Assembly: GCF_003815875.1 (NCBI RefSeq)
Contig: NZ_CP033924.1
Coordinates: 992,001-1,056,000 of the forward strand
Length of the DNA: 64,000 nt
Reading direction: 5' to 3'
Source of the DNA: Chryseobacterium lactis
GTDB taxonomy: Bacteria; Bacteroidota; Bacteroidia; Flavobacteriales; Weeksellaceae
Position numbers and translations under genes: made by a program. The stretch's first letter is position 1; each line of letters begins with the position of its first letter. Positions 1 through 64,000 of this stretch are shown here, piece after piece. Below the pieces are notes generated by a model. The model did not search any database and was not told where the DNA came from. It saw only the letters and a list, made by a program, of their open reading frames with translations.

Positions 1-579
1 GAAATCTGCCAATACGTTTTCTAAAGCTACGTTAGCTGCTTTATACTGACCCATTTTGAAGTATTGTCTCCCATTTTCATAGGCCTTAAATTCTAGCTTA
101 TAAGACAATTCATCGATAAGCTGAGTAATATTTTTAGATCGTTCAGAATTAGGATAATTAGTCAGGAAGTCCTGAAGCTCATTGATGGCCAATTCTGTAC
201 TGGACTGATCCAGGTTGTAATCCATAGATCCTTCATAGTAACAAAGTGCCGACATATAAGCCGCCTCTTCCGCTCTGGGATCTTTTGGAAAATTAACTGC
301 AAAGTTTTTGAACTGATGTCCCGCCAGCTTATAACTCTTGTCATAGTAGTTGGCATAGGCCGTATTGAAACCTACATTGGGAAAATCATCCGTTCCTGCC
401 ACAAGATTGGCAAGTCTGTCATAAAGAGCCAACGCGTTTTTCCACTTTTTCTTAGCAAAGTTGTCATTAGCTGCCTTTAAGATAAAATCTTTATCAGCAC
501 TCTTCATTGCCTTTTCCTGGCGACTTACACATGAAGCAATCACCGCTACCGTAAAAAGACCTAAAATATATTTTTTCAT
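1..579 (-). CDS. bamD: Outer membrane assembly lipoprotein BamD (C-terminus beyond window)
   Basis: This is the 5' part of a gene read toward the window edge, with 193 codons visible. The product starts MKKYILGLFTVAVIASC, a lipoprotein signal peptide whose lipobox (VIASC) places the mature Cys at residue 17. It continues with tetratricopeptide-like helices containing AEEAAYMSALCYYEGS, typical of BamD/YfiO. BamD is the periplasmic lipoprotein that works with BamA to insert beta-barrel proteins into the outer membrane. The start was chosen because it directly precedes the signal peptide. Family assignment comes from recognition of the TPR pattern; the C-terminal repeats cannot be seen. Confidence 0.85.
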   Translation of the reverse strand, partial: MKKYILGLFTVAVIASCVSRQEKAMKSADKDFILKAANDNFAKKKWKNALALYDRLANLVAGTDDFPNVGFNTAYANYYDKSYKLAGHQFKNFAVNFPKDPRAEEAAYMSALCYYEGSMDYNLDQSSTELAINELQDFLTNYPNSERSKNITQLIDELSYKLEFKAYENGRQYFKMGQYKAANVALENVLADF

Positions 580-627
580 ATAAAAAATTCAACAGTTTTC
601 GGATTACACAGCCGATTTACTAATTTG

Positions 628-635
628 CAAAAATA
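628..635 (-). promoter_or_regulatory. Putative -7 promoter element for bamD
   Basis: On the minus strand this reads TATTTTTG, an exact match to the Bacteroidota -7 consensus TAnnTTTG, about 50 nt upstream of the bamD start. The only nearby TTG (648-650 on the complement) is closer than the usual 17-23 nt, so the -33 box is uncertain. Confidence 0.4.
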
Positions 636-682
636 TAACTTTTTTGTCAATAGATTTTTTTTTATGAATATTTAACGTAAAT

Positions 683-1312
683 TTAGTCTGCAGCGTATCC
701 CAAAATTGCAAAAACACTTAACAAAAGATTCATTCTCACTTTTTTCTCGGCTTCTTTTGTATACGTTTCTTCATTTTTACTTGGAACATAAAGTTCATAA
801 AAATTCTTATTACGGATCACAAACAAGGTAGAGCCTATAATCATGGTAAGAATATCTTCAGGCTTTGGAGTGAAGGTAAAAACACCAGATGCCACCCCTT
901 TTTTTATCACCTCATCCAGTTTCTTTACAAATAATTGGTAGAAATCTAAAAGTTCATCTTTTAAATTCTCTGTATGACGGAGTTCCTGGGTTACAAAACC
1001 ATGGAAATAATTGTATTTAAATAATTGGGAAACGATATACTTGATCATTTCGCGCATCTGCATTTCCGGTTTACCTTCTTTAATTGTGTCGGCAAATTCA
1101 GAGAAATTTTCTCTGGTCTTTAATACCCTGTACTGGTACAAATAAGACATCATTTTCTCCTTTGAACCGAAGTAATAGGAAATCATCGCGACATTGATAT
1201 TTGCCTTAGAACAGATATCTCTCACAGATGTTCCCTCATATCCTTTTTTTGCGATGAGTTCCTCCGCAATGTCCAGTATGTGGATCTGTTTTTCCGTAAA
1301 TTTTTTTTTCAT
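683..1312 (-). CDS. TetR/AcrR family transcriptional regulator
   Basis: This 209-aa protein has an N-terminal TetR helix-turn-helix at about residues 8-55. It contains the diagnostic IAKKGYEGTSVRDICSKA segment and the SYYFGSKEKM recognition-helix/tyrosine segment. The C-terminal part is alpha-helical and would bind an unknown ligand. The gene is divergent from tatD and lies 103 bp from bamD, which is on the same strand. A nearly perfect palindrome sits 44 bp upstream of the start and overlaps the expected -33 region, so autorepression is plausible. The regulated genes cannot be named from sequence; the divergent tatD operon is the simplest candidate. Confidence 0.85.
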   Translation of the reverse strand: MKKKFTEKQIHILDIAEELIAKKGYEGTSVRDICSKANINVAMISYYFGSKEKMMSYLYQYRVLKTRENFSEFADTIKEGKPEMQMREMIKYIVSQLFKYNYFHGFVTQELRHTENLKDELLDFYQLFVKKLDEVIKKGVASGVFTFTPKPEDILTMIIGSTLFVIRNKNFYELYVPSKNEETYTKEAEKKVRMNLLLSVFAILGYAAD

Positions 1313-1355
1313 AAAGTGCAGTTTGAGTAAAGTTAAGAAATTTTTAACACATTTA

Positions 1356-1369
1356 TAAACGTATGTTTA
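1356..1369. promoter_or_regulatory. Candidate TetR operator palindrome
   Basis: TAAACGTATGTTTA is a 14-bp dyad with a single mismatched pair, in the short intergenic region between the divergent TetR and tatD genes. On the minus strand it overlaps the -33 zone expected for a TAACTTTA -7 element at 1328-1335. This arrangement fits an autoregulated TetR gene but is inference. Confidence 0.4.
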
Positions 1370-1397
1370 ATAATTTTCAATTAATTCTAAATAACAT

Positions 1398-1405
1398 TAT
1401 TTTTG
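1398..1405 (+). promoter_or_regulatory. -7 promoter element of the tatD-tcdA-rnpA operon
   Basis: TATTTTTG matches TAnnTTTG exactly and ends only 3 nt before the ATG at 1409. The transcript would therefore start at or very near the start codon, implying a leaderless or almost leaderless mRNA. The TTG inside this box is not a credible start codon. Confidence 0.45.
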
Positions 1406-1408
1406 AGC

Positions 1409-2035
1409 ATGGAATTTTTTGATTTTCACCATCATAAAAAGGATACCCAAAATGGAATTTATAATTTGAATTTTGGAGAAACTCCACCGGACATCCCCTA
1501 TTCAGTCGGTATTCATCCTCAGGATATCGATCGCAACCATGTGGAAACGCAGCTGGAATGGATGAAAAATATGATATCTGAAAACTGTTTTGCGATTGGC
1601 GAATGTGGCCTAGATTCACTCGTTCAGATTGACCAAAAGATTCAGGAAGATATTTTTTTGCAACAAATCCGGATCTCGAATGAAGTAAAAAAACCGATTA
1701 TTGTACATTGCGTCAGAAAATTTTATGAAGTTATTTCTTTTAAAAAGAATGCGGAACAACCTATGATTATTCATGGTTTTAATAAAAAACAACGCATAGC
1801 AGATGATCTGCTTTCTCATAATTTTTACCTGAGTTTTGGAAAAGCTGTTTTGTATCATCTATCTTTGCAGGATATTTTAAAAAATACTCCAATAAACAAA
1901 ATCTTTTTAGAGACTGATAATGAAGATTTTAAAATCGAAGAATTGTATCAGAAGGTCTCAGAAATAAAGGATATTTCTTTGGAACAACTTAAGGAACAAA
2001 TTTTAGAAAATTTACACACAATAAAAAATGGATAA
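1409..2035 (+). CDS. TatD family metal-dependent hydrolase
   Basis: This 208-aa protein keeps the TatD metal-ligand pattern. It has the HxH near the N terminus (FDFHHHKK), a Glu in IGECGLD, a His in IIVHCVR, a His in MIIHGFNK and an Asp in FLETDNE. TatD proteins are TIM-barrel phosphoesterases/deoxyribonucleases acting in the cytoplasm. It is shorter than the usual 255-265 aa but matches the short Bacteroidota subtype. ATG 1409 was chosen over an upstream TTG at 1403 because the TTG lies inside the promoter box. Its end overlaps tcdA by 8 bp, so the two are translationally coupled. Confidence 0.85.
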   Translation: MEFFDFHHHKKDTQNGIYNLNFGETPPDIPYSVGIHPQDIDRNHVETQLEWMKNMISENCFAIGECGLDSLVQIDQKIQEDIFLQQIRISNEVKKPIIVHCVRKFYEVISFKKNAEQPMIIHGFNKKQRIADDLLSHNFYLSFGKAVLYHLSLQDILKNTPINKIFLETDNEDFKIEELYQKVSEIKDISLEQLKEQILENLHTIKNG

Positions 2036-2753
2036 GTACTGGCTGGAAAGAACTGAGCTATTGGTAAAGGAAGATGGATTGGAAAAGCTGATGAAGGCAA
2101 ATGTTCTGGTAGTAGGCTTGGGTGGAGTAGGTTCTTTTGCGGCAGAATTTCTTGCAAGAGCCGGAGTCGGAAATATGACCATTGTTGATGGAGATACGGT
2201 AGATATTACCAATATCAACAGACAGCTTCCTGCTTTACATTCTACATTGGGACAGCATAAAGTGGAAGTGGTTGCAGAGAGGCTTCTCGATATCAATCCT
2301 CAGCTTAAATTAGTTAAAATCAACGAATTTCTTAATCCTGAAAGAATGGATGAAGTGCTGAATTCCGCTAAGTTTGATTATATTCTGGATTGTATCGATA
2401 GTGTGACTCCAAAGCTATGTCTTATAAGAGCCGCAAAAAGAAGAAAAATAAAATTGGTAAGTTCCATGGGTGCCGGTGGAAAAACAGATCCAAGTAAAGT
2501 GATGGTAAGAGACATCAGCAAAACACAAAACTGCTTCCTTGCCAGACAGATAAGAAAAAGATTAAAAAAAGAAAAGATCAACAAGGGTTTCAGGTGTGTA
2601 TTTTCTAATGAACTTCAGAATGAGGAGAGCCTTAAAATGACCGACGGAGCCAATTATAAAAGATCTTTCTATGGGACGATCAGCTTTATTCCGGCCATCT
2701 TCGGATTGTATGCGGCAGCTGAAGTTATTAATTATTTAGTGAAAAAAGATTAA
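2028..2753 (+). CDS. tcdA: tRNA threonylcarbamoyladenosine dehydratase (ThiF/E1-like)
   Basis: This 241-aa protein carries an N-terminal ThiF/MoeB-type nucleotide-binding fold (GLGGVGSFAAEFLARAG at about residues 27-43) and the NINRQ motif used in ATP-dependent adenylation. It also has SSMGAGGKTDPSKV, typical of TcdA (CsdL/YgdL). TcdA cyclises t6A37 of ANN-decoding tRNAs to ct6A in an ATP-dependent dehydration. It lies between tatD (8-bp overlap) and rnpA (1-bp overlap, TAATG), so the three genes form one operon; TcdA and RNase P both act on tRNA. Confidence 0.88.
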   Translation: MDKYWLERTELLVKEDGLEKLMKANVLVVGLGGVGSFAAEFLARAGVGNMTIVDGDTVDITNINRQLPALHSTLGQHKVEVVAERLLDINPQLKLVKINEFLNPERMDEVLNSAKFDYILDCIDSVTPKLCLIRAAKRRKIKLVSSMGAGGKTDPSKVMVRDISKTQNCFLARQIRKRLKKEKINKGFRCVFSNELQNEESLKMTDGANYKRSFYGTISFIPAIFGLYAAAEVINYLVKKD

Positions 2754-3124
2754 TGCAGAATTTTAAATATTCCCGAGCTGAAAAACTCAAAAAAAACATT
2801 GAGATTTCTTTACTTTTCGAAAAAGGTAAATGGAGAACTTGCGGCAATCTACGAATAATTATCCTGAAAGATAAGCCTAGTTTTCCCATAGAAGAAGGCA
2901 AGTTCGGGGTTTCTGTTTCTAAAAGATATTTTAAAAAAGCAGTACACAGAAATCGTGTAAAAAGGCTTTTAAGAGAATGCTACCGACTGAATAAAGATTT
3001 GTTTAAGAATTCTTTCGGTGAAAAAACTTTCGCCATGTTATTCTGGGTTTCTCCGGAAATGCCTCAGAAATTTCAGGATGTGGAAGCTGAATTTATCAAA
3101 CTTTGTGAAGCCCAGAAAAAATAA
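2753..3124 (+). CDS. rnpA: Ribonuclease P protein component
   Basis: This 123-aa basic protein has the RNase P signature RNRVKRLLRECYRLNK and an upstream VSKRYFKKAVHRN segment. It binds the RNase P RNA (not in this window) to mature tRNA 5' ends. The start codon overlaps the tcdA stop (TAATG). Unlike the classical rpmH-rnpA order, it sits here behind tatD and tcdA. The assignment is secure from the conserved RNR motif and length. Confidence 0.93.
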   Translation: MQNFKYSRAEKLKKNIEISLLFEKGKWRTCGNLRIIILKDKPSFPIEEGKFGVSVSKRYFKKAVHRNRVKRLLRECYRLNKDLFKNSFGEKTFAMLFWVSPEMPQKFQDVEAEFIKLCEAQKK

Positions 3125-3153
3125 TCTCTTTCGCTAAAAGATTTTATTGGAAA

Positions 3154-3182
3154 CGCGAATCACACACCAGGCACCGCGAATC
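3154..3182 (+). repeat. Short intergenic CGCGAATC direct repeat
   Basis: CGCGAATC occurs at 3154-3161 and 3175-3182 in the gap after rnpA. The pattern resembles short dispersed 'cgaat' repeats that I recall from flavobacterial intergenic regions. Membership in such a family is from memory, not tested. Confidence 0.35.
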
Positions 3183-3242
3183 TTTCAAAATATCAGATAC
3201 TTTTTGTACTTTTAAAGGGAAACAATAAATCTGAAAATTAAC

Positions 3243-3851
3243 ATGTTAGACAATGTTCCCTATCTTTCCTATATCGTCAGTGCATTTATTGGCATTGGCT
3301 TATCTGCTGCCACAGGCTTCAGGGTTTTTCTTCCCATGTTCTTTGTGAGTTTGGCTTCTTACTTTCATTGGATTCCCATGAACGAACATTTTGAATGGCT
3401 TGCAGGTCTCCCTACTCTTATAACGACAGGGATTGCAACGGTAGCTGAGATTTTAGCCTATTATATTCCTTTTATTGATCACTTATTGGATACGATATCC
3501 ATTCCTATGGCGACAGTAGCGGGTTCCATCTTATTTGCCAGTCAGTTTGCAGAGCTGGGAACTTTTCCGCAATGGGCATTGGCATTGATTGCAGGAGGTG
3601 GAACAGCGGCAACAATCAGTTCGGGTTTTGCAGGGCTTCGGGCCGCTTCAACTGCGACGACTGGCGGTCTGGGGAATTCTGTAGTGGGAACAACAGAAAC
3701 TGCCGGAGCAGGTCTGATGTCTATTCTGGCGATGGCCGCTCCTATTATTGCAGCAATTATAACAATTATACTATTAATCCTTGTTATTGTCTTTGGGCGG
3801 AAAGCATGGAGGAAATTCAGAGGAAATAAAAAAACTTCCAAAAGCTTATAA
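3243..3851 (+). CDS. DUF4126 domain integral membrane protein
   Basis: This 202-aa protein has several hydrophobic segments. Near the N terminus is IGLSAATGFRVFLPMFFVSLAS, central are GGGTAATISSGFAGLRAASTATTGGLGNS and PLAAPI-like small-residue stretches, and the C terminus holds a strong transmembrane helix followed by a basic tail. The sequence matches the DUF4126 pattern. The function is unknown; a pore or channel-like role is only suggested by the many Gly/Ala/Ser residues in the membrane segments. It is followed by a strong bidirectional terminator shared with the convergent gene. Confidence 0.75.
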   Translation: MLDNVPYLSYIVSAFIGIGLSAATGFRVFLPMFFVSLASYFHWIPMNEHFEWLAGLPTLITTGIATVAEILAYYIPFIDHLLDTISIPMATVAGSILFASQFAELGTFPQWALALIAGGGTAATISSGFAGLRAASTATTGGLGNSVVGTTETAGAGLMSILAMAAPIIAAIITIILLILVIVFGRKAWRKFRGNKKTSKSL

Positions 3852-3855
3852 AACA

Positions 3856-3888
3856 AAAAAGGTACAGCTCGTAAGACTGTACCTTTTT
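3856..3888. terminator. Bidirectional intrinsic terminator
   Basis: A perfect 12-bp stem (AAAAAGGTACAG with CTGTACCTTTTT) encloses a 9-nt loop, with an A tract on one side and a T tract on the other. It lies between the convergent DUF4126 gene and the acidic TPR gene and can serve both. Confidence 0.88.
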
Positions 3889-3890
3889 AT

Positions 3891-5885
3891 TTAGTTTTTG
3901 CTTCTGAAATCCTTTATTTCTTTAATTCTGGATTCAAAGTATTCTTTCTTTTCAGGAGTTTTTCTGATTAATATATCAAATGCCTTGATTGCTTTAGTGT
4001 ACAGCTTCTGTTCAAAATACAGATTAGCCAGTGTCTCCGTCATCAGGTGCGAAATATCATCATTTTTTTCCTTTACAACGTATGTGCTTTCGTCTTTTAA
4101 CTGGCTGATTCTAGGGTTCTTTTCAATAAAATTTTCAATAGCCTTTTCTTTGATTTCAGCCTTTTCTTTTTCAGGATCATCAGTTTTGCCGATCTTCAGC
4201 CAGCTTTGCCAGGTATTAATAAAGCCGGGAACATTACTGTCCGTCGGGGATTGTGTATTCTTCATGATAGCCTCCTGCACATTTTCTTTTTCCACAGGCT
4301 CTTCTTTGCTTTGCTTTTGCTCAACATTCAGTGTTGAAATATCAGAACCAAAGAAAGAAACATTCATTACCGGAGCTTCTTCTTTCAATTTTGCTACGGG
4401 AGAAACCTCTTTAGCTTCTTCAATAACTTCGGATGGTTCTTCAACAGGTTCAGAAGTTTCCTCTATTTCTGATACAGGTTCTTCCTGAGATATTTCTGCA
4501 GCTGCTAAAGGTTCCTCAATTAAAACTTCGTCTTCCACTTCGGTATCTGCTACAGGAGCGGAAATTATTTCTTCTTCGGAAGTCTTTGCTACCGGAGTTG
4601 GAACTTCTGTTGTTTTATGAATTAAAGAATCGGGCACATTAGATTCAAGGCTCATTGGTTTCCAGGAGGATTGTACTTCAGCTTCTGGCACTTCTTTTTC
4701 TTCCGAAACTTCTTCTTCAATAGCTTCTTGTACCGGCTCGTGGCTTTCAACAACCTCTTCTTGTGCAGGTTCTGTTTTTATTTCTTCAGGTTTTGGATCT
4801 TCTTCCTGCCCTGTTGACCAAAAATGGAAATGCTGAGTTTCTGCAAAACTAATTTCGTGATCTTCTACGATCTCCGGTTCTGCTTTTTCTTCTTGTGGAG
4901 CAGATTTAGTTTCCTTCATCTTTTTCTCGACCTCCTCAATCAGGCGTCTCATTTCCTCCTCATGCTTATTGACCCCGCTTTGGGAAGCTTCAGGAGCTCC
5001 TATAGCCTCCTCACTGCTTACCTGCATTTTAACATCAGGTAGAAACTCTTCTGTTTTATGGAAACTCAATTCCGCATCAGGCTCGATTTCGATCTCTTCG
5101 GAAGTAGAAGCTGCAATATCTTCAGTCGGTATAACTTCAACCTCTACGGGCTTCTCTGTTGTATCTTCTTCGATAATTGTTTCAGGTAACAGAACTTCTG
5201 TTTCGTGGAAACTTATATTTTCTTCTTCTTCGACTTTTTCTTCTTGTCCTTCAGAAGAAATTTCATCTTCATTAATAATCGTCTCCGGAGTGAACTCTTC
5301 GCCTGCATTTTCTTCAACTTCAGATTGAATTAACTCCTTTTCTTCCTGAGCCGGTTCAGATTTTTGAGTAACAATAGTACCTGATTCAAGCGTTGATTCA
5401 AGATCTATGATATCGTTATTTTTTTCTTCCAGAAAATTTTCTTCGCCTTCGAACAAAATTCTGTTTCGTTCACCATTCACATAGATATGTTTAACTTCCT
5501 GAGGAGGCTGGAAAACACATGAATTGTCCTCTTCCTGTTTTTCGGAAGGTGAATCTTCTCTTTTGATCGGGAAGCCTTTATAGGGGTAAAGAGGTTTATC
5601 TACCGTTTTTGTTATCTGTTTCTCTTCAACGGGTTCAGGTTTTGATTCCTGCAAAACCTTACCATTGATTAACTGATAAAGAATTTTTTTATCCGTAGTA
5701 TAAGCCGCTGTTGTGGAAAGTTCTTTCTGATAGTTTTCCTTTTCATACAGATGCACTCCATACAGATGAAGTGCCCTGATATTTTGAATATAAGGAAAAG
5801 CATGAATCTCTTCTTTCAAAAGACCTAGGTCTTCCAACTGAATATTTTTCGGATTTTTTATTAATTCTAAAACTCTGGGATTCAT
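3891..5885 (-). CDS. Long acidic protein with C-terminal tetratricopeptide-like region
   Basis: This 664-aa protein is probably cytoplasmic, since no signal peptide is seen. Residues 1-75 form a conserved-looking helical head (MNPRVLELIKNP...). A long Glu/Pro/Ser/Thr-rich low-complexity middle follows. The last about 60 residues (HLMTETLANLYFEQKLYTKAIKAFDIL) look like TPR helices. The linker holds a recurring motif of the form SF-(H/A)-x-T-(E/Q)-x-(L/F) in at least three copies. It is the last gene of the lptE cluster, 1 bp after lptE. Its function is unknown; the shape suggests an adaptor with two folded ends. Confidence 0.75.
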   Translation of the reverse strand: MNPRVLELIKNPKNIQLEDLGLLKEEIHAFPYIQNIRALHLYGVHLYEKENYQKELSTTAAYTTDKKILYQLINGKVLQESKPEPVEEKQITKTVDKPLYPYKGFPIKREDSPSEKQEEDNSCVFQPPQEVKHIYVNGERNRILFEGEENFLEEKNNDIIDLESTLESGTIVTQKSEPAQEEKELIQSEVEENAGEEFTPETIINEDEISSEGQEEKVEEEENISFHETEVLLPETIIEEDTTEKPVEVEVIPTEDIAASTSEEIEIEPDAELSFHKTEEFLPDVKMQVSSEEAIGAPEASQSGVNKHEEEMRRLIEEVEKKMKETKSAPQEEKAEPEIVEDHEISFAETQHFHFWSTGQEEDPKPEEIKTEPAQEEVVESHEPVQEAIEEEVSEEKEVPEAEVQSSWKPMSLESNVPDSLIHKTTEVPTPVAKTSEEEIISAPVADTEVEDEVLIEEPLAAAEISQEEPVSEIEETSEPVEEPSEVIEEAKEVSPVAKLKEEAPVMNVSFFGSDISTLNVEQKQSKEEPVEKENVQEAIMKNTQSPTDSNVPGFINTWQSWLKIGKTDDPEKEKAEIKEKAIENFIEKNPRISQLKDESTYVVKEKNDDISHLMTETLANLYFEQKLYTKAIKAFDILIRKTPEKKEYFESRIKEIKDFRSKN

Positions 5886-5886
5886 C

Positions 5887-6438
5887 TTACCAATTCGCTA
5901 CAATATCGTTAAATATCTTATTAATAATTCTTTCTGTCACAATCTTCACCTGGGAAGCTTCGATGTCACTCTGTGATAAACTACTGTTAAAAGTAGCTTC
6001 ATCAGTATAGGTTCTGTCAAAACTGGAATCCGGATGCACTTTATTTTCATAATGCACTTTCACAGTGATTGTAAGCTTGTTCTGAGCCTGCTGAACAACT
6101 CCTCCGGAAGGATTCGTTGTCGTATTGGAGCTGATTGTAGTAGCACCGATAGCATAATCTGTAATTTCTCCTTCAATCAGAATATCAGGATTTTCCTTAG
6201 TTCCCTTTAATGTTGTTCTCTGTAAAAACCTGTTCTGAATATCAGTTGAAAACTGCTGAGACAATGCAGGGTTTACCAAAGATGCATTATTAGGAAACTC
6301 ATTGATCTGAACAGTCTTTTCATCAGTAAGAGATGATCCGGTAAAACTGTAGCACGAGTTTAAAACTCCCAGCAGAACAAAAAGCATCCCCGTTAAAATG
6401 GGCTGCTTCAGGCTAATATTTTTAATTTTAAAATTCAT
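5887..6438 (-). CDS. lptE: LPS assembly lipoprotein LptE
   Basis: This 183-aa lipoprotein has a lipobox LNSC with the lipidated Cys at residue 29, followed by CYSFTGSSL. The mature part matches Bacteroidota LptE, including NALVNPAL-like and LSQQFSTDIQNRF segments and a C-terminal IINKIFNDIVANW. LptE plugs and helps assemble the LptD outer-membrane LPS translocon. The ATG at 6438 was chosen because the lipoprotein signal follows it; in-frame upstream codons lie inside the preceding gene. It overlaps that gene by 11 bp, indicating translational coupling. Confidence 0.85.
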   Translation of the reverse strand: MNFKIKNISLKQPILTGMLFVLLGVLNSCYSFTGSSLTDEKTVQINEFPNNASLVNPALSQQFSTDIQNRFLQRTTLKGTKENPDILIEGEITDYAIGATTISSNTTTNPSGGVVQQAQNKLTITVKVHYENKVHPDSSFDRTYTDEATFNSSLSQSDIEASQVKIVTERIINKIFNDIVANW

Positions 6439-7132
6439 TTTTAGTTCCAATTTCAGTAATTTCATCATACTCAATTTGTTGAATAGCATCTGCATACGCA
6501 AAATAATTAGCAGTATATAAAAACGGCATCGTAAGAAAAAGCCCGATACCACAAGCAATAACGCCTATCTGGGCTAAAAGACTTACCACCAGTGAAAAAA
6601 GGAAAATCGATAACAGGTTTCCTTTGGTCATCACTTTTGAAATATTCCATGCTGTTTTGATATCAGTAACTCCTTTTAAGCTGATCAACGGAATCATGTA
6701 GAATCCTTTCAAAACAAAATAGTAAATCGCTACCATCATTAAGATCAGGTAAGGAAATAAAAATACCATTACCATTGGATTTGGCTCATTAGCATGTGAC
6801 ATTGCTCCTGATAAAGCCAGTCCGGCAAACAACGGAATGTAAAGTACTAATACCCCACCTAAAATAATCAACTGCAGCATAAAATAAGGCATAAAATCCT
6901 TAAAATCAAAAATATCACCAGGGCTTGCAGGTTGATTTCTATTAATTTTTTGAAGATACTTATATAAATTACCCATTGCTAACAGTCCACAAAAAGGGAT
7001 AATTGACATGAGTAAGCATACTAAAAATGCTACAAAAATATTTCCGAAATCTTTCTTTAAAAGTTCAAGACCTTTGTTAATATAATCGCTGAGTTTAAAA
7101 TTGATTGGTTTAGGTACTAAATTTACATTCAT
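6428..7132 (-). CDS. Multi-pass integral membrane protein of unknown function
   Basis: This 234-aa protein starts with a hydrophilic stretch ending in SDYINKGLELLKKDFGNIF. It has about five or six hydrophobic helices (around residues 33-52, 80-103, 125-145 and 165-210). The architecture recalls YciC/DUF975-type membrane proteins. It lies 8 bp downstream of the sigma-54 activator gene and overlaps lptE by 11 bp, so the four genes form one operon. It may serve envelope biogenesis by context. No catalytic motif is visible. Confidence 0.7.
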   Translation of the reverse strand: MNVNLVPKPINFKLSDYINKGLELLKKDFGNIFVAFLVCLLMSIIPFCGLLAMGNLYKYLQKINRNQPASPGDIFDFKDFMPYFMLQLIILGGVLVLYIPLFAGLALSGAMSHANEPNPMVMVFLFPYLILMMVAIYYFVLKGFYMIPLISLKGVTDIKTAWNISKVMTKGNLLSIFLFSLVVSLLAQIGVIACGIGLFLTMPFLYTANYFAYADAIQQIEYDEITEIGTKNEF

Positions 7133-7140
7133 AATTGGTG

Positions 7141-8433
7141 TTAGTCTTCTAAGTTATATTGTTTTATTTTTCTGTATAAAGTTCTTTGTGAGATTCCCAG
7201 CTCGTCCGCCGCTCTGTTTCGTCTTCCTTTATGCTTTTCCAACGCTTTGATTATCAAATCTTTTTCATTATTCTGAAGAGAAAGAGATTCCGGTCTGTTT
7301 TCTTCTACCTCAATATCTTCGATGTCTTCATAACTGTCGTCCGGATTAGAAATAATCGTTGGAGTCTGAACTGTCGGCGTATCGTTATTATTTTCAAAAT
7401 AAAGTAAAGATCCCGAAGACACCTGTTGTGGCTGCGTTTCCGGTGTATAAATTCTATTAATCAGGCTTTTCTCATGATTACTAAGATCGCCTGTTCCTCT
7501 GTTCTTTATTAATTCCGAAGTTAAGGATTTTAAGTCATTAATATCATTCCGCATATCGAAGAGAATCTTATACATAATTTCTCTTTCGCTTCCGAAATCA
7601 TTTTGCTTGGGGGTATTGGGTGTATTCACCACCATCGGAAGATGAGTTTCCATCGGAATGTACTCAGCAAGCTTCTCGGCAGTAATGTTTCTGTTTCTTT
7701 CCACAACGGTCATCTGCTCGACAAGATTCCTTAATTGACGTATGTTCCCCGGGAAAGTATAGTTTTCAATATAATGAACGGCACTTTGTTCCAGTTCCAG
7801 TTCAGGCATTCTGTATTTTTCCGCAAAATCTATAGCAAACTTCCTGAATAACAAATGAATATCGCCTTTTCTTTCTCTCAAGGGAGGCATATCAATTTGA
7901 ACGGTATTCAGACGGTAATATAAATCCTCACGGAATCTACCATCGTGAATCGCCTTCATCATGTTAACGTTGGTAGCTGCTACAATTCTCACATTGGTCT
8001 TCTGTACCTGTGATGAACCTACTTTCATAAATTCACCGCTTTCCAAGACCCTTAAAAGACGAACCTGCGTCTGTAAAGGAAGCTCTCCTACTTCATCAAG
8101 GAAAATAGTACCTCCGTCTGCTACTTCAAAGTACCCCTTTCTGGTGGCTGTAGCTCCGGTAAAGGCTCCTTTTTCGTGGCCAAATAGCTCAGAGTCTATG
8201 GTTCCTTCCGGAATTGCCCCACAGTTGACTACGATATAAGGTTGGTGTTTTCTTCTGGATTCTGAGTGGATAATTTTTGGAATAAATTCTTTTCCGACCC
8301 CACTTTCTCCTATCACAAGAACAGAAATATCGGTAGGCGCTACCTGAATGGCTTTTTCTAAAGCCCGGTTAAGTGCCGGAAAGTTTCCGATAATTCCGAA
8401 ACGGTTTTTTATGCTTTGTAACTCGTTGCTCAT
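7141..8433 (-). CDS. Sigma-54-dependent transcriptional activator (no receiver domain)
   Basis: This 430-aa protein begins directly with the AAA+ domain. Walker A is GESGVGKE at about residue 42, the sigma-54 contact loop GAFTGA is at about 91, Walker B is GGTIFLDEVGEL, and the arginine-finger region is FREDLYYRLNTVQIDMPPLRERKGDI. A C-terminal Fis-type HTH (NRAADELGISQRTLYRKI) binds enhancer DNA. There is no N-terminal receiver, GAF or PAS domain, so the input may act through expression level or through the linker at about residues 270-370. It heads the operon with the membrane protein, lptE and the TPR gene, so it may control envelope genes with RpoN. Confidence 0.9.
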   Translation of the reverse strand: MSNELQSIKNRFGIIGNFPALNRALEKAIQVAPTDISVLVIGESGVGKEFIPKIIHSESRRKHQPYIVVNCGAIPEGTIDSELFGHEKGAFTGATATRKGYFEVADGGTIFLDEVGELPLQTQVRLLRVLESGEFMKVGSSQVQKTNVRIVAATNVNMMKAIHDGRFREDLYYRLNTVQIDMPPLRERKGDIHLLFRKFAIDFAEKYRMPELELEQSAVHYIENYTFPGNIRQLRNLVEQMTVVERNRNITAEKLAEYIPMETHLPMVVNTPNTPKQNDFGSEREIMYKILFDMRNDINDLKSLTSELIKNRGTGDLSNHEKSLINRIYTPETQPQQVSSGSLLYFENNNDTPTVQTPTIISNPDDSYEDIEDIEVEENRPESLSLQNNEKDLIIKALEKHKGRRNRAADELGISQRTLYRKIKQYNLED

Positions 8434-8540
8434 AAGTAAATTTTTGATTATTGATTTAAGGTTATCTACAGTTGTTCAATATTCTTTCTGTAAACCTTGT
8501 TAAAAATGATGGAAGGACCCGCCTTTTGTGGTCTCTTCAT

Positions 8541-9227
8541 CTACGTTTGCAGTGCTAACGCTTTTAAATCCAAATAATCTTTGTTTCTGATTTTAGAAAC
8601 TTTACTTTTAAAGTATATATTCTCTGCAAAGTCGTATTCTTTGCCTTGTTTTTCAAAGTTTTCAAGAGCTTTGTCATACCTTCCCAATTCGAAATAGGTT
8701 ATTCCCAACTGGTACTGATCAAACATTCCTTTGACATAGCCTCTTGTGCCAAGCAGCCTTTCAATAATTCCCGCTGCTTTTTCTTTTTGACCTAAAGTAC
8801 TACAAGACATAGCTTTCACTATGCCGGTATTGCAATCTTGGTTTTGAGATCTTCCTAAGTCTTTTATCCCTTGAATGGCATCTTTACACTCATGAAGAAA
8901 GTAAGATTTGTATTCAACCAGGTTCTTTTTAGGATCAAGCTCTATGGCTTTATCAATAAATTTTCTCCAGGAAGCATAATCTCCCGATGTAAAAAAAGGA
9001 CCGGATTTTTTCTGAAATAAAAGATCGTTGGAAGGACGTAATTTTACTGCCTCCCCGAATAATTCCTGAGCATATTCTGCCCATTGAATGTCTTCAGCAA
9101 GATTAGATTTTTCACACGACTCCTTACACTGATCAGTTGTAAAGCTATTACAATTGACCTGTGCTAAAGACGTACTGTATATCAGTAAACCTAAAAAACT
9201 AAGGCAAAATTTCAACGATTTCTCCAT
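8541..9227 (-). CDS. Secreted TPR-like protein of unknown function
   Basis: This 228-aa protein starts with a Sec signal peptide ending at about residue 23 (CLSFLGLLIYSTSLAQ). The mature protein has a Cys-rich start (CNSFTTDQCKESCEKS) and TPR-like helices such as FDQYQLGITYFELGRYDKALENFEKQGKEY. It is probably periplasmic. It sits 107 bp upstream of the sigma-54 activator on the same strand. I do not recognise a named family; TPR proteins usually mediate protein contacts. Confidence 0.65.
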   Translation of the reverse strand: MEKSLKFCLSFLGLLIYSTSLAQVNCNSFTTDQCKESCEKSNLAEDIQWAEYAQELFGEAVKLRPSNDLLFQKKSGPFFTSGDYASWRKFIDKAIELDPKKNLVEYKSYFLHECKDAIQGIKDLGRSQNQDCNTGIVKAMSCSTLGQKEKAAGIIERLLGTRGYVKGMFDQYQLGITYFELGRYDKALENFEKQGKEYDFAENIYFKSKVSKIRNKDYLDLKALALQT

Positions 9228-9531
9228 TTCTATTTTATAGGCTACTATTGATAATAATCTGTTTTCTTATTTTTCATTTGTTCTCCAACCCTTCATTCAG
9301 AGATTCATAAAGGTCTAATGATTTTATTTTCAAACCCTTACCTATTATCTTTTCATTGTATTCGTAATTCAGTTACCGAACTAAGAATACTCCTGATTTT
9401 TCTTTACAATTTACTAAAAAACTCCCGGCAGCATGACCGTTCGTATTTTTATTTCTTTTTATTTTTAATGATCCTGTCTGTTTTTTAGTGGAATTTTATC
9501 CTTATTCAAAAACTTTAGAAGATCAGTCTAT
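9228..9531. other. AT-rich gap without a detectable gene
   Basis: About 300 bp lie between the secreted TPR-like gene and miaB. I see T-rich stretches but no convincing ORF, promoter box pair, strong hairpin or repeat. Confidence 0.5.
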
Positions 9532-10977
9532 TTATGCTTCCAGTTTTCCTAAAAGCGTGCCTTGAGTGTTATCATACACAAAAACGTTCACAATGTCACC
9601 TATTTGCTGTCCTTCAAGCTTATCAAAGACACAAACTGCATTTTGGGAATTTCTTCCTTTCCATTGATTTTCATTCTTTCTCGAAGTTCCTTCAATAAGG
9701 ATCTGGTGTACTCTTCCTACGTAAGATTTCATTCTTTGTCTGGAAAGTTCTCCCTGTAATGCAATTACCTCAGCAAGGCGTCTCTGCTTCACATCAGCCG
9801 GGATATTATCCTCCATCTTCTTGTGAGCGGGAGTTCCCGGTCTTTCGGAATAGGCAAACATATAACCGTAGTCATATTCCACCTCTTTCATCAGACTTAG
9901 AGTATCCTGGTGATCTTCTTCAGTTTCATTACAGAAACCAACGATCATATCTTGTGAAAAGGCTACTTCAGGAACGATTTCCTTTGCTTTTCTGATCAGT
10001 TCGAGATATTCTTCCCGGGTATGTTGTCTGTTCATTGCTTCAAGCATATTATTGCTTCCACTTTGAACAGGAAGGTGAACATATTTACAGATGTTATCGT
10101 GTTTGGCCATCATTCTGAATACATCAAGACTCATATCCTGAGGATTGGAAGTAGAGAATCTAAGTCTCATTTCAGGAACAGCTTTAGCTACAAGATCAAG
10201 CAATTGTGCAAAATTTACAGCAGTAGCTTTCTGCATTTCAGAAGCTTTGGCAAAGTCTTTTTTAGGACCTCCACCATACCATAAGTAAGAGTCTACATTT
10301 TGACCTAATAGTGTTATTTCTTTATACCCATTGCGAGCAAGATCTTTACATTCTTCTATAATAGAATGAGGATCACGGCTCCTTTCTCTTCCTCTGGTAA
10401 ACGGAACAACACAGAATGTGCACATGTTATCGCAACCTCTGGTAATGGTAACAAAAGCAGTAACTCCGTTTCCGCCTAAACGAACAGGATTGATATCTGC
10501 GTAGGTTTCTTCTTTGGAAAGAATTACATTGATCGCATCTCGGCCATCATCGGTTTCCTTTAAAAGATTTGGCAAATCTCTGTATGCATCAGGGCCCACT
10601 ACAAGATCAACCAGCTGTTCTTCTTCCAGAAACTTGGTTTTTAGTCTCTCTGCCATACATCCCAAAACGCCTACGGTCATATTGGGTTTTTCTCTCTTAA
10701 GATTTTTGAACTGGGAAAGACGCATTCTTACAGTCTGCTCCGCTTTTTCACGAATGGAACATGTATTTAACAGGATAAGATCTGCTTCTTCAACCTTCAT
10801 TGTTGTATTATATCCCTGTTCATTTAGGATAGATGCAACAATTTCGGAGTCAGAAAAATTCATCTGACAACCATAACTTTCTAAAAATAATTTTTTAGAG
10901 TTTTCAGGTCTTTCAGCAATAGCAAAAGCTTCTCCTTGTTTTGTTTCGTCTATATATTTTTCCTGCACGATGATCAA
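9532..10977 (-). CDS. miaB: tRNA-2-methylthio-N6-dimethylallyladenosine synthase
   Basis: This 481-aa radical-SAM methylthiotransferase has three regions. The N-terminal UPF0004 domain carries three cluster-binding Cys ([33 protein letters not shown]). The radical-SAM domain has CxxxCxxC in [13 protein letters not shown]. The C-terminal TRAM domain ([11 protein letters not shown] ... GDIVNVFV) binds tRNA. MiaB methylthiolates i6A37 of tRNAs reading UNN codons, using two [4Fe-4S] clusters and SAM. The length fits Bacteroidota MiaB. An exact TAnnTTTG promoter element lies about 70 bp upstream. Confidence 0.95.
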
Positions 10978-11044
10978 TTTAAGGTTCGGGGTTCAAAATT
11001 CACAATATTGATGATGAATTTTAGAATACGAACAGATGAGTCTG

Positions 11045-11052
11045 CAAAGATA
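11045..11052 (-). promoter_or_regulatory. -7 promoter element of miaB
   Basis: On the minus strand this reads TATCTTTG, an exact TAnnTTTG match located 68-75 nt upstream of the miaB start. A clear -33 TTG at the right spacing is not visible. Confidence 0.4.
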
Positions 11053-11169
11053 CAAAATATTGTGACAGATTGGCAGGGCTATCTTTCAGTAAATATTCCT
11101 GAAAAATCCATTGCAATTATCATCCTGTCTTTAATGAGTATATTTGCGTACAAAGCAGGCTTTCAGTCC

Positions 11170-11583
11170 TTAATCGCCATGATCAAAATGATCTGATGTA
11201 AAATTGATTTTAATAACTTTTTTGGAAACTTCCGGTTTGCCGTCTTTAATCGCCGGTTTCCATTTTTTTTTCACTTTTTTGAGTGCAAATTTCATATCAT
11301 CGATGAACATTTCACTATTTTTCACCTTTGGTAAAACATCCAAATTTTCAGCTTTCCCATCAATATTTACATCAAAAACGAAAACAAACACTCCATTCAC
11401 AGCATACTTTTTCAAATCAATGTAAGCATGAATCATTTGTAAAAACTCCTGAGTAAAAGCAGCATCTCCACCAGGAAATTCTGCATTCTGTGAAATTGGC
11501 GTATTTTCATTCTGAGGCTGAGACTTTTGTGAATACCCGGTAAAGCCTAATAAAAGGAATATAATTAAAATATACTGTTTCAT
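11170..11583 (-). CDS. Small secreted protein resembling a TonB C-terminal domain
   Basis: This 137-aa protein has a signal peptide (IIFLLLGFTGYSQ). The mature part contains FPGGDAAFTQEF, VFVFDVNIDGKAENLDVL and VKKKWKPAIKDGKPEVSKKV. This is the pattern of periplasmic TonB C-terminal-like domains common in Bacteroidota: a PGG-start helix, a DGK strand turn, and a W-x-PA-x-x-G-x-P-V strand. It lacks the N-terminal membrane anchor and Pro-rich linker of true TonB. It is tandem with a paralogous gene 4 bp upstream, so the pair is probably a duplicated operon. Confidence 0.65.
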   Translation of the reverse strand: MKQYILIIFLLLGFTGYSQKSQPQNENTPISQNAEFPGGDAAFTQEFLQMIHAYIDLKKYAVNGVFVFVFDVNIDGKAENLDVLPKVKNSEMFIDDMKFALKKVKKKWKPAIKDGKPEVSKKVIKINFTSDHFDHGD

Positions 11584-11587
11584 ATTT

Positions 11588-12067
11588 TTACATATCTACA
11601 GACAAAGAGTTAAAGTTCATTTTCAGCTTCATCTCAGATTTCACAGGTTGTCCGTTACAGGTCGCGGGAGTCCAGTTTTTCTTAATTCTTCTTACTACAT
11701 ACTGCATATCATCAAAGAATATTTCACTGTGCAGCACTTTAGGTGCTCCTTCAATATCAATTACTTTTCCTGTTGCATCAATGGTTAAGGTAAAGGTAAA
11801 ATCTCCGGCAAGGGTATAGAAATCGGCATTCAGATAGGTATACATGTATTTACTCAACATTTCTTTGTAAGCAGTCGCTCCTCCTGTGAATGAAGCAGGC
11901 TTAAAATCATTACATTTCACAGCAACCTGTAAAAATGGCTCCTTGATATCTATTTTAAAAAGATTTTTATTATTTTCAACGATAAAAGAATCATCTCTGT
12001 CTTCAAGATCCTGAGCAAATGAAAAGTTGGCAAAACAAAGAGCAAAAAATAACAATATAGTTTTCAT
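11588..12067 (-). CDS. Secreted TonB-C-like protein, paralogue of the next gene
   Basis: This 159-aa protein has a signal peptide (LLFFALCFANFSFAQ). Its layout mirrors its neighbour: ASFTGGATAYKEMLSKYMY, DFTFTLTIDATGKVIDIEG and RRIKKNWTPATCNGQPVKSEMKL correspond position by position to the 11170-11583 product. Spacing to that gene is 4 bp, which indicates one transcript. Function is unknown; a periplasmic partner of energy-transduction or envelope proteins is possible but unproven. Confidence 0.65.
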   Translation of the reverse strand: MKTILLFFALCFANFSFAQDLEDRDDSFIVENNKNLFKIDIKEPFLQVAVKCNDFKPASFTGGATAYKEMLSKYMYTYLNADFYTLAGDFTFTLTIDATGKVIDIEGAPKVLHSEIFFDDMQYVVRRIKKNWTPATCNGQPVKSEMKLKMNFNSLSVDM

Positions 12068-12128
12068 AGCTTGATTTTATTCATTAATTATTAAGCAAAG
12101 GTAAATATTTACCAGCCTTATTAAAAAG

Positions 12129-12157
12129 AAAAACTTCACACAACGTATGAAGTTTTT
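12129..12157 (-). terminator. Intrinsic terminator downstream of poxB
   Basis: AAAAACTTCA and TGAAGTTTTT form a 10-bp stem around a 9-nt loop, with T tracts on both strands. It lies 23 bp past the poxB stop on the minus strand. Confidence 0.75.
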
Positions 12158-12179
12158 ATGGGTATGATATCTTCTATTT

Positions 12180-13913
12180 CTATAAAAGACCTTTAATATG
12201 CTTATAATTGCTCTTTACAGTTTCAAATACCTCATCCATTTTCCCACCCAACATCAACTGCGCCATGGATTTTGTCATCCCCAATACCTGATCAAATTCG
12301 ATTTTGGGAGGAAGAGCCAGAGCATTAGGATTAGTGAAAATATTCAGCAGATAGGGACCATTGTACTCAAGGCATTCTTTGATGGCACTTTCTACGTCTT
12401 CAGGACGGTGTACATTTTTCCCGGGATATCCCATCGCCTGGGCTACCATTGCAAAGTCGGGATTAATCATATCCGTTTCATTATCCGGCATACCTCCCAC
12501 TTCCATTTCTAATTTTACCATTCCCAGGGTTCTGTTATTGAAAACAATTAATTTTACCGGTAATTTATACTGAAAAATTGTAGCCATATCTCCAAGAAGC
12601 ATAGACAATCCTCCGTCTCCGCACATGGCAATGATCTGCTTTTGAGGATGTGCCAGCGAAGCTCCGATTGCCATTGGCATTGCATTCGCCATTGATCCAT
12701 GATTGAAAGAACCCAGCATTTTCCTTTCTCCTGTTCCTGTAATAAACCTTGCTCCCCAAACACAACACATTCCTGTGTCTACTGTAAAAATAGCATCATT
12801 TTTAGCAAGTCTGTCGAGGGTATGTGCTACATATTCGGGTTGGATAGCATTTTCTTTTCCAAAGTCTTTCACATATTCGAGTTGATTTTCTTTTACTTTT
12901 TCATAAAATTCCAACTGTTCATTAAGGAAATCAACATCCGTTTTCTCGTTCAAAAGAGGAAGCAGCGCTTTGATCGTTTCCTTAACGTCTCCGGTCAGTC
13001 CCAGTTCGAGTTTAGCTCTTCTACCTAATCGTTCCGGACTTTCGTCTATTTGTACGATCTTATTTTTCACCGGCATAAATTTCTGATAAGGGAAATCTGT
13101 CCCGAAAAGGATGACCAAGTCTGCTTCGTGCATTGCATGATATGCAGAAGGAAAGCCGAGCAGCCCGGTGAGTCCTACTTCATTAGGATTATTGGGCTGG
13201 ATCGCCATTTTGCCGCGGAAAGAATATCCAACCGGTGCTTTCAACAGCTTCGATAGTTCGATCACTTCCGTACTTGCCTCTGCTGCCCCGATTCCACAGT
13301 AAAGAGTTACTTTTTTGCTATCATTAATCAACCCGGCAAGGTGCTTTAGCTCATCATCGGAAGGTCTGACCACAGGATTTGTCTTAAAAATTTGCGCCGA
13401 CGTAGTAGCTTCTTCTGCCTCGAGCTCAGATACATCTCCCGGAAGACCGATAACCGCAACTCCTTTTTTAGAAATAGCATGCTGGATCGCCGATTGAAGG
13501 ATGCGCTGTACTTGCTCCGGACGTGTAATCATCTGATTATAATGGCTGCAATCATCAAACAGCTTGATTGTATTGGTTTCCTGGAAATAATCCATTCCCA
13601 TTTCATCACTTGGAATTGTAGAGGCGATGACCAACATGGGAACATGAGATTTATGTGCTTCATATACCCCATTGATTAAATGAACATGCCCTGGTCCACA
13701 ACTTCCGGCGCAGACTGCAAAACCATCCAGTTCCGCTTCTGCCGCAGCGGCATAGGCTCCTACTTCCTCATGCCGAACATGAATCCATTGGATGCTGCTT
13801 TTTTTGACTGCAATATTCAGATGATTGAGACTGTCTCCTGTTACTGCATAGATTCTTTTCACATTAGCTTTTTCGAGCATTTCAACAATCTGCTCTGCTA
13901 TATTTTTAGCCAT
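12180..13913 (-). CDS. poxB: ThDP-dependent pyruvate oxidase/dehydrogenase (PoxB-like)
   Basis: This 577-aa protein has the three-domain thiamine-diphosphate enzyme layout. The N-terminal Pyr domain has the catalytic Glu in RHEEVGAYAAAAEAEL. A central FAD/Rossmann domain covers about residues 190-340. The C-terminal PP domain has the ThDP/Mg motif GDGGLSM...NN. PoxB oxidatively decarboxylates pyruvate to acetate and CO2 and passes electrons to quinone at the membrane. It is monocistronic with its own terminator. Acetolactate synthase is an alternative ThDP family, but the YQKFMPVKNKIVQID and FNHGSMANAMP segments fit PoxB better. Confidence 0.82.
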   Translation of the reverse strand: MAKNIAEQIVEMLEKANVKRIYAVTGDSLNHLNIAVKKSSIQWIHVRHEEVGAYAAAAEAELDGFAVCAGSCGPGHVHLINGVYEAHKSHVPMLVIASTIPSDEMGMDYFQETNTIKLFDDCSHYNQMITRPEQVQRILQSAIQHAISKKGVAVIGLPGDVSELEAEEATTSAQIFKTNPVVRPSDDELKHLAGLINDSKKVTLYCGIGAAEASTEVIELSKLLKAPVGYSFRGKMAIQPNNPNEVGLTGLLGFPSAYHAMHEADLVILFGTDFPYQKFMPVKNKIVQIDESPERLGRRAKLELGLTGDVKETIKALLPLLNEKTDVDFLNEQLEFYEKVKENQLEYVKDFGKENAIQPEYVAHTLDRLAKNDAIFTVDTGMCCVWGARFITGTGERKMLGSFNHGSMANAMPMAIGASLAHPQKQIIAMCGDGGLSMLLGDMATIFQYKLPVKLIVFNNRTLGMVKLEMEVGGMPDNETDMINPDFAMVAQAMGYPGKNVHRPEDVESAIKECLEYNGPYLLNIFTNPNALALPPKIEFDQVLGMTKSMAQLMLGGKMDEVFETVKSNYKHIKGLL

Positions 13914-14043
13914 AATTAATTGATTTGATGTTTATTTTGAATAAAAGAGCAACTTTAAAAAGCCGTCTTTCTATCAAATTTAGTTATTTAAATTGAACCT
14001 TCCCCAGAATTTCAATGTTAAAAATTTGTAATTTTATGATGAT

Positions 14044-14078
14044 TAAACCTAACAGGTTTTGAAAATCTGTTAGGTTTA
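14044..14078. repeat. Palindromic intergenic repeat
   Basis: A perfect 12-bp inverted repeat (TAAACCTAACAG with CTGTTAGGTTTA) with an 11-nt loop lies between poxB and lysA. I recall very similar 'acctaacagg' palindromes scattered in flavobacterial genomes, so it may belong to a REP-like family. It could also fold as an extra hairpin behind the lysA terminator. Confidence 0.55.
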
Positions 14079-14135
14079 GCAACAAAAAAACCTCTATTCT
14101 CTTAACCCAACATTCACAATATCTTTATTACTGAA

Positions 14136-14162
14136 AATAAAAAAGCTGCCCCTAAGGACAGC
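14136..14162 (-). terminator. Intrinsic terminator of lysA
   Basis: On the minus strand GCTGTCC and GGGCAGC pair over 7 bp (one G-U) around a short loop, followed by TTTTTTATTTT. It lies 24 bp past the lysA stop. Confidence 0.85.
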
Positions 14163-14185
14163 CATTCATTTATATTTTTCTTGAG

Positions 14186-15385
14186 TTAGATCACTTCGAT
14201 CTGATTTCTCAATAAATCTTCAAACTCATCTCTTTTACGGATCAGGAGAGCTTTACCATCAATGAATAAAACTTCAGCCGGCTTCAATCTTGAATTGAAA
14301 TTTGAACTCATTTCAAAACCGTAAGCTCCAGCATTGTGGAAGGCAAGGATATCACCTTCTCTTACTTCATTCAGTTTTCTGTCCCATGCAAACGTGTCCG
14401 TTTCACAAATATTTCCTACTACTGTATAAATTCTTTCTGCTCCTTTCGGATTAGACAAGTTTTCAATCAGGTGATAAGAATCGTAGAACATCGGACGAAT
14501 CAGGTGGTTAAAACCTGAGTTTACTCCTACGAAAACGGTTGCAGTCGTCTGCTTGATGACATTAGCTTTCACCAATAAATAACCACTCTTTCCTACTAAG
14601 AATTTCCCCGGCTCAAACCATAATTCGAACTTTTTCCCTGTAGATTTCGAAAACTCAGAAATTACTTTTTCTACTTTTTTACCTAATGTTCTCACATCAG
14701 TCTCTTCTTCGCTATCCTGATAAGGGATTTTAAACCCACTTCCCATGTCCAGATATTTAAGGTTCGGGAAATGCTCAGAAAGCTCCAGCATAATATCCAA
14801 AGCCTGTAGAAATACATCCGGATCTTTGATCTCACTTCCTGTGTGCATATGAAGTCCTTCAACATTCAGGTTTGTACTTTTCATCACTCTTTCGATGTGA
14901 CGAACCTGGTGAATAGAAATGCCAAATTTACTGTCGATATGCCCTGTTGAAATTTTATAATTACCACCGGCAAAGATATGCGGGTTGATTCTTACTAAAA
15001 TAGGATATGTATTTCCGTATTTATTCCCGAACTGCTCAAGAATAGAAATATTATCAATGTTAATATGAACTCCGAAAGTCATTGCTTCCTCTATTTCCGC
15101 AAGGTCAACACAATTTGGAGTAAACAATATTTTTTCCTTTGTAAATCCTGCTTTTAGTCCAAGTTTGACCTCGTTAATAGATACACAATCCAAAGAAGCA
15201 CCCAGGTTCTTGACATACTTCAAGATGTTGATGTTTGTCAACGCCTTCGCAGCATAGAAAAACTTTGTGTGTTTTAAAAAAGAAGATGTAAGTTTCTCGT
15301 ATTGAACTTTGATGGACTCTGCATCATAAACATACACCGGGGTGCCAAACTCATTGGCGATCTTTAATAATTCTTTTGAATTCAT
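14186..15385 (-). CDS. lysA: Diaminopimelate decarboxylase
   Basis: This 399-aa PLP enzyme is a fold-type III barrel. The PLP-binding Lys is at about residue 47 (FFYAAKALTN), the HTGSEI and DMGSGFKIPY phosphate-binding segments follow, and the C-terminal EPGKFLVG and GNICETDTF motifs supply substrate and cross-subunit residues. It converts meso-diaminopimelate to lysine. The ATG at 15385 follows a leader containing a lysine-rich mini-ORF and a terminator hairpin, suggesting regulation by attenuation. Confidence 0.93.
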   Translation of the reverse strand: MNSKELLKIANEFGTPVYVYDAESIKVQYEKLTSSFLKHTKFFYAAKALTNINILKYVKNLGASLDCVSINEVKLGLKAGFTKEKILFTPNCVDLAEIEEAMTFGVHINIDNISILEQFGNKYGNTYPILVRINPHIFAGGNYKISTGHIDSKFGISIHQVRHIERVMKSTNLNVEGLHMHTGSEIKDPDVFLQALDIMLELSEHFPNLKYLDMGSGFKIPYQDSEEETDVRTLGKKVEKVISEFSKSTGKKFELWFEPGKFLVGKSGYLLVKANVIKQTTATVFVGVNSGFNHLIRPMFYDSYHLIENLSNPKGAERIYTVVGNICETDTFAWDRKLNEVREGDILAFHNAGAYGFEMSSNFNSRLKPAEVLFIDGKALLIRKRDEFEDLLRNQIEVI

Positions 15386-15401
15386 AATTTCATTTTAACA
15401 T

Positions 15402-15436
15402 AAAAAAAGGCAGATTCTTCCAAAAAAGAGTCTGCC
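15402..15436 (-). terminator. Intrinsic terminator in the lysA leader (possible attenuator)
   Basis: On the minus strand GGCAGACTCTT pairs with AAGAATCTGCC (11 pairs, one G-T), followed by TTTTTTT, ending 16 nt before the lysA start. The 5' arm could instead pair with AAAAGAGT at 15463-15470, just after the mini-ORF stop. This gives two mutually exclusive structures. It could alternatively only end transcription from the upstream exonuclease gene. Confidence 0.65.
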
Positions 15437-15468
15437 ACATTGATTATTTTTTATGCAAGACAACTCTT

Positions 15469-15540
15469 TTAAATATTCCAAACCTTAGAGAACTTTACAG
15501 CTCCCTTTTTTCCAGTTTTAATTTGTTTAAAATTTTGCAT
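15469..15540 (-). CDS. Candidate lysine-rich leader peptide of lysA (23 aa)
   Basis: A 24-codon ORF with an ATG start sits between a promoter element and the lysA leader terminator. Six of its 23 residues are Lys (positions 5, 8, 11, 12, 16 and 19), including one KK pair. It begins MQNFKQIKTGKK and ends FSKVWNI. It starts about 20 nt after an exact TAnnTTTG box and stops 33 nt before the terminator hairpin. The layout matches a classical leader peptide whose translation reports Lys-tRNA charging. High Lys content is partly expected in AT-rich DNA, so this remains a hypothesis. Confidence 0.35.
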   Translation of the reverse strand: MQNFKQIKTGKKGAVKFSKVWNI

Positions 15541-15559
15541 TGCTTCTATTTATTTTTTG

Positions 15560-15567
15560 CAAAAATA
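15560..15567 (-). promoter_or_regulatory. -7 promoter element for the lysA leader transcript
   Basis: On the minus strand this reads TATTTTTG, an exact TAnnTTTG match. A TTTTC stretch about 20 nt further upstream could serve as the -33 region. Transcription would begin shortly before the 15540 mini-ORF start. Confidence 0.45.
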
Positions 15568-15634
15568 CTATTTATTTTTTATTTTGAGAAAATTGATTTG
15601 AAAAGTACCGGCTTATACGGTGACAATTCCTTTA

Positions 15635-16858
15635 TCATTTCGGCAACGGTAACGTCTCAAAATCACCACGAAGCAGAGCCAGCTGCAATTCATTATTCAA
15701 ATCCGCGGAAGACAACGGAAGATCAATTTTAAGTTTAGCAAGCTTACTCAAAGTTTGAATTTGTGTAAACAGCTCATAAAAACCAAAGGAAATTACCTTT
15801 CCGTTTTCGATAATTAAAAATAATTTCTCACCCAGCTTTCTTCCCATACCAAGCCACAATTCATTCCTTTTTCTGAATTCAATCTTTTGCTTCAATACCG
15901 CTACATCATTAAATTCTTCAAGAGCACCTATAAACTGAACCGCTTTGGTACCTTGGGTAAATGATCTGAATTTTAAAATAGGTTTTTCAGTTTTATTCAG
16001 CATATTTTTCTCAACAACATACTTATTGTTTCTAAAATAAAGCCCGAAAGGTAAAACCTCCTTCTTTTTAATATTTTTAGAATTGAGAATCAGCTTGGCA
16101 ATAATATCAGTTCCGGTAAGCTCAAAATTAATCTGCTCGACTCCACTCTGGATCTGTTCCCATTTTTTTGATTTGGAATTGAAAACCTTTTTCGAAAATT
16201 TATTAATATCCTGAACATAATCTGAGAAGATAATCCTCCCCGCTTCGTCCTGAAAATAAACAAAACCTTTTTCGTTGGGAAGATCCTGAGTCAGTACCTT
16301 AATTTTGTTGATATATGTTTTAGCGTTCGTTTCGTCATGCTGCTTCTGAATAATCTCATTTTCAGTATCTTTTGACACTAAAAGCTTAAACAACTCAAGT
16401 GTTGCTCTGGCATCTCCGTCAGCTCTGTGATGATTGGTCAAAGGAATGCCCAATGATTTCACCAACTTTCCTAATGAATAACTTACCTCATCGGGAATCA
16501 GCTTTTTCGCCAAAGGAATTGTATCTAAAGTGCTGGTTTTGAAATCATAACCAAGCCTTTTGAATGACTGACGAAGCATTCTGTAATCAAAGTCAATATT
16601 ATGACCTACTAAGGTTGTATTTTGAGTGATTTCAATCACTCTTTTGGCTATTTCATGAAATTTCGGAGCAGTTTTAACCATTTTGGGAGTGATACTCGTC
16701 AGTTTCTGTACAAAAGGAGTGATGTCACTTTCAGGGTTTACCAAAGATATAAACTGGTCAGTAATTTTCTGACCATCATATCTATAGATGGCAATATCAA
16801 TAATGCACTCATTTCTATAACCGGCACCATTACTTTCTATATCTATAATCGAATACAT
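15635..16858 (-). CDS. DEDDh 3'-5' exonuclease domain protein
   Basis: This 407-aa protein has an N-terminal DnaQ-like exonuclease domain with all expected acidic motifs. Exo I is IDIESNG (residues 5-11), Exo II is VGHNIDFDYRML, and Exo III is HHRADGDARATLELF with the H-x4-D of the DEDDh class. The remaining about 220 residues resemble no domain I can name; many flavobacterial homologues share this C-terminal extension. It probably trims or proofreads DNA or RNA, but the substrate is unknown. It is not the PolIII epsilon subunit for certain. Confidence 0.82.
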   Translation of the reverse strand: MYSIIDIESNGAGYRNECIIDIAIYRYDGQKITDQFISLVNPESDITPFVQKLTSITPKMVKTAPKFHEIAKRVIEITQNTTLVGHNIDFDYRMLRQSFKRLGYDFKTSTLDTIPLAKKLIPDEVSYSLGKLVKSLGIPLTNHHRADGDARATLELFKLLVSKDTENEIIQKQHDETNAKTYINKIKVLTQDLPNEKGFVYFQDEAGRIIFSDYVQDINKFSKKVFNSKSKKWEQIQSGVEQINFELTGTDIIAKLILNSKNIKKKEVLPFGLYFRNNKYVVEKNMLNKTEKPILKFRSFTQGTKAVQFIGALEEFNDVAVLKQKIEFRKRNELWLGMGRKLGEKLFLIIENGKVISFGFYELFTQIQTLSKLAKLKIDLPLSSADLNNELQLALLRGDFETLPLPK

Positions 16859-17008
16859 TGATTTTCCCGCTAACTGCTTTTTTTATTTATATTAAATTTC
16901 GCCTCTGCAATTTCCTTTCAACCCTGACAATATTTTCTCTGTCAGTAAAGTATAGCCTGCTAAAATAACAAAAAATATGTCAAAACTCAGCAGATTACAG
17001 GTACAGAA

Positions 17009-18535
17009 TTATCTTTTTCTGCCTCCCAGTCCAAACATTCCGAGAATTGCTTTTGCTCCTTCTCTCATTAATGTATTGGTGAAAGTTCTTCCCGCGCTGC
17101 TCTTTAACACTTGCTCGAACATACCGGGTTCTTCTTTTACCGGTCTTGTTTTTTGGTTAGCTACAGGATTTTGAGCTGCCTGTTCCATTCTGCTTACCAG
17201 CATTTCATAGGCTGATTCATTATCAATAGCCTGCTCATATTTTGCTACCATCGCAGATTTAGACGTCAGATCTGCTATTTCCGCCTCGCTAAGGACATCC
17301 ATTCTGGATTCCGGAGAAATCAGATAAGTGTGTACCAATGGTGTAGGAATACCTTTTTCATCCAAAGCAGTAACAAATGCTTCTCCGATTCCTAAGCTCT
17401 GAATGAGGCTTGAAGCATTGTAATATTCTGTTGTAGGATAATTTTCAACGGCCTTGGAAATCTCTTTTTTATCTTTAGCAGTGAACCCTCTCAATGCATG
17501 CTGTATTTTCAAACCTAATTGAGAAAGCACATTTTCCGGTACATCTCCAGGAATCTGAGTAATAAAGTAAATCCCAACTCCTTTGGAACGGATCAGCTTA
17601 ACCATAGTTTCAATCTGTGAAAGAAGTGCTTTTGAAGCCTCATCGAAAATAAGGTGAGCCTCATCTATAAACAGCACTAACTTTGGTCTACCGCTATCAC
17701 CTTCCTCCGGAAATGTCATATAAATTTCAGCAAAAAGAGAAAGCATAAACGTAGAGAACAATTGTGGCTTGTTCTGAATTTCCGATACTCGTAAAATATT
17801 CACGACTCCTTTTCCATCTCTTGTTTCAAGGAGATCTTGTACATCAAAGCTTAGTTCCCCGAAGAAATCTGCAGCTCCCTGTTGTTCCAATGCAACGATA
17901 GATCTTAAAATGGCTCCCAGAGAAGCAGAGGCTATAGATCCGTAGTTAGCTGCAAGTTCAGCTTTTCCCTGAGCATTATCGGTAACATACTGAAGTACTT
18001 TTTTTAAATCTTTTAAATCGATCAGCGGAAGCCCTTTATCATCACAATATTTAAAGACAATGGACATAATGCTTTGCTGGGTATCATTCAATTCCAGAAT
18101 TTTACTGAGTAAAACAGGACCGAATTCTGTAACCGTGGCTCTCAATTTCACTCCTTTCCCGCCGGAAATGGTCATCAACTCTACCGGAAAGCCCTGTGGA
18201 GTATAAGGAAGCTGCGTTTTTGCATACCTCTCTTCAATAATTGAATTCATCTGTCCCGGCTCTGCAATTCCGGAGAAATCGCCTTTAATATCCAGTACCA
18301 AAGAAGGAATTCCCTGATGCGAAAGCTGCTCTGCAAATACCTGTAATGTCTTTGTTTTACCCGTACCCGTTGCTCCGGCAATAAGACCATGACGGTTAAT
18401 CGTTTTTAAAGGAATAGTAACGTTTACTTCAGGAACTACTTCTCCATCCAACATTCCTTTTCCCAATATAATATGATCTCCCTTCGGAGTATATCTGGCG
18501 TTTAGTTCTTCAATAAATTGTGTTTTATCTGCCAT
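17009..18535 (-). CDS. HerA-like ATPase, DUF853 family
   Basis: This 508-aa protein has Walker A GATGTGKTKT at about residue 54 and Walker B PKLVLFIDEAHLIFD at about residue 285. It contains IRSKGVGIYFITQIPGDVPENVLSQLGLKIQHALRGFTAKD, the signature of DUF853/HerA-C ATPases (YjgR type). The C-terminal tail is Gly/Arg-rich (MFGLGGRKR). These hexameric-type motor ATPases are related to HerA/FtsK, but their cellular role is poorly known. It is monocistronic and divergent from the MBL-rhodanese operon. Confidence 0.85.
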   Translation of the reverse strand: MADKTQFIEELNARYTPKGDHIILGKGMLDGEVVPEVNVTIPLKTINRHGLIAGATGTGKTKTLQVFAEQLSHQGIPSLVLDIKGDFSGIAEPGQMNSIIEERYAKTQLPYTPQGFPVELMTISGGKGVKLRATVTEFGPVLLSKILELNDTQQSIMSIVFKYCDDKGLPLIDLKDLKKVLQYVTDNAQGKAELAANYGSIASASLGAILRSIVALEQQGAADFFGELSFDVQDLLETRDGKGVVNILRVSEIQNKPQLFSTFMLSLFAEIYMTFPEEGDSGRPKLVLFIDEAHLIFDEASKALLSQIETMVKLIRSKGVGIYFITQIPGDVPENVLSQLGLKIQHALRGFTAKDKKEISKAVENYPTTEYYNASSLIQSLGIGEAFVTALDEKGIPTPLVHTYLISPESRMDVLSEAEIADLTSKSAMVAKYEQAIDNESAYEMLVSRMEQAAQNPVANQKTRPVKEEPGMFEQVLKSSAGRTFTNTLMREGAKAILGMFGLGGRKR

Positions 18536-18885
18536 CGCATCTCTTTTTTAAGCTTATAAATATAAAATTTTTTGTAACATCTTTAATGATATTTCCCATC
18601 GAACTTTATCAGAAGCCGGGAAACAATTTTCATCGTACAAGCAAAATTCAAACCATGCCCTCTAAAATTAGAAATTACGCAGACAGGCTTGCCTTTACTC
18701 CACGCAGACATGATAAAAAACAGCATTTGCAAATTAATCATATGTAAGGCATTCTTTTTGCTGAAAACAATAAGCTTTAAACACACGTTTAACAAAGTAT
18801 TGAAAGAAACTATCAATGGGATTTAACATTTCATTTAGAATTCATCTAATACTTTGTATCTTTAACTCATTAAAAAAAGACCCCA
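18536..18885. other. 350-bp divergent intergenic region
   Basis: This gap separates the HerA-like gene (minus) from the MBL-rhodanese operon (plus). TATCTTTA at 18857-18864 is a 7/8 match to TAnnTTTG and is the best promoter candidate for the plus-strand operon. Short ORFs on both strands show no convincing coding pattern. I see no riboswitch-like structure. Confidence 0.4.
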
Positions 18886-20295
18886 ATGAAAGTTGAACAA
18901 ATATATACGGGCTGTCTGGCTCAGGGAGCTTATTATATTGTATCAGAAAACGAAGCGGCTATTATCGATCCGCTCAGAGAAGTAAAACCTTATCTTGATC
19001 GTCTTGAAAAAGACCATGTCACTTTAAAATATATTTTTGAGACTCACTTCCATGCTGATTTTGTTTCAGGACATTTGGATTTAAGCAAAAAAACCGGTGC
19101 TCCGATTGTATATGGACCTACCGCTGCTCCTGAATTTGAATCTATAATCGCCGAGGATAACCAAATTTTTGAAATCGGAAAAGTAAAAATAAAAGTTCTG
19201 CACACTCCGGGACATACTATGGAAAGCAGCACTTACCTGTTGATCGATGAAGAGGGTAATGAAACGGCAATTTTCACAGGAGATACTTTATTTTTAGGAG
19301 ATGTGGGAAGACCTGATCTTGCTCAAAAAGCAACCAACCTTACTCAGGAAGATCTTGCAGGGATATTATATGATAGTCTTCAAAACAAGATTATGCCTCT
19401 GAACGATAGTATTACCGTTTATCCTGCTCACGGAGCGGGTTCTGCATGTGGAAAAAACATGCAAAAAGAGACTGTAGATATTCTTGGTAATCAGAAAAGA
19501 ACAAATTACGCGCTTAATCAACCTGATAAAGAATCTTTCATCAGAGAAGTTCTTGACGGGCTTACTGCACCTCCGAAATATTTCGGAATGAATGTCGCCC
19601 TTAACAAAGGTGGATACGAAAGTCTGGATGTAGTAATGGATAAAGGATTACAACCTGTTGCTCCGGAAGATTTCGAAGCAATGGCAGAAGATACAGGAGC
19701 ATTAATTTTAGACACAAGAGGAGCGGCAGATTTTCATAAAGGCTTTGTTCCCAATTCAATCAACATTGGTTTGAAAGGTGATTTTGCGCCATGGGTAGGA
19801 ACGCTGATTGTAGATGTAAAACACCCTCTGTTATTGGTAACGGACGAAGGAACAGAAGAAGAGGTCATTACCAGATTAAGCAGAGTTGGTTTTGATAATG
19901 TGGTAGGATATTTAAATGGCGGTTTTGAGGCCTGGAAAAATTCGGGTAAAGAAGTAGATGATGTCAAGAGAATTTCTCCGGCAGAATTTGCAGAACAGTT
20001 TACAGAAAAATCTACAGTAATAGATGTTAGAAAATTAACGGAATATTCTGCAGAACATATAGATAACGCTTATAACAGACCATTAGACGCTATAAGCGAC
20101 TGGGCAAGAAATATTGATGACTCTGAACATTTCTTTCTCCACTGTGCCGGCGGCTACAGAAGCATGATTGCTGCAAGCATCCTTAATTCACACGGAATCA
20201 GAAACTTTACTGAAATCGAAGGTGGTTTCAACGGAATTAAAAAAACAGAAAAGTTTCCGACAACGGATTTTGTATGCCAATCTAAAACATCGTAA
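18886..20295 (+). CDS. MBL-fold persulfide dioxygenase-like protein with two rhodanese domains
   Basis: This 469-aa protein has an ETHE1-like metallo-beta-lactamase domain: THFHADFVSGH at about residue 54, HTPGHTMES, FTGDTLFLGDVGRPDL and YPAHGAGSACGKN. Two rhodanese domains follow. The first (about residues 265-350) has no catalytic Cys; the second has it in HCAGGYRSM near residue 425. It likely oxidises persulfide sulfur to sulfite using non-heme iron and handles sulfane sulfur. Its stop codon directly abuts the next rhodanese gene, and thioredoxin follows, forming a reactive-sulfur operon. Confidence 0.87.
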   Translation: MKVEQIYTGCLAQGAYYIVSENEAAIIDPLREVKPYLDRLEKDHVTLKYIFETHFHADFVSGHLDLSKKTGAPIVYGPTAAPEFESIIAEDNQIFEIGKVKIKVLHTPGHTMESSTYLLIDEEGNETAIFTGDTLFLGDVGRPDLAQKATNLTQEDLAGILYDSLQNKIMPLNDSITVYPAHGAGSACGKNMQKETVDILGNQKRTNYALNQPDKESFIREVLDGLTAPPKYFGMNVALNKGGYESLDVVMDKGLQPVAPEDFEAMAEDTGALILDTRGAADFHKGFVPNSINIGLKGDFAPWVGTLIVDVKHPLLLVTDEGTEEEVITRLSRVGFDNVVGYLNGGFEAWKNSGKEVDDVKRISPAEFAEQFTEKSTVIDVRKLTEYSAEHIDNAYNRPLDAISDWARNIDDSEHFFLHCAGGYRSMIAASILNSHGIRNFTEIEGGFNGIKKTEKFPTTDFVCQSKTS

Positions 20296-20667
20296 ATGAA
20301 AGCTAAATTCTGGGGATTCATTTTGGCAGCAGCTTTTACAGCAAGCGCTTGTAAAACAGCTCAAACTGTAGAAATTCCTAAAGCAAATATCAAAGAAGTT
20401 GTCAATAGTTCGGATGTGACTTTGGTCGATGTAAGAATTCCTGAGCAATATGCTGCAGGAACAGCAAAGAATGCAGTGAATATTCCTTTGGCGGAACTTC
20501 AGACTACTATTGAAACCCTTAAGGGTAAAAAGGTGGTTGTTTTTTGCAATAAGGGAGTACCGGCAGACCAGGCCATGGAAATTTTGAAGAAAAATGGCGT
20601 GGAAGCTTATGATGGAACAAGTTGGAAAAATGTAAAGGCAATCCAGGACGAAACTGACAAAAAGTAA
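20296..20667 (+). CDS. Rhodanese-domain lipoprotein
   Basis: This 123-aa protein has a lipoprotein signal (AAAFTASAC, Cys at residue 19) and one rhodanese domain with the active-site loop VFCNKGVPADQ. The start codon directly follows the upstream stop (TAAATG). It probably transfers sulfane sulfur in the periplasm, partnering with the preceding cytoplasmic MBL-rhodanese protein. CDC25-like use cannot be excluded, but the family and operon point to sulfur metabolism. Confidence 0.8.
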   Translation: MKAKFWGFILAAAFTASACKTAQTVEIPKANIKEVVNSSDVTLVDVRIPEQYAAGTAKNAVNIPLAELQTTIETLKGKKVVVFCNKGVPADQAMEILKKNGVEAYDGTSWKNVKAIQDETDKK

Positions 20668-20688
20668 ACTAATACAATAACCTAAATT

Positions 20689-20988
20689 ATGTCACAAAAA
20701 TTTCAGGAAATCATCGATTCCGAAAGACCTGTACTTATTGATTTTTTCGCCACCTGGTGTCAACCTTGCAAAGTACAATCTTCGGTTTTAAATACAGTAA
20801 AAGAAAATATTGGCGAAGGAGCCAGAATCATTAAGGTGGATGTAGATCAATATCCTGCTTTAGCCGCACAATACGGAGTTCGCGGAGTGCCTACTCTCGC
20901 TATTTTCAAAAATGGAGAAATGTTATGGAAAGAAAGTGGTGTACATGATGTAAATACGTTAACGCAACTTCTGCAGCAATATTCTTAA
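20689..20988 (+). CDS. Thioredoxin
   Basis: This 99-aa thioredoxin has the active site WCQPCK (CxxC) after IDFFATWC, the cis-Pro segment RGVPTLAIF, and no signal peptide, so it is cytoplasmic. It is slightly short for thioredoxin (about 105 aa). It is the last gene of the sulfur operon, 21 bp after the rhodanese lipoprotein, and probably reduces persulfides or disulfides formed there. The active site is CQPC rather than the canonical CGPC, which may shift its redox potential. Confidence 0.88.
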   Translation: MSQKFQEIIDSERPVLIDFFATWCQPCKVQSSVLNTVKENIGEGARIIKVDVDQYPALAAQYGVRGVPTLAIFKNGEMLWKESGVHDVNTLTQLLQQYS

Positions 20989-20995
20989 ATAAACG

Positions 20996-21041
20996 AATTA
21001 AGGCTGAAATCAGATAATTTATTCCGATTTCAGCCTTAATT
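20996..21041. terminator. Strong bidirectional terminator
   Basis: A perfect 16-bp inverted repeat (AATTAAGGCTGAAATC with its complement) with a 14-nt loop lies between the convergent thioredoxin and nitrilase genes. Confidence 0.85.
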
Positions 21042-21043
21042 AT

Positions 21044-21796
21044 TTATATCTGAATTGAAAACTGATCGCGGTCATTCAGAAACTGGAAATGTTTTCTAAA
21101 GTCTTCCAGTTCATTCATATTCAATTCTGCGGATACTATATTTCCATTTTTTCGGGAAATTTCTTTTCCATCAGCAAAGAAACAATGAGAACTTTCCTGG
21201 TAAGACAAATCATTACCATCTATACCGATTCTATTTAAGCCAAAAACAAAAGACAGATTTTCTATCGCTCTGGCTTTTAAAAGATGCTCCCAGGCTCCTA
21301 CTCTTTTTTCAGGCCAGTTGGCAACATATAAAATAGCGTCATAATCATCGTTATTTCTTGCAAAAACAGGAAAACGAAGGTCATAGCAGATCTGAAGCAA
21401 AAATCGTATACCTTTATATTCTACAATCACTCTGTTTTTTCCCGGAGCATATACTTTATCTTCCCCTGAAAAGGAAAACAAATGTCGCTTATTATAAAAG
21501 GATGTTTCACCATTGGGCTGCACAAAAAACATTCTGTTATAAAACTTACCATATTGCTCTACAGGCGCGCTCCCACAGAATGCTGCATTTTTTTCTTTTG
21601 ATATCTTTTTTAAAAATTCCAGAGATTCTTCATTTCTGTCCGAAACTTCAGAAGCATCCATACAGAACCCTGTTGAAAACATTTCAGGGAGAAGAAAAAG
21701 ATCTGCTTCCTGGTTCTGAAGTTCGTTTTCGATGATTTTAAAATTTTCAGTTTTATTTTTCCAGATGATATCTAAATTGAGTCCTACAACGTTCAT
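21044..21796 (-). CDS. Carbon-nitrogen hydrolase (omega-amidase YafV-like)
   Basis: This 250-aa nitrilase-superfamily protein has the catalytic triad Glu (LLPEMFSTGF), Lys (YNKRHLF) and Cys (QICYDLRFPVF). The FSTGF and YDLRFP contexts are those of YafV/Nit2-type omega-amidases, which hydrolyse alpha-ketoglutaramate in metabolite repair. Length is normal for the family. It is convergent with thioredoxin and probably monocistronic. Substrate assignment is by family resemblance only. Confidence 0.82.
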   Translation of the reverse strand: MNVVGLNLDIIWKNKTENFKIIENELQNQEADLFLLPEMFSTGFCMDASEVSDRNEESLEFLKKISKEKNAAFCGSAPVEQYGKFYNRMFFVQPNGETSFYNKRHLFSFSGEDKVYAPGKNRVIVEYKGIRFLLQICYDLRFPVFARNNDDYDAILYVANWPEKRVGAWEHLLKARAIENLSFVFGLNRIGIDGNDLSYQESSHCFFADGKEISRKNGNIVSAELNMNELEDFRKHFQFLNDRDQFSIQI

Positions 21797-22035
21797 CTTT
21801 ATTTATTTTAAATGATTACACAATCCGATTTATAAAAATACAGTTTTTATATTTACTAAAAGAAAGTTCAGCAAAGAGAATGATATACCAGATTGGTAAA
21901 AACTTGTTTCCATGGTAGCGAAGAGAATTTCTTAATAATTTATTAAAGTCTTCTATTTTTATAGTAGAGAATATCTTTCGGTTTCATTTTTGATGCAGAT
22001 ATTTTTTAGTAATATCATTAAAAATTAAAAAATTT

Positions 22036-22476
22036 ATGAAGAAATTGGTTTTTATGGTGATGATATTTTTTTGTGGTGCTATGGCAAATGCTCAGGCATA
22101 TACAGGAAAAGGAGATCAAAAAATTCAACTGGGTCTGAGTGCCTGGGGATATGGAACCGGGGTAACAGGAACTTATGATTATGGGCTTAATAAGCTTTTA
22201 TCAGTAGGGGCCGGACTCAATGCTTATTTTGGCAACTATAAAGATAACGATAAAGACAATCGTGTTTTTGTTTTTGGAAGGTTAAATTTTCACCTTCAGG
22301 AAGCACTGAATCTTCCTTCAAAATGGGACATTTATCCGGGAGTTGATGTTGGTGTACTCGGAAAAGACTTCGGAATAGGTGCTCATATAGGAGCACGCTA
22401 CTTCTTTACGGAAAAAGTCGGCGTTTTTGCAGAGGTAGGAAACAACGGAAGTCTTGGGGTTTCTTTCAATTTATAA
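22036..22476 (+). CDS. Small outer-membrane beta-barrel-like protein
   Basis: This 146-aa protein has a Sec signal peptide (MIFFCGAMANAQ, cleavage near residue 20). The mature part has alternating polar/hydrophobic strands (KIQLGLSAWGYGTGVTGTYDYG, LLSVGAGLNAYFGNY) and ends in VSFNL with a terminal aromatic-rich strand. This is the look of a small flavobacterial 8-strand outer-membrane protein. No function is known. It is followed by a strong terminator, so it is monocistronic. Confidence 0.7.
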   Translation: MKKLVFMVMIFFCGAMANAQAYTGKGDQKIQLGLSAWGYGTGVTGTYDYGLNKLLSVGAGLNAYFGNYKDNDKDNRVFVFGRLNFHLQEALNLPSKWDIYPGVDVGVLGKDFGIGAHIGARYFFTEKVGVFAEVGNNGSLGVSFNL

Positions 22477-22498
22477 ACAAATCGTCTTTAAATATGAC

Positions 22499-22527
22499 AA
22501 AGCTTCTCGTTTTCGGGGAGCTTTTTT
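22499..22527 (+). terminator. Intrinsic terminator
   Basis: AAAGCTTCTCG pairs with CGGGGAGCTTT (11 pairs, two G-T) around a TTTT loop, followed by a T run, 23 bp after the outer-membrane protein gene. Confidence 0.88.
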
Positions 22528-22529
22528 AT

Positions 22530-22559
22530 TTGGCATAGTTTTGATAATTGTTACCTTTG
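22530..22559 (+). promoter_or_regulatory. Promoter of rseP (-33 TTG / -7 TACCTTTG)
   Basis: TTG at 22530-22532 and TACCTTTG at 22552-22559 are separated by 19 bp, a full match to the Bacteroidota housekeeping promoter. The rseP ATG follows 24 bp downstream. Confidence 0.8.
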
Positions 22560-22583
22560 CAAATTAAAATCTAAAATTTATTA

Positions 22584-24074
22584 ATGGAAATAGCAATAAA
22601 ACTCTTTCAGTTCATTCTGAGCATCTCTATATTAGTACTTCTTCATGAGCTTGGGCATTTTTTACCAGCCATATGGTTCAAGACCAGAGCAGAGAAATTT
22701 TTCCTGTTTTTTGATCCTTATTTTTCTATTTTCTCAATGAAGAAAATCAACGGAAAATGGCAGTATAAATTCTTCTCACAGAATTTGCCGGACTCTGAAG
22801 TAATAGAGGTTAACGGAAAGAAAGAAGAAGTTCCTATCGATATATCAAAACTTCCCGACAACGACTGGAGAAAACACCCTGAACAAACCAAATACGGAAT
22901 CGGATGGCTTCCTTTCGGCGGCTATGTAAAAATCGCCGGAATGGTGGATGAAAGCATGGATACGGCACAGATGAAAAAACCTGCCGAACCATGGGAATTC
23001 AGATCTAAACCAGCATGGCAAAGATTAATTATCATGTTGGGTGGGGTTACTGTAAACTTCTTCCTGGCCTGGTTAATCTACAGCTGCCTTTCATTCTTTA
23101 ATGGGGAAGCTTACACAGATATTACGAAATTTGATAATGGAATTGAAGCGAGTGCAGCCGGAAAGAAAATGGGCTTCCAAAACGGTGATAAAATCATCAG
23201 TGTTGACGGAAAACCTGCAGAAAGATTGGAAAGCACTTCAGTCAACATCCTTTTAGGAAATAATGTTACGGTACAAAGAAACGGGCAAGAAGTAACTTTC
23301 CCTGTTAATCCTGACGGTGTTGCGGATGTTTTAAAACAAAGAGAAGCAAAATTATACATTACACCAAGAATTCCTATGGTTATTGATTCACTGGCTACTC
23401 CTGCTTCTCAGTCCTCAGGATTGGTAAAGGGAGATAAAGTAGTAGGAATCAATGGGAAAAAGGCAACCTTCTACGATGAAGTAAGCACTCTTTTAAGCGA
23501 GAATAAAGGAAAAACCATCAGTGTAGACGTTGAAAGAAACGGAGCTTTACAGACACTTCCTTCTGTTTCTGTAGACAAAAACGGAAAACTGGGTGTTGGA
23601 ATTGATACAAAAACGATTGCGAAATCAATCGCTACCAATAAAAAATATTCTTTTGGAGAAGCAATTCCAAGAGGTTTTACAAGATCTATTGACGCATTAA
23701 CTATGCAAGTAAAGCAGTTCAAAATCATGTTTAACTCTAAAATTCAGGGATATAAAAATGTAGGAGGACCTATTGCCATCGTAAAAAACATGCCTGTTAA
23801 TAAAGACGCAAAAGGGAATGTTTCCATCGACTGGACTGCCTTCTGGAGCTTTACAGCAATGTTTTCTGTATGGTTGGCTTTCCTAAACCTGATTCCGATT
23901 CCGGGACTTGATGGTGGCCACGTTTTATTTACGTTATATGAAATTATTGTGGGTAAACCGGTTCCTCAAAAAGTATTGGAAAATGCGCAAATGATAGGAG
24001 TTATCTTCCTGTTAGGCTTAATGTTAGTGATTTTCGGAAGTGATATTTTCAAGATATTTGCCGGGAAATTATAA
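22584..24074 (+). CDS. rseP: Site-2 protease RseP (RIP zinc metalloprotease)
   Basis: This 496-aa membrane protease has HELGHF at about residue 22 (zinc ligands) in the first transmembrane helix. Two central PDZ domains include GFQNGDKIISVDGKPAE and LVKGDKVVGINGKKATF. The C-terminal motif NLIPIPGLDGGH supplies the third zinc ligand. It cleaves transmembrane anti-sigma factors or signal-peptide remnants inside the inner membrane. It has its own promoter and lies directly upstream of the tRNA-Asn used as the island insertion site. Confidence 0.94.
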   Translation: MEIAIKLFQFILSISILVLLHELGHFLPAIWFKTRAEKFFLFFDPYFSIFSMKKINGKWQYKFFSQNLPDSEVIEVNGKKEEVPIDISKLPDNDWRKHPEQTKYGIGWLPFGGYVKIAGMVDESMDTAQMKKPAEPWEFRSKPAWQRLIIMLGGVTVNFFLAWLIYSCLSFFNGEAYTDITKFDNGIEASAAGKKMGFQNGDKIISVDGKPAERLESTSVNILLGNNVTVQRNGQEVTFPVNPDGVADVLKQREAKLYITPRIPMVIDSLATPASQSSGLVKGDKVVGINGKKATFYDEVSTLLSENKGKTISVDVERNGALQTLPSVSVDKNGKLGVGIDTKTIAKSIATNKKYSFGEAIPRGFTRSIDALTMQVKQFKIMFNSKIQGYKNVGGPIAIVKNMPVNKDAKGNVSIDWTAFWSFTAMFSVWLAFLNLIPIPGLDGGHVLFTLYEIIVGKPVPQKVLENAQMIGVIFLLGLMLVIFGSDIFKIFAGKL

Positions 24075-24101
24075 TTTTTTTGAAAAATTTTCTAAAAATA
24101 T

Positions 24102-24132
24102 TTGTAGAGTATAAATATTCGTCCTATATTTG
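24102..24132 (+). promoter_or_regulatory. Promoter of tRNA-Asn
   Basis: TTG at 24102-24104 and TATATTTG at 24125-24132 with a 20-bp spacer match the Bacteroidota promoter consensus. The tRNA begins 23 nt after the -7 box. Confidence 0.75.
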
Positions 24133-24154
24133 CACCACTTAAAACAAAGGACAT

Positions 24155-24228
24155 TCCTCCTTAGCTCAGTTGGTTAGAGCATCTGACTGTTAATCAGAGG
24201 GTCGCTGGTTCGAGCCCAGCAGGAGGAG
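24155..24228 (+). tRNA. tRNA-Asn (anticodon GTT)
   Basis: This is a 74-nt tRNA. The acceptor stem is TCCTCCT with AGGAGGA and the discriminator base is G. The D arm is AGCTCAGTTGGTTAGAGC, the anticodon loop CTGTTAA (GTT at 24189-24191), and the T arm is built on GGTTCGAGCC. CCA is not encoded. Its 3' part, from the anticodon stem onward, is duplicated at 60277-60321, which shows that the island inserted here and left the gene intact. Confidence 0.97.
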
Positions 24229-24229
24229 C
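24185..24229 (+). repeat. attL of the genomic island (45-bp direct repeat)
   Basis: The segment from GACTGTTAATC in the anticodon stem through the 3' end of tRNA-Asn plus one base (C) is repeated exactly at 60277-60321. The flanking bases differ on both sides. A tRNA 3' end is a common tyrosine-integrase target. Confidence 0.95.
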
Positions 24230-24240
24230 TTTGACAATCA

Positions 24241-24270
24241 AACACTTACAGGAATGTAGGTGTTTTTTTT
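24241..24270 (+). terminator. Island-supplied terminator behind tRNA-Asn
   Basis: AACACTTACA pairs with TGTAGGTGTT (10 pairs, one wobble) around a GGAA loop, followed by a T run. It is nearly the same hairpin as the one behind attR at 60322-60353. Confidence 0.8.
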
Positions 24271-24279
24271 TATATTTGT

Positions 24280-24298
24280 CACGAACATTTCACGAACA
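24280..24298 (+). repeat. Left integrase arm-type site pair
   Basis: CACGAACATTTCACGAACA contains two CACGAACA units 11 bp apart. The identical 19-bp sequence occurs at 60134-60152, just inside the other island end. Confidence 0.7.
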
Positions 24299-24318
24299 AA
24301 AGTATTTTATTTTAATGC

Positions 24319-24326
24319 TATTTTTG
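24319..24326 (+). promoter_or_regulatory. -7 promoter element for the first island gene
   Basis: TATTTTTG is an exact TAnnTTTG match 27 bp before the ATG at 24353. Its -33 zone falls next to the arm-type sites, so integrase binding could affect expression (inference). Confidence 0.45.
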
Positions 24327-24352
24327 TGTAAGAATATTTTAGTACGTTATAT

Positions 24353-25288
24353 ATGACTGACTTCTATATCGCAACATATATTCTAATGGTAACCTTTACA
24401 ATCCTTGTCCCCTTCTATCTTGCAGGGCGGCTTTGGTTTGCGTTCAGTCCGTTTGCGATAAACTATTACTCCAAGGAAAGGGCAAACTGGTATAACGACT
24501 GGAACACCCAGCGGTTTTTAATCGTTTTGAATTTATTTTTGGTTTCATTGTCGCTTTCCTTTTTCTGGGGCGGGAAAATACTGGAAGATATCCATGCCGA
24601 GAAGATCGACTTTACCCAAATCCTATTCTATATCATTCTTCAAATTCTTGCCGTAATCCTGTTCGAGGTAAAAATGGAACACCCATTTAAGCCAATTCAG
24701 GCATTCAAAAAATTCAAGAAAAACAGTTATAGCGAAAGGTTTGAGTTCCGAGAAAAGCAAGACGCGGCAGATAAAATAGAACACCATTCCAATGAGTTAA
24801 AAAGAGAATTTTTGAAAGTTGGCACTAAGATTTCAAACGAATTAAATAATCAACAAATCATTTTATCTGAAACCAACGAACTCGCAAAACACAACAATAA
24901 TATCCTACAGGAATCCGATTTTGCTTTTGAAATAAAAAAGAATCCGAATATGGTCATTGATGACATTTTGCGGGATTATTTTATTTCTAAAGATTCCGAG
25001 AGGGATTTATCGGACTTTTTACTGCGGAAGAAAAACTCTGGAAAGATTCTGTTTACAAAGCCTGCAAGGAACGGCGTGAGCGTACAGCCTATTTTGGACT
25101 TTTTCTCGACCTTTACTAATGTTATGGAAAGTTGTAAATCCGGCACAATAACCCAAGCCGAAACCTGCAAAATTATCAACGCCGTCACCTCGGCAAAAGA
25201 CAGGCTCGGAAATATCGCAGAAGAACCAATAAACAGCAGGAACCTCTCAAAATATCTTTCCAACAGCGATGTTCAGGATGATATATAG
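24353..25288 (+). CDS. Island membrane protein with three helices and coiled-coil tail
   Basis: This 311-aa protein has three hydrophobic segments at about residues 7-30, 53-75 and 88-106. A basic stretch (PIQAFKKFKKNSYSERFEF) and a long hydrophilic cytoplasmic part follow, with a likely coiled coil (EHHSNELKREFLKVGTKISNEL as two adjacent heptad runs). It is the first gene inside the left end, an accessory-gene position. I do not recognise the family. Roles in element maintenance or exclusion are possible but unsupported. Confidence 0.6.
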   Translation: MTDFYIATYILMVTFTILVPFYLAGRLWFAFSPFAINYYSKERANWYNDWNTQRFLIVLNLFLVSLSLSFFWGGKILEDIHAEKIDFTQILFYIILQILAVILFEVKMEHPFKPIQAFKKFKKNSYSERFEFREKQDAADKIEHHSNELKREFLKVGTKISNELNNQQIILSETNELAKHNNNILQESDFAFEIKKNPNMVIDDILRDYFISKDSERDLSDFLLRKKNSGKILFTKPARNGVSVQPILDFFSTFTNVMESCKSGTITQAETCKIINAVTSAKDRLGNIAEEPINSRNLSKYLSNSDVQDDI

Positions 25289-25353
25289 TCTAAAATCCAA
25301 AAAAACATTTTCTCTTTAAAAATCATATTTATCTGATAACCAGAATTATAAAG

Positions 25354-25479
25354 GCGACAGTTAGTCGCTTTTAATGGTTTATTGACTAAACCATTATAAA
25401 ACAAAACCTCCTATTGAACGCACATTTCTTTAGGTTGTTTTATTTTACAAAAAACTTTTTAAGTCGCTTTTAGGCGGCT
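25354..25479. repeat. Cluster of short hairpins and a repeated AGTCGCTTTTA
   Basis: GCGAC(25354-25358)/GTCGC(25364-25368) and the perfect 10-bp pair TAATGGTTTA(25372-25381)/TAAACCATTA(25387-25396) form adjacent hairpins. AGTCGCTTTTA recurs at 25363-25373 and 25462-25472, and the second copy can fold GTCGC with GCGGC. Upstream of an HTH protein gene this may be an operator region or small RNA; there is no direct evidence. Confidence 0.4.
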
Positions 25480-25521
25480 ATTTCTTTGGGAAATATCTTG
25501 GCCTCAACAAAATTCAACGAA

Positions 25522-25863
25522 ATGAAAGACCAAGAAAGACTAGCTGCGCTAGAAAGCCAAATGTCCACTTTGGTAAACTCGCAAAAAGAGTTTACCTCCA
25601 AGGCGCTACAGATGCTCGCCCTCGGAACCAAGAAGATCTATTCCAAGGAAGAGGCCGCGCTGTTCCTCAACCTGGATCCGGACTATCTCTACCAACTCAA
25701 ACACCACGGCAAACTGAAGGCCTACAAAAAGAAGGGGCAAAAGAAAATCTACTTTCGCAAAGAAGACCTAGAAGCTTATCTTCTGGGGGATAATGTGGAG
25801 GAAATACAAAATGATGACTACGATGCATTCGAGCAGGAAATTCTGGAGCGATGGAAGAAATAA
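25522..25863 (+). CDS. Excisionase/MerR-like helix-turn-helix protein
   Basis: This 113-aa protein has an N-terminal coiled segment (ERLAALESQMSTLVNSQKEF). A winged HTH of the HTH_17 type follows (YSKEEAALFLNLDPDYLYQLKHHG, then RKEDLEAYL), typical of excisionases and element-borne DNA-binding proteins. The ATG at 25522 was preferred to an upstream TTG at 25486. It overlaps the following VapE gene by 13 bp. It may bind the island origin or promote excision. This gene and the next are visibly richer in G+C than the flanking genes. Confidence 0.75.
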   Translation: MKDQERLAALESQMSTLVNSQKEFTSKALQMLALGTKKIYSKEEAALFLNLDPDYLYQLKHHGKLKAYKKKGQKKIYFRKEDLEAYLLGDNVEEIQNDDYDAFEQEILERWKK

Positions 25864-27038
25864 CCAACAAGCCGGCTGAAGAGCAAAAAATCCCAGTACT
25901 CTACCAAACCGCTTCCGAGACCACTACCATTTTCGATATGGTGATGAAGTATCTGGAAAGCAAGTATGACCTTCGCTTTAACGCCATCGCCCTGGAGATA
26001 GAAATATCGCTCAAGGGAAAGGACGACTGGACAGAGCTAAACATCAACTCCCTGCTGATAGAACTCGTACAGGCCGGGATGCAGATCACCATGCAGAAGT
26101 TGGAGATCCTCGTACGGAGCCACTTGATAAAGAGATACAACCCTTTAGCGGAATACTTTAAAAAACTCGCGGGCTGGGACGGCGAAGACCATATCAGGAA
26201 GCTGGCGGGATTTGTTCGGACCAACGACAGCGAAGCGTTCCGCTACCATCTCGAGAAGTGGCTGACCCGTGCCGTGCTTTGCGCATTGAAGAAAGACTAT
26301 GTCAACAAGCAGTGCCTCGTGCTGGCAAGCTCCAAACAGAACACGGGCAAGACCACCTTCCTGCGGTTCCTCATTCCCGACGGGCTTAGGGGTTATTATT
26401 CCGAAAATGTCACGGTGGACAAGGACGGCATCATCGCTATCTGCAAAAACTTTATCCTCAATGCCGACGAATTGGCCGTCCTGTCCAAATCGGATGTCAA
26501 CACGCTGAAATCCTTTATCTCGATGGGCGGCGCAAAGGTGAGGGTGCCTTACGGGAGAAAGCCGGAGAACATGGACAGGATATGTTCCTTTGTTGCCTCC
26601 ACCAACAGAACAGATTTCCTTACCGACGAGACAGGAAGCGTAAGGTGGCTGGTTTTCGAAGTTTACAGCATTGATTTCGCCTATGCGGAGGAAATAGACA
26701 TAGACAAGGTATGGGCGCAGGCGTACCACAATGCTTTTGAAAGAAAAAATTACCAACCGGAAATGACGCTCTCGGACATAGAGGCTAATGAGCTGAGGAA
26801 CGAGCAGTTTTCCCAGCTTTCACTTGAGCAGGAAATCGTTTCCGCACACTTCGAGAAATCGAAGGACATCAAGGATTTTCTTACGGCGACGGACATCGTT
26901 GTGGCAATGAACAACGCCCTGAATTTAAGATTGAACAATATCAAGGTCGGAAAGGCGCTCACCAGGCTCAAGTATGAAAGAATCAAGCATCCGAAACTGC
27001 AGGTTTACGGCTACCTGATCCGAAGAAAGATTGACTGA
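25851..27038 (+). CDS. VapE/VirE-type P-loop ATPase of mobile elements
   Basis: This 395-aa protein has a DUF3874/VapE-like helicase-fold ATPase. Walker A is SSKQNTGKTTFLRFL at about residue 155, Walker B-like is KNFILNADELAVL, and sensor residues lie in CSFVASTNRTDFLTDETGSVRWLVFEV. Such proteins act in the replication of integrative elements and plasmids together with a primase. It overlaps the HTH gene by 13 bp and precedes a repeat-rich region that may be the origin. Its codon usage is clearly more GC-rich than the next gene, which suggests a different source. Confidence 0.82.
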   Translation: MEEITNKPAEEQKIPVLYQTASETTTIFDMVMKYLESKYDLRFNAIALEIEISLKGKDDWTELNINSLLIELVQAGMQITMQKLEILVRSHLIKRYNPLAEYFKKLAGWDGEDHIRKLAGFVRTNDSEAFRYHLEKWLTRAVLCALKKDYVNKQCLVLASSKQNTGKTTFLRFLIPDGLRGYYSENVTVDKDGIIAICKNFILNADELAVLSKSDVNTLKSFISMGGAKVRVPYGRKPENMDRICSFVASTNRTDFLTDETGSVRWLVFEVYSIDFAYAEEIDIDKVWAQAYHNAFERKNYQPEMTLSDIEANELRNEQFSQLSLEQEIVSAHFEKSKDIKDFLTATDIVVAMNNALNLRLNNIKVGKALTRLKYERIKHPKLQVYGYLIRRKID

Positions 27039-27072
27039 AAGAAAGTTTAAATCCTTGACATTCAATTTATCC

Positions 27073-27251
27073 TACCTACTTACCTAAGTGGACTTACAGA
27101 ACTCATTTTCAAATTTTTATCAAGGTAATAAAATAGATAAGACTTTACCTAAACTACCATAGTTAAAGAAGGGATCCAATTAACAGGTAACAACAAGGTA
27201 AGTCATTAATTGATATAACTAACTGATATTCAATATTTAGGTAGGCAGGTA
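27073..27251. other. Candidate origin: inverted and direct GGTA/TACC boxes
   Basis: TACCTACTTACCTAA (27073-27087) and TTAGGTAGGCAGGTA (27237-27251) are inverted copies (13/15). Between them lie further boxes, including AAGGTAA at 27122 and 27195, CAGGTAA near 27184 and TTTACCTAA near 27144. The 273-bp gap lies between the VapE ATPase and the Toprim primase and contains no gene. The position and box density fit a replication origin or primase-binding region. Confidence 0.45.
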
Positions 27252-27311
27252 TGGAAAAACGGTAAAAACATAACTGGATATAAAAAAAATAAACTTTAAA
27301 AAACACAAAAA

Positions 27312-28229
27312 ATGAACTGCAAACAAGCGAACGAAAATATCAGCATCAAAGAAGTAATGGAAAGTTTTTCTCTATTCCCAAGCAAAGAACATCCGAAAAC
27401 AGCCTATTATAATGCTATCAATCGACAAGAACGAACGCCAAGTTTATTAGTGAATTATGTGAAAAATATTGCCTTTGATTTTGGCACTGGAAAACAATAC
27501 GATGTCGTGTCGATAGTTCAGGAGCTCAAACAATGCACTGTCTCCGATGCTCTTGAATATCTTTCTCGTTTCGATTTTCCTTATAATAAGCCGAGTGTGA
27601 CGGAAGCAATTACTGCTGAAAATACAAATCAAATTCTCGAAGTAAAGGAACTTATTCACCCGGCATTGTTAGACTATTTGAAATCAAGAAAACTCGAGTC
27701 ACAAAAATCGGAATTGAGCGAAGTCCACTACCGGATTAACGACAAAAGATATTTCGGGCTCGGTTTTAAAAACGATTCGGGAGGCTACGAAATCCGCAGC
27801 AGTTTTTCCAAAATCTGTCTTGGAAAAAAGGATATCACCACGATAAAAAATAATTCTGCAAACCTCAAGGTTTTCGAGGGATTTACCGACTACCTCTCCC
27901 TTAAAATTTTAGAACCGGAAAAGACACCTTCCGACTATCTAATTCTGAACTCTGTCGCCATGGTTCACAAGGCATCCGGGCTTTTTGGAAATTATAAATC
28001 TGTCGAAATGTACTTGGATAACGACCGCGCCGGCGAACAGTGCAGGGATTCAATTTTGAAAATATTCCCGGAGGCAGATGACCGGTCGAATGAATATTTC
28101 CCTCATCAAGATCTGAATAATTTCCTGATATCACAGGAAGAAAAGACACTTGAAAATAAGCTTGAAAAAAATCAAACAGCCATACACGAGTCCGAGGGAA
28201 ACCGGGATATTTACAGGAGAAAAAGATGA
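27312..28229 (+). CDS. Mobile-element DNA primase with Toprim domain
   Basis: This 305-aa protein has an N-terminal CHC2-primase-like part (MNCKQANENISIKEVMESF, with YYNAINRQERTPSLLVN and IAFDFGTGKQYDVVSIVQ). The zinc ligands of CHC2 are not conserved. A Toprim domain follows: FEGFTDYLSLKI supplies the Glu and MYLDNDRAGEQ the DxD-like acidic pair. It would synthesise primers for element replication with the VapE-like ATPase. The C-terminal tail is hydrophilic and Glu/Lys-rich. AT-rich codons contrast with the previous two genes. Confidence 0.8.
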   Translation: MNCKQANENISIKEVMESFSLFPSKEHPKTAYYNAINRQERTPSLLVNYVKNIAFDFGTGKQYDVVSIVQELKQCTVSDALEYLSRFDFPYNKPSVTEAITAENTNQILEVKELIHPALLDYLKSRKLESQKSELSEVHYRINDKRYFGLGFKNDSGGYEIRSSFSKICLGKKDITTIKNNSANLKVFEGFTDYLSLKILEPEKTPSDYLILNSVAMVHKASGLFGNYKSVEMYLDNDRAGEQCRDSILKIFPEADDRSNEYFPHQDLNNFLISQEEKTLENKLEKNQTAIHESEGNRDIYRRKR

Positions 28230-28336
28230 AGATTCATACAAGCCGACCTGCTTAAAATAAGCACAAGTGGAATACTCTAAAAAAGCTGGGTAAAAACTTG
28301 CCATGTACTTAGTGCAAAAAGTACCCAATGTTTACA

Positions 28337-28353
28337 ACAAGCGTGGGGCTTGT
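28337..28353. other. Candidate oriT inverted repeat
   Basis: ACAAGC-GTGGG-GCTTGT is a 6-bp inverted repeat with a G-rich loop, in the gene-free 237 bp directly upstream of the MobC-like gene. A second small dyad (GTACTTAGTGCAAAAAGTAC) lies just before it. Relaxase nick sites usually sit in this position; the nic site cannot be assigned. Confidence 0.35.
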
Positions 28354-28466
28354 CGTAAAAATCGGGCTTTTTGGTTTCCTCCTATCGTCGGAAACGCATG
28401 TCTGGAACTACGATTCAAGCCCATAGTTTAAAATTATAAAAAAATTAAACACCACATAAACACAAT

Positions 28467-28943
28467 ATGAAAAATGACTTTTTAAAACAGTTTGTAAGAC
28501 AGATTTCCGAGCAGCAAATTGCAAAGGTTGCAGAAGAAAAAAGAAAGAACCGCTTCCGAGAAATTGGTCGAAAGGGAGGTTTGAAAAAGAAGACGGCGAA
28601 CCAATTTTCGAAGGTAGTCTCAGTTCGTTTTACCGAAAAGGAGTTTGAGAAAATTCAAAAGGAGGCTGACTTCTACAAACTCAAAATATCAAAATATTTA
28701 AGACTGGTTTCAACCGAAAAAGAACTCAAAATAAACGAGTTTCAAACCGACGCGGTTCTGTTGAATTACGGCAACAATTTTATAAGGATATCCAATCTGC
28801 TTAGGAACAGAGAATGGAACGAGTTTGAAAACAAGAAAGAGATCCTTGAGGAAATTCACACCGTCACCAAATTAATCAGAGAATACCTCTACCAACAAAT
28901 CATCAAGCATGAACAATTCGGCAACGACGAGGAGGATCAGTAA
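28467..28943 (+). CDS. MobC-like relaxosome accessory protein
   Basis: This 158-aa basic protein has FREIGRKGGLKKK and a ribbon-helix-helix region (VSVRFTEKEFEKIQKEADFYKLKISKYLR). An ILEEIHTVTKLIREYLYQQI helix follows. This is the pattern of Bacteroidota plasmid mobilisation proteins that bind oriT and recruit the relaxase. Its 3' end overlaps the relaxase gene by 35 bp, the usual mobC-mob arrangement. Confidence 0.8.
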   Translation: MKNDFLKQFVRQISEQQIAKVAEEKRKNRFREIGRKGGLKKKTANQFSKVVSVRFTEKEFEKIQKEADFYKLKISKYLRLVSTEKELKINEFQTDAVLLNYGNNFIRISNLLRNREWNEFENKKEILEEIHTVTKLIREYLYQQIIKHEQFGNDEEDQ

Positions 28944-29817
28944 GATCGCGATTGAATACAACGGCAACGACAAAGGCACGGCAGAATGTATTTATTCCAA
29001 CAACCTGCTTTCAACAACGCCGGAGGAAAGATTTGAAGAGATGAAGATTGTCGCCGAGAGAAATCCCAATGTCAAGAAATGGGCGCTCACCGGCTACATC
29101 TCTCCACCAAAGGAAATCGGCGACAGGCTGACAAATGAAGAGTTGAAGGAACTGGCTATAAAATCATTGAAAGACGTGGGACTTACAGAAAATAACCAGG
29201 TCGTCCTGGATGTCCACAATTCCACGAAGCAGAAACATATCCATTTCATCGTGAACCGCATAGATGTTTTTGGTAAATGCACGGTGAAGTCGGCAAACAT
29301 AGGTAAACGCTTTGGTGAATCGGTTCGAAATGTCTGCAAAGAGATGAATCTCAAAACAGATGTGGAAATCGGAAAGGAGAAAAAGCAGCAGATGCTGAAA
29401 GTGCTGCAAAACTGTCTGAAGGTCTCAAGAAATTTTGATGACTTGGTCGATTAGATGCGGCGATGTGGTTATAGAGTGACGCTCTCGCAGAATGTGAAGG
29501 ACGGCGTGTCGGGGATGCGGATTGTGAAACTGAGCGATATTAACGACCAAACCCAGAGGCAGTACCATCCCGGTTACAAACTTTCCGAGATTACAAACAA
29601 ACTGAAAATCAAAGATATCAAAGAAATTCTAAACCGGAATGCGGAAAGCCACCAGTCGGCAATTTTCAGTCAGAGTAATCCACAAACGAACGAAATAAAA
29701 AATCCGGAAAAATCAGCCCTCAGGGAGATTGAAAATGCCGTGAAGGAACTCCTCAAACCGAGCTACACACCGGCGGCTGACGACGAATTGCTGAGGAAGA
29801 GAAAAAGGAGGCGATAG
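28909..29817 (+). pseudogene. Relaxase/mobilisation nuclease interrupted by TAG
   Basis: One reading frame of 302 codons encodes a relaxase, beginning MNNSATTRRISKIAIEYNGN and with the metal-binding HIHFIVNR motif near residue 108. It is broken by an in-frame TAG at 29452-29454. The codon after the stop is ATG (TAGATG), and the downstream part (RRCGYRVTLSQNVKDG...GMRIVKLSD) continues the conserved relaxase sequence. A single change at the first base of a GAG or AAG codon would explain it. Re-initiation at 29455 could yield two chains, but the domain is normally one polypeptide. The element may therefore be immobile. Confidence 0.8.
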
Positions 29818-29849
29818 GTCTTTAAAAAAAAACATCAAAAAAAAACAAA

Positions 29850-30434
29850 ATGAACAACAACGAATTTAACAACCAGGAGAATACAGAAAATTATTCTTCA
29901 CAAGATGCAGGCATCGAACTTTTGCACCGCGTCATAGAAAGTAATAAGGCGGTAGAAATTTCGGGGAAGGCGATTTTCCACATGTACTGCGACATCAAGG
30001 AGGATGTAAAGAAAATCCAAGCACTGGCACATGAAGAAAATCTAAAACGGCAGGAATTGCTTAAATCCATCCCCAACAATATTATCGCAGAATTATCTCC
30101 GGACGTTATAAAGCATCTGGAAAAATTTCATCAGAAATCAGATACAGTTAAATATTGGTTTTTCGGAATCCTGGCTATATTGCTGGTTGCATTTTTTATT
30201 TTATCAGCAACTGTTTATCTAGGAAAAATCTGGTACCGCGAAAGCATCCGCACCAAGACCGAGGTTCGAGAGGAAATCCTCAAGGAGATCAAGAATGAAA
30301 ACAAGGCGATTTATGAAACCGAGCAGGTAAAACAGCTGGAACACAATACCACGCTGATGAACAAATGGATGCAGAAAAATCCAAAGGACGCAGAAAAGTT
30401 TTTGAAGTTTAAGGAGGGGTATGAGAGTAGGTAG
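29850..30434 (+). CDS. Mobilisation-region protein with one transmembrane helix
   Basis: This 194-aa protein has a hydrophilic N-terminal half with helical segments and one strong membrane helix at about residues 108-130 (WFFGILAILLVAFFILSATVYL). A charged coiled-coil-like tail (EVREEILKEIKNENKAIYE) follows. It lies 32 bp after the relaxase remnant and ends at a strong hairpin. Similar single-helix proteins accompany mob genes in Bacteroidota elements, but I cannot assign a function. Confidence 0.6.
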   Translation: MNNNEFNNQENTENYSSQDAGIELLHRVIESNKAVEISGKAIFHMYCDIKEDVKKIQALAHEENLKRQELLKSIPNNIIAELSPDVIKHLEKFHQKSDTVKYWFFGILAILLVAFFILSATVYLGKIWYRESIRTKTEVREEILKEIKNENKAIYETEQVKQLEHNTTLMNKWMQKNPKDAEKFLKFKEGYESR

Positions 30435-30447
30435 ACTAAAAATTATT

Positions 30448-30475
30448 TGTCCAGTTTTTAATAAAAAACTGGACA
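30448..30475 (+). terminator. Hairpin terminator closing the mobilisation module
   Basis: A perfect 12-bp stem (TGTCCAGTTTTT with AAAAACTGGACA) and an AATA loop lie 13 bp after the previous stop. The following T tract is weak, but the A/T base of the stem supports termination in either direction. Confidence 0.7.
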
Positions 30476-30543
30476 TTTATTGACGTATTTATTACAGTTT
30501 GCTAAGAGTAACATTGTGAATAATTTAGGAAAAATAAATTTCG

Positions 30544-30551
30544 TAAATTTG
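30544..30551 (+). promoter_or_regulatory. -7 promoter element before the integrase fragment
   Basis: TAAATTTG is an exact TAnnTTTG match, 14 bp before the ATG at 30566. A TTTAG at about 30524 could act as the -33 region. Confidence 0.4.
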
Positions 30552-30565
30552 AGCTTTGGGGTATA

Positions 30566-30859
30566 ATGAATAAAAAATTACTTTCTGAACGCGATATGGA
30601 AATGGCGGAAATTGATGAACCTATTCGCGAAACCTACTATAAAGGTAATCAGAAATTCGATGAAGTTTCCCCAAAATACGCACTAATGAGTTCTCACGCC
30701 GGGAGACGAACTTTTATCTGCAACGCTTTGGCTTTAGGAATTCCACCGCAGGTCGTGATGAAGTGGACAGGTCACAGTGATTATGCTGCGATGAAGCCCT
30801 ATATTGATATTGCAGATCAAACAAAAATAAATGCTATGGCAAAGTTTAATATGTTGTAA
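30566..30859 (+). pseudogene. C-terminal fragment of a tyrosine recombinase
   Basis: These 97 aa contain only the C-terminal catalytic end of a tyrosine integrase: the HxxR box (SHAGRRTF), the second His (TGHSD) and the nucleophilic Tyr region (AAMKPYIDIA). The N-terminal arm, core-binding domain and first catalytic Arg are missing. It is unlike the intact integrase at 58845, so it marks the scar of another element at the border between the mobilisation and metal modules. A promoter-like box precedes it, so a short protein could still be made. Confidence 0.75.
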
Positions 30860-30883
30860 ACCCTAACTTTTTTAAGGAAGTAG

Positions 30884-30913
30884 TTTAGCTTCTAAAATAA
30901 TTCCCTATCTTTG
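30884..30913 (+). promoter_or_regulatory. Promoter of the heavy-metal efflux operon
   Basis: TTT(AG) at 30884 and TATCTTTG at 30906-30913 are separated by 19 bp. The -7 box is an exact TAnnTTTG match, 15 bp before the ATG at 30929. It heads the run of same-strand metal genes. Confidence 0.55.
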
Positions 30914-30928
30914 TGCTGTTTACTTACA

Positions 30929-31345
30929 ATGGTCGGAAATTTTAAAATACTATTCCTTTCCCTTACACTGGCGTTATTTCTGGCGCCAGGGATTTCTCAG
31001 GCTTGCAGTAAAAAGGAGAAGCAGGTTATTAAAACCGCGACCAGTTCCCAAACTTTCATAAAACAGTCATTCGCACAGATACAGCCGTCTTGCGACAGCG
31101 ACGATTGCAAAGAAGAATGCTGTCACCCAAAATCACACAATTGTCAAACCGATGGATGCTCAGGAAATTGCAGCGGAAACCTTTGCAGCTCTGCTCAGTA
31201 CACCGTTCTAGCGGACAGCAAATTTTTAGAGGATTCTAAAAACGAAGCGTCCGGTTACGAAGACAAAAATGCTAATTTCTTTTATCAGAATCCTCATTAC
31301 TCCGGTGGATTCCATACCATTTGGGAACCGCCCAAAATAGGTTAA
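30929..31345 (+). CDS. Cys-rich secreted protein at the head of the efflux operon
   Basis: This 138-aa protein has an N-terminal signal peptide (ILFLSLTLALFLAPGISQA). The middle is strikingly rich in Cys and His (CDSDDCKEECCHPKSHNC, then CSGNCSGNLC), and the C terminus is WEPPKIG. It is likely a periplasmic metal-binding protein. The ATG at 30929 was chosen because the TTG at 30911 lies inside the -7 box. It resembles small CC/PP-type proteins next to Bacteroidota efflux pumps, but I cannot name the family firmly. Confidence 0.65.
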   Translation: MVGNFKILFLSLTLALFLAPGISQACSKKEKQVIKTATSSQTFIKQSFAQIQPSCDSDDCKEECCHPKSHNCQTDGCSGNCSGNLCSSAQYTVLADSKFLEDSKNEASGYEDKNANFFYQNPHYSGGFHTIWEPPKIG

Positions 31346-31569
31346 GATCTTCTTTTACAGCCCGAATTGTGTCTGGTCGTGAAGTGTTTATGACACTTTA
31401 GCCCGTTCTTTTTTAGCGGCGCTGTAAATACATTTGAACTTCAAACGCTCCTTTAAGCTCTTTCAAAATAGACTTTCCTTTTTTAGTAAAGGATAATTTG
31501 AGGAACCGGATGTTCAAAAGCACTTTCTCAAACAAGGAGGCTCACTATTAACCTATAATATAAAATTTA

Positions 31570-31953
31570 ATGAAGAATATTCTTTTGGGAATACTCGCTT
31601 TTATAGCGGTGTTCCTCGTTTCCTGCAACAATTCAAAAGCTGAAAGTACACAAATTGCGGTCGCAAAGTTCACCACCGGTGACATTGTTCCCAACGATGA
31701 GGTATGTATGGTAAACAATGCCTATATGGGCAAAAAACAGCTCGAAGTAAAACATGACGGCAAAACCTATTATGGTTGCTGTGAAAACTGCAAACTCAGA
31801 ATCCCGCAGGAAGAAAATGCCCGCATGGCATACGATCCCATATCTCATCAACTCATCGATAAAGCAACCGCAATTATTGCGATCTCTGATAAAAATGATA
31901 ATGTCGTGTACTTCGAAAATAAAGCAAACTACGAAGCCTTTTTTAAAAAATAA
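31570..31953 (+). CDS. Metal-binding lipoprotein with TRASH/YHS-like motif
   Basis: This 127-aa lipoprotein has lipobox LVSC (Cys at residue 19). It carries a small metal-binding motif made of DEVCMVNNAYMGKKQLEV and YYGCCENCKLRIP, resembling TRASH/YHS treble-clef domains used by copper and mercury proteins. It lies 224 bp after the Cys-rich protein and 26 bp before the DUF3347 gene, inside the efflux operon. It probably delivers or senses metal in the periplasm. Confidence 0.7.
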   Translation: MKNILLGILAFIAVFLVSCNNSKAESTQIAVAKFTTGDIVPNDEVCMVNNAYMGKKQLEVKHDGKTYYGCCENCKLRIPQEENARMAYDPISHQLIDKATAIIAISDKNDNVVYFENKANYEAFFKK

Positions 31954-31979
31954 TCAATAACCTTTAACCTGATAAAATA

Positions 31980-32603
31980 ATGAAAACAATACTATTCAGC
32001 CTTTTGGCAATCGGCACTTTTGCATTCACTTCTTGTAAGGAAAACAAAGAACAGAAAAACACCACTGGTACAACCATGCAGCATGATATGAGTACAATGT
32101 CGGACAGTTCAGCGATGGACAATATGGCAATGGATGCTAAGGTAACCGTGACCACCGCCAAAAAAACTACCGCTGACCTTACGGAGCTCTATTCTCATTA
32201 CACCCACCTTACATTCGCGTTGTCCGGTGATGATGATAAAGAAGCGGTGAGTGCGGCCAAAGGGATCCTCGCTTCTTTTCCCAAAATAGACAAAAACGGT
32301 TTTTCTGCTGAACAGAAAAAAGAATTTGCTGATCTCGAATCAAGCATCAGTGAAAACGCCGAGCACATTGCAGATAACGCCGGAAAGATTGATCATCAGC
32401 GCGAACATCTGGATTTAATGAGCGCAGATTTTTACGACCTGCTGAAAGATTTCGGAACTCCAAAACCGGTGTACAAAGTATTCTGCCCGATGTATAATGA
32501 TAACAAAGGGGCCTTCTGGCTTAGCGATTCACGTGAGGTGAAGAATCCTTATTTAGGCAAAGAAATGCTTTCATGTGGCGAGGTTCAGGAAGAAATTAAG
32601 TAA
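31980..32603 (+). CDS. DUF3347 lipoprotein, Met-rich
   Basis: This 207-aa lipoprotein has lipobox FTSC (Cys at residue 19) and a Met-rich linker (MQHDMSTMSDSSAMDNMAM) of the sort that binds Cu(I). A DUF3347-type domain follows with the C-terminal signature VYKVFCPMYNDNKGAFWLS and EMLSCGEV. DUF3347 domains are often found in or near CusB-type adaptors and probably bind copper. It precedes cusA by 14 bp. Confidence 0.8.
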   Translation: MKTILFSLLAIGTFAFTSCKENKEQKNTTGTTMQHDMSTMSDSSAMDNMAMDAKVTVTTAKKTTADLTELYSHYTHLTFALSGDDDKEAVSAAKGILASFPKIDKNGFSAEQKKEFADLESSISENAEHIADNAGKIDHQREHLDLMSADFYDLLKDFGTPKPVYKVFCPMYNDNKGAFWLSDSREVKNPYLGKEMLSCGEVQEEIK

Positions 32604-32617
32604 AACCGTACAGAATC

Positions 32618-33901
32618 ATGATTCAAAATTTAATCAAACTGTCCCTCCGCAACAGGTATTTCGTTTTGCTGATAGCAATCGGCCTTTTTATCTGGGGTAT
32701 TTTTGCGGTAAGGGACAATCCCATCGATGCAATTCCGGATCTGAGTGAGAACCAGGTCATCGTTTTTACGGAGTGGATGGGCAGAAGTCCCCAGATTATT
32801 GAAGATCAGGTGACTTTCCCGCTGGTCAGCAACCTTCAGGGAATTCCGAAAATTAAGAACATCCGCGCCTCTTCCATGTTTGGGATGAGTTTCGTGTATG
32901 TCATTTTCGAAGATAATGTGGACATATATTGGGCCAGAACCAGGGTAATGGAACGGCTTAATTATGCGCAGCGCTTACTCCCGCAGGATGTTACCCCTAC
33001 TCTCGGACCGGATGGCACCGGTGTAGGTCACGTCTTCTGGTATCATTTCGATGCACCCAAAATGGATTTGGGAGACCAGCGTGCCCTTCAGGACTGGTAT
33101 GTAAAGTTTGCGCTTCAGACGGTTCCCGGTGTGGCGGAAGTAGCCTCCTTTGGCGGCTTCGAAAAACAGTACCAACTCATTGTAGATCCTGTAAAACTCC
33201 AGTACTATAACGTATCCCTCATGGATGTGATGAACAAAGTGAAAGCCAACAATAATGATGTGGGCGGACGTAAATTTGAGATGGCCGATATGGCCTATAT
33301 CATTCGCGGCCTGGGTTATATCAAGAACGTAGCCGATATCGAGGAAATTGCTTTGGGAAATTACAACGGAATTCCTGTGCGGGTGAAAGACATTGGTTCT
33401 GTACAGATGGGTGGCGATTTGCGTCTGGGTATTTTTGATGCAGACGGTGAAGGCGAAGTCGTGGGCGGTATCGTAGTGGCACGGTATGGCGAAAATGCGG
33501 ATAAGGTCATCAACGATGTGAAAGAGAAAATGAAGGACGTTGAAAAAGGACTCCCTGAAGGCGTCACCTTCAAGACATCGTACGACCGCAGTACGCTGAT
33601 TGAAGGGGCAATAGACAATATTAAAACCAAGCTGATTGAAGAAATTATCGTGGTGGCAATCATTGTTATTCTGTTCCTATTCCACTGGCGAAGTGCATTG
33701 AGCATCATCATTCAGATTCCGGTCACCATTGCCATCAGTTTTATTCTGCTCAATGCGTTTGGACTTTCCTCCAATATCATGTCCCTTACAGGAATTGCGC
33801 TGGCAATTGGGGTGATTGTAGATAACGGAATTATCATGTCTGAAAATGCCTATAAAAATCTCTCCGATTGGCAGAACCATCAACAAAATAAAAACCCATA
33901 A
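32618..33901 (+). CDS. cusA: CusA-type RND metal efflux pump, N-terminal polypeptide
   Basis: These 427 aa cover the first part of a heavy-metal RND permease: TM1 at about residues 12-33, the first periplasmic porter domains, and TM2-TM4. They end just after VIVDNGIIMSENAYKNL, which holds the conserved intramembrane Asp equivalent to CusA D405. CusA-family pumps are normally single chains of about 1040 aa or more. Here the frame stops at 33899-33901 within the cytoplasmic loop after TM4. The rest is encoded in another frame starting 2 bp later, so function would need two chains to assemble. Confidence 0.85.
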   Translation: MIQNLIKLSLRNRYFVLLIAIGLFIWGIFAVRDNPIDAIPDLSENQVIVFTEWMGRSPQIIEDQVTFPLVSNLQGIPKIKNIRASSMFGMSFVYVIFEDNVDIYWARTRVMERLNYAQRLLPQDVTPTLGPDGTGVGHVFWYHFDAPKMDLGDQRALQDWYVKFALQTVPGVAEVASFGGFEKQYQLIVDPVKLQYYNVSLMDVMNKVKANNNDVGGRKFEMADMAYIIRGLGYIKNVADIEEIALGNYNGIPVRVKDIGSVQMGGDLRLGIFDADGEGEVVGGIVVARYGENADKVINDVKEKMKDVEKGLPEGVTFKTSYDRSTLIEGAIDNIKTKLIEEIIVVAIIVILFLFHWRSALSIIIQIPVTIAISFILLNAFGLSSNIMSLTGIALAIGVIVDNGIIMSENAYKNLSDWQNHQQNKNP

Positions 33902-33903
33902 CA

Positions 33904-35862
33904 ATGAAGACCAACTGGTTTAAAAATATATTCAGAAAAAAAGACAAAGAGAAAGACAGTTACGTTAAAATTCCCGAAGACATTCGGTTGAAGATTATCG
34001 AAAAATCATCCTTACAGGTATCCAGAGGCGTATTTTTTTCTACGGTAATCATCGTGGTTTCTTTTCTCCCGGTATTTATGTTGACCGGTCAGGAAGGTAA
34101 ACTTTTTCATCCGCTGGCGTACACTAAAACATTCATCCTGATTGTTGATGCAATCCTGGTGCTTACCCTTGCCCCGGTGCTCATCTCCTTTTTCATGAAG
34201 GGAAAATTTAAGGACGATAATAAAAACCCAATAAACAGAGGCTTGGAACGGATTTACGAACCGCTGATAAGATGGTGCATGAAATGGAAAAAAACCACGC
34301 TGGGAATTAATATTTTGGCACTGCTCATCAGTATTCCAATGATAATGAACCTTGGACGTGAGTTTATGCCGCCTTTGGATGAAGGATCCCTGCTCTTTAT
34401 GCCGGTTACCCTTCCCGATATTTCAAACTCTGAAGCCAAAAGATTACTGCAGGTACAGGATAAAATCATTAAGGGAATTCCGGAAGTGGATCATGTCCTC
34501 GGAAAAGCCGGAAGAGCCAACACGGCGACAGATAATTCACCCATCTCCATGATTGAAACCATTATTTTGTTGAAACCGCAAAGCGAATGGCGCGAGGGCA
34601 AAACAAAAGATGATCTCATCAATGAGCTGAATGCCAAACTGCAGATTCCAGGCGTAACCAATGGCTGGACCATGCCGATTTCCAACCGGATCAATATGCT
34701 TTCAACAGGGATTAGAACGGATGTGGGCGTAAAAGTGTACGGACAGAACCTGGACAGTATCGCGGTCCTTTCCGAAAAAATAAAAAAGGAACTCACCGGT
34801 ATTGAAGGAATAAAAGACATGTACGTAGAACCCATTACCGGCGGAAAATATGTGGATATTGAAGTGAAAAGCGAAGAAATAGGAAGATACGGCCTAAGTG
34901 TGGATGATGTAAATGCCGTCGTGGAAAGTGCGCTCGGCGGAATGAAACTCACCACCACCGTGGAAGGCCGACAGCGCTTTTCGGTAAATGCCAGATACGG
35001 CCAGGATTTCAGAAATAATTTGGAATCTCTGAGAAGATTGCCCATGCAGACGATGGAATTTGGTTCCATTCCGCTAAGTGCAGTGGCTGACATTCGTCTT
35101 ACAGAAGGACCACCAATGATCAATTCTGAAAATGCAATGTTGCGTGGAACTGTTCTATTCAACGTACGCGACCGGGATTTAGGCAGTACCGTAAAAGAAG
35201 CCCAGGCAAAACTCAATAACATGGTGAACAAAATGCCAAAAGGTTATTTCGTGGAATGGAGCGGTCAGTACGAAAACCTGATTCGCGGAGAGCAGACTTT
35301 AAAAATGATTATGCCCCTCGTATTAATCGTGATCTTTCTTTCCATGTACTTTGCATTCAATTCTTACCGTGAAGCTTTTTTTAATCTCATCAGTATTCCT
35401 TTTGCCTTAATCGGCGGCGTATTCATGATTTCGCTTTGGGGGGTGAACCTTTCCGTAGCAGTAGCAGTAGGATTTATTGCACTGTTCGGACTTGCGGTAG
35501 AAACCGGAATCGTGATGGTCATTTACCTGAACGACGCCATGGTTCAGCTTATTGCAAAAAATGGCAACTCAAGGGAGACCATCACCAATGAAGAACTTCG
35601 TGAATATGTCATTCATGGTGCAGCCAAAAGATTAAGACCAAAGATTATGACGGTTTGCGTGACCCTATTCGGGCTTGTACCCATCCTGTGGAGCCACGGC
35701 GTGGGAAGTGATATGATGAAACCAATCGTATTACCGATGGTTGGTGGTGTTTTCACTTCGGCCATTCACATCCTTTTGGTAACACCAATTATCTTTTACA
35801 TGCAGAAGGAATGGGAACTGAACAAACTAGGGAAAATTGACGTCCTCGACGCTGCCCATTAA
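33904..35862 (+). CDS. CusA-type RND metal efflux pump, C-terminal polypeptide
   Basis: These 652 aa start with a basic linker (MKTNWFKNIFRKKDKEKD) and continue at LKIIEKSSLQVSRGVFFST, the sequence expected before TM5. TM5-TM12 and the second porter half are present, including EFMPPLDEGSLLFMP, PISMIETII and NRINMLSTGIRTDVG. These keep two Met positions linked to Cu(I)/Ag(I) binding in CusA; the third (RYGM in E. coli as I recall) is RYGL here. The proton-relay Glu (LAVETGIVM) and Lys (RLRPKIMTV) are kept. The start lies 2 bp after the upstream stop, ideal for coupled translation. Confidence 0.85.
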   Translation: MKTNWFKNIFRKKDKEKDSYVKIPEDIRLKIIEKSSLQVSRGVFFSTVIIVVSFLPVFMLTGQEGKLFHPLAYTKTFILIVDAILVLTLAPVLISFFMKGKFKDDNKNPINRGLERIYEPLIRWCMKWKKTTLGINILALLISIPMIMNLGREFMPPLDEGSLLFMPVTLPDISNSEAKRLLQVQDKIIKGIPEVDHVLGKAGRANTATDNSPISMIETIILLKPQSEWREGKTKDDLINELNAKLQIPGVTNGWTMPISNRINMLSTGIRTDVGVKVYGQNLDSIAVLSEKIKKELTGIEGIKDMYVEPITGGKYVDIEVKSEEIGRYGLSVDDVNAVVESALGGMKLTTTVEGRQRFSVNARYGQDFRNNLESLRRLPMQTMEFGSIPLSAVADIRLTEGPPMINSENAMLRGTVLFNVRDRDLGSTVKEAQAKLNNMVNKMPKGYFVEWSGQYENLIRGEQTLKMIMPLVLIVIFLSMYFAFNSYREAFFNLISIPFALIGGVFMISLWGVNLSVAVAVGFIALFGLAVETGIVMVIYLNDAMVQLIAKNGNSRETITNEELREYVIHGAAKRLRPKIMTVCVTLFGLVPILWSHGVGSDMMKPIVLPMVGGVFTSAIHILLVTPIIFYMQKEWELNKLGKIDVLDAAH

Positions 35863-35880
35863 TCCTTAAATGATTACAAA

Positions 35881-37128
35881 ATGAAAAAATTAATAATAAC
35901 AGCAGTACTGGCCTTCCTTTACACTACCATTGATGCTCAGCAAATGTCCCTGCCCGCTGTAATGGACAGTATCGCAGCCAACCATCCGGTGGTAAAAATG
36001 TACAATGCCGAAATCCGGTCAATGGATGCTGCCGCAAAAGGAGCAAGAAGCTGGATGCCTCCAACCGTAGGAGCAGGTTTCTTCATGACGCCCTATAATG
36101 CAAAACTCTGGCAGCGCGACGGCGATATGCTCGGCATGGGCTCAGTAGCAGTTTCGGTGGAACAGATGTTTCCTAACAGAAAGAAACTCAACGCCAACGA
36201 AAATCTGATGAAGGCAATGTCCTCTGTGGAAAAGGAAAAACTTTTTGCCGCCCTCAATGAAAACTTTCAGGATGCGAAAAAACTGTATTACAGTTCAATC
36301 GTCTTGGATAAAAAGCTGAAGGTCGTAAAGGAAAACGAAAAGATGCTGGACTTTATGATTAGAAACGCCGAAATCCGGTACAAAAACGGGCTTTCCAAAA
36401 TATCTGCATATTACAAAGCCAAAGCCGCCCTCGGAAGCACCACAAACATGCAGCTCATGTACGAGAATGACCTCCGCGTCAACCGGATCCGGTTGAATGC
36501 CCTCATGGGAAGAGACCCGCTCGCGCCACTGGAGATTGAACCGGAATACAACCTGAATGATTATTCTCTCATGACTTTTGGTCAGGATCTATTTTATCAG
36601 AACAGAAGTGATCTCCGCGGCATCGACCGGGAAATCAATATTGCCAAACTCAAACAGGATTTGGAAAAGCAGAATCTAAAGCCGGAATTTGGCGTAAAGT
36701 TCGAAAACATGTTTGGTTTTGGCGGCCAGCCCATGCAGTTTTCACTCATGCTGATGGCAAAGCTGCCGTTTGTTTCCTGGGCTTCAGGCATGAATAAAGC
36801 CAATATTGAAAGTCTCAAACTGAAAGAAGAGGCCTTGCAGGCACAGAAAGAAATGATGGTGAACGAATACAGTGGAATGGCCTACGGAATGCGCAATGAA
36901 CTGGACCTGAATAAAAATCAGCTCAAACTCTATGAAGACACCATTATTCCGGCCTTAAAAAAGAACTACAAATCCATGCAGTTAGGCTACGAGCAGAATA
37001 CGGAAGAACTCTTCATGTTGTACGATGCCTGGGAACAGCTGAATATGGCCCAATTGGAATATTTCGAGATCCTGACCAAAGCACTGCAGACGCAAACTGA
37101 AATTGACCGCTTAATTGAAAGAAGATGA
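35881..37128 (+). CDS. TolC-family outer membrane channel (CusC-like)
   Basis: This 415-aa protein has a signal peptide (LIITAVLAFLYTTIDAQ) and long helical repeats typical of outer-membrane efflux proteins (VMDSIAANHPVVKMYNAEI; LKLYEDTIIPALKKNYKSMQLGYEQN). The final part is the TolC second repeat. It would link the split CusA pump and adaptors to the outside. Its 3' end overlaps the first adaptor gene by 4 bp (ATGA), showing co-translation. Confidence 0.85.
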   Translation: MKKLIITAVLAFLYTTIDAQQMSLPAVMDSIAANHPVVKMYNAEIRSMDAAAKGARSWMPPTVGAGFFMTPYNAKLWQRDGDMLGMGSVAVSVEQMFPNRKKLNANENLMKAMSSVEKEKLFAALNENFQDAKKLYYSSIVLDKKLKVVKENEKMLDFMIRNAEIRYKNGLSKISAYYKAKAALGSTTNMQLMYENDLRVNRIRLNALMGRDPLAPLEIEPEYNLNDYSLMTFGQDLFYQNRSDLRGIDREINIAKLKQDLEKQNLKPEFGVKFENMFGFGGQPMQFSLMLMAKLPFVSWASGMNKANIESLKLKEEALQAQKEMMVNEYSGMAYGMRNELDLNKNQLKLYEDTIIPALKKNYKSMQLGYEQNTEELFMLYDAWEQLNMAQLEYFEILTKALQTQTEIDRLIERR

Positions 37129-38375
37129 GAAAAATTATAATATTCACTATGCTTTTATTTGGTTTGACGGCGTGTGACAAAGTTAAGTTCTGGGAAGATA
37201 AGCACACGGCAGAGGCGGCAATGCACACCTATACCTGTCCGATGCATCCTGAAGTGATCTCAGACAAACCCGGAAAATGCCCCAAATGTGGGATGGATTT
37301 GGTCCTGAAAGATGCCCCTGAAAAAAAGGAAGAGGGGATTAAACTCGACGATCTGCTGAAACCAACCAATGAATTTGTAGTGTCGGAACAGCCCGTAATA
37401 AAATTAAAAAAGGAAAATATTCCCACCACCGTTGATGCTTTAGGGACGGTAGAATACGATACTCGACAGATTGGCAGTATTTCCTCACGCGTTGCGGGCC
37501 GTATCGAGAAACTCTATGTGCGGTATAAATACCAGAAAGTGTCGAAAGGGCAGCGTATTTTAGATATATACAGCCCGGAACTTTTAACCGCACAGCAAAA
37601 CCTGCTCTTCGTTATTAAAAATGACCGCTCAAACAAAACAATGATCGATGCTTCACGCCAGAAACTCCTTCTTTTGGGAATGCCGGCTTCACAGATACAG
37701 AAAGTCATCCAGCGAGGGAAACCTGATCTCACAGTTCCGGTTTTCAGCAATTACAGCGGACACATTCAGCAGGCAGGATCGGCCGGAAGCATGGGGTCAT
37801 CACCACAATCTGCACCCGCAATGGCTTCAAATAACGCGGTCACCGCTGAACTACCCCTAAAAGAGGGAATGTATCTCCAGAAAGGACAGAATATTTTCAG
37901 TGTCTACAATCCCAACAGAACCTGGGCCCTGATCAATATTTTCTCTGAAGACATTGCACTGGTCAGCAAAGGACAGTCAGTCATGATCATCCCTGAAGCC
38001 AATCCTGAAAATCGCTTCAAAGGAATCATCGGTTTTATTGAACCCTTTTTCAGGCAGGGCAGCAAAACCGTAACGGCGCGCGTCTATTTTGATAATTCCA
38101 CCGCAAAAATTCCTGTCGGAAGTCAGGTTAAAGCGGAGATTATGAGCCACAACAGAATGGCAGATTGGCTGCCGAAATCAGCGGTGGTTTCTTTGGGGAT
38201 TGATAAAATTGCGTTCAAAAAAGTTGAAGGCGGTTTTATTGCCCACAAGGTTGTTACCGGCGCGGTGGTAGGCGATAAAATTCAGATCGTCAGTGGTTTG
38301 CTTCCTGAAGATGGAGTTGCCGAAAATGCACAGTACCTGATGGACAGCGAAAGTTTCATAAAAATTAACAGATAA
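37125..38375 (+). CDS. CusB-type RND adaptor with N-terminal heavy-metal-binding domain
   Basis: This 416-aa lipoprotein (lipobox GLTAC) starts with a heavy-metal-binding domain ([20 protein letters not shown], then GMDLV). A membrane-fusion-protein body follows: a lipoyl/hairpin region around VAGRIEKLYVRYKYQKVSKGQ, a beta-barrel, and the membrane-proximal domain near KSAVVSLG. It connects CusA to the TolC-like channel and may hand metal to the pump. An extra Gly/Ser/Met-rich insertion (AGSMGSSPQSAPAMAS) breaks the hairpin region. Confidence 0.87.
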   Translation: MRKIIIFTMLLFGLTACDKVKFWEDKHTAEAAMHTYTCPMHPEVISDKPGKCPKCGMDLVLKDAPEKKEEGIKLDDLLKPTNEFVVSEQPVIKLKKENIPTTVDALGTVEYDTRQIGSISSRVAGRIEKLYVRYKYQKVSKGQRILDIYSPELLTAQQNLLFVIKNDRSNKTMIDASRQKLLLLGMPASQIQKVIQRGKPDLTVPVFSNYSGHIQQAGSAGSMGSSPQSAPAMASNNAVTAELPLKEGMYLQKGQNIFSVYNPNRTWALINIFSEDIALVSKGQSVMIIPEANPENRFKGIIGFIEPFFRQGSKTVTARVYFDNSTAKIPVGSQVKAEIMSHNRMADWLPKSAVVSLGIDKIAFKKVEGGFIAHKVVTGAVVGDKIQIVSGLLPEDGVAENAQYLMDSESFIKINR

Positions 38376-38386
38376 AAATTGATAAG

Positions 38387-39592
38387 ATGAAATTTAATAT
38401 TTTAATGCTTGCCTTGCTGGTTTTTCTTTACTCCTGTAAAAAGGAGGAAGATCCGCATGCCGGCCACGATATCTACTACACCTGTTCCATGCACCCGCAG
38501 GTAGTCTCCGATAAACCCGGAAAATGCCCCATTTGTCACATGGATTTGGTGCCTGTGGAGAAGAAAAAGAATGCGGATCCTAACGAAATTGTTTTGAATG
38601 ACGAGCAGGTTAAACTTGGGAATATCAAAACAGTCGCGCTATCTGATGGGTCTATGGCCGACAAACTTACCCTGACCGGAACACTCAATTTTAATCAGTA
38701 CCAAATGCAGGCAGTAAGTTCCAGAGTAATGGGTAGAGTTGAACGGTTGTATTATAAAAACATTGGCGATTTTGTTCCGAAGGGGGCGCCGTTGGTCGAT
38801 ATTTACAGTGAAGAACTCAATAATGCAAAGCAGGAATATTTGCTGGCATTAGAAAGACGCAAGCTGTTCGTCGGTAATACTTCCATTGATTTTGATCAGT
38901 TGCTCCAAAGTTCCCGCAACAAGCTTTATTTATGGGGAATGTCCGAAGGCCAGATCAAACAGCTGGAAAGATCAGGAAAAGCCACACCTACTACTACCGT
39001 GTTCAGCAATGCGGCCGGTTACATCACCGATCTGAGCATTGCCGAAGGCGATTATCTTGCCGAAGGTGGCACCATCGTGAATCTGGCAGATCTTTCATCG
39101 CTTTGGGCAGAGGCGCAGGTGTATTCTTCCCAAATGGCTCTCCTTCAGAAAGACAGCAAGGTCACCGTATATATTCCCGATCTGGATAATTTGAAGATTA
39201 ATGGGAAGGTTGATTTTACAAACCCTGAAATAAGCGCCTCCAGCAGGATAAATCTGGTTCGCATTTCCGTGCCCAACAAAGGAAATCTGCTGAAACCCGG
39301 CATGCCGGTATATGTTCTGGTGGAAAATAAATCCCGTGATGGTCTTTCAATGCCTGTGGATGCGGTAATCAGGGATGGCAAATCTTCCACGGTGTGGGTG
39401 AAAACCGCGAAGAACACCTTCGTCAACAGAATGGTGGAAACGGGTCTCGAATATGAAGACAGAATAGAAATCACATCAGGAATTAAGGCGGGAGACGAAG
39501 TAGTGGTGTCCGGAGCATACCTACTGAACAGTGAATACATTTTCAAGAAAGGGGTTGATCCCATGGCGGGTCACGATATGAGCACAATGTAA
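38387..39592 (+). CDS. Second CusB-type adaptor with heavy-metal-binding domain
   Basis: This 401-aa lipoprotein (lipobox FLYSC) has an N-terminal DPHAGHD segment and a metal-binding domain ([20 protein letters not shown] with HMDLV, where the usual GMDLV Gly is His). An adaptor body follows, with VSSRVMGRVERLYYKNIGDFVPKG and a Met/His-ending C terminus (MAGHDMSTM). It follows the first adaptor by 11 bp. Two adaptor subunits with one pump may form a hetero-hexamer, or one may serve another pump. Confidence 0.85.
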   Translation: MKFNILMLALLVFLYSCKKEEDPHAGHDIYYTCSMHPQVVSDKPGKCPICHMDLVPVEKKKNADPNEIVLNDEQVKLGNIKTVALSDGSMADKLTLTGTLNFNQYQMQAVSSRVMGRVERLYYKNIGDFVPKGAPLVDIYSEELNNAKQEYLLALERRKLFVGNTSIDFDQLLQSSRNKLYLWGMSEGQIKQLERSGKATPTTTVFSNAAGYITDLSIAEGDYLAEGGTIVNLADLSSLWAEAQVYSSQMALLQKDSKVTVYIPDLDNLKINGKVDFTNPEISASSRINLVRISVPNKGNLLKPGMPVYVLVENKSRDGLSMPVDAVIRDGKSSTVWVKTAKNTFVNRMVETGLEYEDRIEITSGIKAGDEVVVSGAYLLNSEYIFKKGVDPMAGHDMSTM

Positions 39593-39593
39593 T

Positions 39594-40055
39594 ATGAGAA
39601 AATTGAATATGATAGGCTGGCTGGCGGTGCTAGTGGTGGCTATTGTTTTAGTCATTCAGGTCATACCGGTGGAGCGTAATGTCTCCACCGTTCCGCCAGG
39701 TCAAAGTTTTGAAAAAACCGAAAAGGTGCCCGCCAACGTGGCTGCAATCCTTAAAGTTTCCTGCTATGACTGTCATTCAAATAATACCCGTTATCCCTGG
39801 TATTCGGTATTACAGCCGGGCGCGTGGTTCATGGCCCGGCATATTAAAAAAGGCAAAGAAGAACTCAATTTTGATGAGTTCAATAACTATTCAAAAAGAC
39901 GTAAAAAAGCAAAAATAAAAAGCATCATCAGCCAGATTGAGAAAGACGAAATGCCTTTAAAATCATACCGCATGATGCACGGAAACGCCAGATTATCAGC
40001 GGATGAAAAAAAAGAACTGTTAGATTTTTTTCGTGACAACGAATATAGTAAGTAA
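39594..40055 (+). CDS. Heme-binding domain protein (single CxxCH)
   Basis: This 153-aa protein has one N-terminal membrane anchor (IGWLAVLVVAIVLVIQVI). A periplasmic heme-binding domain with CYDCHSNNTRYPWYSVLQPGAWF follows, a c-type heme site of the Haem_bd (PF14376-like) group. It begins 1 bp after the second adaptor stop and closes the efflux operon. A possible role is redox handling of copper, such as keeping Cu in an exportable state, but this is inference. Confidence 0.78.
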   Translation: MRKLNMIGWLAVLVVAIVLVIQVIPVERNVSTVPPGQSFEKTEKVPANVAAILKVSCYDCHSNNTRYPWYSVLQPGAWFMARHIKKGKEELNFDEFNNYSKRRKKAKIKSIISQIEKDEMPLKSYRMMHGNARLSADEKKELLDFFRDNEYSK

Positions 40056-40172
40056 CGCAGAACATAAGAAATGACGCTCGCCTGTGGTCTTTAGAGTATC
40101 AGAAATGGTCGTTTAGAATAAAAAAGGATCGGAAAAGACTGTGCTGTAGAATCAACAAAAATTAAAAACAAC

Positions 40173-40745
40173 GTGATGAAATTAAATATTAAAAATATGG
40201 TTTGCAGCCGATGTCTCAAAGTGCTTAGGCAAGAGCTTGAACAACTGGGAATTAAGGTTTCATCAATTGAACTCGGGGTATTGGTAATCGACGAGATGGC
40301 TGGTAATCATACTGAAATCATGGCGAAAATTGAAAGTGTTCTCCATACCAATAAATTTGAAATAATCCATAGTCCAGAGGAAGTGCTCGTCGAAAAAATT
40401 AAACATTTTTTGCTTTGTAAAATAGAAGAGCCCCCTCTCGATTCCACGGTAAACCTATCTCAAATTTTAAGCACGGAGTTCAACCACGAATATAAGTCAC
40501 TGAGCAAGTTGTTCTCACACTTTGAAAATACAACGCTGAAAAAATATTTTATTAAATTAAAAATTGAGAAAGTAAAACAACTTATTCAACTCAGGCAGTA
40601 CACCTTTTCAGAAATAGGGCATCTCCTGGATTACAGCAGCGTCAACCATCTGTCGAGACAGTTTAAAGAGATTACCGGAGAGAGCATGACTGAGTATAAA
40701 AATGCTGAACTAGCCAATCGAAGACCCTATGATGAAATTAGTTAA
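40173..40745 (+). CDS. AraC-family regulator with HMA-like N-terminus
   Basis: This 190-aa protein has a short N-terminal module beginning MKLNIKNMVCSRCLKVL, with the M-x-C-x-x-C spacing of HMA metal-binding domains. It has the beta-alpha-beta length expected of an HMA domain (about 70 aa). The AraC double HTH follows (LIQLRQYTFSEIGHLLDYSSVNHLSRQFKEITG). It lies 117 bp after the efflux operon on the same strand. A one-component metal sensor that binds Cu through the CxxC and controls the island copper genes is the likely role. Confidence 0.8.
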   Translation: MMKLNIKNMVCSRCLKVLRQELEQLGIKVSSIELGVLVIDEMAGNHTEIMAKIESVLHTNKFEIIHSPEEVLVEKIKHFLLCKIEEPPLDSTVNLSQILSTEFNHEYKSLSKLFSHFENTTLKKYFIKLKIEKVKQLIQLRQYTFSEIGHLLDYSSVNHLSRQFKEITGESMTEYKNAELANRRPYDEIS

Positions 40746-41078
40746 CCTTAGAACTTAGGCGTATGAAATTATAAATAGGAAATAGTTGCGAAATAGAAAC
40801 GGCAATCACAGGGACTTTTGCGCAACTCTCGATAAACTTCAGGTATAGTTTTGATGTTACTTGGCCTTTTTTTCAAAGCGAAATTATACAGAAACTAACG
40901 AAAATTATGCAGAACATCCGTTTAAGAAACTTGTACTTTTACAGTAGTAATTACAGCCAGCTCGCTTTCAAAAAACTATTTTATTGCAACACGAGTTTGG
41001 CCAAGTAAGGCTCACAGAACGTATTGTAAAACGGATAGTCGGAAAGTAACAATATATAAAAGAATAAAATCAAACAAA
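40746..41078. other. Intergenic region between AraC regulator and HMA gene
   Basis: About 330 bp hold no convincing ORF. TACTTTTA near 40934 is a 7/8 match to TAnnTTTG and could promote the HMA gene, with a long 5' leader. No clear hairpin terminator or operator dyad is seen. Confidence 0.35.
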
Positions 41079-41330
41079 ATGAAACAACAAATTGAAATAA
41101 CAGGAATGTCCTGCGAAGGCTGCGTTAAAAATGTCGAAAAAGCGTTGAAAGAAATTGATGGCGTACAGAATGTAAAAGCGAGTCTGCATCCACCACGCGC
41201 AGTTATTGAAGCAGAGAAATCGATTAATACAGCGCAGTTAACGCAAGCCTTGGCGAAAGTAGGTTATAGTATTGCCGGCGCTTCCGTAGATGAGAATTTA
41301 AAAAAGTCTGGTGGCTCCTGTTGCTGTTGA
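41079..41330 (+). CDS. HMA-domain copper chaperone-like protein
   Basis: This 83-aa cytoplasmic protein is a single heavy-metal-associated domain with GMSCEGCVKNVEKAL (CxxC at residues 11-14). It has an unusual C-terminal metal-grabbing tail GGSCCC. HMA proteins shuttle Cu(I) to P-type ATPases; the likely client is the CopB-type ATPase in this island or a chromosomal CopA. The extra Cys tail resembles that of some mercury/copper scavenging proteins. Confidence 0.85.
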   Translation: MKQQIEITGMSCEGCVKNVEKALKEIDGVQNVKASLHPPRAVIEAEKSINTAQLTQALAKVGYSIAGASVDENLKKSGGSCCC

Positions 41331-41560
41331 AAAGTATGAACTGCGCGGGCAAGTATAATGTTAGTACGATGTGAACGATAACGGTAGAAATGCTCCGCTG
41401 AAAACTAAGTGAAAGAAGCAAATAAATTTTTTAAAAAAAATCAAAGTAGCCAGCAATAGCTTGCCTGATCAAACGCACTTATGATTGCGACAGGATCAGC
41501 GCAGGAACTGCATATTTATTGAAAAAACCAACCTATTTATTAACATAAAAACCAACAATT

Positions 41561-41902
41561 ATGACAGGTTATCACACGTACCAAAGTTGTATTGAAGCAT
41601 GTTTAAAATGTGCTGCAATATGTAATCACTGTGCTTCATCATGCACTGAGGAAGAAGATGTAAAAATGATGGCGAGATGCATTCAGTTAGACATGGAATG
41701 CGCAGCGATCTGCTATGCATCAGCACAGTTAATGAGCCTCGGCAGCGACAAAGCAAAAGACATTTGCCGTATTTGTGCCGACATCTGTGAAGCATGTGCT
41801 GCAGAATGTGAAAAACATGCACAACATGGAATGGATCATTGCCGTGAATGTGCAGAAGCTTGCAGAAAATGCGCCGAAGAATGCCGGAAAATGGCAGCGT
41901 AA
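41561..41902 (+). CDS. Four-helix-bundle copper storage protein (DUF326/Csp-like)
   Basis: This 113-aa protein is packed with regularly spaced Cys along amphipathic helices (CIEACLKCAAICNHCASSC; CIQLDMECAAICYASAQ; CRICADICEACAAECEKH; CRECAEACRKCAEECRKM). This is the Csp fold, whose inner surface stores many Cu(I) ions. There is no signal peptide, so it is a cytosolic Csp3-type protein. It sits alone between the HMA and beta-propeller genes and is followed by a likely terminator. Confidence 0.9.
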   Translation: MTGYHTYQSCIEACLKCAAICNHCASSCTEEEDVKMMARCIQLDMECAAICYASAQLMSLGSDKAKDICRICADICEACAAECEKHAQHGMDHCRECAEACRKCAEECRKMAA

Positions 41903-41910
41903 TTTAAAAC

Positions 41911-41945
41911 GGGTGGTGATTTAAATGATTGCCACTCTTTTTTTA
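41911..41945 (+). terminator. Probable terminator after the copper storage gene
   Basis: A GGTGG...CCAC hairpin with an AT-rich inner stem is followed by CTTTTTTT. The stem contains several wobble pairs, so the call rests mainly on the T tract and position. Confidence 0.5.
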
Positions 41946-41978
41946 TCTACATCCTAACGACCAAATTAAAATCTATTA

Positions 41979-43070
41979 ATGAAAAAATTTTTTACCCCGA
42001 CATTGGTTGTCATATTGACCATGCTATTTGTTATGGTCAGCAGTTGCGGCAATAACGATAATAGCAATACCAATAGTAGTAATACTGATAAACCATCTTC
42101 ATTGCCAAGGGCTAAAGTTTATGTAGCCAATGAAGCCGGAGGCAGTGTTTCAGTTATTGATCTTCAGGATAGCTTAAAAACTACAAGCATTGACTTAAGT
42201 GATAGCGCCGGAACTATGTTTATGGCCCATAATGTTCAGGTGGCCCCCAATGGAAAATCTGTTTGGGTGGCGGCAGCAGGTATGGACAGCAGTAAAACAA
42301 ATTACTTAATAGTTATTGACCCAAACAGCGGTACAATAAAAGAGCGTGTGCTGTTAGGTAAAGATCTACACGTGGCCCATGTAGTTTTAGACGATCAATC
42401 AAAGAATGCATTTGTAACCGCAGGTGCAACGAATGAGGTCATACAAGTAGATGCAACGACCTATCAGGTGGTACGGAAGTTTGATTTAGGTGCAAAACAT
42501 GCACCACATGGTTTGCGCTACGCTAAAGGCAAATTGTATGTAGCCAATATGGACGGAAAAAGCATGTCTGTCATTACTGTAGCTGATGGCAAAGTAACTG
42601 ATATTCCTCTTGGCGGAATAGCTCCACAGGTGGCAGTTACCCGTGATGATAAATTTATTTTCATCTCTTTATACGACACAAAAGAGGTGATACAGTATGA
42701 CCTTAAAAATGGTCAACTAAACAGAATACCATTACCTGCTACTGCTCAAGGTCCAATTCAGTTGTATGCTACCCCTGATAGTAAGTTACTGTATGTGGCT
42801 GACCAGGGAGAGTTACTCGGAAGACCGGTTTCAAACGAGGTTTATGTAATAGACATACCAAACGCAAAAGTGATAAGTACCATTAAAGTTGGTAAGAAGG
42901 CACACGGTGTTGTAGCAAGCAACGACGGCAAATCAGTTTATGTAACAAATACTATAGACAATACAGTTTCTGTGATTGATGTGGCAAGTCAAAAAGTAAT
43001 CCACACAATCCCGGTTGGCAAAGGCCCTAATGGAATAAGCTATTGGTTTGAAACTGGCGGTATGCCGTAA
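41979..43070 (+). CDS. YncE-like beta-propeller lipoprotein
   Basis: This 363-aa lipoprotein (lipobox MVSSC) has a Ser/Asn-rich linker. About seven blades of the YVTN type follow, such as AKVYVANEAGGSVSVIDL, GKLYVANMDGKSMSVITV and GKSVYVTNTIDNTVSVIDV. Such secreted propellers bind DNA, metal or proteins; the exact role is unknown. It lies between the Csp and GAPDH genes in the copper island. The AT content and gene style match the adjacent GAPDH rather than the Cus block. Confidence 0.75.
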   Translation: MKKFFTPTLVVILTMLFVMVSSCGNNDNSNTNSSNTDKPSSLPRAKVYVANEAGGSVSVIDLQDSLKTTSIDLSDSAGTMFMAHNVQVAPNGKSVWVAAAGMDSSKTNYLIVIDPNSGTIKERVLLGKDLHVAHVVLDDQSKNAFVTAGATNEVIQVDATTYQVVRKFDLGAKHAPHGLRYAKGKLYVANMDGKSMSVITVADGKVTDIPLGGIAPQVAVTRDDKFIFISLYDTKEVIQYDLKNGQLNRIPLPATAQGPIQLYATPDSKLLYVADQGELLGRPVSNEVYVIDIPNAKVISTIKVGKKAHGVVASNDGKSVYVTNTIDNTVSVIDVASQKVIHTIPVGKGPNGISYWFETGGMP

Positions 43071-43090
43071 ACAGGATATTAAAGGAAATA

Positions 43091-43117
43091 GATATCAAAG
43101 AACGTTCTAGTAATATC
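43091..43117. promoter_or_regulatory. Operator-like dyad upstream of GAPDH
   Basis: A perfect palindrome AGAACGTTCT (43099-43108) is framed by GATAT (43091) and ATATC (43113). It lies 42 bp before the GAPDH start. It could bind a dimeric regulator; nothing in the sequence identifies it. Confidence 0.35.
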
Positions 43118-43149
43118 AATTTATATAAATTAAGCTAAATAAATTTATT

Positions 43150-44181
43150 ATGGAAAAGATTAAAGTAGCCGTAAACGGATATGGTGTCATTGGCAAACGG
43201 GTTGCCGATGCCGTACAGATGCAGGAAGACATGGAACTGTCAGGTGTATGTGATGTGGTAACTGACTGGCGCATTCAAATGGCGGTATTAAAAAAATATC
43301 CTGTGTTTGCTTCCGATGATACTTTTCAAATTAAGATGAACGAAGCCGGAATAAATTCATCAGGCACATTGAACGACCTGCTTGCATCATCAGATATTAT
43401 TGTGGATTGCACACCCAAGAAAATCGCTGCTCAAAATATAGAGCTTTATAAAAAACTTGGTAAAAAGTTTATTTTACAGGGAGGTGAAAAGCATGAAACA
43501 ACCGGTCATTCCTTTAGTGCCGAAAACAACTATGCCACTGCACTTAACCTTGATGCTACAAGAGTAGTTTCCTGCAACACTACATCCATTGTGAGAACAT
43601 TAACCGCCCTGAAGAATGCAGGCTTGCTCTTAAAAGCAAGAGGTACTCTACTTCGTCGTGCAACCGACCCATGGGAAAGTCATTTGACCGGGATTATGAA
43701 TACCCTAGTTCCCGAAAAAGAAATACCAAGTCATCAGGGGCCGGATGCGCAATCCGTTGACCCCTCTTTTGACGTTATCACATCAGCAGTTAAAGTACCG
43801 GAAACGTTAAGCCATCTACATTACTGGAATGTACAGTTGACCAGAAAGGCCGATAAGGAAGAAGTTTTGGATGCGTTCAATAAATCTACCAGAATTGCAA
43901 TGATTAAATACAGCGATGAGTTAGCCGCTAATAATACAGTTAAGGAATTAATGCTTGCAATAGGCCGCCCTTATGGAGATATGTATGAAGTAGCCTTGTG
44001 GCAAGACATGCTGAAAGTGGTTGGAGATGAAGTGTTCTATGCTTACCTAGTCGATAATCAGGCTATCGTAATCCCCGAAACCATTGACGCTATCCGTGCC
44101 CTAACCGGAATTGAACCAGACGCTGAAAAGTCGATACTTAAGACCAACGAAAGCCTTGGAGTTAAACAGAGTTTTTATTAG
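43150..44181 (+). CDS. Archaeal-type (type II) glyceraldehyde-3-phosphate dehydrogenase
   Basis: This 343-aa protein matches type II GAPDH. It has an N-terminal Rossmann motif KVAVNGYGVIGKRVADAV, the catalytic Cys in VSCNTTSIVRTL at about residue 142, LLRRATDPWESH, and the phosphate-binding region near NTLVPEKEIPSHQGPDAQ. This class oxidises GAP with NAD(P) and is standard in Archaea but rare in Bacteroidota. The usual bacterial GapA motif (SCTTN) is absent. It lies upstream of a class I aldolase, split from it by an IS1595-family insertion. Confidence 0.88.
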   Translation: MEKIKVAVNGYGVIGKRVADAVQMQEDMELSGVCDVVTDWRIQMAVLKKYPVFASDDTFQIKMNEAGINSSGTLNDLLASSDIIVDCTPKKIAAQNIELYKKLGKKFILQGGEKHETTGHSFSAENNYATALNLDATRVVSCNTTSIVRTLTALKNAGLLLKARGTLLRRATDPWESHLTGIMNTLVPEKEIPSHQGPDAQSVDPSFDVITSAVKVPETLSHLHYWNVQLTRKADKEEVLDAFNKSTRIAMIKYSDELAANNTVKELMLAIGRPYGDMYEVALWQDMLKVVGDEVFYAYLVDNQAIVIPETIDAIRALTGIEPDAEKSILKTNESLGVKQSFY

Positions 44182-44331
44182 GAGTAAGCAAAAAGTAAAT
44201 TATCAAATTAATAAAACGGAATGTTAAGGAAAATGGTTTTGTACCCTGCAAATATTTGTAAGACGCGCACTTCCGCAAATGCCTATTTCTAAAACAAATA
44301 GAAATTTAGGGATTAAATTAAAGTTTAAAAA

Positions 44332-45331
44332 AAATGAATCCTCGATATATTACCTAAATTTTGTAACTTAGTATCAAATAGTTATCATGAACCTACTCAA
44401 TTTCGTAGAGCAATATCCTGATGAGGCAAGTTGCAAATCAAAATGGAAAGAATTTCGGGACAAGCAAGGCGTAGAATGTCCCAAATGCGGCGGAAAGGAG
44501 CATTACTGGAAGCAAGACAAAGAGCAGTATGAGTGTAAAAACTGCAAATACCGGCAAAGTTTGCGCAGTAACACAGTGATGCACGGCAGCCAGCTGCCTT
44601 TCCGCTACTGGTTTATTGCGATGCATCTGCTTACCTCGACCAAAAAAAGTTTTTCGGCACTTGAGCTGCAACGGCAATTGGGACACAAATATTACAATCC
44701 TATATGGGAATTGCTGCATAAATTACGCGCTGCAATGGGCAACCGGGATGCCAATTATACGTTGTCTGATGTAATCGAATTGGATGAGGGCTTTTTTTCG
44801 ACAGAAATTCCCGATGAGGAAAAAGAAAAACCGTTAAAAAGAGGACGTGGAAGCCAAAAGAAAAGCAAGGTTCTGGTGATGGTGGAAAGCCGTCCCGTAG
44901 AAGAAAAAACCAGGAAAAAAGGAAAATCCAGACAAGTAGGATACCTGAAAATGAAAGTGATAAACGACTTGAAATCAGAAACGATAACTCCGTTGGTAAA
45001 AGAAAATGTGGAAGAAACTGCAACGATAGATTCGGACGATTCCACCTCATATACCAGATTGGGAGAAGTTGTGAAAGAGCATCGCCCAAAAGTAATTCCA
45101 AAGAAAGAGATTGGAAAAATGTTACCTTGGGTGCATATTGCAATCAGCAATGCCAAACGTATGCTGTTAGATGTTTTCCACGACATCAAACCGGAATATT
45201 TGCAAAGCTACCTCAATGAGTACTGCTACAAGTTCAACCGAAGATACTTTGGAGAATCCCTGTTCGACAGGCTTGTGGTAGCTTCTATATCTCAAAAAAA
45301 TAGTTTTAGGCATAATATCAAGTAGTCATTT
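44332..45331 (+). mobile_element. IS1595-family insertion sequence
   Basis: A 27-bp imperfect terminal inverted repeat (21/27 matches) is formed by 44332-44358 (ending GATATATTACCTAAA) and 45305-45331 (starting TTTAGGCATAATATC). It encloses one transposase gene whose stop lies inside the right repeat. The flanks are A-rich (TTTAAAAAAA on both sides), so a target duplication is plausible but its length is ambiguous. The right end lies 8 bp before the aldolase start. Confidence 0.75.
44387..45325 (+). CDS. IS1595-family transposase
   Basis: This 312-aa transposase has an N-terminal zinc ribbon (CPKCGGKEHYW, then YECKNCKYRQS). A helical region (LPFRYWFIAMHLLTSTKKSFSALELQRQLG) and the DDE-type ISXO2-like domain follow: ELDEGFF for the first Asp, TIDSDDSTSY for the second, and VFHDIKPEYLQSYLNEYCYKFNRR near the C terminus. 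All domains are present, so it is probably active. Confidence 0.9.
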   Translation: MNLLNFVEQYPDEASCKSKWKEFRDKQGVECPKCGGKEHYWKQDKEQYECKNCKYRQSLRSNTVMHGSQLPFRYWFIAMHLLTSTKKSFSALELQRQLGHKYYNPIWELLHKLRAAMGNRDANYTLSDVIELDEGFFSTEIPDEEKEKPLKRGRGSQKKSKVLVMVESRPVEEKTRKKGKSRQVGYLKMKVINDLKSETITPLVKENVEETATIDSDDSTSYTRLGEVVKEHRPKVIPKKEIGKMLPWVHIAISNAKRMLLDVFHDIKPEYLQSYLNEYCYKFNRRYFGESLFDRLVVASISQKNSFRHNIK

Positions 45332-45339
45332 AAAAAAAA

Positions 45340-46401
45340 ATGAAAATGAACGATAACATTGCAGACTTATTAGGCAAGAAGGCAGCCTTCTATTTGGATC
45401 ACGTTTGCCAAAAAATTACAAAAGATGAACTGCTGACTCCAGGCAAATACAGTCTGGAAAAGGTCTTTGGCGATAGCAACAGAAACCCGCAGGTTCTGCG
45501 GAGTCTCGCTCAACTTTATGGTCAGGGTAATCTTGGCGGCACGGGTTATCTGAGCATTCTTCCCGTTGATCAGGGTATTGAGCATAGTGCTGTGTACTCA
45601 TTTTATAAAAACCCCGACTATTTCGACCCTGAAAACATTTTAAAACTTGCACTCGAAGCCGGCTGTAACGGTGTGGCTTCTACCTTCGGCGGGTTAGCCT
45701 TGAATGCCCGAAAATATGCGCACAGAATCCCTTTCATTGTAAAGATTAATCACAATGAATTACTGAGCTTTCCAAATAAATATGACCAAACGCTATTTGG
45801 AAAAGTTAAAAACGCCTGGGATATGGGGGCCCTTGCCATAGGAGCAACCATCTATTTTGGTTCCGACGAAAGCGACAGGCAGATCACAGAAATTTCCGAG
45901 GCGTTTGAGCATGCCCATCAGCTCGGTATGGCGACTATATTATGGTGCTATCTTCGAAATGAGGCATTTAAAACAGCAGATCAGGATTATCACTCCGCTG
46001 CGGATTTGACAGGACAAGCCAATCATATCGGAGTAACAATTCAAGCTGATATTATTAAACAAAAATTGCCGACAAATAATTTTGGATTCAAAAACATTAA
46101 GTTCGGTAAATACGATGACACGATGTATGAGGCACTAACAACTCCCCACCCGATTGACCTCTGCAGGCTGCAGGTAGCGAACTGTTACATGGGCAAAATC
46201 GGATTAATTAACTCCGGTGGCGATTCAAAAGGTGAGTCAGATCTGCTTGAGGCCATTACAACAGCGGTCATCAACAAAAGAGCGGGCGGCACTGGACTGA
46301 TTATGGGACGGAAGGCATTTCAGCACCCGTTTAAAGACGGTGTGAACTTGCTACAAAGGGTACAGAATGTATATCTCGATAATAAAATAACAGTTGCCTA
46401 A
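45340..46401 (+). CDS. DhnA-type class I fructose-bisphosphate aldolase
   Basis: This 353-aa protein matches the DhnA/FbaB class I aldolase family: [45 protein letters not shown] and [22 protein letters not shown]. These Schiff-base enzymes cleave fructose-1,6-bisphosphate without a metal ion, unlike the zinc class II aldolase usual in bacteria. The start (ATG 45340, or 45346) lies just beyond the IS1595-family right end, so the native promoter may have been lost. With archaeal-type GAPDH it makes a consecutive glycolytic step pair. Confidence 0.88.
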
Positions 46402-46427
46402 AGTAAGTTTCAACAAACTATCAGAAA

Positions 46428-47270
46428 ATGAAGATTCCCATTAGCATCGTAAAAAAGTCCGGAGATATTGTCGTATTTGATGTCGAAAAACTCACTAATT
46501 CACTTAGGCGCGCGTCTGCTGGGGAAAACGTCATTCAGCAAATTGTTGGTGAGGTTCAGTCCACGATTTACGAGGGCATGACCACCTCAAAGATCTATAA
46601 AATTGCTTTTGATTTGTTAAAAAAATATTCCCGCGTAAGTGCTTCAAAATACAAACTCAAAACCGCACTCTTTGAATTGGGTCCCTCCGGTTTTCCCTTT
46701 GAAAAATTAGTGGGCAAACTGATGGCTCATGAAGGTTTTTCCACCCAGGTTGGGGTCATTGTTCAGGGAAATTGCGTGTCGCATGAAATAGATGTCATCG
46801 CTGACAAAGACGACCAGCACTGTTTTATTGAATGTAAATTTCACAGCGACCAAGGGAGATTTTGCAATGTAAAAATTCCTCTGTATGTCAATTCCAGATT
46901 TCTGGATGTAGAAAAACAGTGGAAAAAACAAAAAAGTAACGAAGGAAAAATATCTAAAGGAGGTGTGTACACCAATACAAGATTCACTTCTGATGCCACA
47001 CAATATGGGAAATGTGCAGGTTTACTAATGGCAAGCTGGGACTATCCTTTTGGGAACGGTTTAAAAGAGAGAATAGACAAATCCGGTTTGCACCCATTAA
47101 CCGCATTAACGACCCTGACAAAAAACGAAAAAACAAAATTGTTAGACCTCGGCTTAGTCCTGTGCAAAGAAATTTATGAAAACCCGGAGGTCTTAAACCA
47201 AATCGGTATTTCAAAACCTCGCCATAAAAACATTATAAAAGATGCAAAAGAATTATGCTCTTTACATTAA
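46428..47270 (+). CDS. ATP-cone domain fused to PD-(D/E)xK nuclease-like domain
   Basis: This 280-aa protein has an N-terminal ATP-cone at about residues 3-90 (VKKSGDIVVFDVEKLTNSLRRA; YKLKTALFELGPSGFPFEKLV), as in NrdR and ribonucleotide reductases. It is followed by an Mrr-like nuclease core: HEIDVIADKDDQHCFIECKFH gives the E-x-D...ExK active site at about residues 123-143. Such a fusion could cut DNA in response to ATP/dATP levels. It starts 26 bp after the aldolase and is 12 bp before the beta-CASP RNase gene, in one operon. No methylase partner is present. Confidence 0.8.
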   Translation: MKIPISIVKKSGDIVVFDVEKLTNSLRRASAGENVIQQIVGEVQSTIYEGMTTSKIYKIAFDLLKKYSRVSASKYKLKTALFELGPSGFPFEKLVGKLMAHEGFSTQVGVIVQGNCVSHEIDVIADKDDQHCFIECKFHSDQGRFCNVKIPLYVNSRFLDVEKQWKKQKSNEGKISKGGVYTNTRFTSDATQYGKCAGLLMASWDYPFGNGLKERIDKSGLHPLTALTTLTKNEKTKLLDLGLVLCKEIYENPEVLNQIGISKPRHKNIIKDAKELCSLH

Positions 47271-47282
47271 ACAATCTGACCA

Positions 47283-48656
47283 ATGAAAAACACTAAAATT
47301 ACCATTCATTTTTTGGGAGCTGCAGGAACAGTAACGGGTTCCAAATATTTAATCGATACAGGAGATCATCAACTCTTAATAGACTGCGGCCTTTTTCAAG
47401 GGTTAAAGGAATTACGGCTTAAAAACTGGGAATATCCGCCTGTGGACGTTTCAGCCATTGATGCCGTTTTATTGACTCATGGCCATTTCGACCACACAGG
47501 ATACCTTCCACGATTAATAAAATATGGTTTTAACGGACCAGTTTACGGAACAAATCCCACTTTGGATATTGCCACAATCATTCTGAATGACAGTGCCAAA
47601 ATCCAGGAACAGGAAGCGGCGCGAGCTAATAAAGAAGGTTACTCCAAACACAGTCCGGCAGAACCGCTGTATGGTGTGAAGGATGTAGCAAAAACCATTT
47701 CCCATTTTAAGGAGGTTCCACCATCACAGTGGATTCCGTTGTTTGAGGGCATCAGTGCCCGATTTCAGTACAATGGGCATATCTTGGGTTCTACTTTCAT
47801 AGAGCTGGAGATACATGAAAAACGTTTTGTTTTTTCCGGGGATATTGGACGCACAAATGATTTATTGTTGTTTCCACCCCTGAAACCAGAAAAGGCGGAT
47901 GTTCTTTTCATAGAGTCGACCTACGGAGGAAGGTTTCATCCGGATGAAGTGGAAGCGGTTCCGGAGATTGAAAAATTAGTCAACGACACCATTAACCGTG
48001 GAGGCAGCCTGTTTATCCCAAGTTTTTCGGTTGAACGTGCTCAACTGATGATGCTTATTTTATGGAGGTTGCTTAACGAAAATAAAATACCCAAAGTACC
48101 GATAATCATGGACAGTCCGATGGGAGCCAGCATACTCGATCTGTTTTACCGTACCAGAGATTGGCACCGGTTAACAACCGACGAATGTGATGAAATGTGC
48201 GATCATTTCACGGTGGTCAGCAGCTATCAGGAAACCATGGAGTTGCGGTCCGACAACAAACCAAAAATTGTTATCGCCGGCAGCGGGATGCTCACCGGTG
48301 GCAGAATGCTCAACTATCTTGAAACCCAGGCACAAAACCCTGATAATACCCTGCTTTTTGTCGGCTATCAGGCCGAAGGAACCCGTGGAAGAAAACTATT
48401 GGATGGTGAGAAAGAACTAAAAGTGTATGGAAAATGGGTTCCTTTCAATATGGAAATAGCGGAAATTGAAGGACTGTCTTCACATGCAGACCACAATGAA
48501 CTCCTTGGCTGGATGAATGGAATAACAAATATTCCGGAAAGAATTTTCATCGTACATGGGGAGAAGGAAGGCGCAGAAGCGCTGCAGCTGGGCATAAAAG
48601 AAACCTACGGCTGGGATTCCCAAATACCGCAACTTTATGATATTGAAGAATTATAA
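47283..48656 (+). CDS. Beta-CASP metallo-beta-lactamase RNase
   Basis: This 457-aa protein has the MBL core motifs (LLTHGHFDHTGYLPRL with HxHxDH; VFSGDIGR; FIHV-like IFIVHGEKEGAEAL). The beta-CASP insertion and RNA-specificity domain follow (GSGMLTGGRMLNYLE, LLFVGYQAEGTRGRKLLDG, VEGLSSHADHNELLGW). It is a predicted RNA endo/exonuclease of the Ysh1/CPSF-73 type. It lies between the ATP-cone nuclease and a P-loop protein with 9-12-bp spacings, suggesting a joint stress or defence role. Confidence 0.88.
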   Translation: MKNTKITIHFLGAAGTVTGSKYLIDTGDHQLLIDCGLFQGLKELRLKNWEYPPVDVSAIDAVLLTHGHFDHTGYLPRLIKYGFNGPVYGTNPTLDIATIILNDSAKIQEQEAARANKEGYSKHSPAEPLYGVKDVAKTISHFKEVPPSQWIPLFEGISARFQYNGHILGSTFIELEIHEKRFVFSGDIGRTNDLLLFPPLKPEKADVLFIESTYGGRFHPDEVEAVPEIEKLVNDTINRGGSLFIPSFSVERAQLMMLILWRLLNENKIPKVPIIMDSPMGASILDLFYRTRDWHRLTTDECDEMCDHFTVVSSYQETMELRSDNKPKIVIAGSGMLTGGRMLNYLETQAQNPDNTLLFVGYQAEGTRGRKLLDGEKELKVYGKWVPFNMEIAEIEGLSSHADHNELLGWMNGITNIPERIFIVHGEKEGAEALQLGIKETYGWDSQIPQLYDIEEL

Positions 48657-48665
48657 TTTGGAGAT

Positions 48666-49226
48666 ATGAATCATATAAGGGACAGTAAAATCAAGCATTC
48701 AGAAGAGACCAACTGGTATGTGATTACCGGCGGACCCAGTACCGGAAAAACAACGACCATTGATTTGCTTCAGAAGCAAGGTTACCATACGACAATAGAA
48801 CACGCAAGGCATTACATTGATACCATGCATAATGAAGGAAATTCCGTTAAAGAAATTAGAAGCAATAAGAAGAAATTTCAATTGGGCGTGTTAGATATGC
48901 AGATTGCCCAAGAAGGATCGCTCAATAAGGAGGATATGGTTTTTTTGGACAGGGCTATCCCGGACGCAATGGCTTATTATCAATTTTTAAACTTGGATTA
49001 TGATGAAAAGTTACTTAATGCCGTCAACGGGGTTTCCTACAAAAAAATCTTTATTTTAGACCGATTGCCTTTTACCAAAGACTATGCGAGAACCGAAAAT
49101 GAAGACGATCAAAAACTAATTCATCAGTTGATAATAGAAAGCTATACCAATCTCGGTTTCACTATCGTTTTTGTTCCGGTTTTGCCTCCCGAAGAAAGAG
49201 TGAAATTCATTTTAGATAATTTATGA
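48666..49226 (+). CDS. Small P-loop ATPase/kinase (AAA_28-like)
   Basis: This 186-aa protein has Walker A TGGPSTGKTTTIDLL at about residue 21, followed by HARHYIDTMHNEG, MVFLDRAIPDAMAYYQ and DRLPFTKDYARTENEDD. This is the pattern of AAA_28/NadR-kinase-like P-loop proteins that phosphorylate small molecules. It lies 9 bp after the beta-CASP RNase. The substrate is unknown. Confidence 0.78.
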   Translation: MNHIRDSKIKHSEETNWYVITGGPSTGKTTTIDLLQKQGYHTTIEHARHYIDTMHNEGNSVKEIRSNKKKFQLGVLDMQIAQEGSLNKEDMVFLDRAIPDAMAYYQFLNLDYDEKLLNAVNGVSYKKIFILDRLPFTKDYARTENEDDQKLIHQLIIESYTNLGFTIVFVPVLPPEERVKFILDNL

Positions 49227-49272
49227 ACAAAAAATATTCATCCAAATTGTTAACATATAAGAAATTATTATT

Positions 49273-49845
49273 ATGAAAAATTCAGAACATGATCACAACA
49301 TGCTTAAGGATACTGATTCAGCAACAGGCAATCATTCCAAACATGAAATGGAATCGGGCAAGGAGTCTGTACAGCACGCGCAAAAAAGCCATGCCTCTGC
49401 ATACAAAAAGTTATTTTGGATGCTTCTGATTTCCTTTATTTCAATGTTTATACTAATGTATGCGATGGTGGACAAGCTGGCTAACGTAATTCCAAACATA
49501 AACCAGTTATACATGGCAGGCCTGATGGCTTCTCCTATGTTAATCATCGAACTGCTGTTAATGGGGAAGATGTATCCCAACAAAAAACTCAATAAAATTC
49601 TTATGGGCCTCGGAGTGCTGATGATGGTGCTGTTTTGGTCCGGGATTCGGCAGCAGACAGCCGTGGGAGATGTCCAGTTTCTAAAGTCCATGATTCCACA
49701 CCATGCAGGGGCTATTCTTATGGTCGAAGAAAGTAATCTGGTCGATCCGGAAGTGAGAAAGTTGGGCGAGGAAATTATCAAAGCACAGGAGGAAGAAATT
49801 GCCGTCATGAGGGCGAAAATTAAGGAACTTCAAACCCGGAAGTAA
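49273..49845 (+). CDS. DUF305 membrane protein, His-rich
   Basis: This 190-aa protein has a His-rich N-terminal tail (HDHNMLKDTDSATGNHSKHE). Three transmembrane helices lie at about residues 47-68, 80-96 and 107-123. A DUF305 signature with FLKSMIPHHAGAILMVEESN follows, a His pair likely to bind copper. DUF305 proteins are frequent in copper islands. The gene lies 46 bp after the P-loop gene and 37 bp before copB. Confidence 0.8.
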   Translation: MKNSEHDHNMLKDTDSATGNHSKHEMESGKESVQHAQKSHASAYKKLFWMLLISFISMFILMYAMVDKLANVIPNINQLYMAGLMASPMLIIELLLMGKMYPNKKLNKILMGLGVLMMVLFWSGIRQQTAVGDVQFLKSMIPHHAGAILMVEESNLVDPEVRKLGEEIIKAQEEEIAVMRAKIKELQTRK

Positions 49846-49882
49846 TCTCAAATAGCAGAATTTAACGCAAAAAAATTGAATT

Positions 49883-52009
49883 ATGAAAAAATACACCTGT
49901 CCCATGCATCCCCAGATATTGAAGGACGAACCGGGGAAATGTCCACTTTGCGGAATGAACTTAATTCCCTTGGGAGGAACCGCCCGACCTGAAAAAGACG
50001 AACACAGCCATCATCATCAGAATCATGATCATCACTCAGAATCTGATAGTTCAGCGGCGGGATTTGACAAACATGCAGGTCATCATACTCCGGATTTCCT
50101 GAAGAGATTCTGGATCTCTTTGGCACTTACCGTTCCGGTCCTTCTGCTTTCTCATATGATTCAGCAGTGGCTTGGTTTCACAATTGCTTTTAACGGTGAT
50201 AAATATGTACTTCTGGTTTTGGGAAGTATTATTTATTTCTACGGTGGAATGCCTTTTTTCAAAGGGTTTTTGGGCGAAGTGAAAGCCGGAGCTATTGGGA
50301 TGATGACGCTCGTTGCTTTGGCGATTACCGTAGCTTATGTCTATTCCGTTGCAGTCGTATTCGGGCTGCCGGGCATGGATTTCTTCTGGGAACTTGCCAC
50401 CTTAATTGTGATCATGCTTCTTGGGCACTGGCTCGAGATGCGTTCGCAGATGGCTGCTTCAAAAGCGTTGCAATCTCTAGTTGCCTTACTACCAAATGAC
50501 GTAACCGTCGAGCAGAACGGAAGTCCGGTTAAAATAAAACTGGGACAGCTGAAAAACGGAGATACTGTAATCATAAGACCGGGCGAAAAAGTCGCCGCTG
50601 ACGGTCTGATTGTCGAGGGCACTTCTTACTTAAATGAAAGCATGCTGACGGGAGAAAGTGTTCCTGTAAGAAAAGAGTCCGGTGGAAAGGTTATCGCAGG
50701 GTCTATCAATGGAGACGGGGCTTTAAAGATAAAAGCAACAGGGGTTGGGAAGGATTCGTACCTCAATAAGGTCATTAATTTGGTTCAAGATGCTCAGGCA
50801 GCAAAGTCGAACACTCAGAATCTGGCGGATAAAGTAGCCAAATGGCTTACTATAGTAGCAATTGTGGTGGGAGTAGGAACTTTCGCTTACTGGTACATCA
50901 CCATGGGAGATTTGGCTTTTGCTCTGGAACGGATGGTAACGGTAATGGTAACAGCCTGCCCTCATGCTTTAGGAGTGGCAATCCCTCTGGTGGTGGCCAT
51001 TTCCACTACACTTTCAGCGACAAATGGTTTACTCATCAGAAACCGAACGGCTTTTGAAACCACGAGAAAATTATCGACCATTATTTTCGATAAAACCGGC
51101 ACCCTTACGAAAGGTTCCCACACCGTGCAGAAAATCATTCCTCTAACTGAGCACTATTCGGAAAACGATTTACTCCAGTATGCAGCGGCAGTGCAGCAGA
51201 ACTCCGAACATCATATTGCAAAAGGAATCATGCAGACCCTTTCCGAGAAAAAACTGGAGCTATGGAAGTCAGACAGTTTCCGCTACATGCAGGGAATTGG
51301 AGTGACAGGAATCGTAAACGGTAAATCGGTTGTCGCGGCTGGTCCTAATTATTTTGTTCAAAACAATAAACAGGTACCTGCCATTCCGGAAGAAATCAAC
51401 CAGGATGCAGAAACAGTGAACTTTATTCTGATTGATGACGTGCCCGTGGGTATTGTTTCTTTAGCAGATACCATTCGCGAAGGCGCAAAAGAAGCTATTG
51501 ACCAACTTCGAAGCATGAACATTAAATCATTCCTGCTTACAGGTGATAACGAAAAGGTAGCGGCGGCGGTGTCAAAGCAGTTAGGAATGGACGGATATTT
51601 GGCAAATGTACTTCCGCACCACAAACAGGAAAAAGTAAAAGAATTTCAGGATAAAGGGGAAATCGTTGCGATGACAGGTGACGGCGTAAATGATGCACCG
51701 GCTTTGGCAGCAGCAGATGTAGGCATTGCAGTTGGCAGCGGAACTGATGTTGCTGCCGAAACCGCAGATATTATTCTGGTCAACAGTGACCCTCGAGACG
51801 TGGTGAAAATGATAGATTTTGGAAAGAAAACCTACAGCAAGATGATCCAGAATCTCGTATGGGCAGTGGGCTACAACGTCGTGGCTATTCCACTTGCTGC
51901 GGGTGTTCTGTATCCTACATTTGTCCTGAGTCCCGCCATGGGCGCAGTGCTGATGAGTGTCAGTACCATCGTGGTCGCACTTAATGCAAGTTTGTTAAAA
52001 ATTAAATAA
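49883..52009 (+). CDS. copB: CopB-type copper-translocating P-type ATPase (CPH motif)
   Basis: This 708-aa P1B ATPase starts with a heavy-metal-binding domain ([17 protein letters not shown] ... CGMNLIP) and a His-rich stretch ([11 protein letters not shown]). The transmembrane Cys-Pro-His motif is at residues 359-361 ([13 protein letters not shown]), the phosphorylation site DKTGTLT near 403, and the hinge [16 protein letters not shown] near the C terminus. CPH marks the CopB subgroup, believed to export Cu(II)/Cu(I) or Ag. It lacks CxxC HMA domains, so it is not CopA. Confidence 0.9.
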
Positions 52010-52016
52010 TCACAGG

Positions 52017-52712
52017 ATGAAATATATATTTTCGCTCTTCCTATTTATGGCAATGTCCATAAACAGTTATTCACAGAGCACCAAAACCGTGTACACCTGC
52101 CCGATGCATCCACAGGTCGTGAAATCAGCACCCGGTAACTGCCCCATTTGCGGCATGACACTGGTGAAGAAAACCGTTACTGAGAAAAAAACGGCGGCCA
52201 AATCCGCAGCTGCTCCTAAAAAAGTTACAGCAGTTAAAAAAACTACGGCTAAGAAACCTGAAATTACCGCTGCAAAAACAAAGACGGTAACGGAAGTTAA
52301 AAAAACGATCCTGCCAAAGGCTAAACAAACACCGAAAGATCCAGCCGCCGTTAAGACCCCACAACATCAAACTTCAGATCATAATCAGCATGAAGCTGCG
52401 CAAAAAAGTTACACATGTCCGATGCACCCCGAGGTCGTTTCAGACAAACCCGGACAGTGTCCGAAATGCGGAATGAATCTGGTCCCTCAGAAGGAAAGCG
52501 GCCGGCATCAGTCTACCGGCAAAACCCCGGAACATCAAACTTCAGATGCGCATCAGCATGAAGAAGCGCAAAAGATGTACACCTGCCCGATGCATCCCGA
52601 GGTGATATCGGACAAACCCGGAAAGTGTCCCAAGTGCGGTATGAATCTGGTGCCTCAAAAAAGGAAAGAAGGAAGATCATTCTGCACACGGAAACATGCA
52701 GATACATGGTGA
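52017..52712 (+). CDS. Secreted protein with three heavy-metal-binding domains, frameshifted from the oxidase
   Basis: This 231-aa product has a signal peptide ([13 protein letters not shown]) and three copies of the YTCPMHP...CGMNLV domain, starting near residues 26, 132 and 188. They are joined by Lys/Ala/Pro and His-rich linkers. After the third domain, an A6 run at 52657-52662 appears to hold one base too many. The frame used by the downstream oxidase continues naturally as [10 protein letters not shown]. The ORF overlaps the oxidase by 17 bp. Intact, this would be the signal and metal-binding head of one fused oxidase. Confidence 0.82.
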
Positions 52713-54933
52713 ACACAAAATGGTCATGCCCATGCCCGAAAAGCACCTAAAAGGCGGACGCAAAGTGACCTACCATCTTTATGTGAAAGACACCCTGGTA
52801 AATTTCGCGGGCAAACAGAAACGCGCCATTGCCGTAAACGGGCAGATTCCGATGCCAAAACTGGAGTTTTATGAGGGCGATACGGCGGAAGTGATTGTCC
52901 ATAATTTAATGGACGAAGAAACTTCGCTGCACTGGCACGGTCTTCATCTTCCAAATAAAGAAGATGGGGTTCCCTGGCTTACCCAGAAACCCATTCCACC
53001 ACATTCAACCTACACGTATTCGTTTCCGATCATCCAAAACGGAACCCACTGGTATCACTCACATACTGGCCTGCAGGAGCAGATTGGAATGTATGGGATG
53101 ATGATTCTGAAAAAACGTCCCGAAGATCCTACTTTCCGGCCGGGGATTGATGATTTGCCCACAGAGCACCTTATCCTGAGCGAGTGGACAAACCTGAACC
53201 CCAATAATGTTCAGCGGATGCTTCACAACGCCAATGACTGGTTTGCTATTAAAAAAGGCAGTACTCAAAGTTATGCCGAAGCCATTAAAGAAGGCCACTT
53301 TAAAACAAAACTCACCAACGAGTGGAAGCGGATGCTGGCCATGGACGTGAGTGACGTGTATTATGACGCCTTTCTGATTAACGGTAAAATAGAAAGCCAG
53401 CTCGCAGGATACAAAGCCGGTGACAAAGTGCGGCTTCAAATTGCCAACGGCGGTGCTTCCTCCTATTTTTGGCTCAATTATGCAGGAGGAAAAATTAAAG
53501 TAGTGGCCAGTGATGGATTGGACATTGAACCGGTAGAAGTGGACCGTCTTATTCTGGCAGTTTCTGAAACAGTGGATATCGTAGTGGAAATTCCTGAAAG
53601 AAACACCTCCTACGAGCTCCTTGTTACGCCCGAAGACCGCACAAAATCGGCTTCCGTTTACATTGGCGAAGGAATTAAAAAAGCCCAGGCACCATTACCC
53701 AAACTCAAATATTTTGAAGGAATGAGGATGATGAATGACATGATGAAGATGAACGGTGACATGAAAGATATGGGCATGAAGATGAGTTATCAGACGATGG
53801 ATATGAATCAGGTGATGTACCCTGAGATTAATGCTGAAAACAATGCAGCAATGCCGATGAATACAATGGACAACAGTGATGCGGAAATGGATCACTCAAA
53901 GCACCAGATGCCTGCTTCCGGGATTACCACATTGAATTACGGAATGATGAAGTCGCCTTATGACACTTCGCTTCCGAAAGACAGTCCCGTGCGCGAGCTC
54001 AAGTTTACCCTTACGGGAAACATGAGCCGCTATGTGTGGAGTATGGATGATAAAGTCCTTGCGGAGTCCGACAAAATATTGGTAAAAAAAGGAGAGATAC
54101 TTCGCATAACACTCTTCAACAATTCGATGATGCGTCACCCGATGCACCTGCACGGTTTTGATTTCCGGGTGCTAAATAAAAACGGTGTTCGGGCACCGCT
54201 CAAAAATGTGTTGGACATTATGCCGATGGAGACCGATGTCATAGAATTTGCAGCCAACCAGGATGGGGACTGGTTCTTTCACTGTCACATCCTCTATCAC
54301 ATGATGGCGGGGATGAACCGCGTTTTCGCAGTGGGCGATTATCAGAATCCTTTGCTGCGGGATAAAGCTTCAACTTATAAAAAGCTTCAGCGCGAAAGTA
54401 ACATGTGGCACCTGATGGCCGAAAACGATTTCGCCACCAATGGTAACGACGGGATGGCGAGAATTTCAAATGCCCGCTGGGAATTGGGAACAGAATGGCG
54501 TTTAGGTTACAATCCCCATCACGGCTACGAGGTGGAAACCCAACTCGGCAGGTATGTGGACCGTATGCAGTGGCTGAAACCATTTATCGGATTTAACTAT
54601 CATTATAGAAAGATTGACAGGAATAATATTGAAAAAAACCTTTTTGGACAGGCATCTACTAAAGATGAAAGAAAAACTTTCAGCGCTGGTATCATGTATA
54701 AACTCCCGATGTTGGTGGACCTGCAGGCAGAAATATTTACAGACGGAATTGTAAGGTTCCAGCTGAAACGTGAAGACATTCCGTTGACTGCGCGTTTGCG
54801 CGGGGCATTCATGGTCAATACCGACAAAGAATATATGGCAGGTCTTAAATATATCGTCACAAAAAATATCGGAATCTCAACCCACTACGACAGCGATATG
54901 AGCTGGGGTGCAGGGATTACTTTGAATTATTAA
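52696..54933 (+). CDS. Multicopper oxidase (CopA-type) fused to a CopB-like outer-membrane barrel domain
   Basis: From the ATG at 52696 the 745-aa product has all multicopper-oxidase copper motifs: [39 protein letters not shown] and [14 protein letters not shown] Met-rich insertion around residues 340-410 ([19 protein letters not shown]) is typical of periplasmic Cu(I) oxidases. The last about 190 aa ([23 protein letters not shown] ... WGAGITLNY) look like a CopB-type beta-barrel. No signal peptide precedes this start; it lies in the frameshifted upstream ORF, so export may fail unless frames are joined. Confidence 0.87.
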
Positions 54934-55223
54934 GATACTGTTGATGAGCAATGTTTAATAGGGTGCAACACGTTAAATAAAGACCGATTGCACTTTATTT
55001 TGCTCGTACGCAGCCAGATATGTAATAAAGGAAGGGGGAAAATACTTATTACGAAGAAATTTGAAGTATCAATTTCTAGTCCCTACTTCTAAAATCAGGG
55101 ACTAAATCGGGGATTGTTTAATGGTTTATACGATGCCTTATGCGTTTATAAAATTATCTAACTTGCTTACTGTCAGTAAAATGATGACTTACATTGCTTT
55201 ATTGGTTTAAATAAAAACTCCCT
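54934..55223. other. Intergenic region with one hairpin
   Basis: This 290-bp gap contains TAGTCCCT (55077-55084) and AGGGACTA (55097-55104) as an inverted repeat with a 12-nt loop, without a T tract. It may hold the lost 5' part of the FRG gene, but no coding sequence is recognisable. Confidence 0.4.
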
Positions 55224-55860
55224 GTGGAACTACATGAGCATTTTGATGAAATTCACCCAAAAGTTTTAAATTTTTTAAATGACAATGAAGAGAAGATAAT
55301 TGAGGGCTACGAAGAAAATGACGGGCACCCATTTCAGCATGTCTTTAATTCTTATCTAAATTTATTTAAAGTAAGGTTTCCTCTTGTAACAAATTCAGAA
55401 GTTAACATTTTTAGATATTTTTTTGTTGAAAAGTTGCAAAGTCACTTCCGCAAAGAACTTCAGGACTCAATTGAAGTATGCAATCAAACATATTTTGGAA
55501 AATTACTACATAACATTCGTGAAGATAAATCTCGATCCGAAAGATGTTTCTTCTGTTTATGCCGTTAAACCTAAACTTGACAACCCAAGGATTGCCAAGC
55601 AACATGGGGCATTCTTAATTTTTGGTATTAGTCCATCATTATTTACTGTTTTCGGGTTATATAAGCCAATGGCTAAATTTAACAAAAAATGGATTGAAAG
55701 AGGAAGTGATTCAGATCAACGAATTATTATCGATAAAAAGTCTAAAACTCAAATATTACAACAACTGGAAAGCTTTGGTTTCAACCAAGCTACTTTATTT
55801 CCAGAAGTCGATATAGTTGCAAGTTTTGTAAAATTCAAATACTTAAAAAAACTGGATTAA
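55224..55860 (+). pseudogene. FRG-domain protein remnant with frameshift
   Basis: Two overlapping frames together encode the C-terminal part of an FRG-domain protein. The first frame (from 55224) runs to 55568. The second covers about 55423-55860 and carries the FRG landmarks NPRIAKQHGAFLIFGI and ILQQLESFGFNQATLFPEVD. The N-terminal FRG core (QHYG-PTRLLDWT type) is absent, so the gene is both truncated and shifted by one base near 55430-55560. FRG proteins often belong to anti-phage or toxin systems. Function is probably lost. Confidence 0.65.
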
Positions 55861-55866
55861 TAGATT

Positions 55867-57045
55867 TTGGATTTTAATAATAAATATGAAACATTGGATG
55901 ATTTTATTTCTTCCCGCCTTAATGATGAAGAAGTGGGAATCTGGTTTTATGACAATGGTTTAGAGAAGTTTATTATTAAGTTGCCTAATCATATTATTAG
56001 AGCCATCAACCAAGGATGTAAATTAGAAATGTTAGTAGGGCAGTATTTTGTTTCAGAAAAAACATACCCTGTTATTGGATTATTCATTTATGACCATATT
56101 GATAATCCCTTGATTGTAACTCAATCCAGTAATTTCCTGCTTGAAATAGATGCACTTAAATTAATATTGAAAAGAGGGAATTCAATTTTATTGGACTTTT
56201 ATGATGAATTGGGGGTTCCCGTTTTATCAAGCAATCCTACCCTAAGTGAGAATACCGTTGAAATTCAATGGCAAAACATTGATACTGAATATAACAATGA
56301 TAATTGGAAGAAAGTTTTAGATCAAATGAAATTGGATTTTGACGCCAAAAACTATCAAGATTTTCAGAGAATAGAAATAAATGTTTCCAATGCAGTTGCG
56401 ATACAATCTGCTTTTATTACTGATCAAAATATTACCACTCATTATTTAGAGGAAAAAGAGGGAGATCAGCTTGAAAAAAAAGTGTTCGTACCCTTAGAGT
56501 CTATATTTAAAATCAATACTATTTTTCTCAATCCTTATTTTAATTCTTCAGGCAGAAAAAAGGAATTCACCGATATTTTTGCCCATTATGAATTGGGAAC
56601 ATTTTATATTGAATCCAAGGTTTTATCTTCTCAAAAGGCTTTTGATAAATCCATTTCCAAACAACAGGATAATATTAAAAAGCAAATATTAAAGGCGGTT
56701 AATCAACTTGCCGGAGCTTTGAGAAGTGTATCAAATGAAATATCGGTATTTGACTCTAAATCAAATCTGAAAATTGAGATTAACAAAGGGTTAGTACCAC
56801 AATGTATTATTTTAGTTTCAGAATTACCCTCATTTGGGGAATGGGAAGATTTTAACATTTCAATTTTTAAATTAATTTCACAATATAACTGTTATCTCAA
56901 TATAATGGAACTTTCTGACTTTATGAAGATTATTAAAGTAGCCAGCGCAAGCATCGAAAAATTGGATTATTATCTTATGAAAAGGGCAGAAGGTTTCGAA
57001 ACAACAAAGACTTTCTTTTATAAAACCGAGGTTGTGTTTAATTAA
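55867..57045 (+). CDS. Unknown protein with PD-(D/E)xK nuclease-like motif
   Basis: This 392-aa protein starts at TTG (55867), 6 bp after the FRG remnant. Near residue 240 it has KEFTDIFAHYELGTFYIESKVLS as a D-x(~13)-ExK arrangement, with a following basic helix (KQQDNIKKQILKAVNQLAGALR). This resembles a restriction-endonuclease-like active site. The N-terminal half has no recognised domain. With the FRG neighbour it may form a two-gene defence unit. The nuclease call is motif-based and needs structure prediction. Confidence 0.5.
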   Translation: MDFNNKYETLDDFISSRLNDEEVGIWFYDNGLEKFIIKLPNHIIRAINQGCKLEMLVGQYFVSEKTYPVIGLFIYDHIDNPLIVTQSSNFLLEIDALKLILKRGNSILLDFYDELGVPVLSSNPTLSENTVEIQWQNIDTEYNNDNWKKVLDQMKLDFDAKNYQDFQRIEINVSNAVAIQSAFITDQNITTHYLEEKEGDQLEKKVFVPLESIFKINTIFLNPYFNSSGRKKEFTDIFAHYELGTFYIESKVLSSQKAFDKSISKQQDNIKKQILKAVNQLAGALRSVSNEISVFDSKSNLKIEINKGLVPQCIILVSELPSFGEWEDFNISIFKLISQYNCYLNIMELSDFMKIIKVASASIEKLDYYLMKRAEGFETTKTFFYKTEVVFN

Positions 57046-57147
57046 GTGTTTTAATAATTTATTTTTTATTCCAGGTTCTAGAAAGACTATTTTCAATCTT
57101 TATTCGTCCGATTTCTCTAATTATTTGAGAAGCGAATCTTCTTTTTC

Positions 57148-57174
57148 GTCGCAAATATTTTCTAAATTTGCGAC
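57148..57174 (+). promoter_or_regulatory. AbiE promoter overlapped by operator inverted repeat
   Basis: GTCGCAAAT (57148-57156) and ATTTGCGAC (57166-57174) form a perfect 9-bp inverted repeat with a 9-nt spacer. The right arm overlaps TAAATTTG (57163-57170), an exact -7 promoter box. AbiEi antitoxins are known to repress their own promoters through inverted repeats, which fits this layout. Confidence 0.7.
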
Positions 57175-57194
57175 AAAATAACCGTAAATTGCAT

Positions 57195-57805
57195 ATGCAA
57201 AGCATTGATGATAAAATACTTGTAAAAATAAAAAAAGCGAAGAGGGGTACGCTGTTTTTTATGGAAGGCTTTCTTGCTTTCGGCAATGCCAGAGCAGTTG
57301 CAAAAGCATTGGAAAGATTGGTCAATAGCGGCGGTATTTCCCGTGTTGCGAGGGGATTTACGCTGTTTTACAAACGGATCCAGTTTTGGGAAATATTCAG
57401 CCTTCTGCCGAACAGATTGCAGAGGTAATTCGCAAAAGAGACAAGGCGCGCATTATTCCAACGGGAATTCTGGCGCTCAATGCACTAGGACTCTCCACCC
57501 AGATTCCCCTCAATTTGGTGTATCTTACAGACGGTTCTGCACGAACAGTTGATCTCGGCAAAAGAAAAATAAAATTCAAAAAAACAAGCCCGAAAAACCT
57601 CGCTGCGATTGGTGAAATAAGCGGACTTGTAATCCAAGCTTTGAAAGAAATCGGGAAGGACAATGTCACTCAACAGGAAAAGGATTTAGTTATAGAAAAA
57701 CTTAAAAAGGAAAATCCATACCGCTTGGAACACGACATTCGCCTTGCGCCAGAATGGATTAGGATAATAATGCGGAACGCCATAAATAAAAATAATGACA
57801 AATAA
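57195..57805 (+). pseudogene. AbiEi-type antitoxin (DUF6088), single-base frameshift
   Basis: The gene starts MQSIDDKILVKIKKAKRGTLFF and contains the winged-HTH part of a DUF6088/AbiEi antitoxin. Reading is lost in the G4 run at 57352-57355; one more G would restore VARGIYAVLQTDPVLGNIQPS and the remaining 140 residues up to 57805. The first frame as found ends at 57428. The antitoxin half after the shift could only be made from an internal start (57386). The gene overlaps the toxin start by 11 bp, the normal abiE arrangement. Confidence 0.8.
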
Positions 57806-58808
57806 ATTTTTAGCCCTTCCCCAATAAACGAGGGTCCTTGCTTTTACACAAGTTGCCGAAAAAAGAGGAATAACACCGTTTGCCGTGGAAAAAGACTGGT
57901 GGGTATCGCAAACTTTGAAAGCGGTTTTTGAATTGGATGTAGCCGAGCATTTGGTTTTCAAAGGTGGCACCTCGCTGAGCAAGGCGTGGAACCTCATAGA
58001 AAGGTTTTCCGAAGACATTGATTTGGCCATCGAAAGAGAGTTTCTTGGCTTCGAAGGAAGTTTGACTAAAAACAAGAAAACCAAATTAAGGAAGGCTTCC
58101 GGCCAATATATCAGCGAGGTTTTTTATTTAGAATTACAGGAAAAATTTAAAGAGAAAGGCTTGGAAAATGTCACTTTCTCGTTGGCCGAAACCCAGGATT
58201 CCGATCAGGATCCTCGTATTATCAATATTTTTTATCCAAATATAATTGTAGTTACGGAATATCTGAAGCCGAGAGTTCAAATAGAAGTCGGGTGCCGTTC
58301 ATTGATTGAGCCATTTACGATGAAAAAAATTTCCGCGATGGTTGATGATGAATATCCAGAGCAGAGTTTTTCGGAGAAAAGCGAAGAAATACCATCCGTT
58401 AATCCGGAAAGGACTTTTTTAGAAAAAATTTTCCTTCTGCATGAAGAGTTTCAGAAAACCGCTGAAAAAATAAGGGTAGATCGGCTCAGCCGCCATTTGT
58501 ACGATCTATATGCTCTTTCAAAAACAGAATATGCAGAAAGTGCCCTACAGAATAAGGAACTCTATGAAACCATTGTAAAGCACAGAATGGAGTTTGCCAA
58601 TATCTCCGGTATCGACTATAGCCTGCACAGGCCAGCCACAATAAACCCTATTCCACCAGAAAATATCATTGAATTATGGGAAAAAGATTATGCCAAAATG
58701 CGAGAAGAAATGGTTTATGGCGAAAACAGACCAACTTTTTCTGAAATAATTGAAACTCTTAAAAAACTAAAAGATAAAATCAACAGCCTCAATTGGGAAA
58801 TGATTTAA
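57795..58808 (+). pseudogene. AbiEii-type nucleotidyltransferase toxin with nonsense codon 11
   Basis: The natural start ATG at 57795 overlaps the antitoxin end. Codon 11 is TAA (57825-57827), after MTNKFLALPQ. Beyond it the frame stays open and typical (TRVLAFTQVAEKRGITPFAVEKDWW, then FKGGTSLSKAWNLIERFSEDIDLAI, the nucleotidyltransferase GGTS...DID motif). A GTG at 57885 could start a 307-aa product lacking the first 30 residues. A one-base change (CAA or GAA to TAA) explains the stop. The catalytic core is intact, so residual activity is possible. Confidence 0.8.
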
Positions 58809-58844
58809 GGGAAAAGGTTTTGCTAAAATATTAAACAAATACTC

Positions 58845-60056
58845 TTACTTCAAAACCTCGTCAATAATCTTATCCAATTTATTATCCGGAAGACTGTTTA
58901 AATAAGACAGTGTAGATTTTATATCTTTTTGCCCAAGTGCTTCGCGAATAGTCTCAATTGAAATATTATTGAACTTCAAAACTGTGGCAAACGAGTGACG
59001 GGCGCAGTAATAAGAGATATTCTTCTTGATTTGCAGTTCTTTCATTATTTCTTTTAACTGCATATTCACATAATAGGTCAGCACTTTTTTGGATCTGTTT
59101 TTTAGGTAAATCTGCGTTGGCTTTTCGGTATTCATTATGTTGAAAATGAACTTTGAACTGTCTTCGGATTTGTATTTTTCCATGATATTCCGAGCGTAAT
59201 CATTGATTTTAAAACTCACCGGAACGCCTGTTTTACTGCGGATATAATTAATACGATCAATATTCAAGAATTTTTTTTCCAACTTAATCAAATCCAAAAA
59301 GTTGATTCCTCTTGCATAATAACTGAACAAAAACATATCTTTTGCAAAAGAAAGTTTTTCGTCTTTTGGCTCATATTTCTTGAGTTTTTCTATTTCTTCT
59401 TCATTCAGATACTCCTTTTTCCCACTTTCCTTCAGTTTTGAAATTTTATAATGCCTAAAAGGATATTGTTTTTCCGTAATTACTTGGTTTCTAATGGCTT
59501 GATTAAAAACCGAACGCAAAGTCCGCATTCTAATCGCGATACTGGACTCCCTATTCCCACGAGAAATGCAATAGGCTTCAAATTTTTTCAAGTTAGAATA
59601 ATCCAATTCATTAAAGCTAATGTCTTTTTTGCCAAAGAACCGTTGCAGCGCATTCAGAGTATCTTTTTCCACTTTCGCTGTTCCGGTTTTATCCGATGCC
59701 AAAAGATTTCTAATCAAATCTTCGTGGAAACTCGTATAGGTTAAGGAAATGCTTTGTCCGCTGCTCGTCTTTAGTTTATTGATAAGATCAGGAAGCGTGA
59801 AGTAGATTCCATTTTTATCGAAATCGTCGATAATCTCGTCAATGATCTTAATTCTGCGCTCAATAAATTTGTTGAGGTTAGCGTGATTGGGATGCGAAGT
59901 TTTCAGACGACAAGCGTCAAAACTCCAGTCCTTCTCCTTGCAAGTTTTCCCGATTGAAAGACTTGTGTTTTTGCGGTCTTTTATAAATGAAATTATGATA
60001 CTTCTCTCCCCTGTTTTATTCGCTTTTGGAGCAAGTGTAAAGGTGTAACTTACCAT
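58845..60056 (-). CDS. Tyrosine integrase of the genomic island
   Basis: This 403-aa recombinase has an N-terminal arm-binding segment (YTFTLAPKANKTGERSIIISF) and an SAM-like core-binding domain at about residues 105-205. The catalytic domain has Arg in YYARGINFLDL, the HxxR-like YCARHSFAT, and the Tyr in IKSTLSYLNS. It lies convergent to the AbiE genes, 220 bp from attR, with arm-type repeats directly upstream of its start. Its position and the flanking sites make it the enzyme for tRNA-Asn integration. Confidence 0.9.
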   Translation of the reverse strand: MVSYTFTLAPKANKTGERSIIISFIKDRKNTSLSIGKTCKEKDWSFDACRLKTSHPNHANLNKFIERRIKIIDEIIDDFDKNGIYFTLPDLINKLKTSSGQSISLTYTSFHEDLIRNLLASDKTGTAKVEKDTLNALQRFFGKKDISFNELDYSNLKKFEAYCISRGNRESSIAIRMRTLRSVFNQAIRNQVITEKQYPFRHYKISKLKESGKKEYLNEEEIEKLKKYEPKDEKLSFAKDMFLFSYYARGINFLDLIKLEKKFLNIDRINYIRSKTGVPVSFKINDYARNIMEKYKSEDSSKFIFNIMNTEKPTQIYLKNRSKKVLTYYVNMQLKEIMKELQIKKNISYYCARHSFATVLKFNNISIETIREALGQKDIKSTLSYLNSLPDNKLDKIIDEVLK

Positions 60057-60080
60057 TTTGTGTCAATTTTTATCGTTTTT

Positions 60081-60152
60081 CACGAACATTTTTTTCAGAT
60101 GTTCCTGTTTATCGTGTTTTACAAAAATTTTTTCACGAACATTTCACGAACA
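60081..60152 (+). repeat. Right integrase arm-type sites
   Basis: CACGAACA occurs at 60081, 60134 and 60145. The last two form CACGAACATTTCACGAACA, identical to the left-end site at 24280. An inverted near-copy (TGTTCCTG) lies around 60100. The repeats sit between the integrase start and attR and may also control integrase expression. Confidence 0.7.
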
Positions 60153-60276
60153 TTTGCCCTCCAAAAGTAAAATATTATAAAATACTGTACAAGAAAAATA
60201 TTTGTAAACAATTGATAATCAAAGAAAATAAAGCATAATAAAGATTAAGCAAATTATAATAAAACACAATAAAACC

Positions 60277-60321
60277 GACTGTTAATCAGAGGGTCGCTGG
60301 TTCGAGCCCAGCAGGAGGAGC
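60277..60321 (+). repeat. attR of the genomic island
   Basis: This is an exact 45-bp copy of the tRNA-Asn 3' part, beginning within the anticodon stem at GACTGTTAATC. The 5' half of the tRNA is missing here, so it is a partial, non-functional tRNA copy. It marks the right island boundary. Confidence 0.95.
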
Positions 60322-60353
60322 AAAAAAGACTTACAGCAATGTAGGTCTTTTTT
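60322..60353 (+). terminator. Terminator behind attR, probable original tRNA-Asn terminator
   Basis: AAAAAAGACTTACA pairs with TGTAGGTCTTTTTT around a GCAA loop, followed by more T. Before the island inserted, this hairpin would have directly followed the tRNA gene. Confidence 0.8.
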
Positions 60354-60478
60354 TATTTCTACTCATTTTCTGTGGGTTACCTTATGTTTAAGGGGATTTC
60401 ACAATATTTTAAATACCCTATTTCCCACACTTTTCTATTAAACAATAGGTATTCAAAAAGGCATACTCTCTTTTAGCT

Positions 60479-60533
60479 TTGGAACACCATTATTTCAGGA
60501 ATTGGAACACCACTTTCAAACATTGGAACACCA
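60479..60533 (+). repeat. Three direct TTGGAACACCA repeats
   Basis: TTGGAACACCA starts at 60479, 60502 and 60523, with spacings of 23 and 21 bp (about two helical turns). They lie between attR and the second integrase gene. They may be arm-type binding sites or iterons for the second element. Confidence 0.6.
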
Positions 60534-60561
60534 TTCAAACCCTTATTAATTCTACAAAAAC

Positions 60562-61764
60562 ATGAACACTATAAGCATACTCTTTGTATTAGACAAAGCA
60601 AAGACAAACACTAAAGGTTTAGCCCCATTAAGATGTAGAATTACATACTTAGGAGAAAGGAAACCATTTGCTACAGGATTATTTATAAATCCTAAGCACT
60701 GGGATAGTAAACAGCAGAAAGCCAAACCACTCAATGAGGAAAACAATTATGTCAACAACCAATTAAGCCTGATTAAGAATAAGATTAATCAGGCTTTTCT
60801 ATTACTCCAACTCCAAGATGAGAGCTTTGAAGTAGATGATATTTACAAACAATACAAGGGAGAGACTTTAGTTAAAGATTATTCTTTACTTGAATATTAC
60901 AAGCTCTATCTTGAAAGGCTTAAAAAACTTATAGGGATTGATATTAAACAACCCACCTATGATAAGTTTGAATACATCAAAGATGATCTGGAAGAGTTTA
61001 TACAACTCAAATTCAAAAAATCAGATATAAAACTAAAGGATTTAGATTTTGACTTCATTACAGAGTTTGAGTATTATTCTAAAACTGAACTTAAACATAG
61101 TCAGATTACCATTAATAAAGCTATTCAGAGAATTAAGAAAGTAGTTAAGAAAGCTTTATCACAGAAGCATATAGAATCCAATCCTTTTGAAGAACATACA
61201 CCTAAAAAAGTTCATCCTAAGATTGTATTCTTGACACAAGAGGAATTAGATAAACTTGAAAGTCATATATTCCAGTCTGAAACACTTAATAAGATTAAAG
61301 ACTGTTATTTATTCTGCTGTTATACAGGACTTGCTTATAAGGAGATGTTTGAACTTAGGAAAGAAGATTTAATTACTAAACCTGATGGAATCAGTTGGAT
61401 TTATAAGGAAAGAGAAAAGACAAACAGAACCTTTTCTGTACCTCTGATACTTCCAAAAGCTCTTGAAGTAATGGAAAAGTATTCTTCTGAAAGTGAATAT
61501 ATTTTACCCAGAGTAAGCAATCAATATTTCAACAGGTTGCTAAAGGAAATAGCTTCTGCATTGGAAATCTCTAAAAATCTTACTCATCATACCGCAAGAA
61601 AGACATTTGCCTCTACAGTCTTATTGAGTAATGATATACCTATAGAAGTCATATCTAAACTTTTAGGTCATTCCAAGATTACTACTACACAAGATTATTA
61701 CGCTGATGTAATGCCTGAGAAACTGAGTGAGCAACTTAAGAAGCTGAAAAGTAAGATAATGTGA
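60562..61764 (+). CDS. Second tyrosine integrase (downstream element)
   Basis: This 400-aa recombinase has an Arm-DNA-binding N terminus (ITYLGERKPFATGLFINPKHWDSKQQ), an SAM-like core-binding domain at about residues 105-200, and a catalytic domain. The domain has HHTARKTFAS (HxxR), LLGHSKITTTQDYY and the Tyr nucleophile. The first Arg position reads TGLAYKEMFEL without an obvious Arg, as in some Bacteroidota integrases. It is only distantly similar to the 58845 integrase. Its closeness to the att site suggests an older element already resident at tRNA-Asn. Confidence 0.88.
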   Translation: MNTISILFVLDKAKTNTKGLAPLRCRITYLGERKPFATGLFINPKHWDSKQQKAKPLNEENNYVNNQLSLIKNKINQAFLLLQLQDESFEVDDIYKQYKGETLVKDYSLLEYYKLYLERLKKLIGIDIKQPTYDKFEYIKDDLEEFIQLKFKKSDIKLKDLDFDFITEFEYYSKTELKHSQITINKAIQRIKKVVKKALSQKHIESNPFEEHTPKKVHPKIVFLTQEELDKLESHIFQSETLNKIKDCYLFCCYTGLAYKEMFELRKEDLITKPDGISWIYKEREKTNRTFSVPLILPKALEVMEKYSSESEYILPRVSNQYFNRLLKEIASALEISKNLTHHTARKTFASTVLLSNDIPIEVISKLLGHSKITTTQDYYADVMPEKLSEQLKKLKSKIM

Positions 61765-61818
61765 CCTGATATTAACTGCTTTGTATTATTTTTACAGGGC
61801 AGTTAAATTTTATTAAGC

Positions 61819-64000
61819 ATGGAGCTACCAAATATACATTTTGAAGACTTCCCTATTGAGTTTAAACAAATCAATCCTGAAGACTTCCCCAACTTCCATA
61901 CTACTGAAAAGATTATTATTTCTCCTGATAGTAATGGATATATTAAAACCCCTTTAACTAGTCACATTAAGCTACATGACAAGAATACTGTAGTTATTAA
62001 TGCAGGTGTAGGACAAGGTAAGACTACAGCAATAATTGATATTGTAAAGCAATACTATGACAGCACTGATTATATTGTTTTCTTAGCATCTCCTTTTGTA
62101 AGCCTTGTAGAGCAATATCATAAAGACATATTACAAAAAGAAATTCCTGAAAGAGATGTATTCAGATATGAGGTTTTGGGAAATGAAGAACCCACAGACT
62201 TCTGGCATAAGAGAATTCATATAGTTACAGCAAATTGTCTTTTAGGAAACCCTGGTGAAGATGCTTTTATAAACTCCAGTGCTAAAAGGTATTATCTCAA
62301 CAGGCTTGTGAAATACTGTGAAAAACATGGAAAGAAAGTAATCTTTATCTATGATGAAATACATGATGCTATTCATAATTTTAAAGAAAAATATATATTC
62401 AATCTCTGGAAGTGGAGAAATGTAATCCTGAAAAACTATATCATCAGTGCTACATATAATGAAGCTTCAAAAGTTGTTATTGAGTACCTTGCTGAGTTGA
62501 CTGATGATAAAATACAAATTATAGAATCTGAAAGGATAAGGTTCTCTGAAAAACAGAGTGAACTATTTTTACACTATAATAATGAACAGTACTATACTTA
62601 TGATGATAAGACCATTACTGACCTAGTAAAAGAACTTATATATTTGGGTAAGGATATTGACATCCTGTCTTACTCAAAGACACTAGCAGATAATATTATT
62701 AAAAATAGAGATTCAGGGATTGGAAAGGAATTATATTCGAAATATGATAAAATCAATAATTGTACTTCTGAACTAGTTCTAAACCAAAGAAATGATAGAG
62801 CTACACCCCAAAACAGATACAATTCAAGTATGTGCAATGTTGGCACTAATTTTAAAACTGGTGTAAGCATTAAAAAGGAGAATCATGCTTATGTTATTAT
62901 CCTACCCCCTAAAGGAGCCAAAATGCCTTTTAAAAATAATTATGGAATATTCTCTGGAGGTATAAACTCCATTATTCAGGCACTAGCAAGACAAAGAGTG
63001 AAAGGAGAAATACATCTCATTCTCCCAAAACCAAAAGATTTTGATTTTGAATCTCTCCACTTTGAGGAAGTAGAAAAGACAGAAGAATTCAAAGAATTTT
63101 ACACTTCTGTAATGGATATTCAGGAAGTAGAATATAAAGTAAAATATCTCACCCTATCATCACAAAATGAGCTACTTAGTGCATTCTATGAAAAAGAAAT
63201 CAAAGAGAATATTAAACAAGAGATTGATTTTGTTAAGACATTAGATAGGTCAAATAAAGCAAGATTAGATTTCCCTGAATACAGTTTATTTAAGCTAGAT
63301 GAGGGAGAAGCTGTACTAGCTAAAAAATATGATTTCTTTGGAAATGATCTCTCTTCTTATATCACATATTGTGCTATTACCAACCAATTTATCAACTGTA
63401 AACTAGTTTCGAATAATAGAATGTCAACCTTAATTTTTAAATATGGAGAGATTCAAAAGGGATTGAAAGAATATTGTAATAACTACTACTTCAAAGATGA
63501 TAGAAGAATGCCAATATATTATTTTTATAATGATGCTCAATTTTATAATATATTCAGAGATGATTTATTCAATAACTTTCAACTTATATTCCAAACTTCT
63601 AGTGGACAAAAGCTACCTTTAAAGAAGAATGGAACAGCTAGTCACAATAAACAATTTGAATTACAACTACTTAGCCTTGTACAACATTTTGGTTACCCCA
63701 ATAATCCAGTGAATAAGTATAAGTATTTTAAAGATGGAGAGCTTCATGATGGACTATATGATAGAAGCCAATATTTCCTTGAAGGTTTAGCTCATGCTGA
63801 AAGAATAAATATTGATGATGTTCAGGACAACCCATTAGCTACTAGAAGACTTAAAGCATTCAAATTTTTATCTTTTCTAAGGCAACAAATAATCAGTTCA
63901 CAACAAACTATTACTACAGCTCAACAGGGCACATTTCAATTTGTATTAAATAAACCTGATGCTGATTTTATCCCACAAGACAGAATAGAAGAGTTTAGAG
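61819..64000 (+). CDS. Large P-loop helicase-like protein, open at the window edge
   Basis: At least 727 codons are open from ATG 61819 to the window end. Walker A is NAGVGQGKTTAII at about residue 70, a DEIH Walker B occurs in FIYDEIHDAIHNF near 180, ISATYNEASK is a motif III-like segment, and QALARQRVKG near 390 resembles SF2 motif VI. It is thus a superfamily-2-type helicase or replication-origin-binding protein, such as element-encoded replication initiators. It begins 54 bp after the integrase on the same strand. The remainder lies outside the window. Confidence 0.7.
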   Translation, partial: MELPNIHFEDFPIEFKQINPEDFPNFHTTEKIIISPDSNGYIKTPLTSHIKLHDKNTVVINAGVGQGKTTAIIDIVKQYYDSTDYIVFLASPFVSLVEQYHKDILQKEIPERDVFRYEVLGNEEPTDFWHKRIHIVTANCLLGNPGEDAFINSSAKRYYLNRLVKYCEKHGKKVIFIYDEIHDAIHNFKEKYIFNLWKWRNVILKNYIISATYNEASKVVIEYLAELTDDKIQIIESERIRFSEKQSELFLHYNNEQYYTYDDKTITDLVKELIYLGKDIDILSYSKTLADNIIKNRDSGIGKELYSKYDKINNCTSELVLNQRNDRATPQNRYNSSMCNVGTNFKTGVSIKKENHAYVIILPPKGAKMPFKNNYGIFSGGINSIIQALARQRVKGEIHLILPKPKDFDFESLHFEEVEKTEEFKEFYTSVMDIQEVEYKVKYLTLSSQNELLSAFYEKEIKENIKQEIDFVKTLDRSNKARLDFPEYSLFKLDEGEAVLAKKYDFFGNDLSSYITYCAITNQFINCKLVSNNRMSTLIFKYGEIQKGLKEYCNNYYFKDDRRMPIYYFYNDAQFYNIFRDDLFNNFQLIFQTSSGQKLPLKKNGTASHNKQFELQLLSLVQHFGYPNNPVNKYKYFKDGELHDGLYDRSQYFLEGLAHAERINIDDVQDNPLATRRLKAFKFLSFLRQQIISSQQTITTAQQGTFQFVLNKPDADFIPQDRIEEFR

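Follow-up and report, generated by a model that had tools for sequence, protein, structure and literature searches.

A type II glyceraldehyde-3-phosphate dehydrogenase and a class I aldolase on a copper-rich mobile element of Chryseobacterium lactis

Accounts of metal resistance mostly deal with export, storage or oxidation. The window analyzed here, a 64,000-nucleotide stretch of the Chryseobacterium lactis genome, raises the question why two enzymes of central metabolism are found among copper resistance genes. The first-pass annotation had suggested that an archaeal-type glyceraldehyde-3-phosphate dehydrogenase (GAPDH) and a DhnA class I aldolase make up a horizontally moved, copper-tolerant bypass of glycolysis or gluconeogenesis. 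We examined the identity of both enzymes, the element that carries them, the recurrence of the pair beside copper genes in other genomes and the regulator encoded nearby.

Two glycolytic enzymes on an integrative element

Both family assignments held up. The GAPDH scored 443.2 bits against NF003251 (cut-off 185) and 329.5 bits against TIGR01546 (cut-off 232.9) over its full length and could be aligned from end to end with three enzymes of archaea (1cf2, 2czc and 2yyy), with 1b7g listed over the same range. Residue C142, which we take to be the catalytic cysteine, lies within SCNTTSIVRTL. The motif SCNTTS[IV][LVI]RTL was present in 79 of the 80 type II GAPDH (GAPDH-II) sequences and is without the second cysteine of the SCTTNC motif of GapA, while total cysteine numbers were little lower (mostly 3 for GAPDH-II, mostly 3-4 for GapA). 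The likeness to archaeal type II GAPDHs covers the whole length and the catalytic cysteine motif; in contrast to these, the island enzyme is bacterial, is located on a mobile element beside copper genes and lacks the second cysteine seen six residues further on in 1cf2 and 2yyy. The catalytic cysteine of GAPDH-II could still bind Cu(I). In case of the aldolase, the NF006707 score of 618.7 bits was well above the cut-off of 327, as for DhnA/FbaB-type class I aldolases, and K240, presumably the Schiff-base lysine, was found opposite chain residue 177 of 2yce/1w8s at the end of a local alignment. The host genome retains its own GapA and two class II-family aldolases, the chromosomal counterparts that the bypass idea had presupposed.

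The enzymes are part of a 36 kb mobile element rich in copper genes (24185-60321), with copper genes on both sides of the pair. A perfect 45-bp direct repeat of the 3' end of tRNA-Asn (24185-24229 and 60277-60321) stands at both ends and, together with an integrase, identifies an integrative element at a tRNA gene, in line with the proposed horizontal movement. One further genome (G294) matched the left flank and the end repeat of the element, and window DNA to the right of ca. 60354 was unmatched in the 6 kb compared. With its RND pump, P1B ATPase, Csp1-like, CopZ-like and CopM-like proteins and multicopper oxidase, the element resembles Cus/CopB/Csp/multicopper-oxidase copper islands, a known general kind, but in addition encodes two enzymes of central metabolism, nuclease-like proteins and an AraC regulator bearing a CopZ-like domain (Table 1).

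The two enzymes had been called consecutive, but in the window itself their genes are split by an IS1595 insertion, with a repeat of 14-15 nt where the aldolase starts. The insertion is absent from the seven closest islands compared (L002-L007 and L010, by BLAST coordinates), and the junction without it was read in sequence for L002, L004 and L005. Strains of Kaistella and Epilithonimonas are among the bearers of islands L002-L006. In the window's strain, IS1595 may weaken aldolase expression.

Table 1. Features of the element and the evidence for their assignment
Feature	Coordinates	Strand	Evidence
tRNA-Asn(gtt), integration target	24155..24229	+	ARAGORN; 3' part 24185-24229 = attL
VapE-like protein (putative replication role)	25851..27038	+	Pfam PF05272
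MbpB-like mobilization (relaxase) piece	28909..29454	+	NF041420, 62.6 bits, far below cut-off 400
DUF3347 protein	31980..32603	+	PF11827
CusA-type RND pump, N-terminal half, separate ORF	32618..33901	+	TIGR00914 positions 1-429 of 1051
CusA-type RND pump, C-terminal half, separate ORF	33904..35862	+	Family from relatives: annotated RND permease in L082; matches also in L027, L024, L041
CusC-like outer membrane factor	35881..37128	+	Sequence and order; TolC-family gene adjoining in L082
CusB-like adaptors, two genes	37125-38375, 38387-39592 (37125..39592)	+	Sequence and order
Haem-binding-domain protein	39594..40055	+	PF14376
Regulator, CopZ/Atx1-like MxCxxC domain fused to AraC-type HTH	40173..40745	+	HTH_18
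CopZ-like copper chaperone	41079..41330	+	NF033794, 60 bits, under cut-off 95
Csp1-like four-helix copper storage protein	41561..41902	+	TIGR04401, 51 bits against cut-off 100, hence Csp1-like only
YncE-like beta-propeller	41979..43070	+	TIGR02276, PF21783
Type II (archaeal-class) GAPDH	43150..44181	+	NF003251, TIGR01546; PDB 1cf2
IS1595-family transposase, open ORF	44387..45325	+	NF033547
Class I fructose-bisphosphate aldolase, DhnA type	45340..46401	+	NF006707; PF01791; tree
ATP-cone domain fused to Mrr-type nuclease domain	46428..47270	+	PF03477, PF04471
Beta-CASP metallo-beta-lactamase nuclease	47283..48656	+	PF10996, PF07521; aCPSF1/Cas14-like, TIGR03675 and NF045584 both below cut-off
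Small P-loop ATPase, AAA_28	48666..49226	+	PF13521
CopM/DUF305-like protein	49273..49845	+	PF03713; NF049983 below cut-off
P1B ATPase, CPH motif and HMBD	49883..52009	+	TIGR01511, TIGR01525, PF19335; CPH in membrane helix (ACPHALG), presumably CopB type/P1B-3 by motif rule
HMBD-repeat protein	52017..52712	+	PF19335, 3 stretches
Multicopper oxidase	52696..54933	+	PF07732, PF07731, PF00394
Tyrosine integrase, adjoins attR	58845..60056	-	Pfam PF00589, PF13102, PF17293
attR, 45-bp copy of tRNA-Asn 3' end	60277..60321	+	Repeat match

Recurrence of the pair beside copper genes

Both enzymes had been considered unusual for Bacteroidota. This is true for GAPDH-II: of 295 Bacteroidia genomes, 5 encode it, counting that of the window. 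The aldolase family, in contrast, is common in the class (200/295) and uncommon in the window's order, where it was seen in one of the 10 other genomes listed for the same genus or order. Because the class-wide sample contained just five GAPDH-II genomes, association was determined for genomes found through GAPDH-II, and 49 of the 80 GAPDH-II loci were matched to 49 GapA loci of the same genomes, using flanks of ca. 10 kb. Copper genes, recognized with a reference set taken from the window and from GAPDH-II neighborhoods, were present near GAPDH-II at 40 of 49 loci and near GapA at 1 of 49, and P1B ATPases of at least 400 residues at 29 and 0, respectively, a contrast that may partly be one between island and core genome since the GapA control is a housekeeping region. 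The length filter excludes short CopZ-like ORFs and lowers the P1B count from 32 to 29 of the 49 loci and from 40 to 34 of all 80. When longer flanks were used for test loci but not for controls (18 loci, 17 of which belong to the 49), the P1B count rose to 43 of 49. The CPH motif was seen in 34 of the 40 P1B-labelled ORFs long enough to read. As copper genes recur beside GAPDH-II elsewhere, the copper link that the first-pass annotation had wanted surveyed does not fail for lack of co-occurrence.

The aldolase follows GAPDH-II closely. At 47 of the 49 loci with both genes, it starts less than 1.5 kb downstream of GAPDH-II or overlaps it by less than 50 nt, and all 48 cluster aldolases included in the aldolase tree lie within one group of 49 rows (support 100/99), apart from other copies including the common chromosomal ones. 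Not included in this final tree are two duplicates (L175 and L180), a short sequence (L179), a wrong-frame row (L173), L151, which is the same gene as a truncated copy from L028, and any cluster copy no longer than 320 residues. In 46 of 49 genomes, similarity was higher for GAPDH-II than for GapA, which argues for horizontal transfer, with GAPDH-II identities biased upwards by the search through GAPDH-II; for four Acidobacteriota, identities were 78-79% for GAPDH-II and 45-47% for GapA.

Plasmids carry GAPDH-II as well. Inspection of 16 of the 37 plasmid records with a match revealed an annotated heavy-metal or copper P1B ATPase within the shown stretch of 10, with a CPD-motif pump in 6 of these 10 and a P2-like pump in a further record. 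Bacteroidota aside, the pump beside GAPDH-II is often of no recognized copper type. On two plasmids from other phyla, GAPDH-II has both an aldolase of class I type and a copper-type pump in its vicinity; the aldolase is of PF00274 in Corynebacterium marinum and, ca. 7.5 kb off, of PF01791 in Meiothermus. Class I aldolases beside GAPDH-II are thus of two Pfam families, with Meiothermus and the island sharing PF01791.

Instead of the stand-alone bypass first suggested, the pair is part of a larger stress cluster comprising Usp, NDH-2-like, beta-CASP nuclease, AMP-phosphorylase-like, PRPP synthase and CPH-type ATPase genes. PPK2, acetate kinase, 2-hydroxyacid dehydrogenase and PFK are further partners, although PFK is no special sign of the cluster as it also matched 26 of the 49 GapA control loci. 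GAPDH and PRPP synthase are both present in the larger clusters. The window's island is without the phosphorylase and PRPP synthase, shows no Usp, NDH-2 or PFK among its identified genes and retains the enzyme pair and the nucleases among copper genes. Usp, NDH-2-like, PPK2 and hydroxyacid dehydrogenase proteins fit any energy stress.

A CopZ-AraC regulator and candidate operators

A profile of 26 regulator homologues matched CopZ and the metal domains of copper ATPases over approximately residues 1-70, and M8, C10 and C13 were invariant in these sequences, while a Pfam scan of the regulator returned the HTH only and no metal domain. The AF2 model (mean pLDDT 87.7) gave weak Foldseek matches to CsoZ/Atx1/HAH1. 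Judged by sequence and model, the regulator has the CopZ/Atx1-like MxCxxC domain that a Cu(I)-sensing regulator would be expected to carry. AraC regulators with a CopZ-like domain occur at 42 of the 80 GAPDH-II loci, and 41 of 43 regulator ORFs from these loci have a CxxC within the first 40 residues. In the matched set, the label was assigned at 28 of 49 GAPDH-II loci and at none of the 49 GapA loci.

Motif searches of intergenic DNA yielded no operator common to several cluster genes. The direct repeat TATGG-N7-TATGG was rejected as an operator since its intergenic enrichment is a coding artefact: 21 of its 34 matches in the 80 loci are inside a short SHOCT-labelled gene and the remaining ones mostly repeat the same coding sequence or sit in other genes. 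Among the 80 test loci, 14 contain the palindrome TAGCC-N14-GGCTA, compared with none of the 49 controls; a variant of the pattern gave 13 and 1, respectively. In 13 of the 14 cases the palindrome precedes the CopZ-AraC gene by 25-150 nt, and in the remaining one it falls inside another ORF; the window contains no copy. At most, it points to autoregulation in some Flavobacteriaceae.

A proposed role as spare enzymes under copper or respiratory stress

We tentatively favor, at a little under even confidence, an explanation in which the pair is a backup of central metabolism for copper and respiratory stress and the island a scaled-down, mobile form of a widespread stress cluster serving central metabolism. 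The recurrence of the pairing beside metal pumps in many bacteria suggests that metabolism is upheld when copper or lack of oxygen halts the normal enzymes. GAPDH-II and the class I aldolase would serve as spares in the triose-phosphate section of glycolysis or gluconeogenesis, whichever direction they may take in vivo. The CopZ-AraC regulator would sense Cu(I) so that both enzymes may be made along with copper efflux and storage proteins, and the spares, if copper-tolerant, would keep carbon flowing when GapA and the metal-dependent class II aldolases are poisoned. Low oxygen would aggravate the problem most, since copper is then present as Cu(I) and ATP has to come from glycolysis.

The copper response of Staphylococcus aureus, with an aldolase fda that we take to be of class I, offers a parallel in part. 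According to the cited portion of PMC6350627, copper raises fda in TSB but not in TM medium, the latter result counting against a copper role of the aldolase, and S. aureus GapA is bound and inhibited by Cu(I), reversibly with BCS; the cited portion of PMC10249872 adds Prs as an enzyme inhibited by Cu(I). As far as these portions describe it, S. aureus alters its own enzymes under copper, whereas here spare isozymes travel with resistance genes.

A general energy-stress module for microoxia or respiratory arrest, with backup fermentative glycolysis, nucleotide recycling and the pump as one stress gene among others, is a real possibility, though we lean against it; the enzymes would then not need to be copper-tolerant. 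In the cited portion of PMC6515984, Bradyrhizobium bll3115 (MBL hydrolase), bll3116 (PRPP synthase) and bll3117 (thymidine phosphorylase) are up at 0.5% O2, as are phosphoketolase bll2518, Usp proteins and a PfkB-type kinase, and the genes listed there also include the CusA/CzcA pump blr4112. The likeness of this trio is one of product name and gene order only, and the window's island has no phosphorylase or PRPP synthase. Cluster partners such as NDH-2-like, Usp, PPK2, acetate kinase and 2-hydroxyacid dehydrogenase, together with the CPD or P2-like pumps adjoining plasmid copies, likewise point to energy stress, against which stands the window's island with its pair and nucleases among copper genes. 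The FNR-like pattern TTGA-N5-TCAA was commoner in test than in control intergenic DNA (9 in 7 loci vs 3 in 3), but TTGAT-N4-ATCAA (1 vs 4) and TTG-N5-CAA (30 vs 48) were not enriched, and the one Crp/Fnr reference used matched none of the 80 test loci and none of the 49 controls, in contrast to the distribution of the CopZ-AraC label. Since plasmid pumps are often CPD or P2-like and the same-named Bradyrhizobium genes respond to microoxia, a copper-only bypass is not established.

Chance entry of the two genes into a copper island, where they were kept without any copper-related role, appears improbable. A mobile element with integrase and IS would permit it, and the closest islands resemble each other so strongly that recent spread would by itself preserve linkage. 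However, without the eight closest islands copper genes remain at 32 of 41 and P1B ATPases at 21 of 41 GAPDH-II loci, linkage is seen in 21 of 25 GAPDH-II clusters at 88% identity (extended flanks, before the P1B length filter), and the linked aldolase is a separate clade. Arsenate detoxification of the ArsJ kind, in which the product of GAPDH is an unstable arseno-compound exported through an MFS pump, is very improbable despite an MFS gene after the P1B pump in many extended clusters, as the one MFS protein analyzed (L060) best matched Tet-type efflux models, below cut-off, with ArsJ absent from the best 25 of 59 families, and no ArsJ-type MFS gene was identified in the window's island.

Backup metabolism, our preferred explanation, has a bolder form that we consider rather unlikely, namely that mobile, Cu(I)-controlled and copper-proof isozymes cross phyla with copper pumps. 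GAPDH-II would stand in for GapA, and the class II aldolase would give way to class I enzymes, with two Pfam families used for this one slot; the larger clusters would add a second PRPP synthase in place of Prs and perhaps NDH-2 in place of the Fe-S complex I. We found no description of a linkage of GAPDH-II and aldolase with copper genes in the open-access literature, the scope of our search as opposed to subscription papers and preprints. The copper island, like related ones in several phyla, brings along spare enzymes of central metabolism, of which GAPDH, as well as PRPP synthase in larger clusters, stands in for enzymes that are copper targets in S. aureus according to the portions cited above. 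If the spares withstand copper, resistance here would consist in exchanging the target, and naturally tolerant versions would make it testable which enzymes are poisoned by copper in the cell.

A mobile island at tRNA-Asn

The enzyme types named by the first-pass annotation, a type II (archaeal-class) GAPDH (GAPDH-II) and a DhnA-type class I aldolase, are both present. The two genes are not adjacent; an IS1595-family transposase sits between them. A 14-15 nt repeat (TTTAAAAAAAATGAA / TTAAAAAAAAATGAA) was found at the IS1595 edges and the aldolase start, and the aldolase reading frame is intact despite the insertion, with its ATG 15 nt past the transposase stop. In seven of the eight closest islands from other bacteria (L002-L007 and L010), BLAST placed GAPDH-II and aldolase ca. 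156 nt apart without the transposase, and the insertion is therefore seen in the window genome only.

The pair lies within 36.1 kb enclosed by a perfect 45-bp repeat of the tRNA-Asn 3' end, and an integrase adjoins the right copy, in agreement with the horizontal movement proposed earlier. In a 6 kb comparison with a same-genus genome (G294), the left flank and end repeat matched while the island interior and window DNA right of ca. 60354 had no match. The interior contains a VapE-like gene and mobilization-like pieces, one of them (MbpB-like) directly followed by a short ORF; island transfer may depend on outside help. It also has a Cus-type RND system, a regulator with a CopZ-like domain fused to an AraC-type HTH (CopZ-AraC), and CopZ-like, Csp1-like and YncE-like proteins. 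Further genes encode an ATP-cone/Mrr protein, a beta-CASP nuclease, an AAA_28 protein, a CopM-like protein, a metal-pump (P1B) ATPase with CPH motif, an HMBD-repeat protein and a multicopper oxidase. The CusA-type pump is split into two ORFs, as in L002-L007, L009 and the more distant L024, L027 and L041, and is likewise annotated as two genes on Pontibacter plasmid L082; judged from these sequences, the two-part pump is apparently stable. An AbiEii-type nucleotidyltransferase lies near the right end, and a second integrase with similar domains, just beyond the right repeat, perhaps belongs to a neighbouring element.

Features of the island and its right flank (window positions)
Feature	Position	Remark
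tRNA-Asn repeat, left copy	24185-24229	
MbpB-like mobilization piece	28909-29454	
Short ORF	29455-29817	
CusA-type pump, first ORF	32618-33901	
CusA-type pump, second ORF	33904-35862	
CopZ-AraC regulator	40173-40745	
Type II GAPDH	43150-44181	open ORF; NF003251, 443 bits
IS1595-family transposase	44387-45325	
DhnA-type class I aldolase	45340-46401	open ORF; NF006707, 619 bits
AbiEii-type nucleotidyltransferase	57885-58808	type IV toxin-antitoxin family
tRNA-Asn repeat, right copy	60277-60321	
Second integrase	60562-61764	

Copper genes and the wider GAPDH-II cluster

Out of 208 confirmed GAPDH-II loci 80 were retained, some on short contigs; for 49 of these, the surroundings of the best GapA (housekeeping GAPDH) of the same genome, 20 kb at most, served as control under identical blastp labelling, and P1B ATPases were counted at 400 residues or more. 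The suggested link to copper genes was recovered in this survey: with copper references drawn from the window and GAPDH-II neighbourhoods, and with housekeeping regions as controls, copper genes were found at 40/49 GAPDH-II loci vs 1/49 GapA loci, P1B ATPases at 29 vs none (Fisher p ~9e-12, uncorrected for kinship) and the CopZ-AraC label at 28 vs none. After removal of the eight closest islands (L002-L007, L009, L010), copper genes and P1B ATPases were present at 32 and 21 of 41 loci, and across all 80 loci, short contigs included, at 53 and 34. Flanks extended for 18 loci, on the test side only, gave 47/49 and 43/49. The effective locus number is reduced because the loci are related (25 clusters at 88% identity); copper genes occurred in 21 of these clusters, counted on extended flanks and prior to P1B length filtering. 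Of 54 ORFs labelled P1B in the vicinity of GAPDH-II, 34 carried CPH and 4 had CPC, the motif was unreadable in 2, and the remaining 14 were too short; the extended flanks (n=18) yielded 14 CPH, 2 CPC, 1 CPD and 1 without motif.

The commonest neighbours in the 80 loci were DUF5676 (56), ATP-cone/Mrr (51), aldolase (49), beta-CASP nuclease (43) and CopZ-AraC (42). A thymidine phosphorylase resembling AMP phosphorylase (it passes the cut-off of NF003338 but not that of AMP_phos) was found in 28 loci, PRPP synthase in 24, two kinds of Usp in 32 and 30, and an NDH-2-like oxidoreductase in 34-36, the last with a Pfam NDH2_C domain and no match to an NDH-2 model in NCBIfam. PFK (19-24 loci) is no special sign, as it also occurs in 26/49 GapA controls; the Usp label was seen in 5/49. 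Genes for PPK2, acetate kinase, 2-hydroxyacid dehydrogenase, an SDF symporter and, judged by sequence only, an NhaA-like protein also recur, and neighbours are nearly all co-oriented where checked. In Flavobacteriaceae, the gene order at the far end is often nuclease, phosphorylase, PRPP synthase, CPH ATPase, MFS. The window island is a stripped version of this larger cluster.

GAPDH-II matches were also obtained in 37 plasmid records (at least 80% of the query covered in 35), of which 16 were inspected over flanks of 11-14 kb or up to the record end; 10 of the 16 carried an annotated heavy-metal or copper P1B ATPase in that stretch. On a Corynebacterium marinum copper plasmid, CPH ATPase, DUF305 and GAPDH-II are consecutive, with aldolase (PF00274), beta-phosphoglucomutase-family, phosphoketolase and four-helix copper protein genes on the opposite strand. 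The Meiothermus plasmid has a PF01791 aldolase, GlgP and PfkA on the upstream side of GAPDH-II, while its CPC ATPase is located ca. 7 kb downstream. On Alphaproteobacteria and Actinomycetota plasmids, CPD replaces CPC/CPH beside GAPDH-II (L087, L089, L200, L202, L205 and L206; six of the ten P1B-bearing records), and L204 has a P2-like pump. These pumps count against a copper-only view.

The CopZ-AraC regulator

M8, C10 and C13 (MxCxxC) are common to 26 CopZ-AraC homologues. The predicted model (mean pLDDT 87.7) has a beta-alpha-beta-beta-alpha-beta N-terminal domain, and Foldseek retrieved AraC-type HTH structures and, weakly, CsoZ, Atx1 and HAH1 (E 0.03-0.16, probability 0.94-1.00). In a profile search, residues 1-70 aligned with metal domains of copper ATPases (E from 3e-10) and with CopZ (E 3.5e-6), zinc and mercury proteins being weaker and ranked below; in Pfam, the HTH was the sole domain matched. 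The regulator gene is preceded, at a distance of 25-150 nt, by a palindrome, TAGCC-N14-GGCTA, in L039, L044, L047, L048, L062, L063, L068, L073, L075, L076, L079, L080 and L081; this palindrome was absent from the 49 GapA control loci.

Lineage and proposed role of the enzymes

The host genome encodes one full GapA, two class II aldolase-family genes (PF01116) and one TIM, and the island enzymes are therefore extra. Both had been called unusual for Bacteroidota, which holds for GAPDH-II (5/295 Bacteroidia genomes, window genome counted) but not for the aldolase family (200/295, yet 1/10 of the other same-genus or same-order genomes listed). In a 78-row aldolase tree, 48 GAPDH-II-linked copies fell within one 49-row group (support 100/99), whose remaining row is a second copy from a genome also having a linked one; five aldolases 11-19 kb from GAPDH-II lie outside. 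On this phylogeny, the island aldolase is of a distinct lineage, apart from other copies. Identities to the eight closest islands were 94-99% for GAPDH-II, 89-99% for aldolase and 85-94% for GapA. Across 49 genomes, picked via GAPDH-II and thus biased toward higher GAPDH-II likeness, GAPDH-II identity exceeded that of the best GapA in 46, equalled it in 2 and was lower in 1; four Acidobacteriota showed 78-79% vs 45-47%.

Class I aldolases do not require a metal. The host GapA active site reads SCTTNC and GAPDH-II has a lone active-site cysteine in 79/80, total cysteine counts being similar. We infer that the GapA C-x3-C pair is the copper site. PMC6350627 describes S. aureus GapA as copper-bound in cells and as inhibited by Cu(I), an effect that BCS reverses, and PMC10249872 reports Cu(I) inhibition of Prs. 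Because of this inhibition, the lone GAPDH-II cysteine and the presumably metal-free aldolase, we favour the reading that the island enzymes would serve as a backup at copper-poisoned steps. The main alternative is a general microoxia module. PMC6515984 reports MBL hydrolase, PRPP synthase, thymidine phosphorylase, phosphoketolase, Usp and PfkB proteins up at 0.5% O2, with a CusA-type pump also induced, but these genes are equated with the cluster by name and order only. As a copper backup, GAPDH-II and the class I aldolase would themselves be of greatest use at low oxygen. Cu(I) prevails in the absence of oxygen, and the copper and microoxia readings can therefore both hold.
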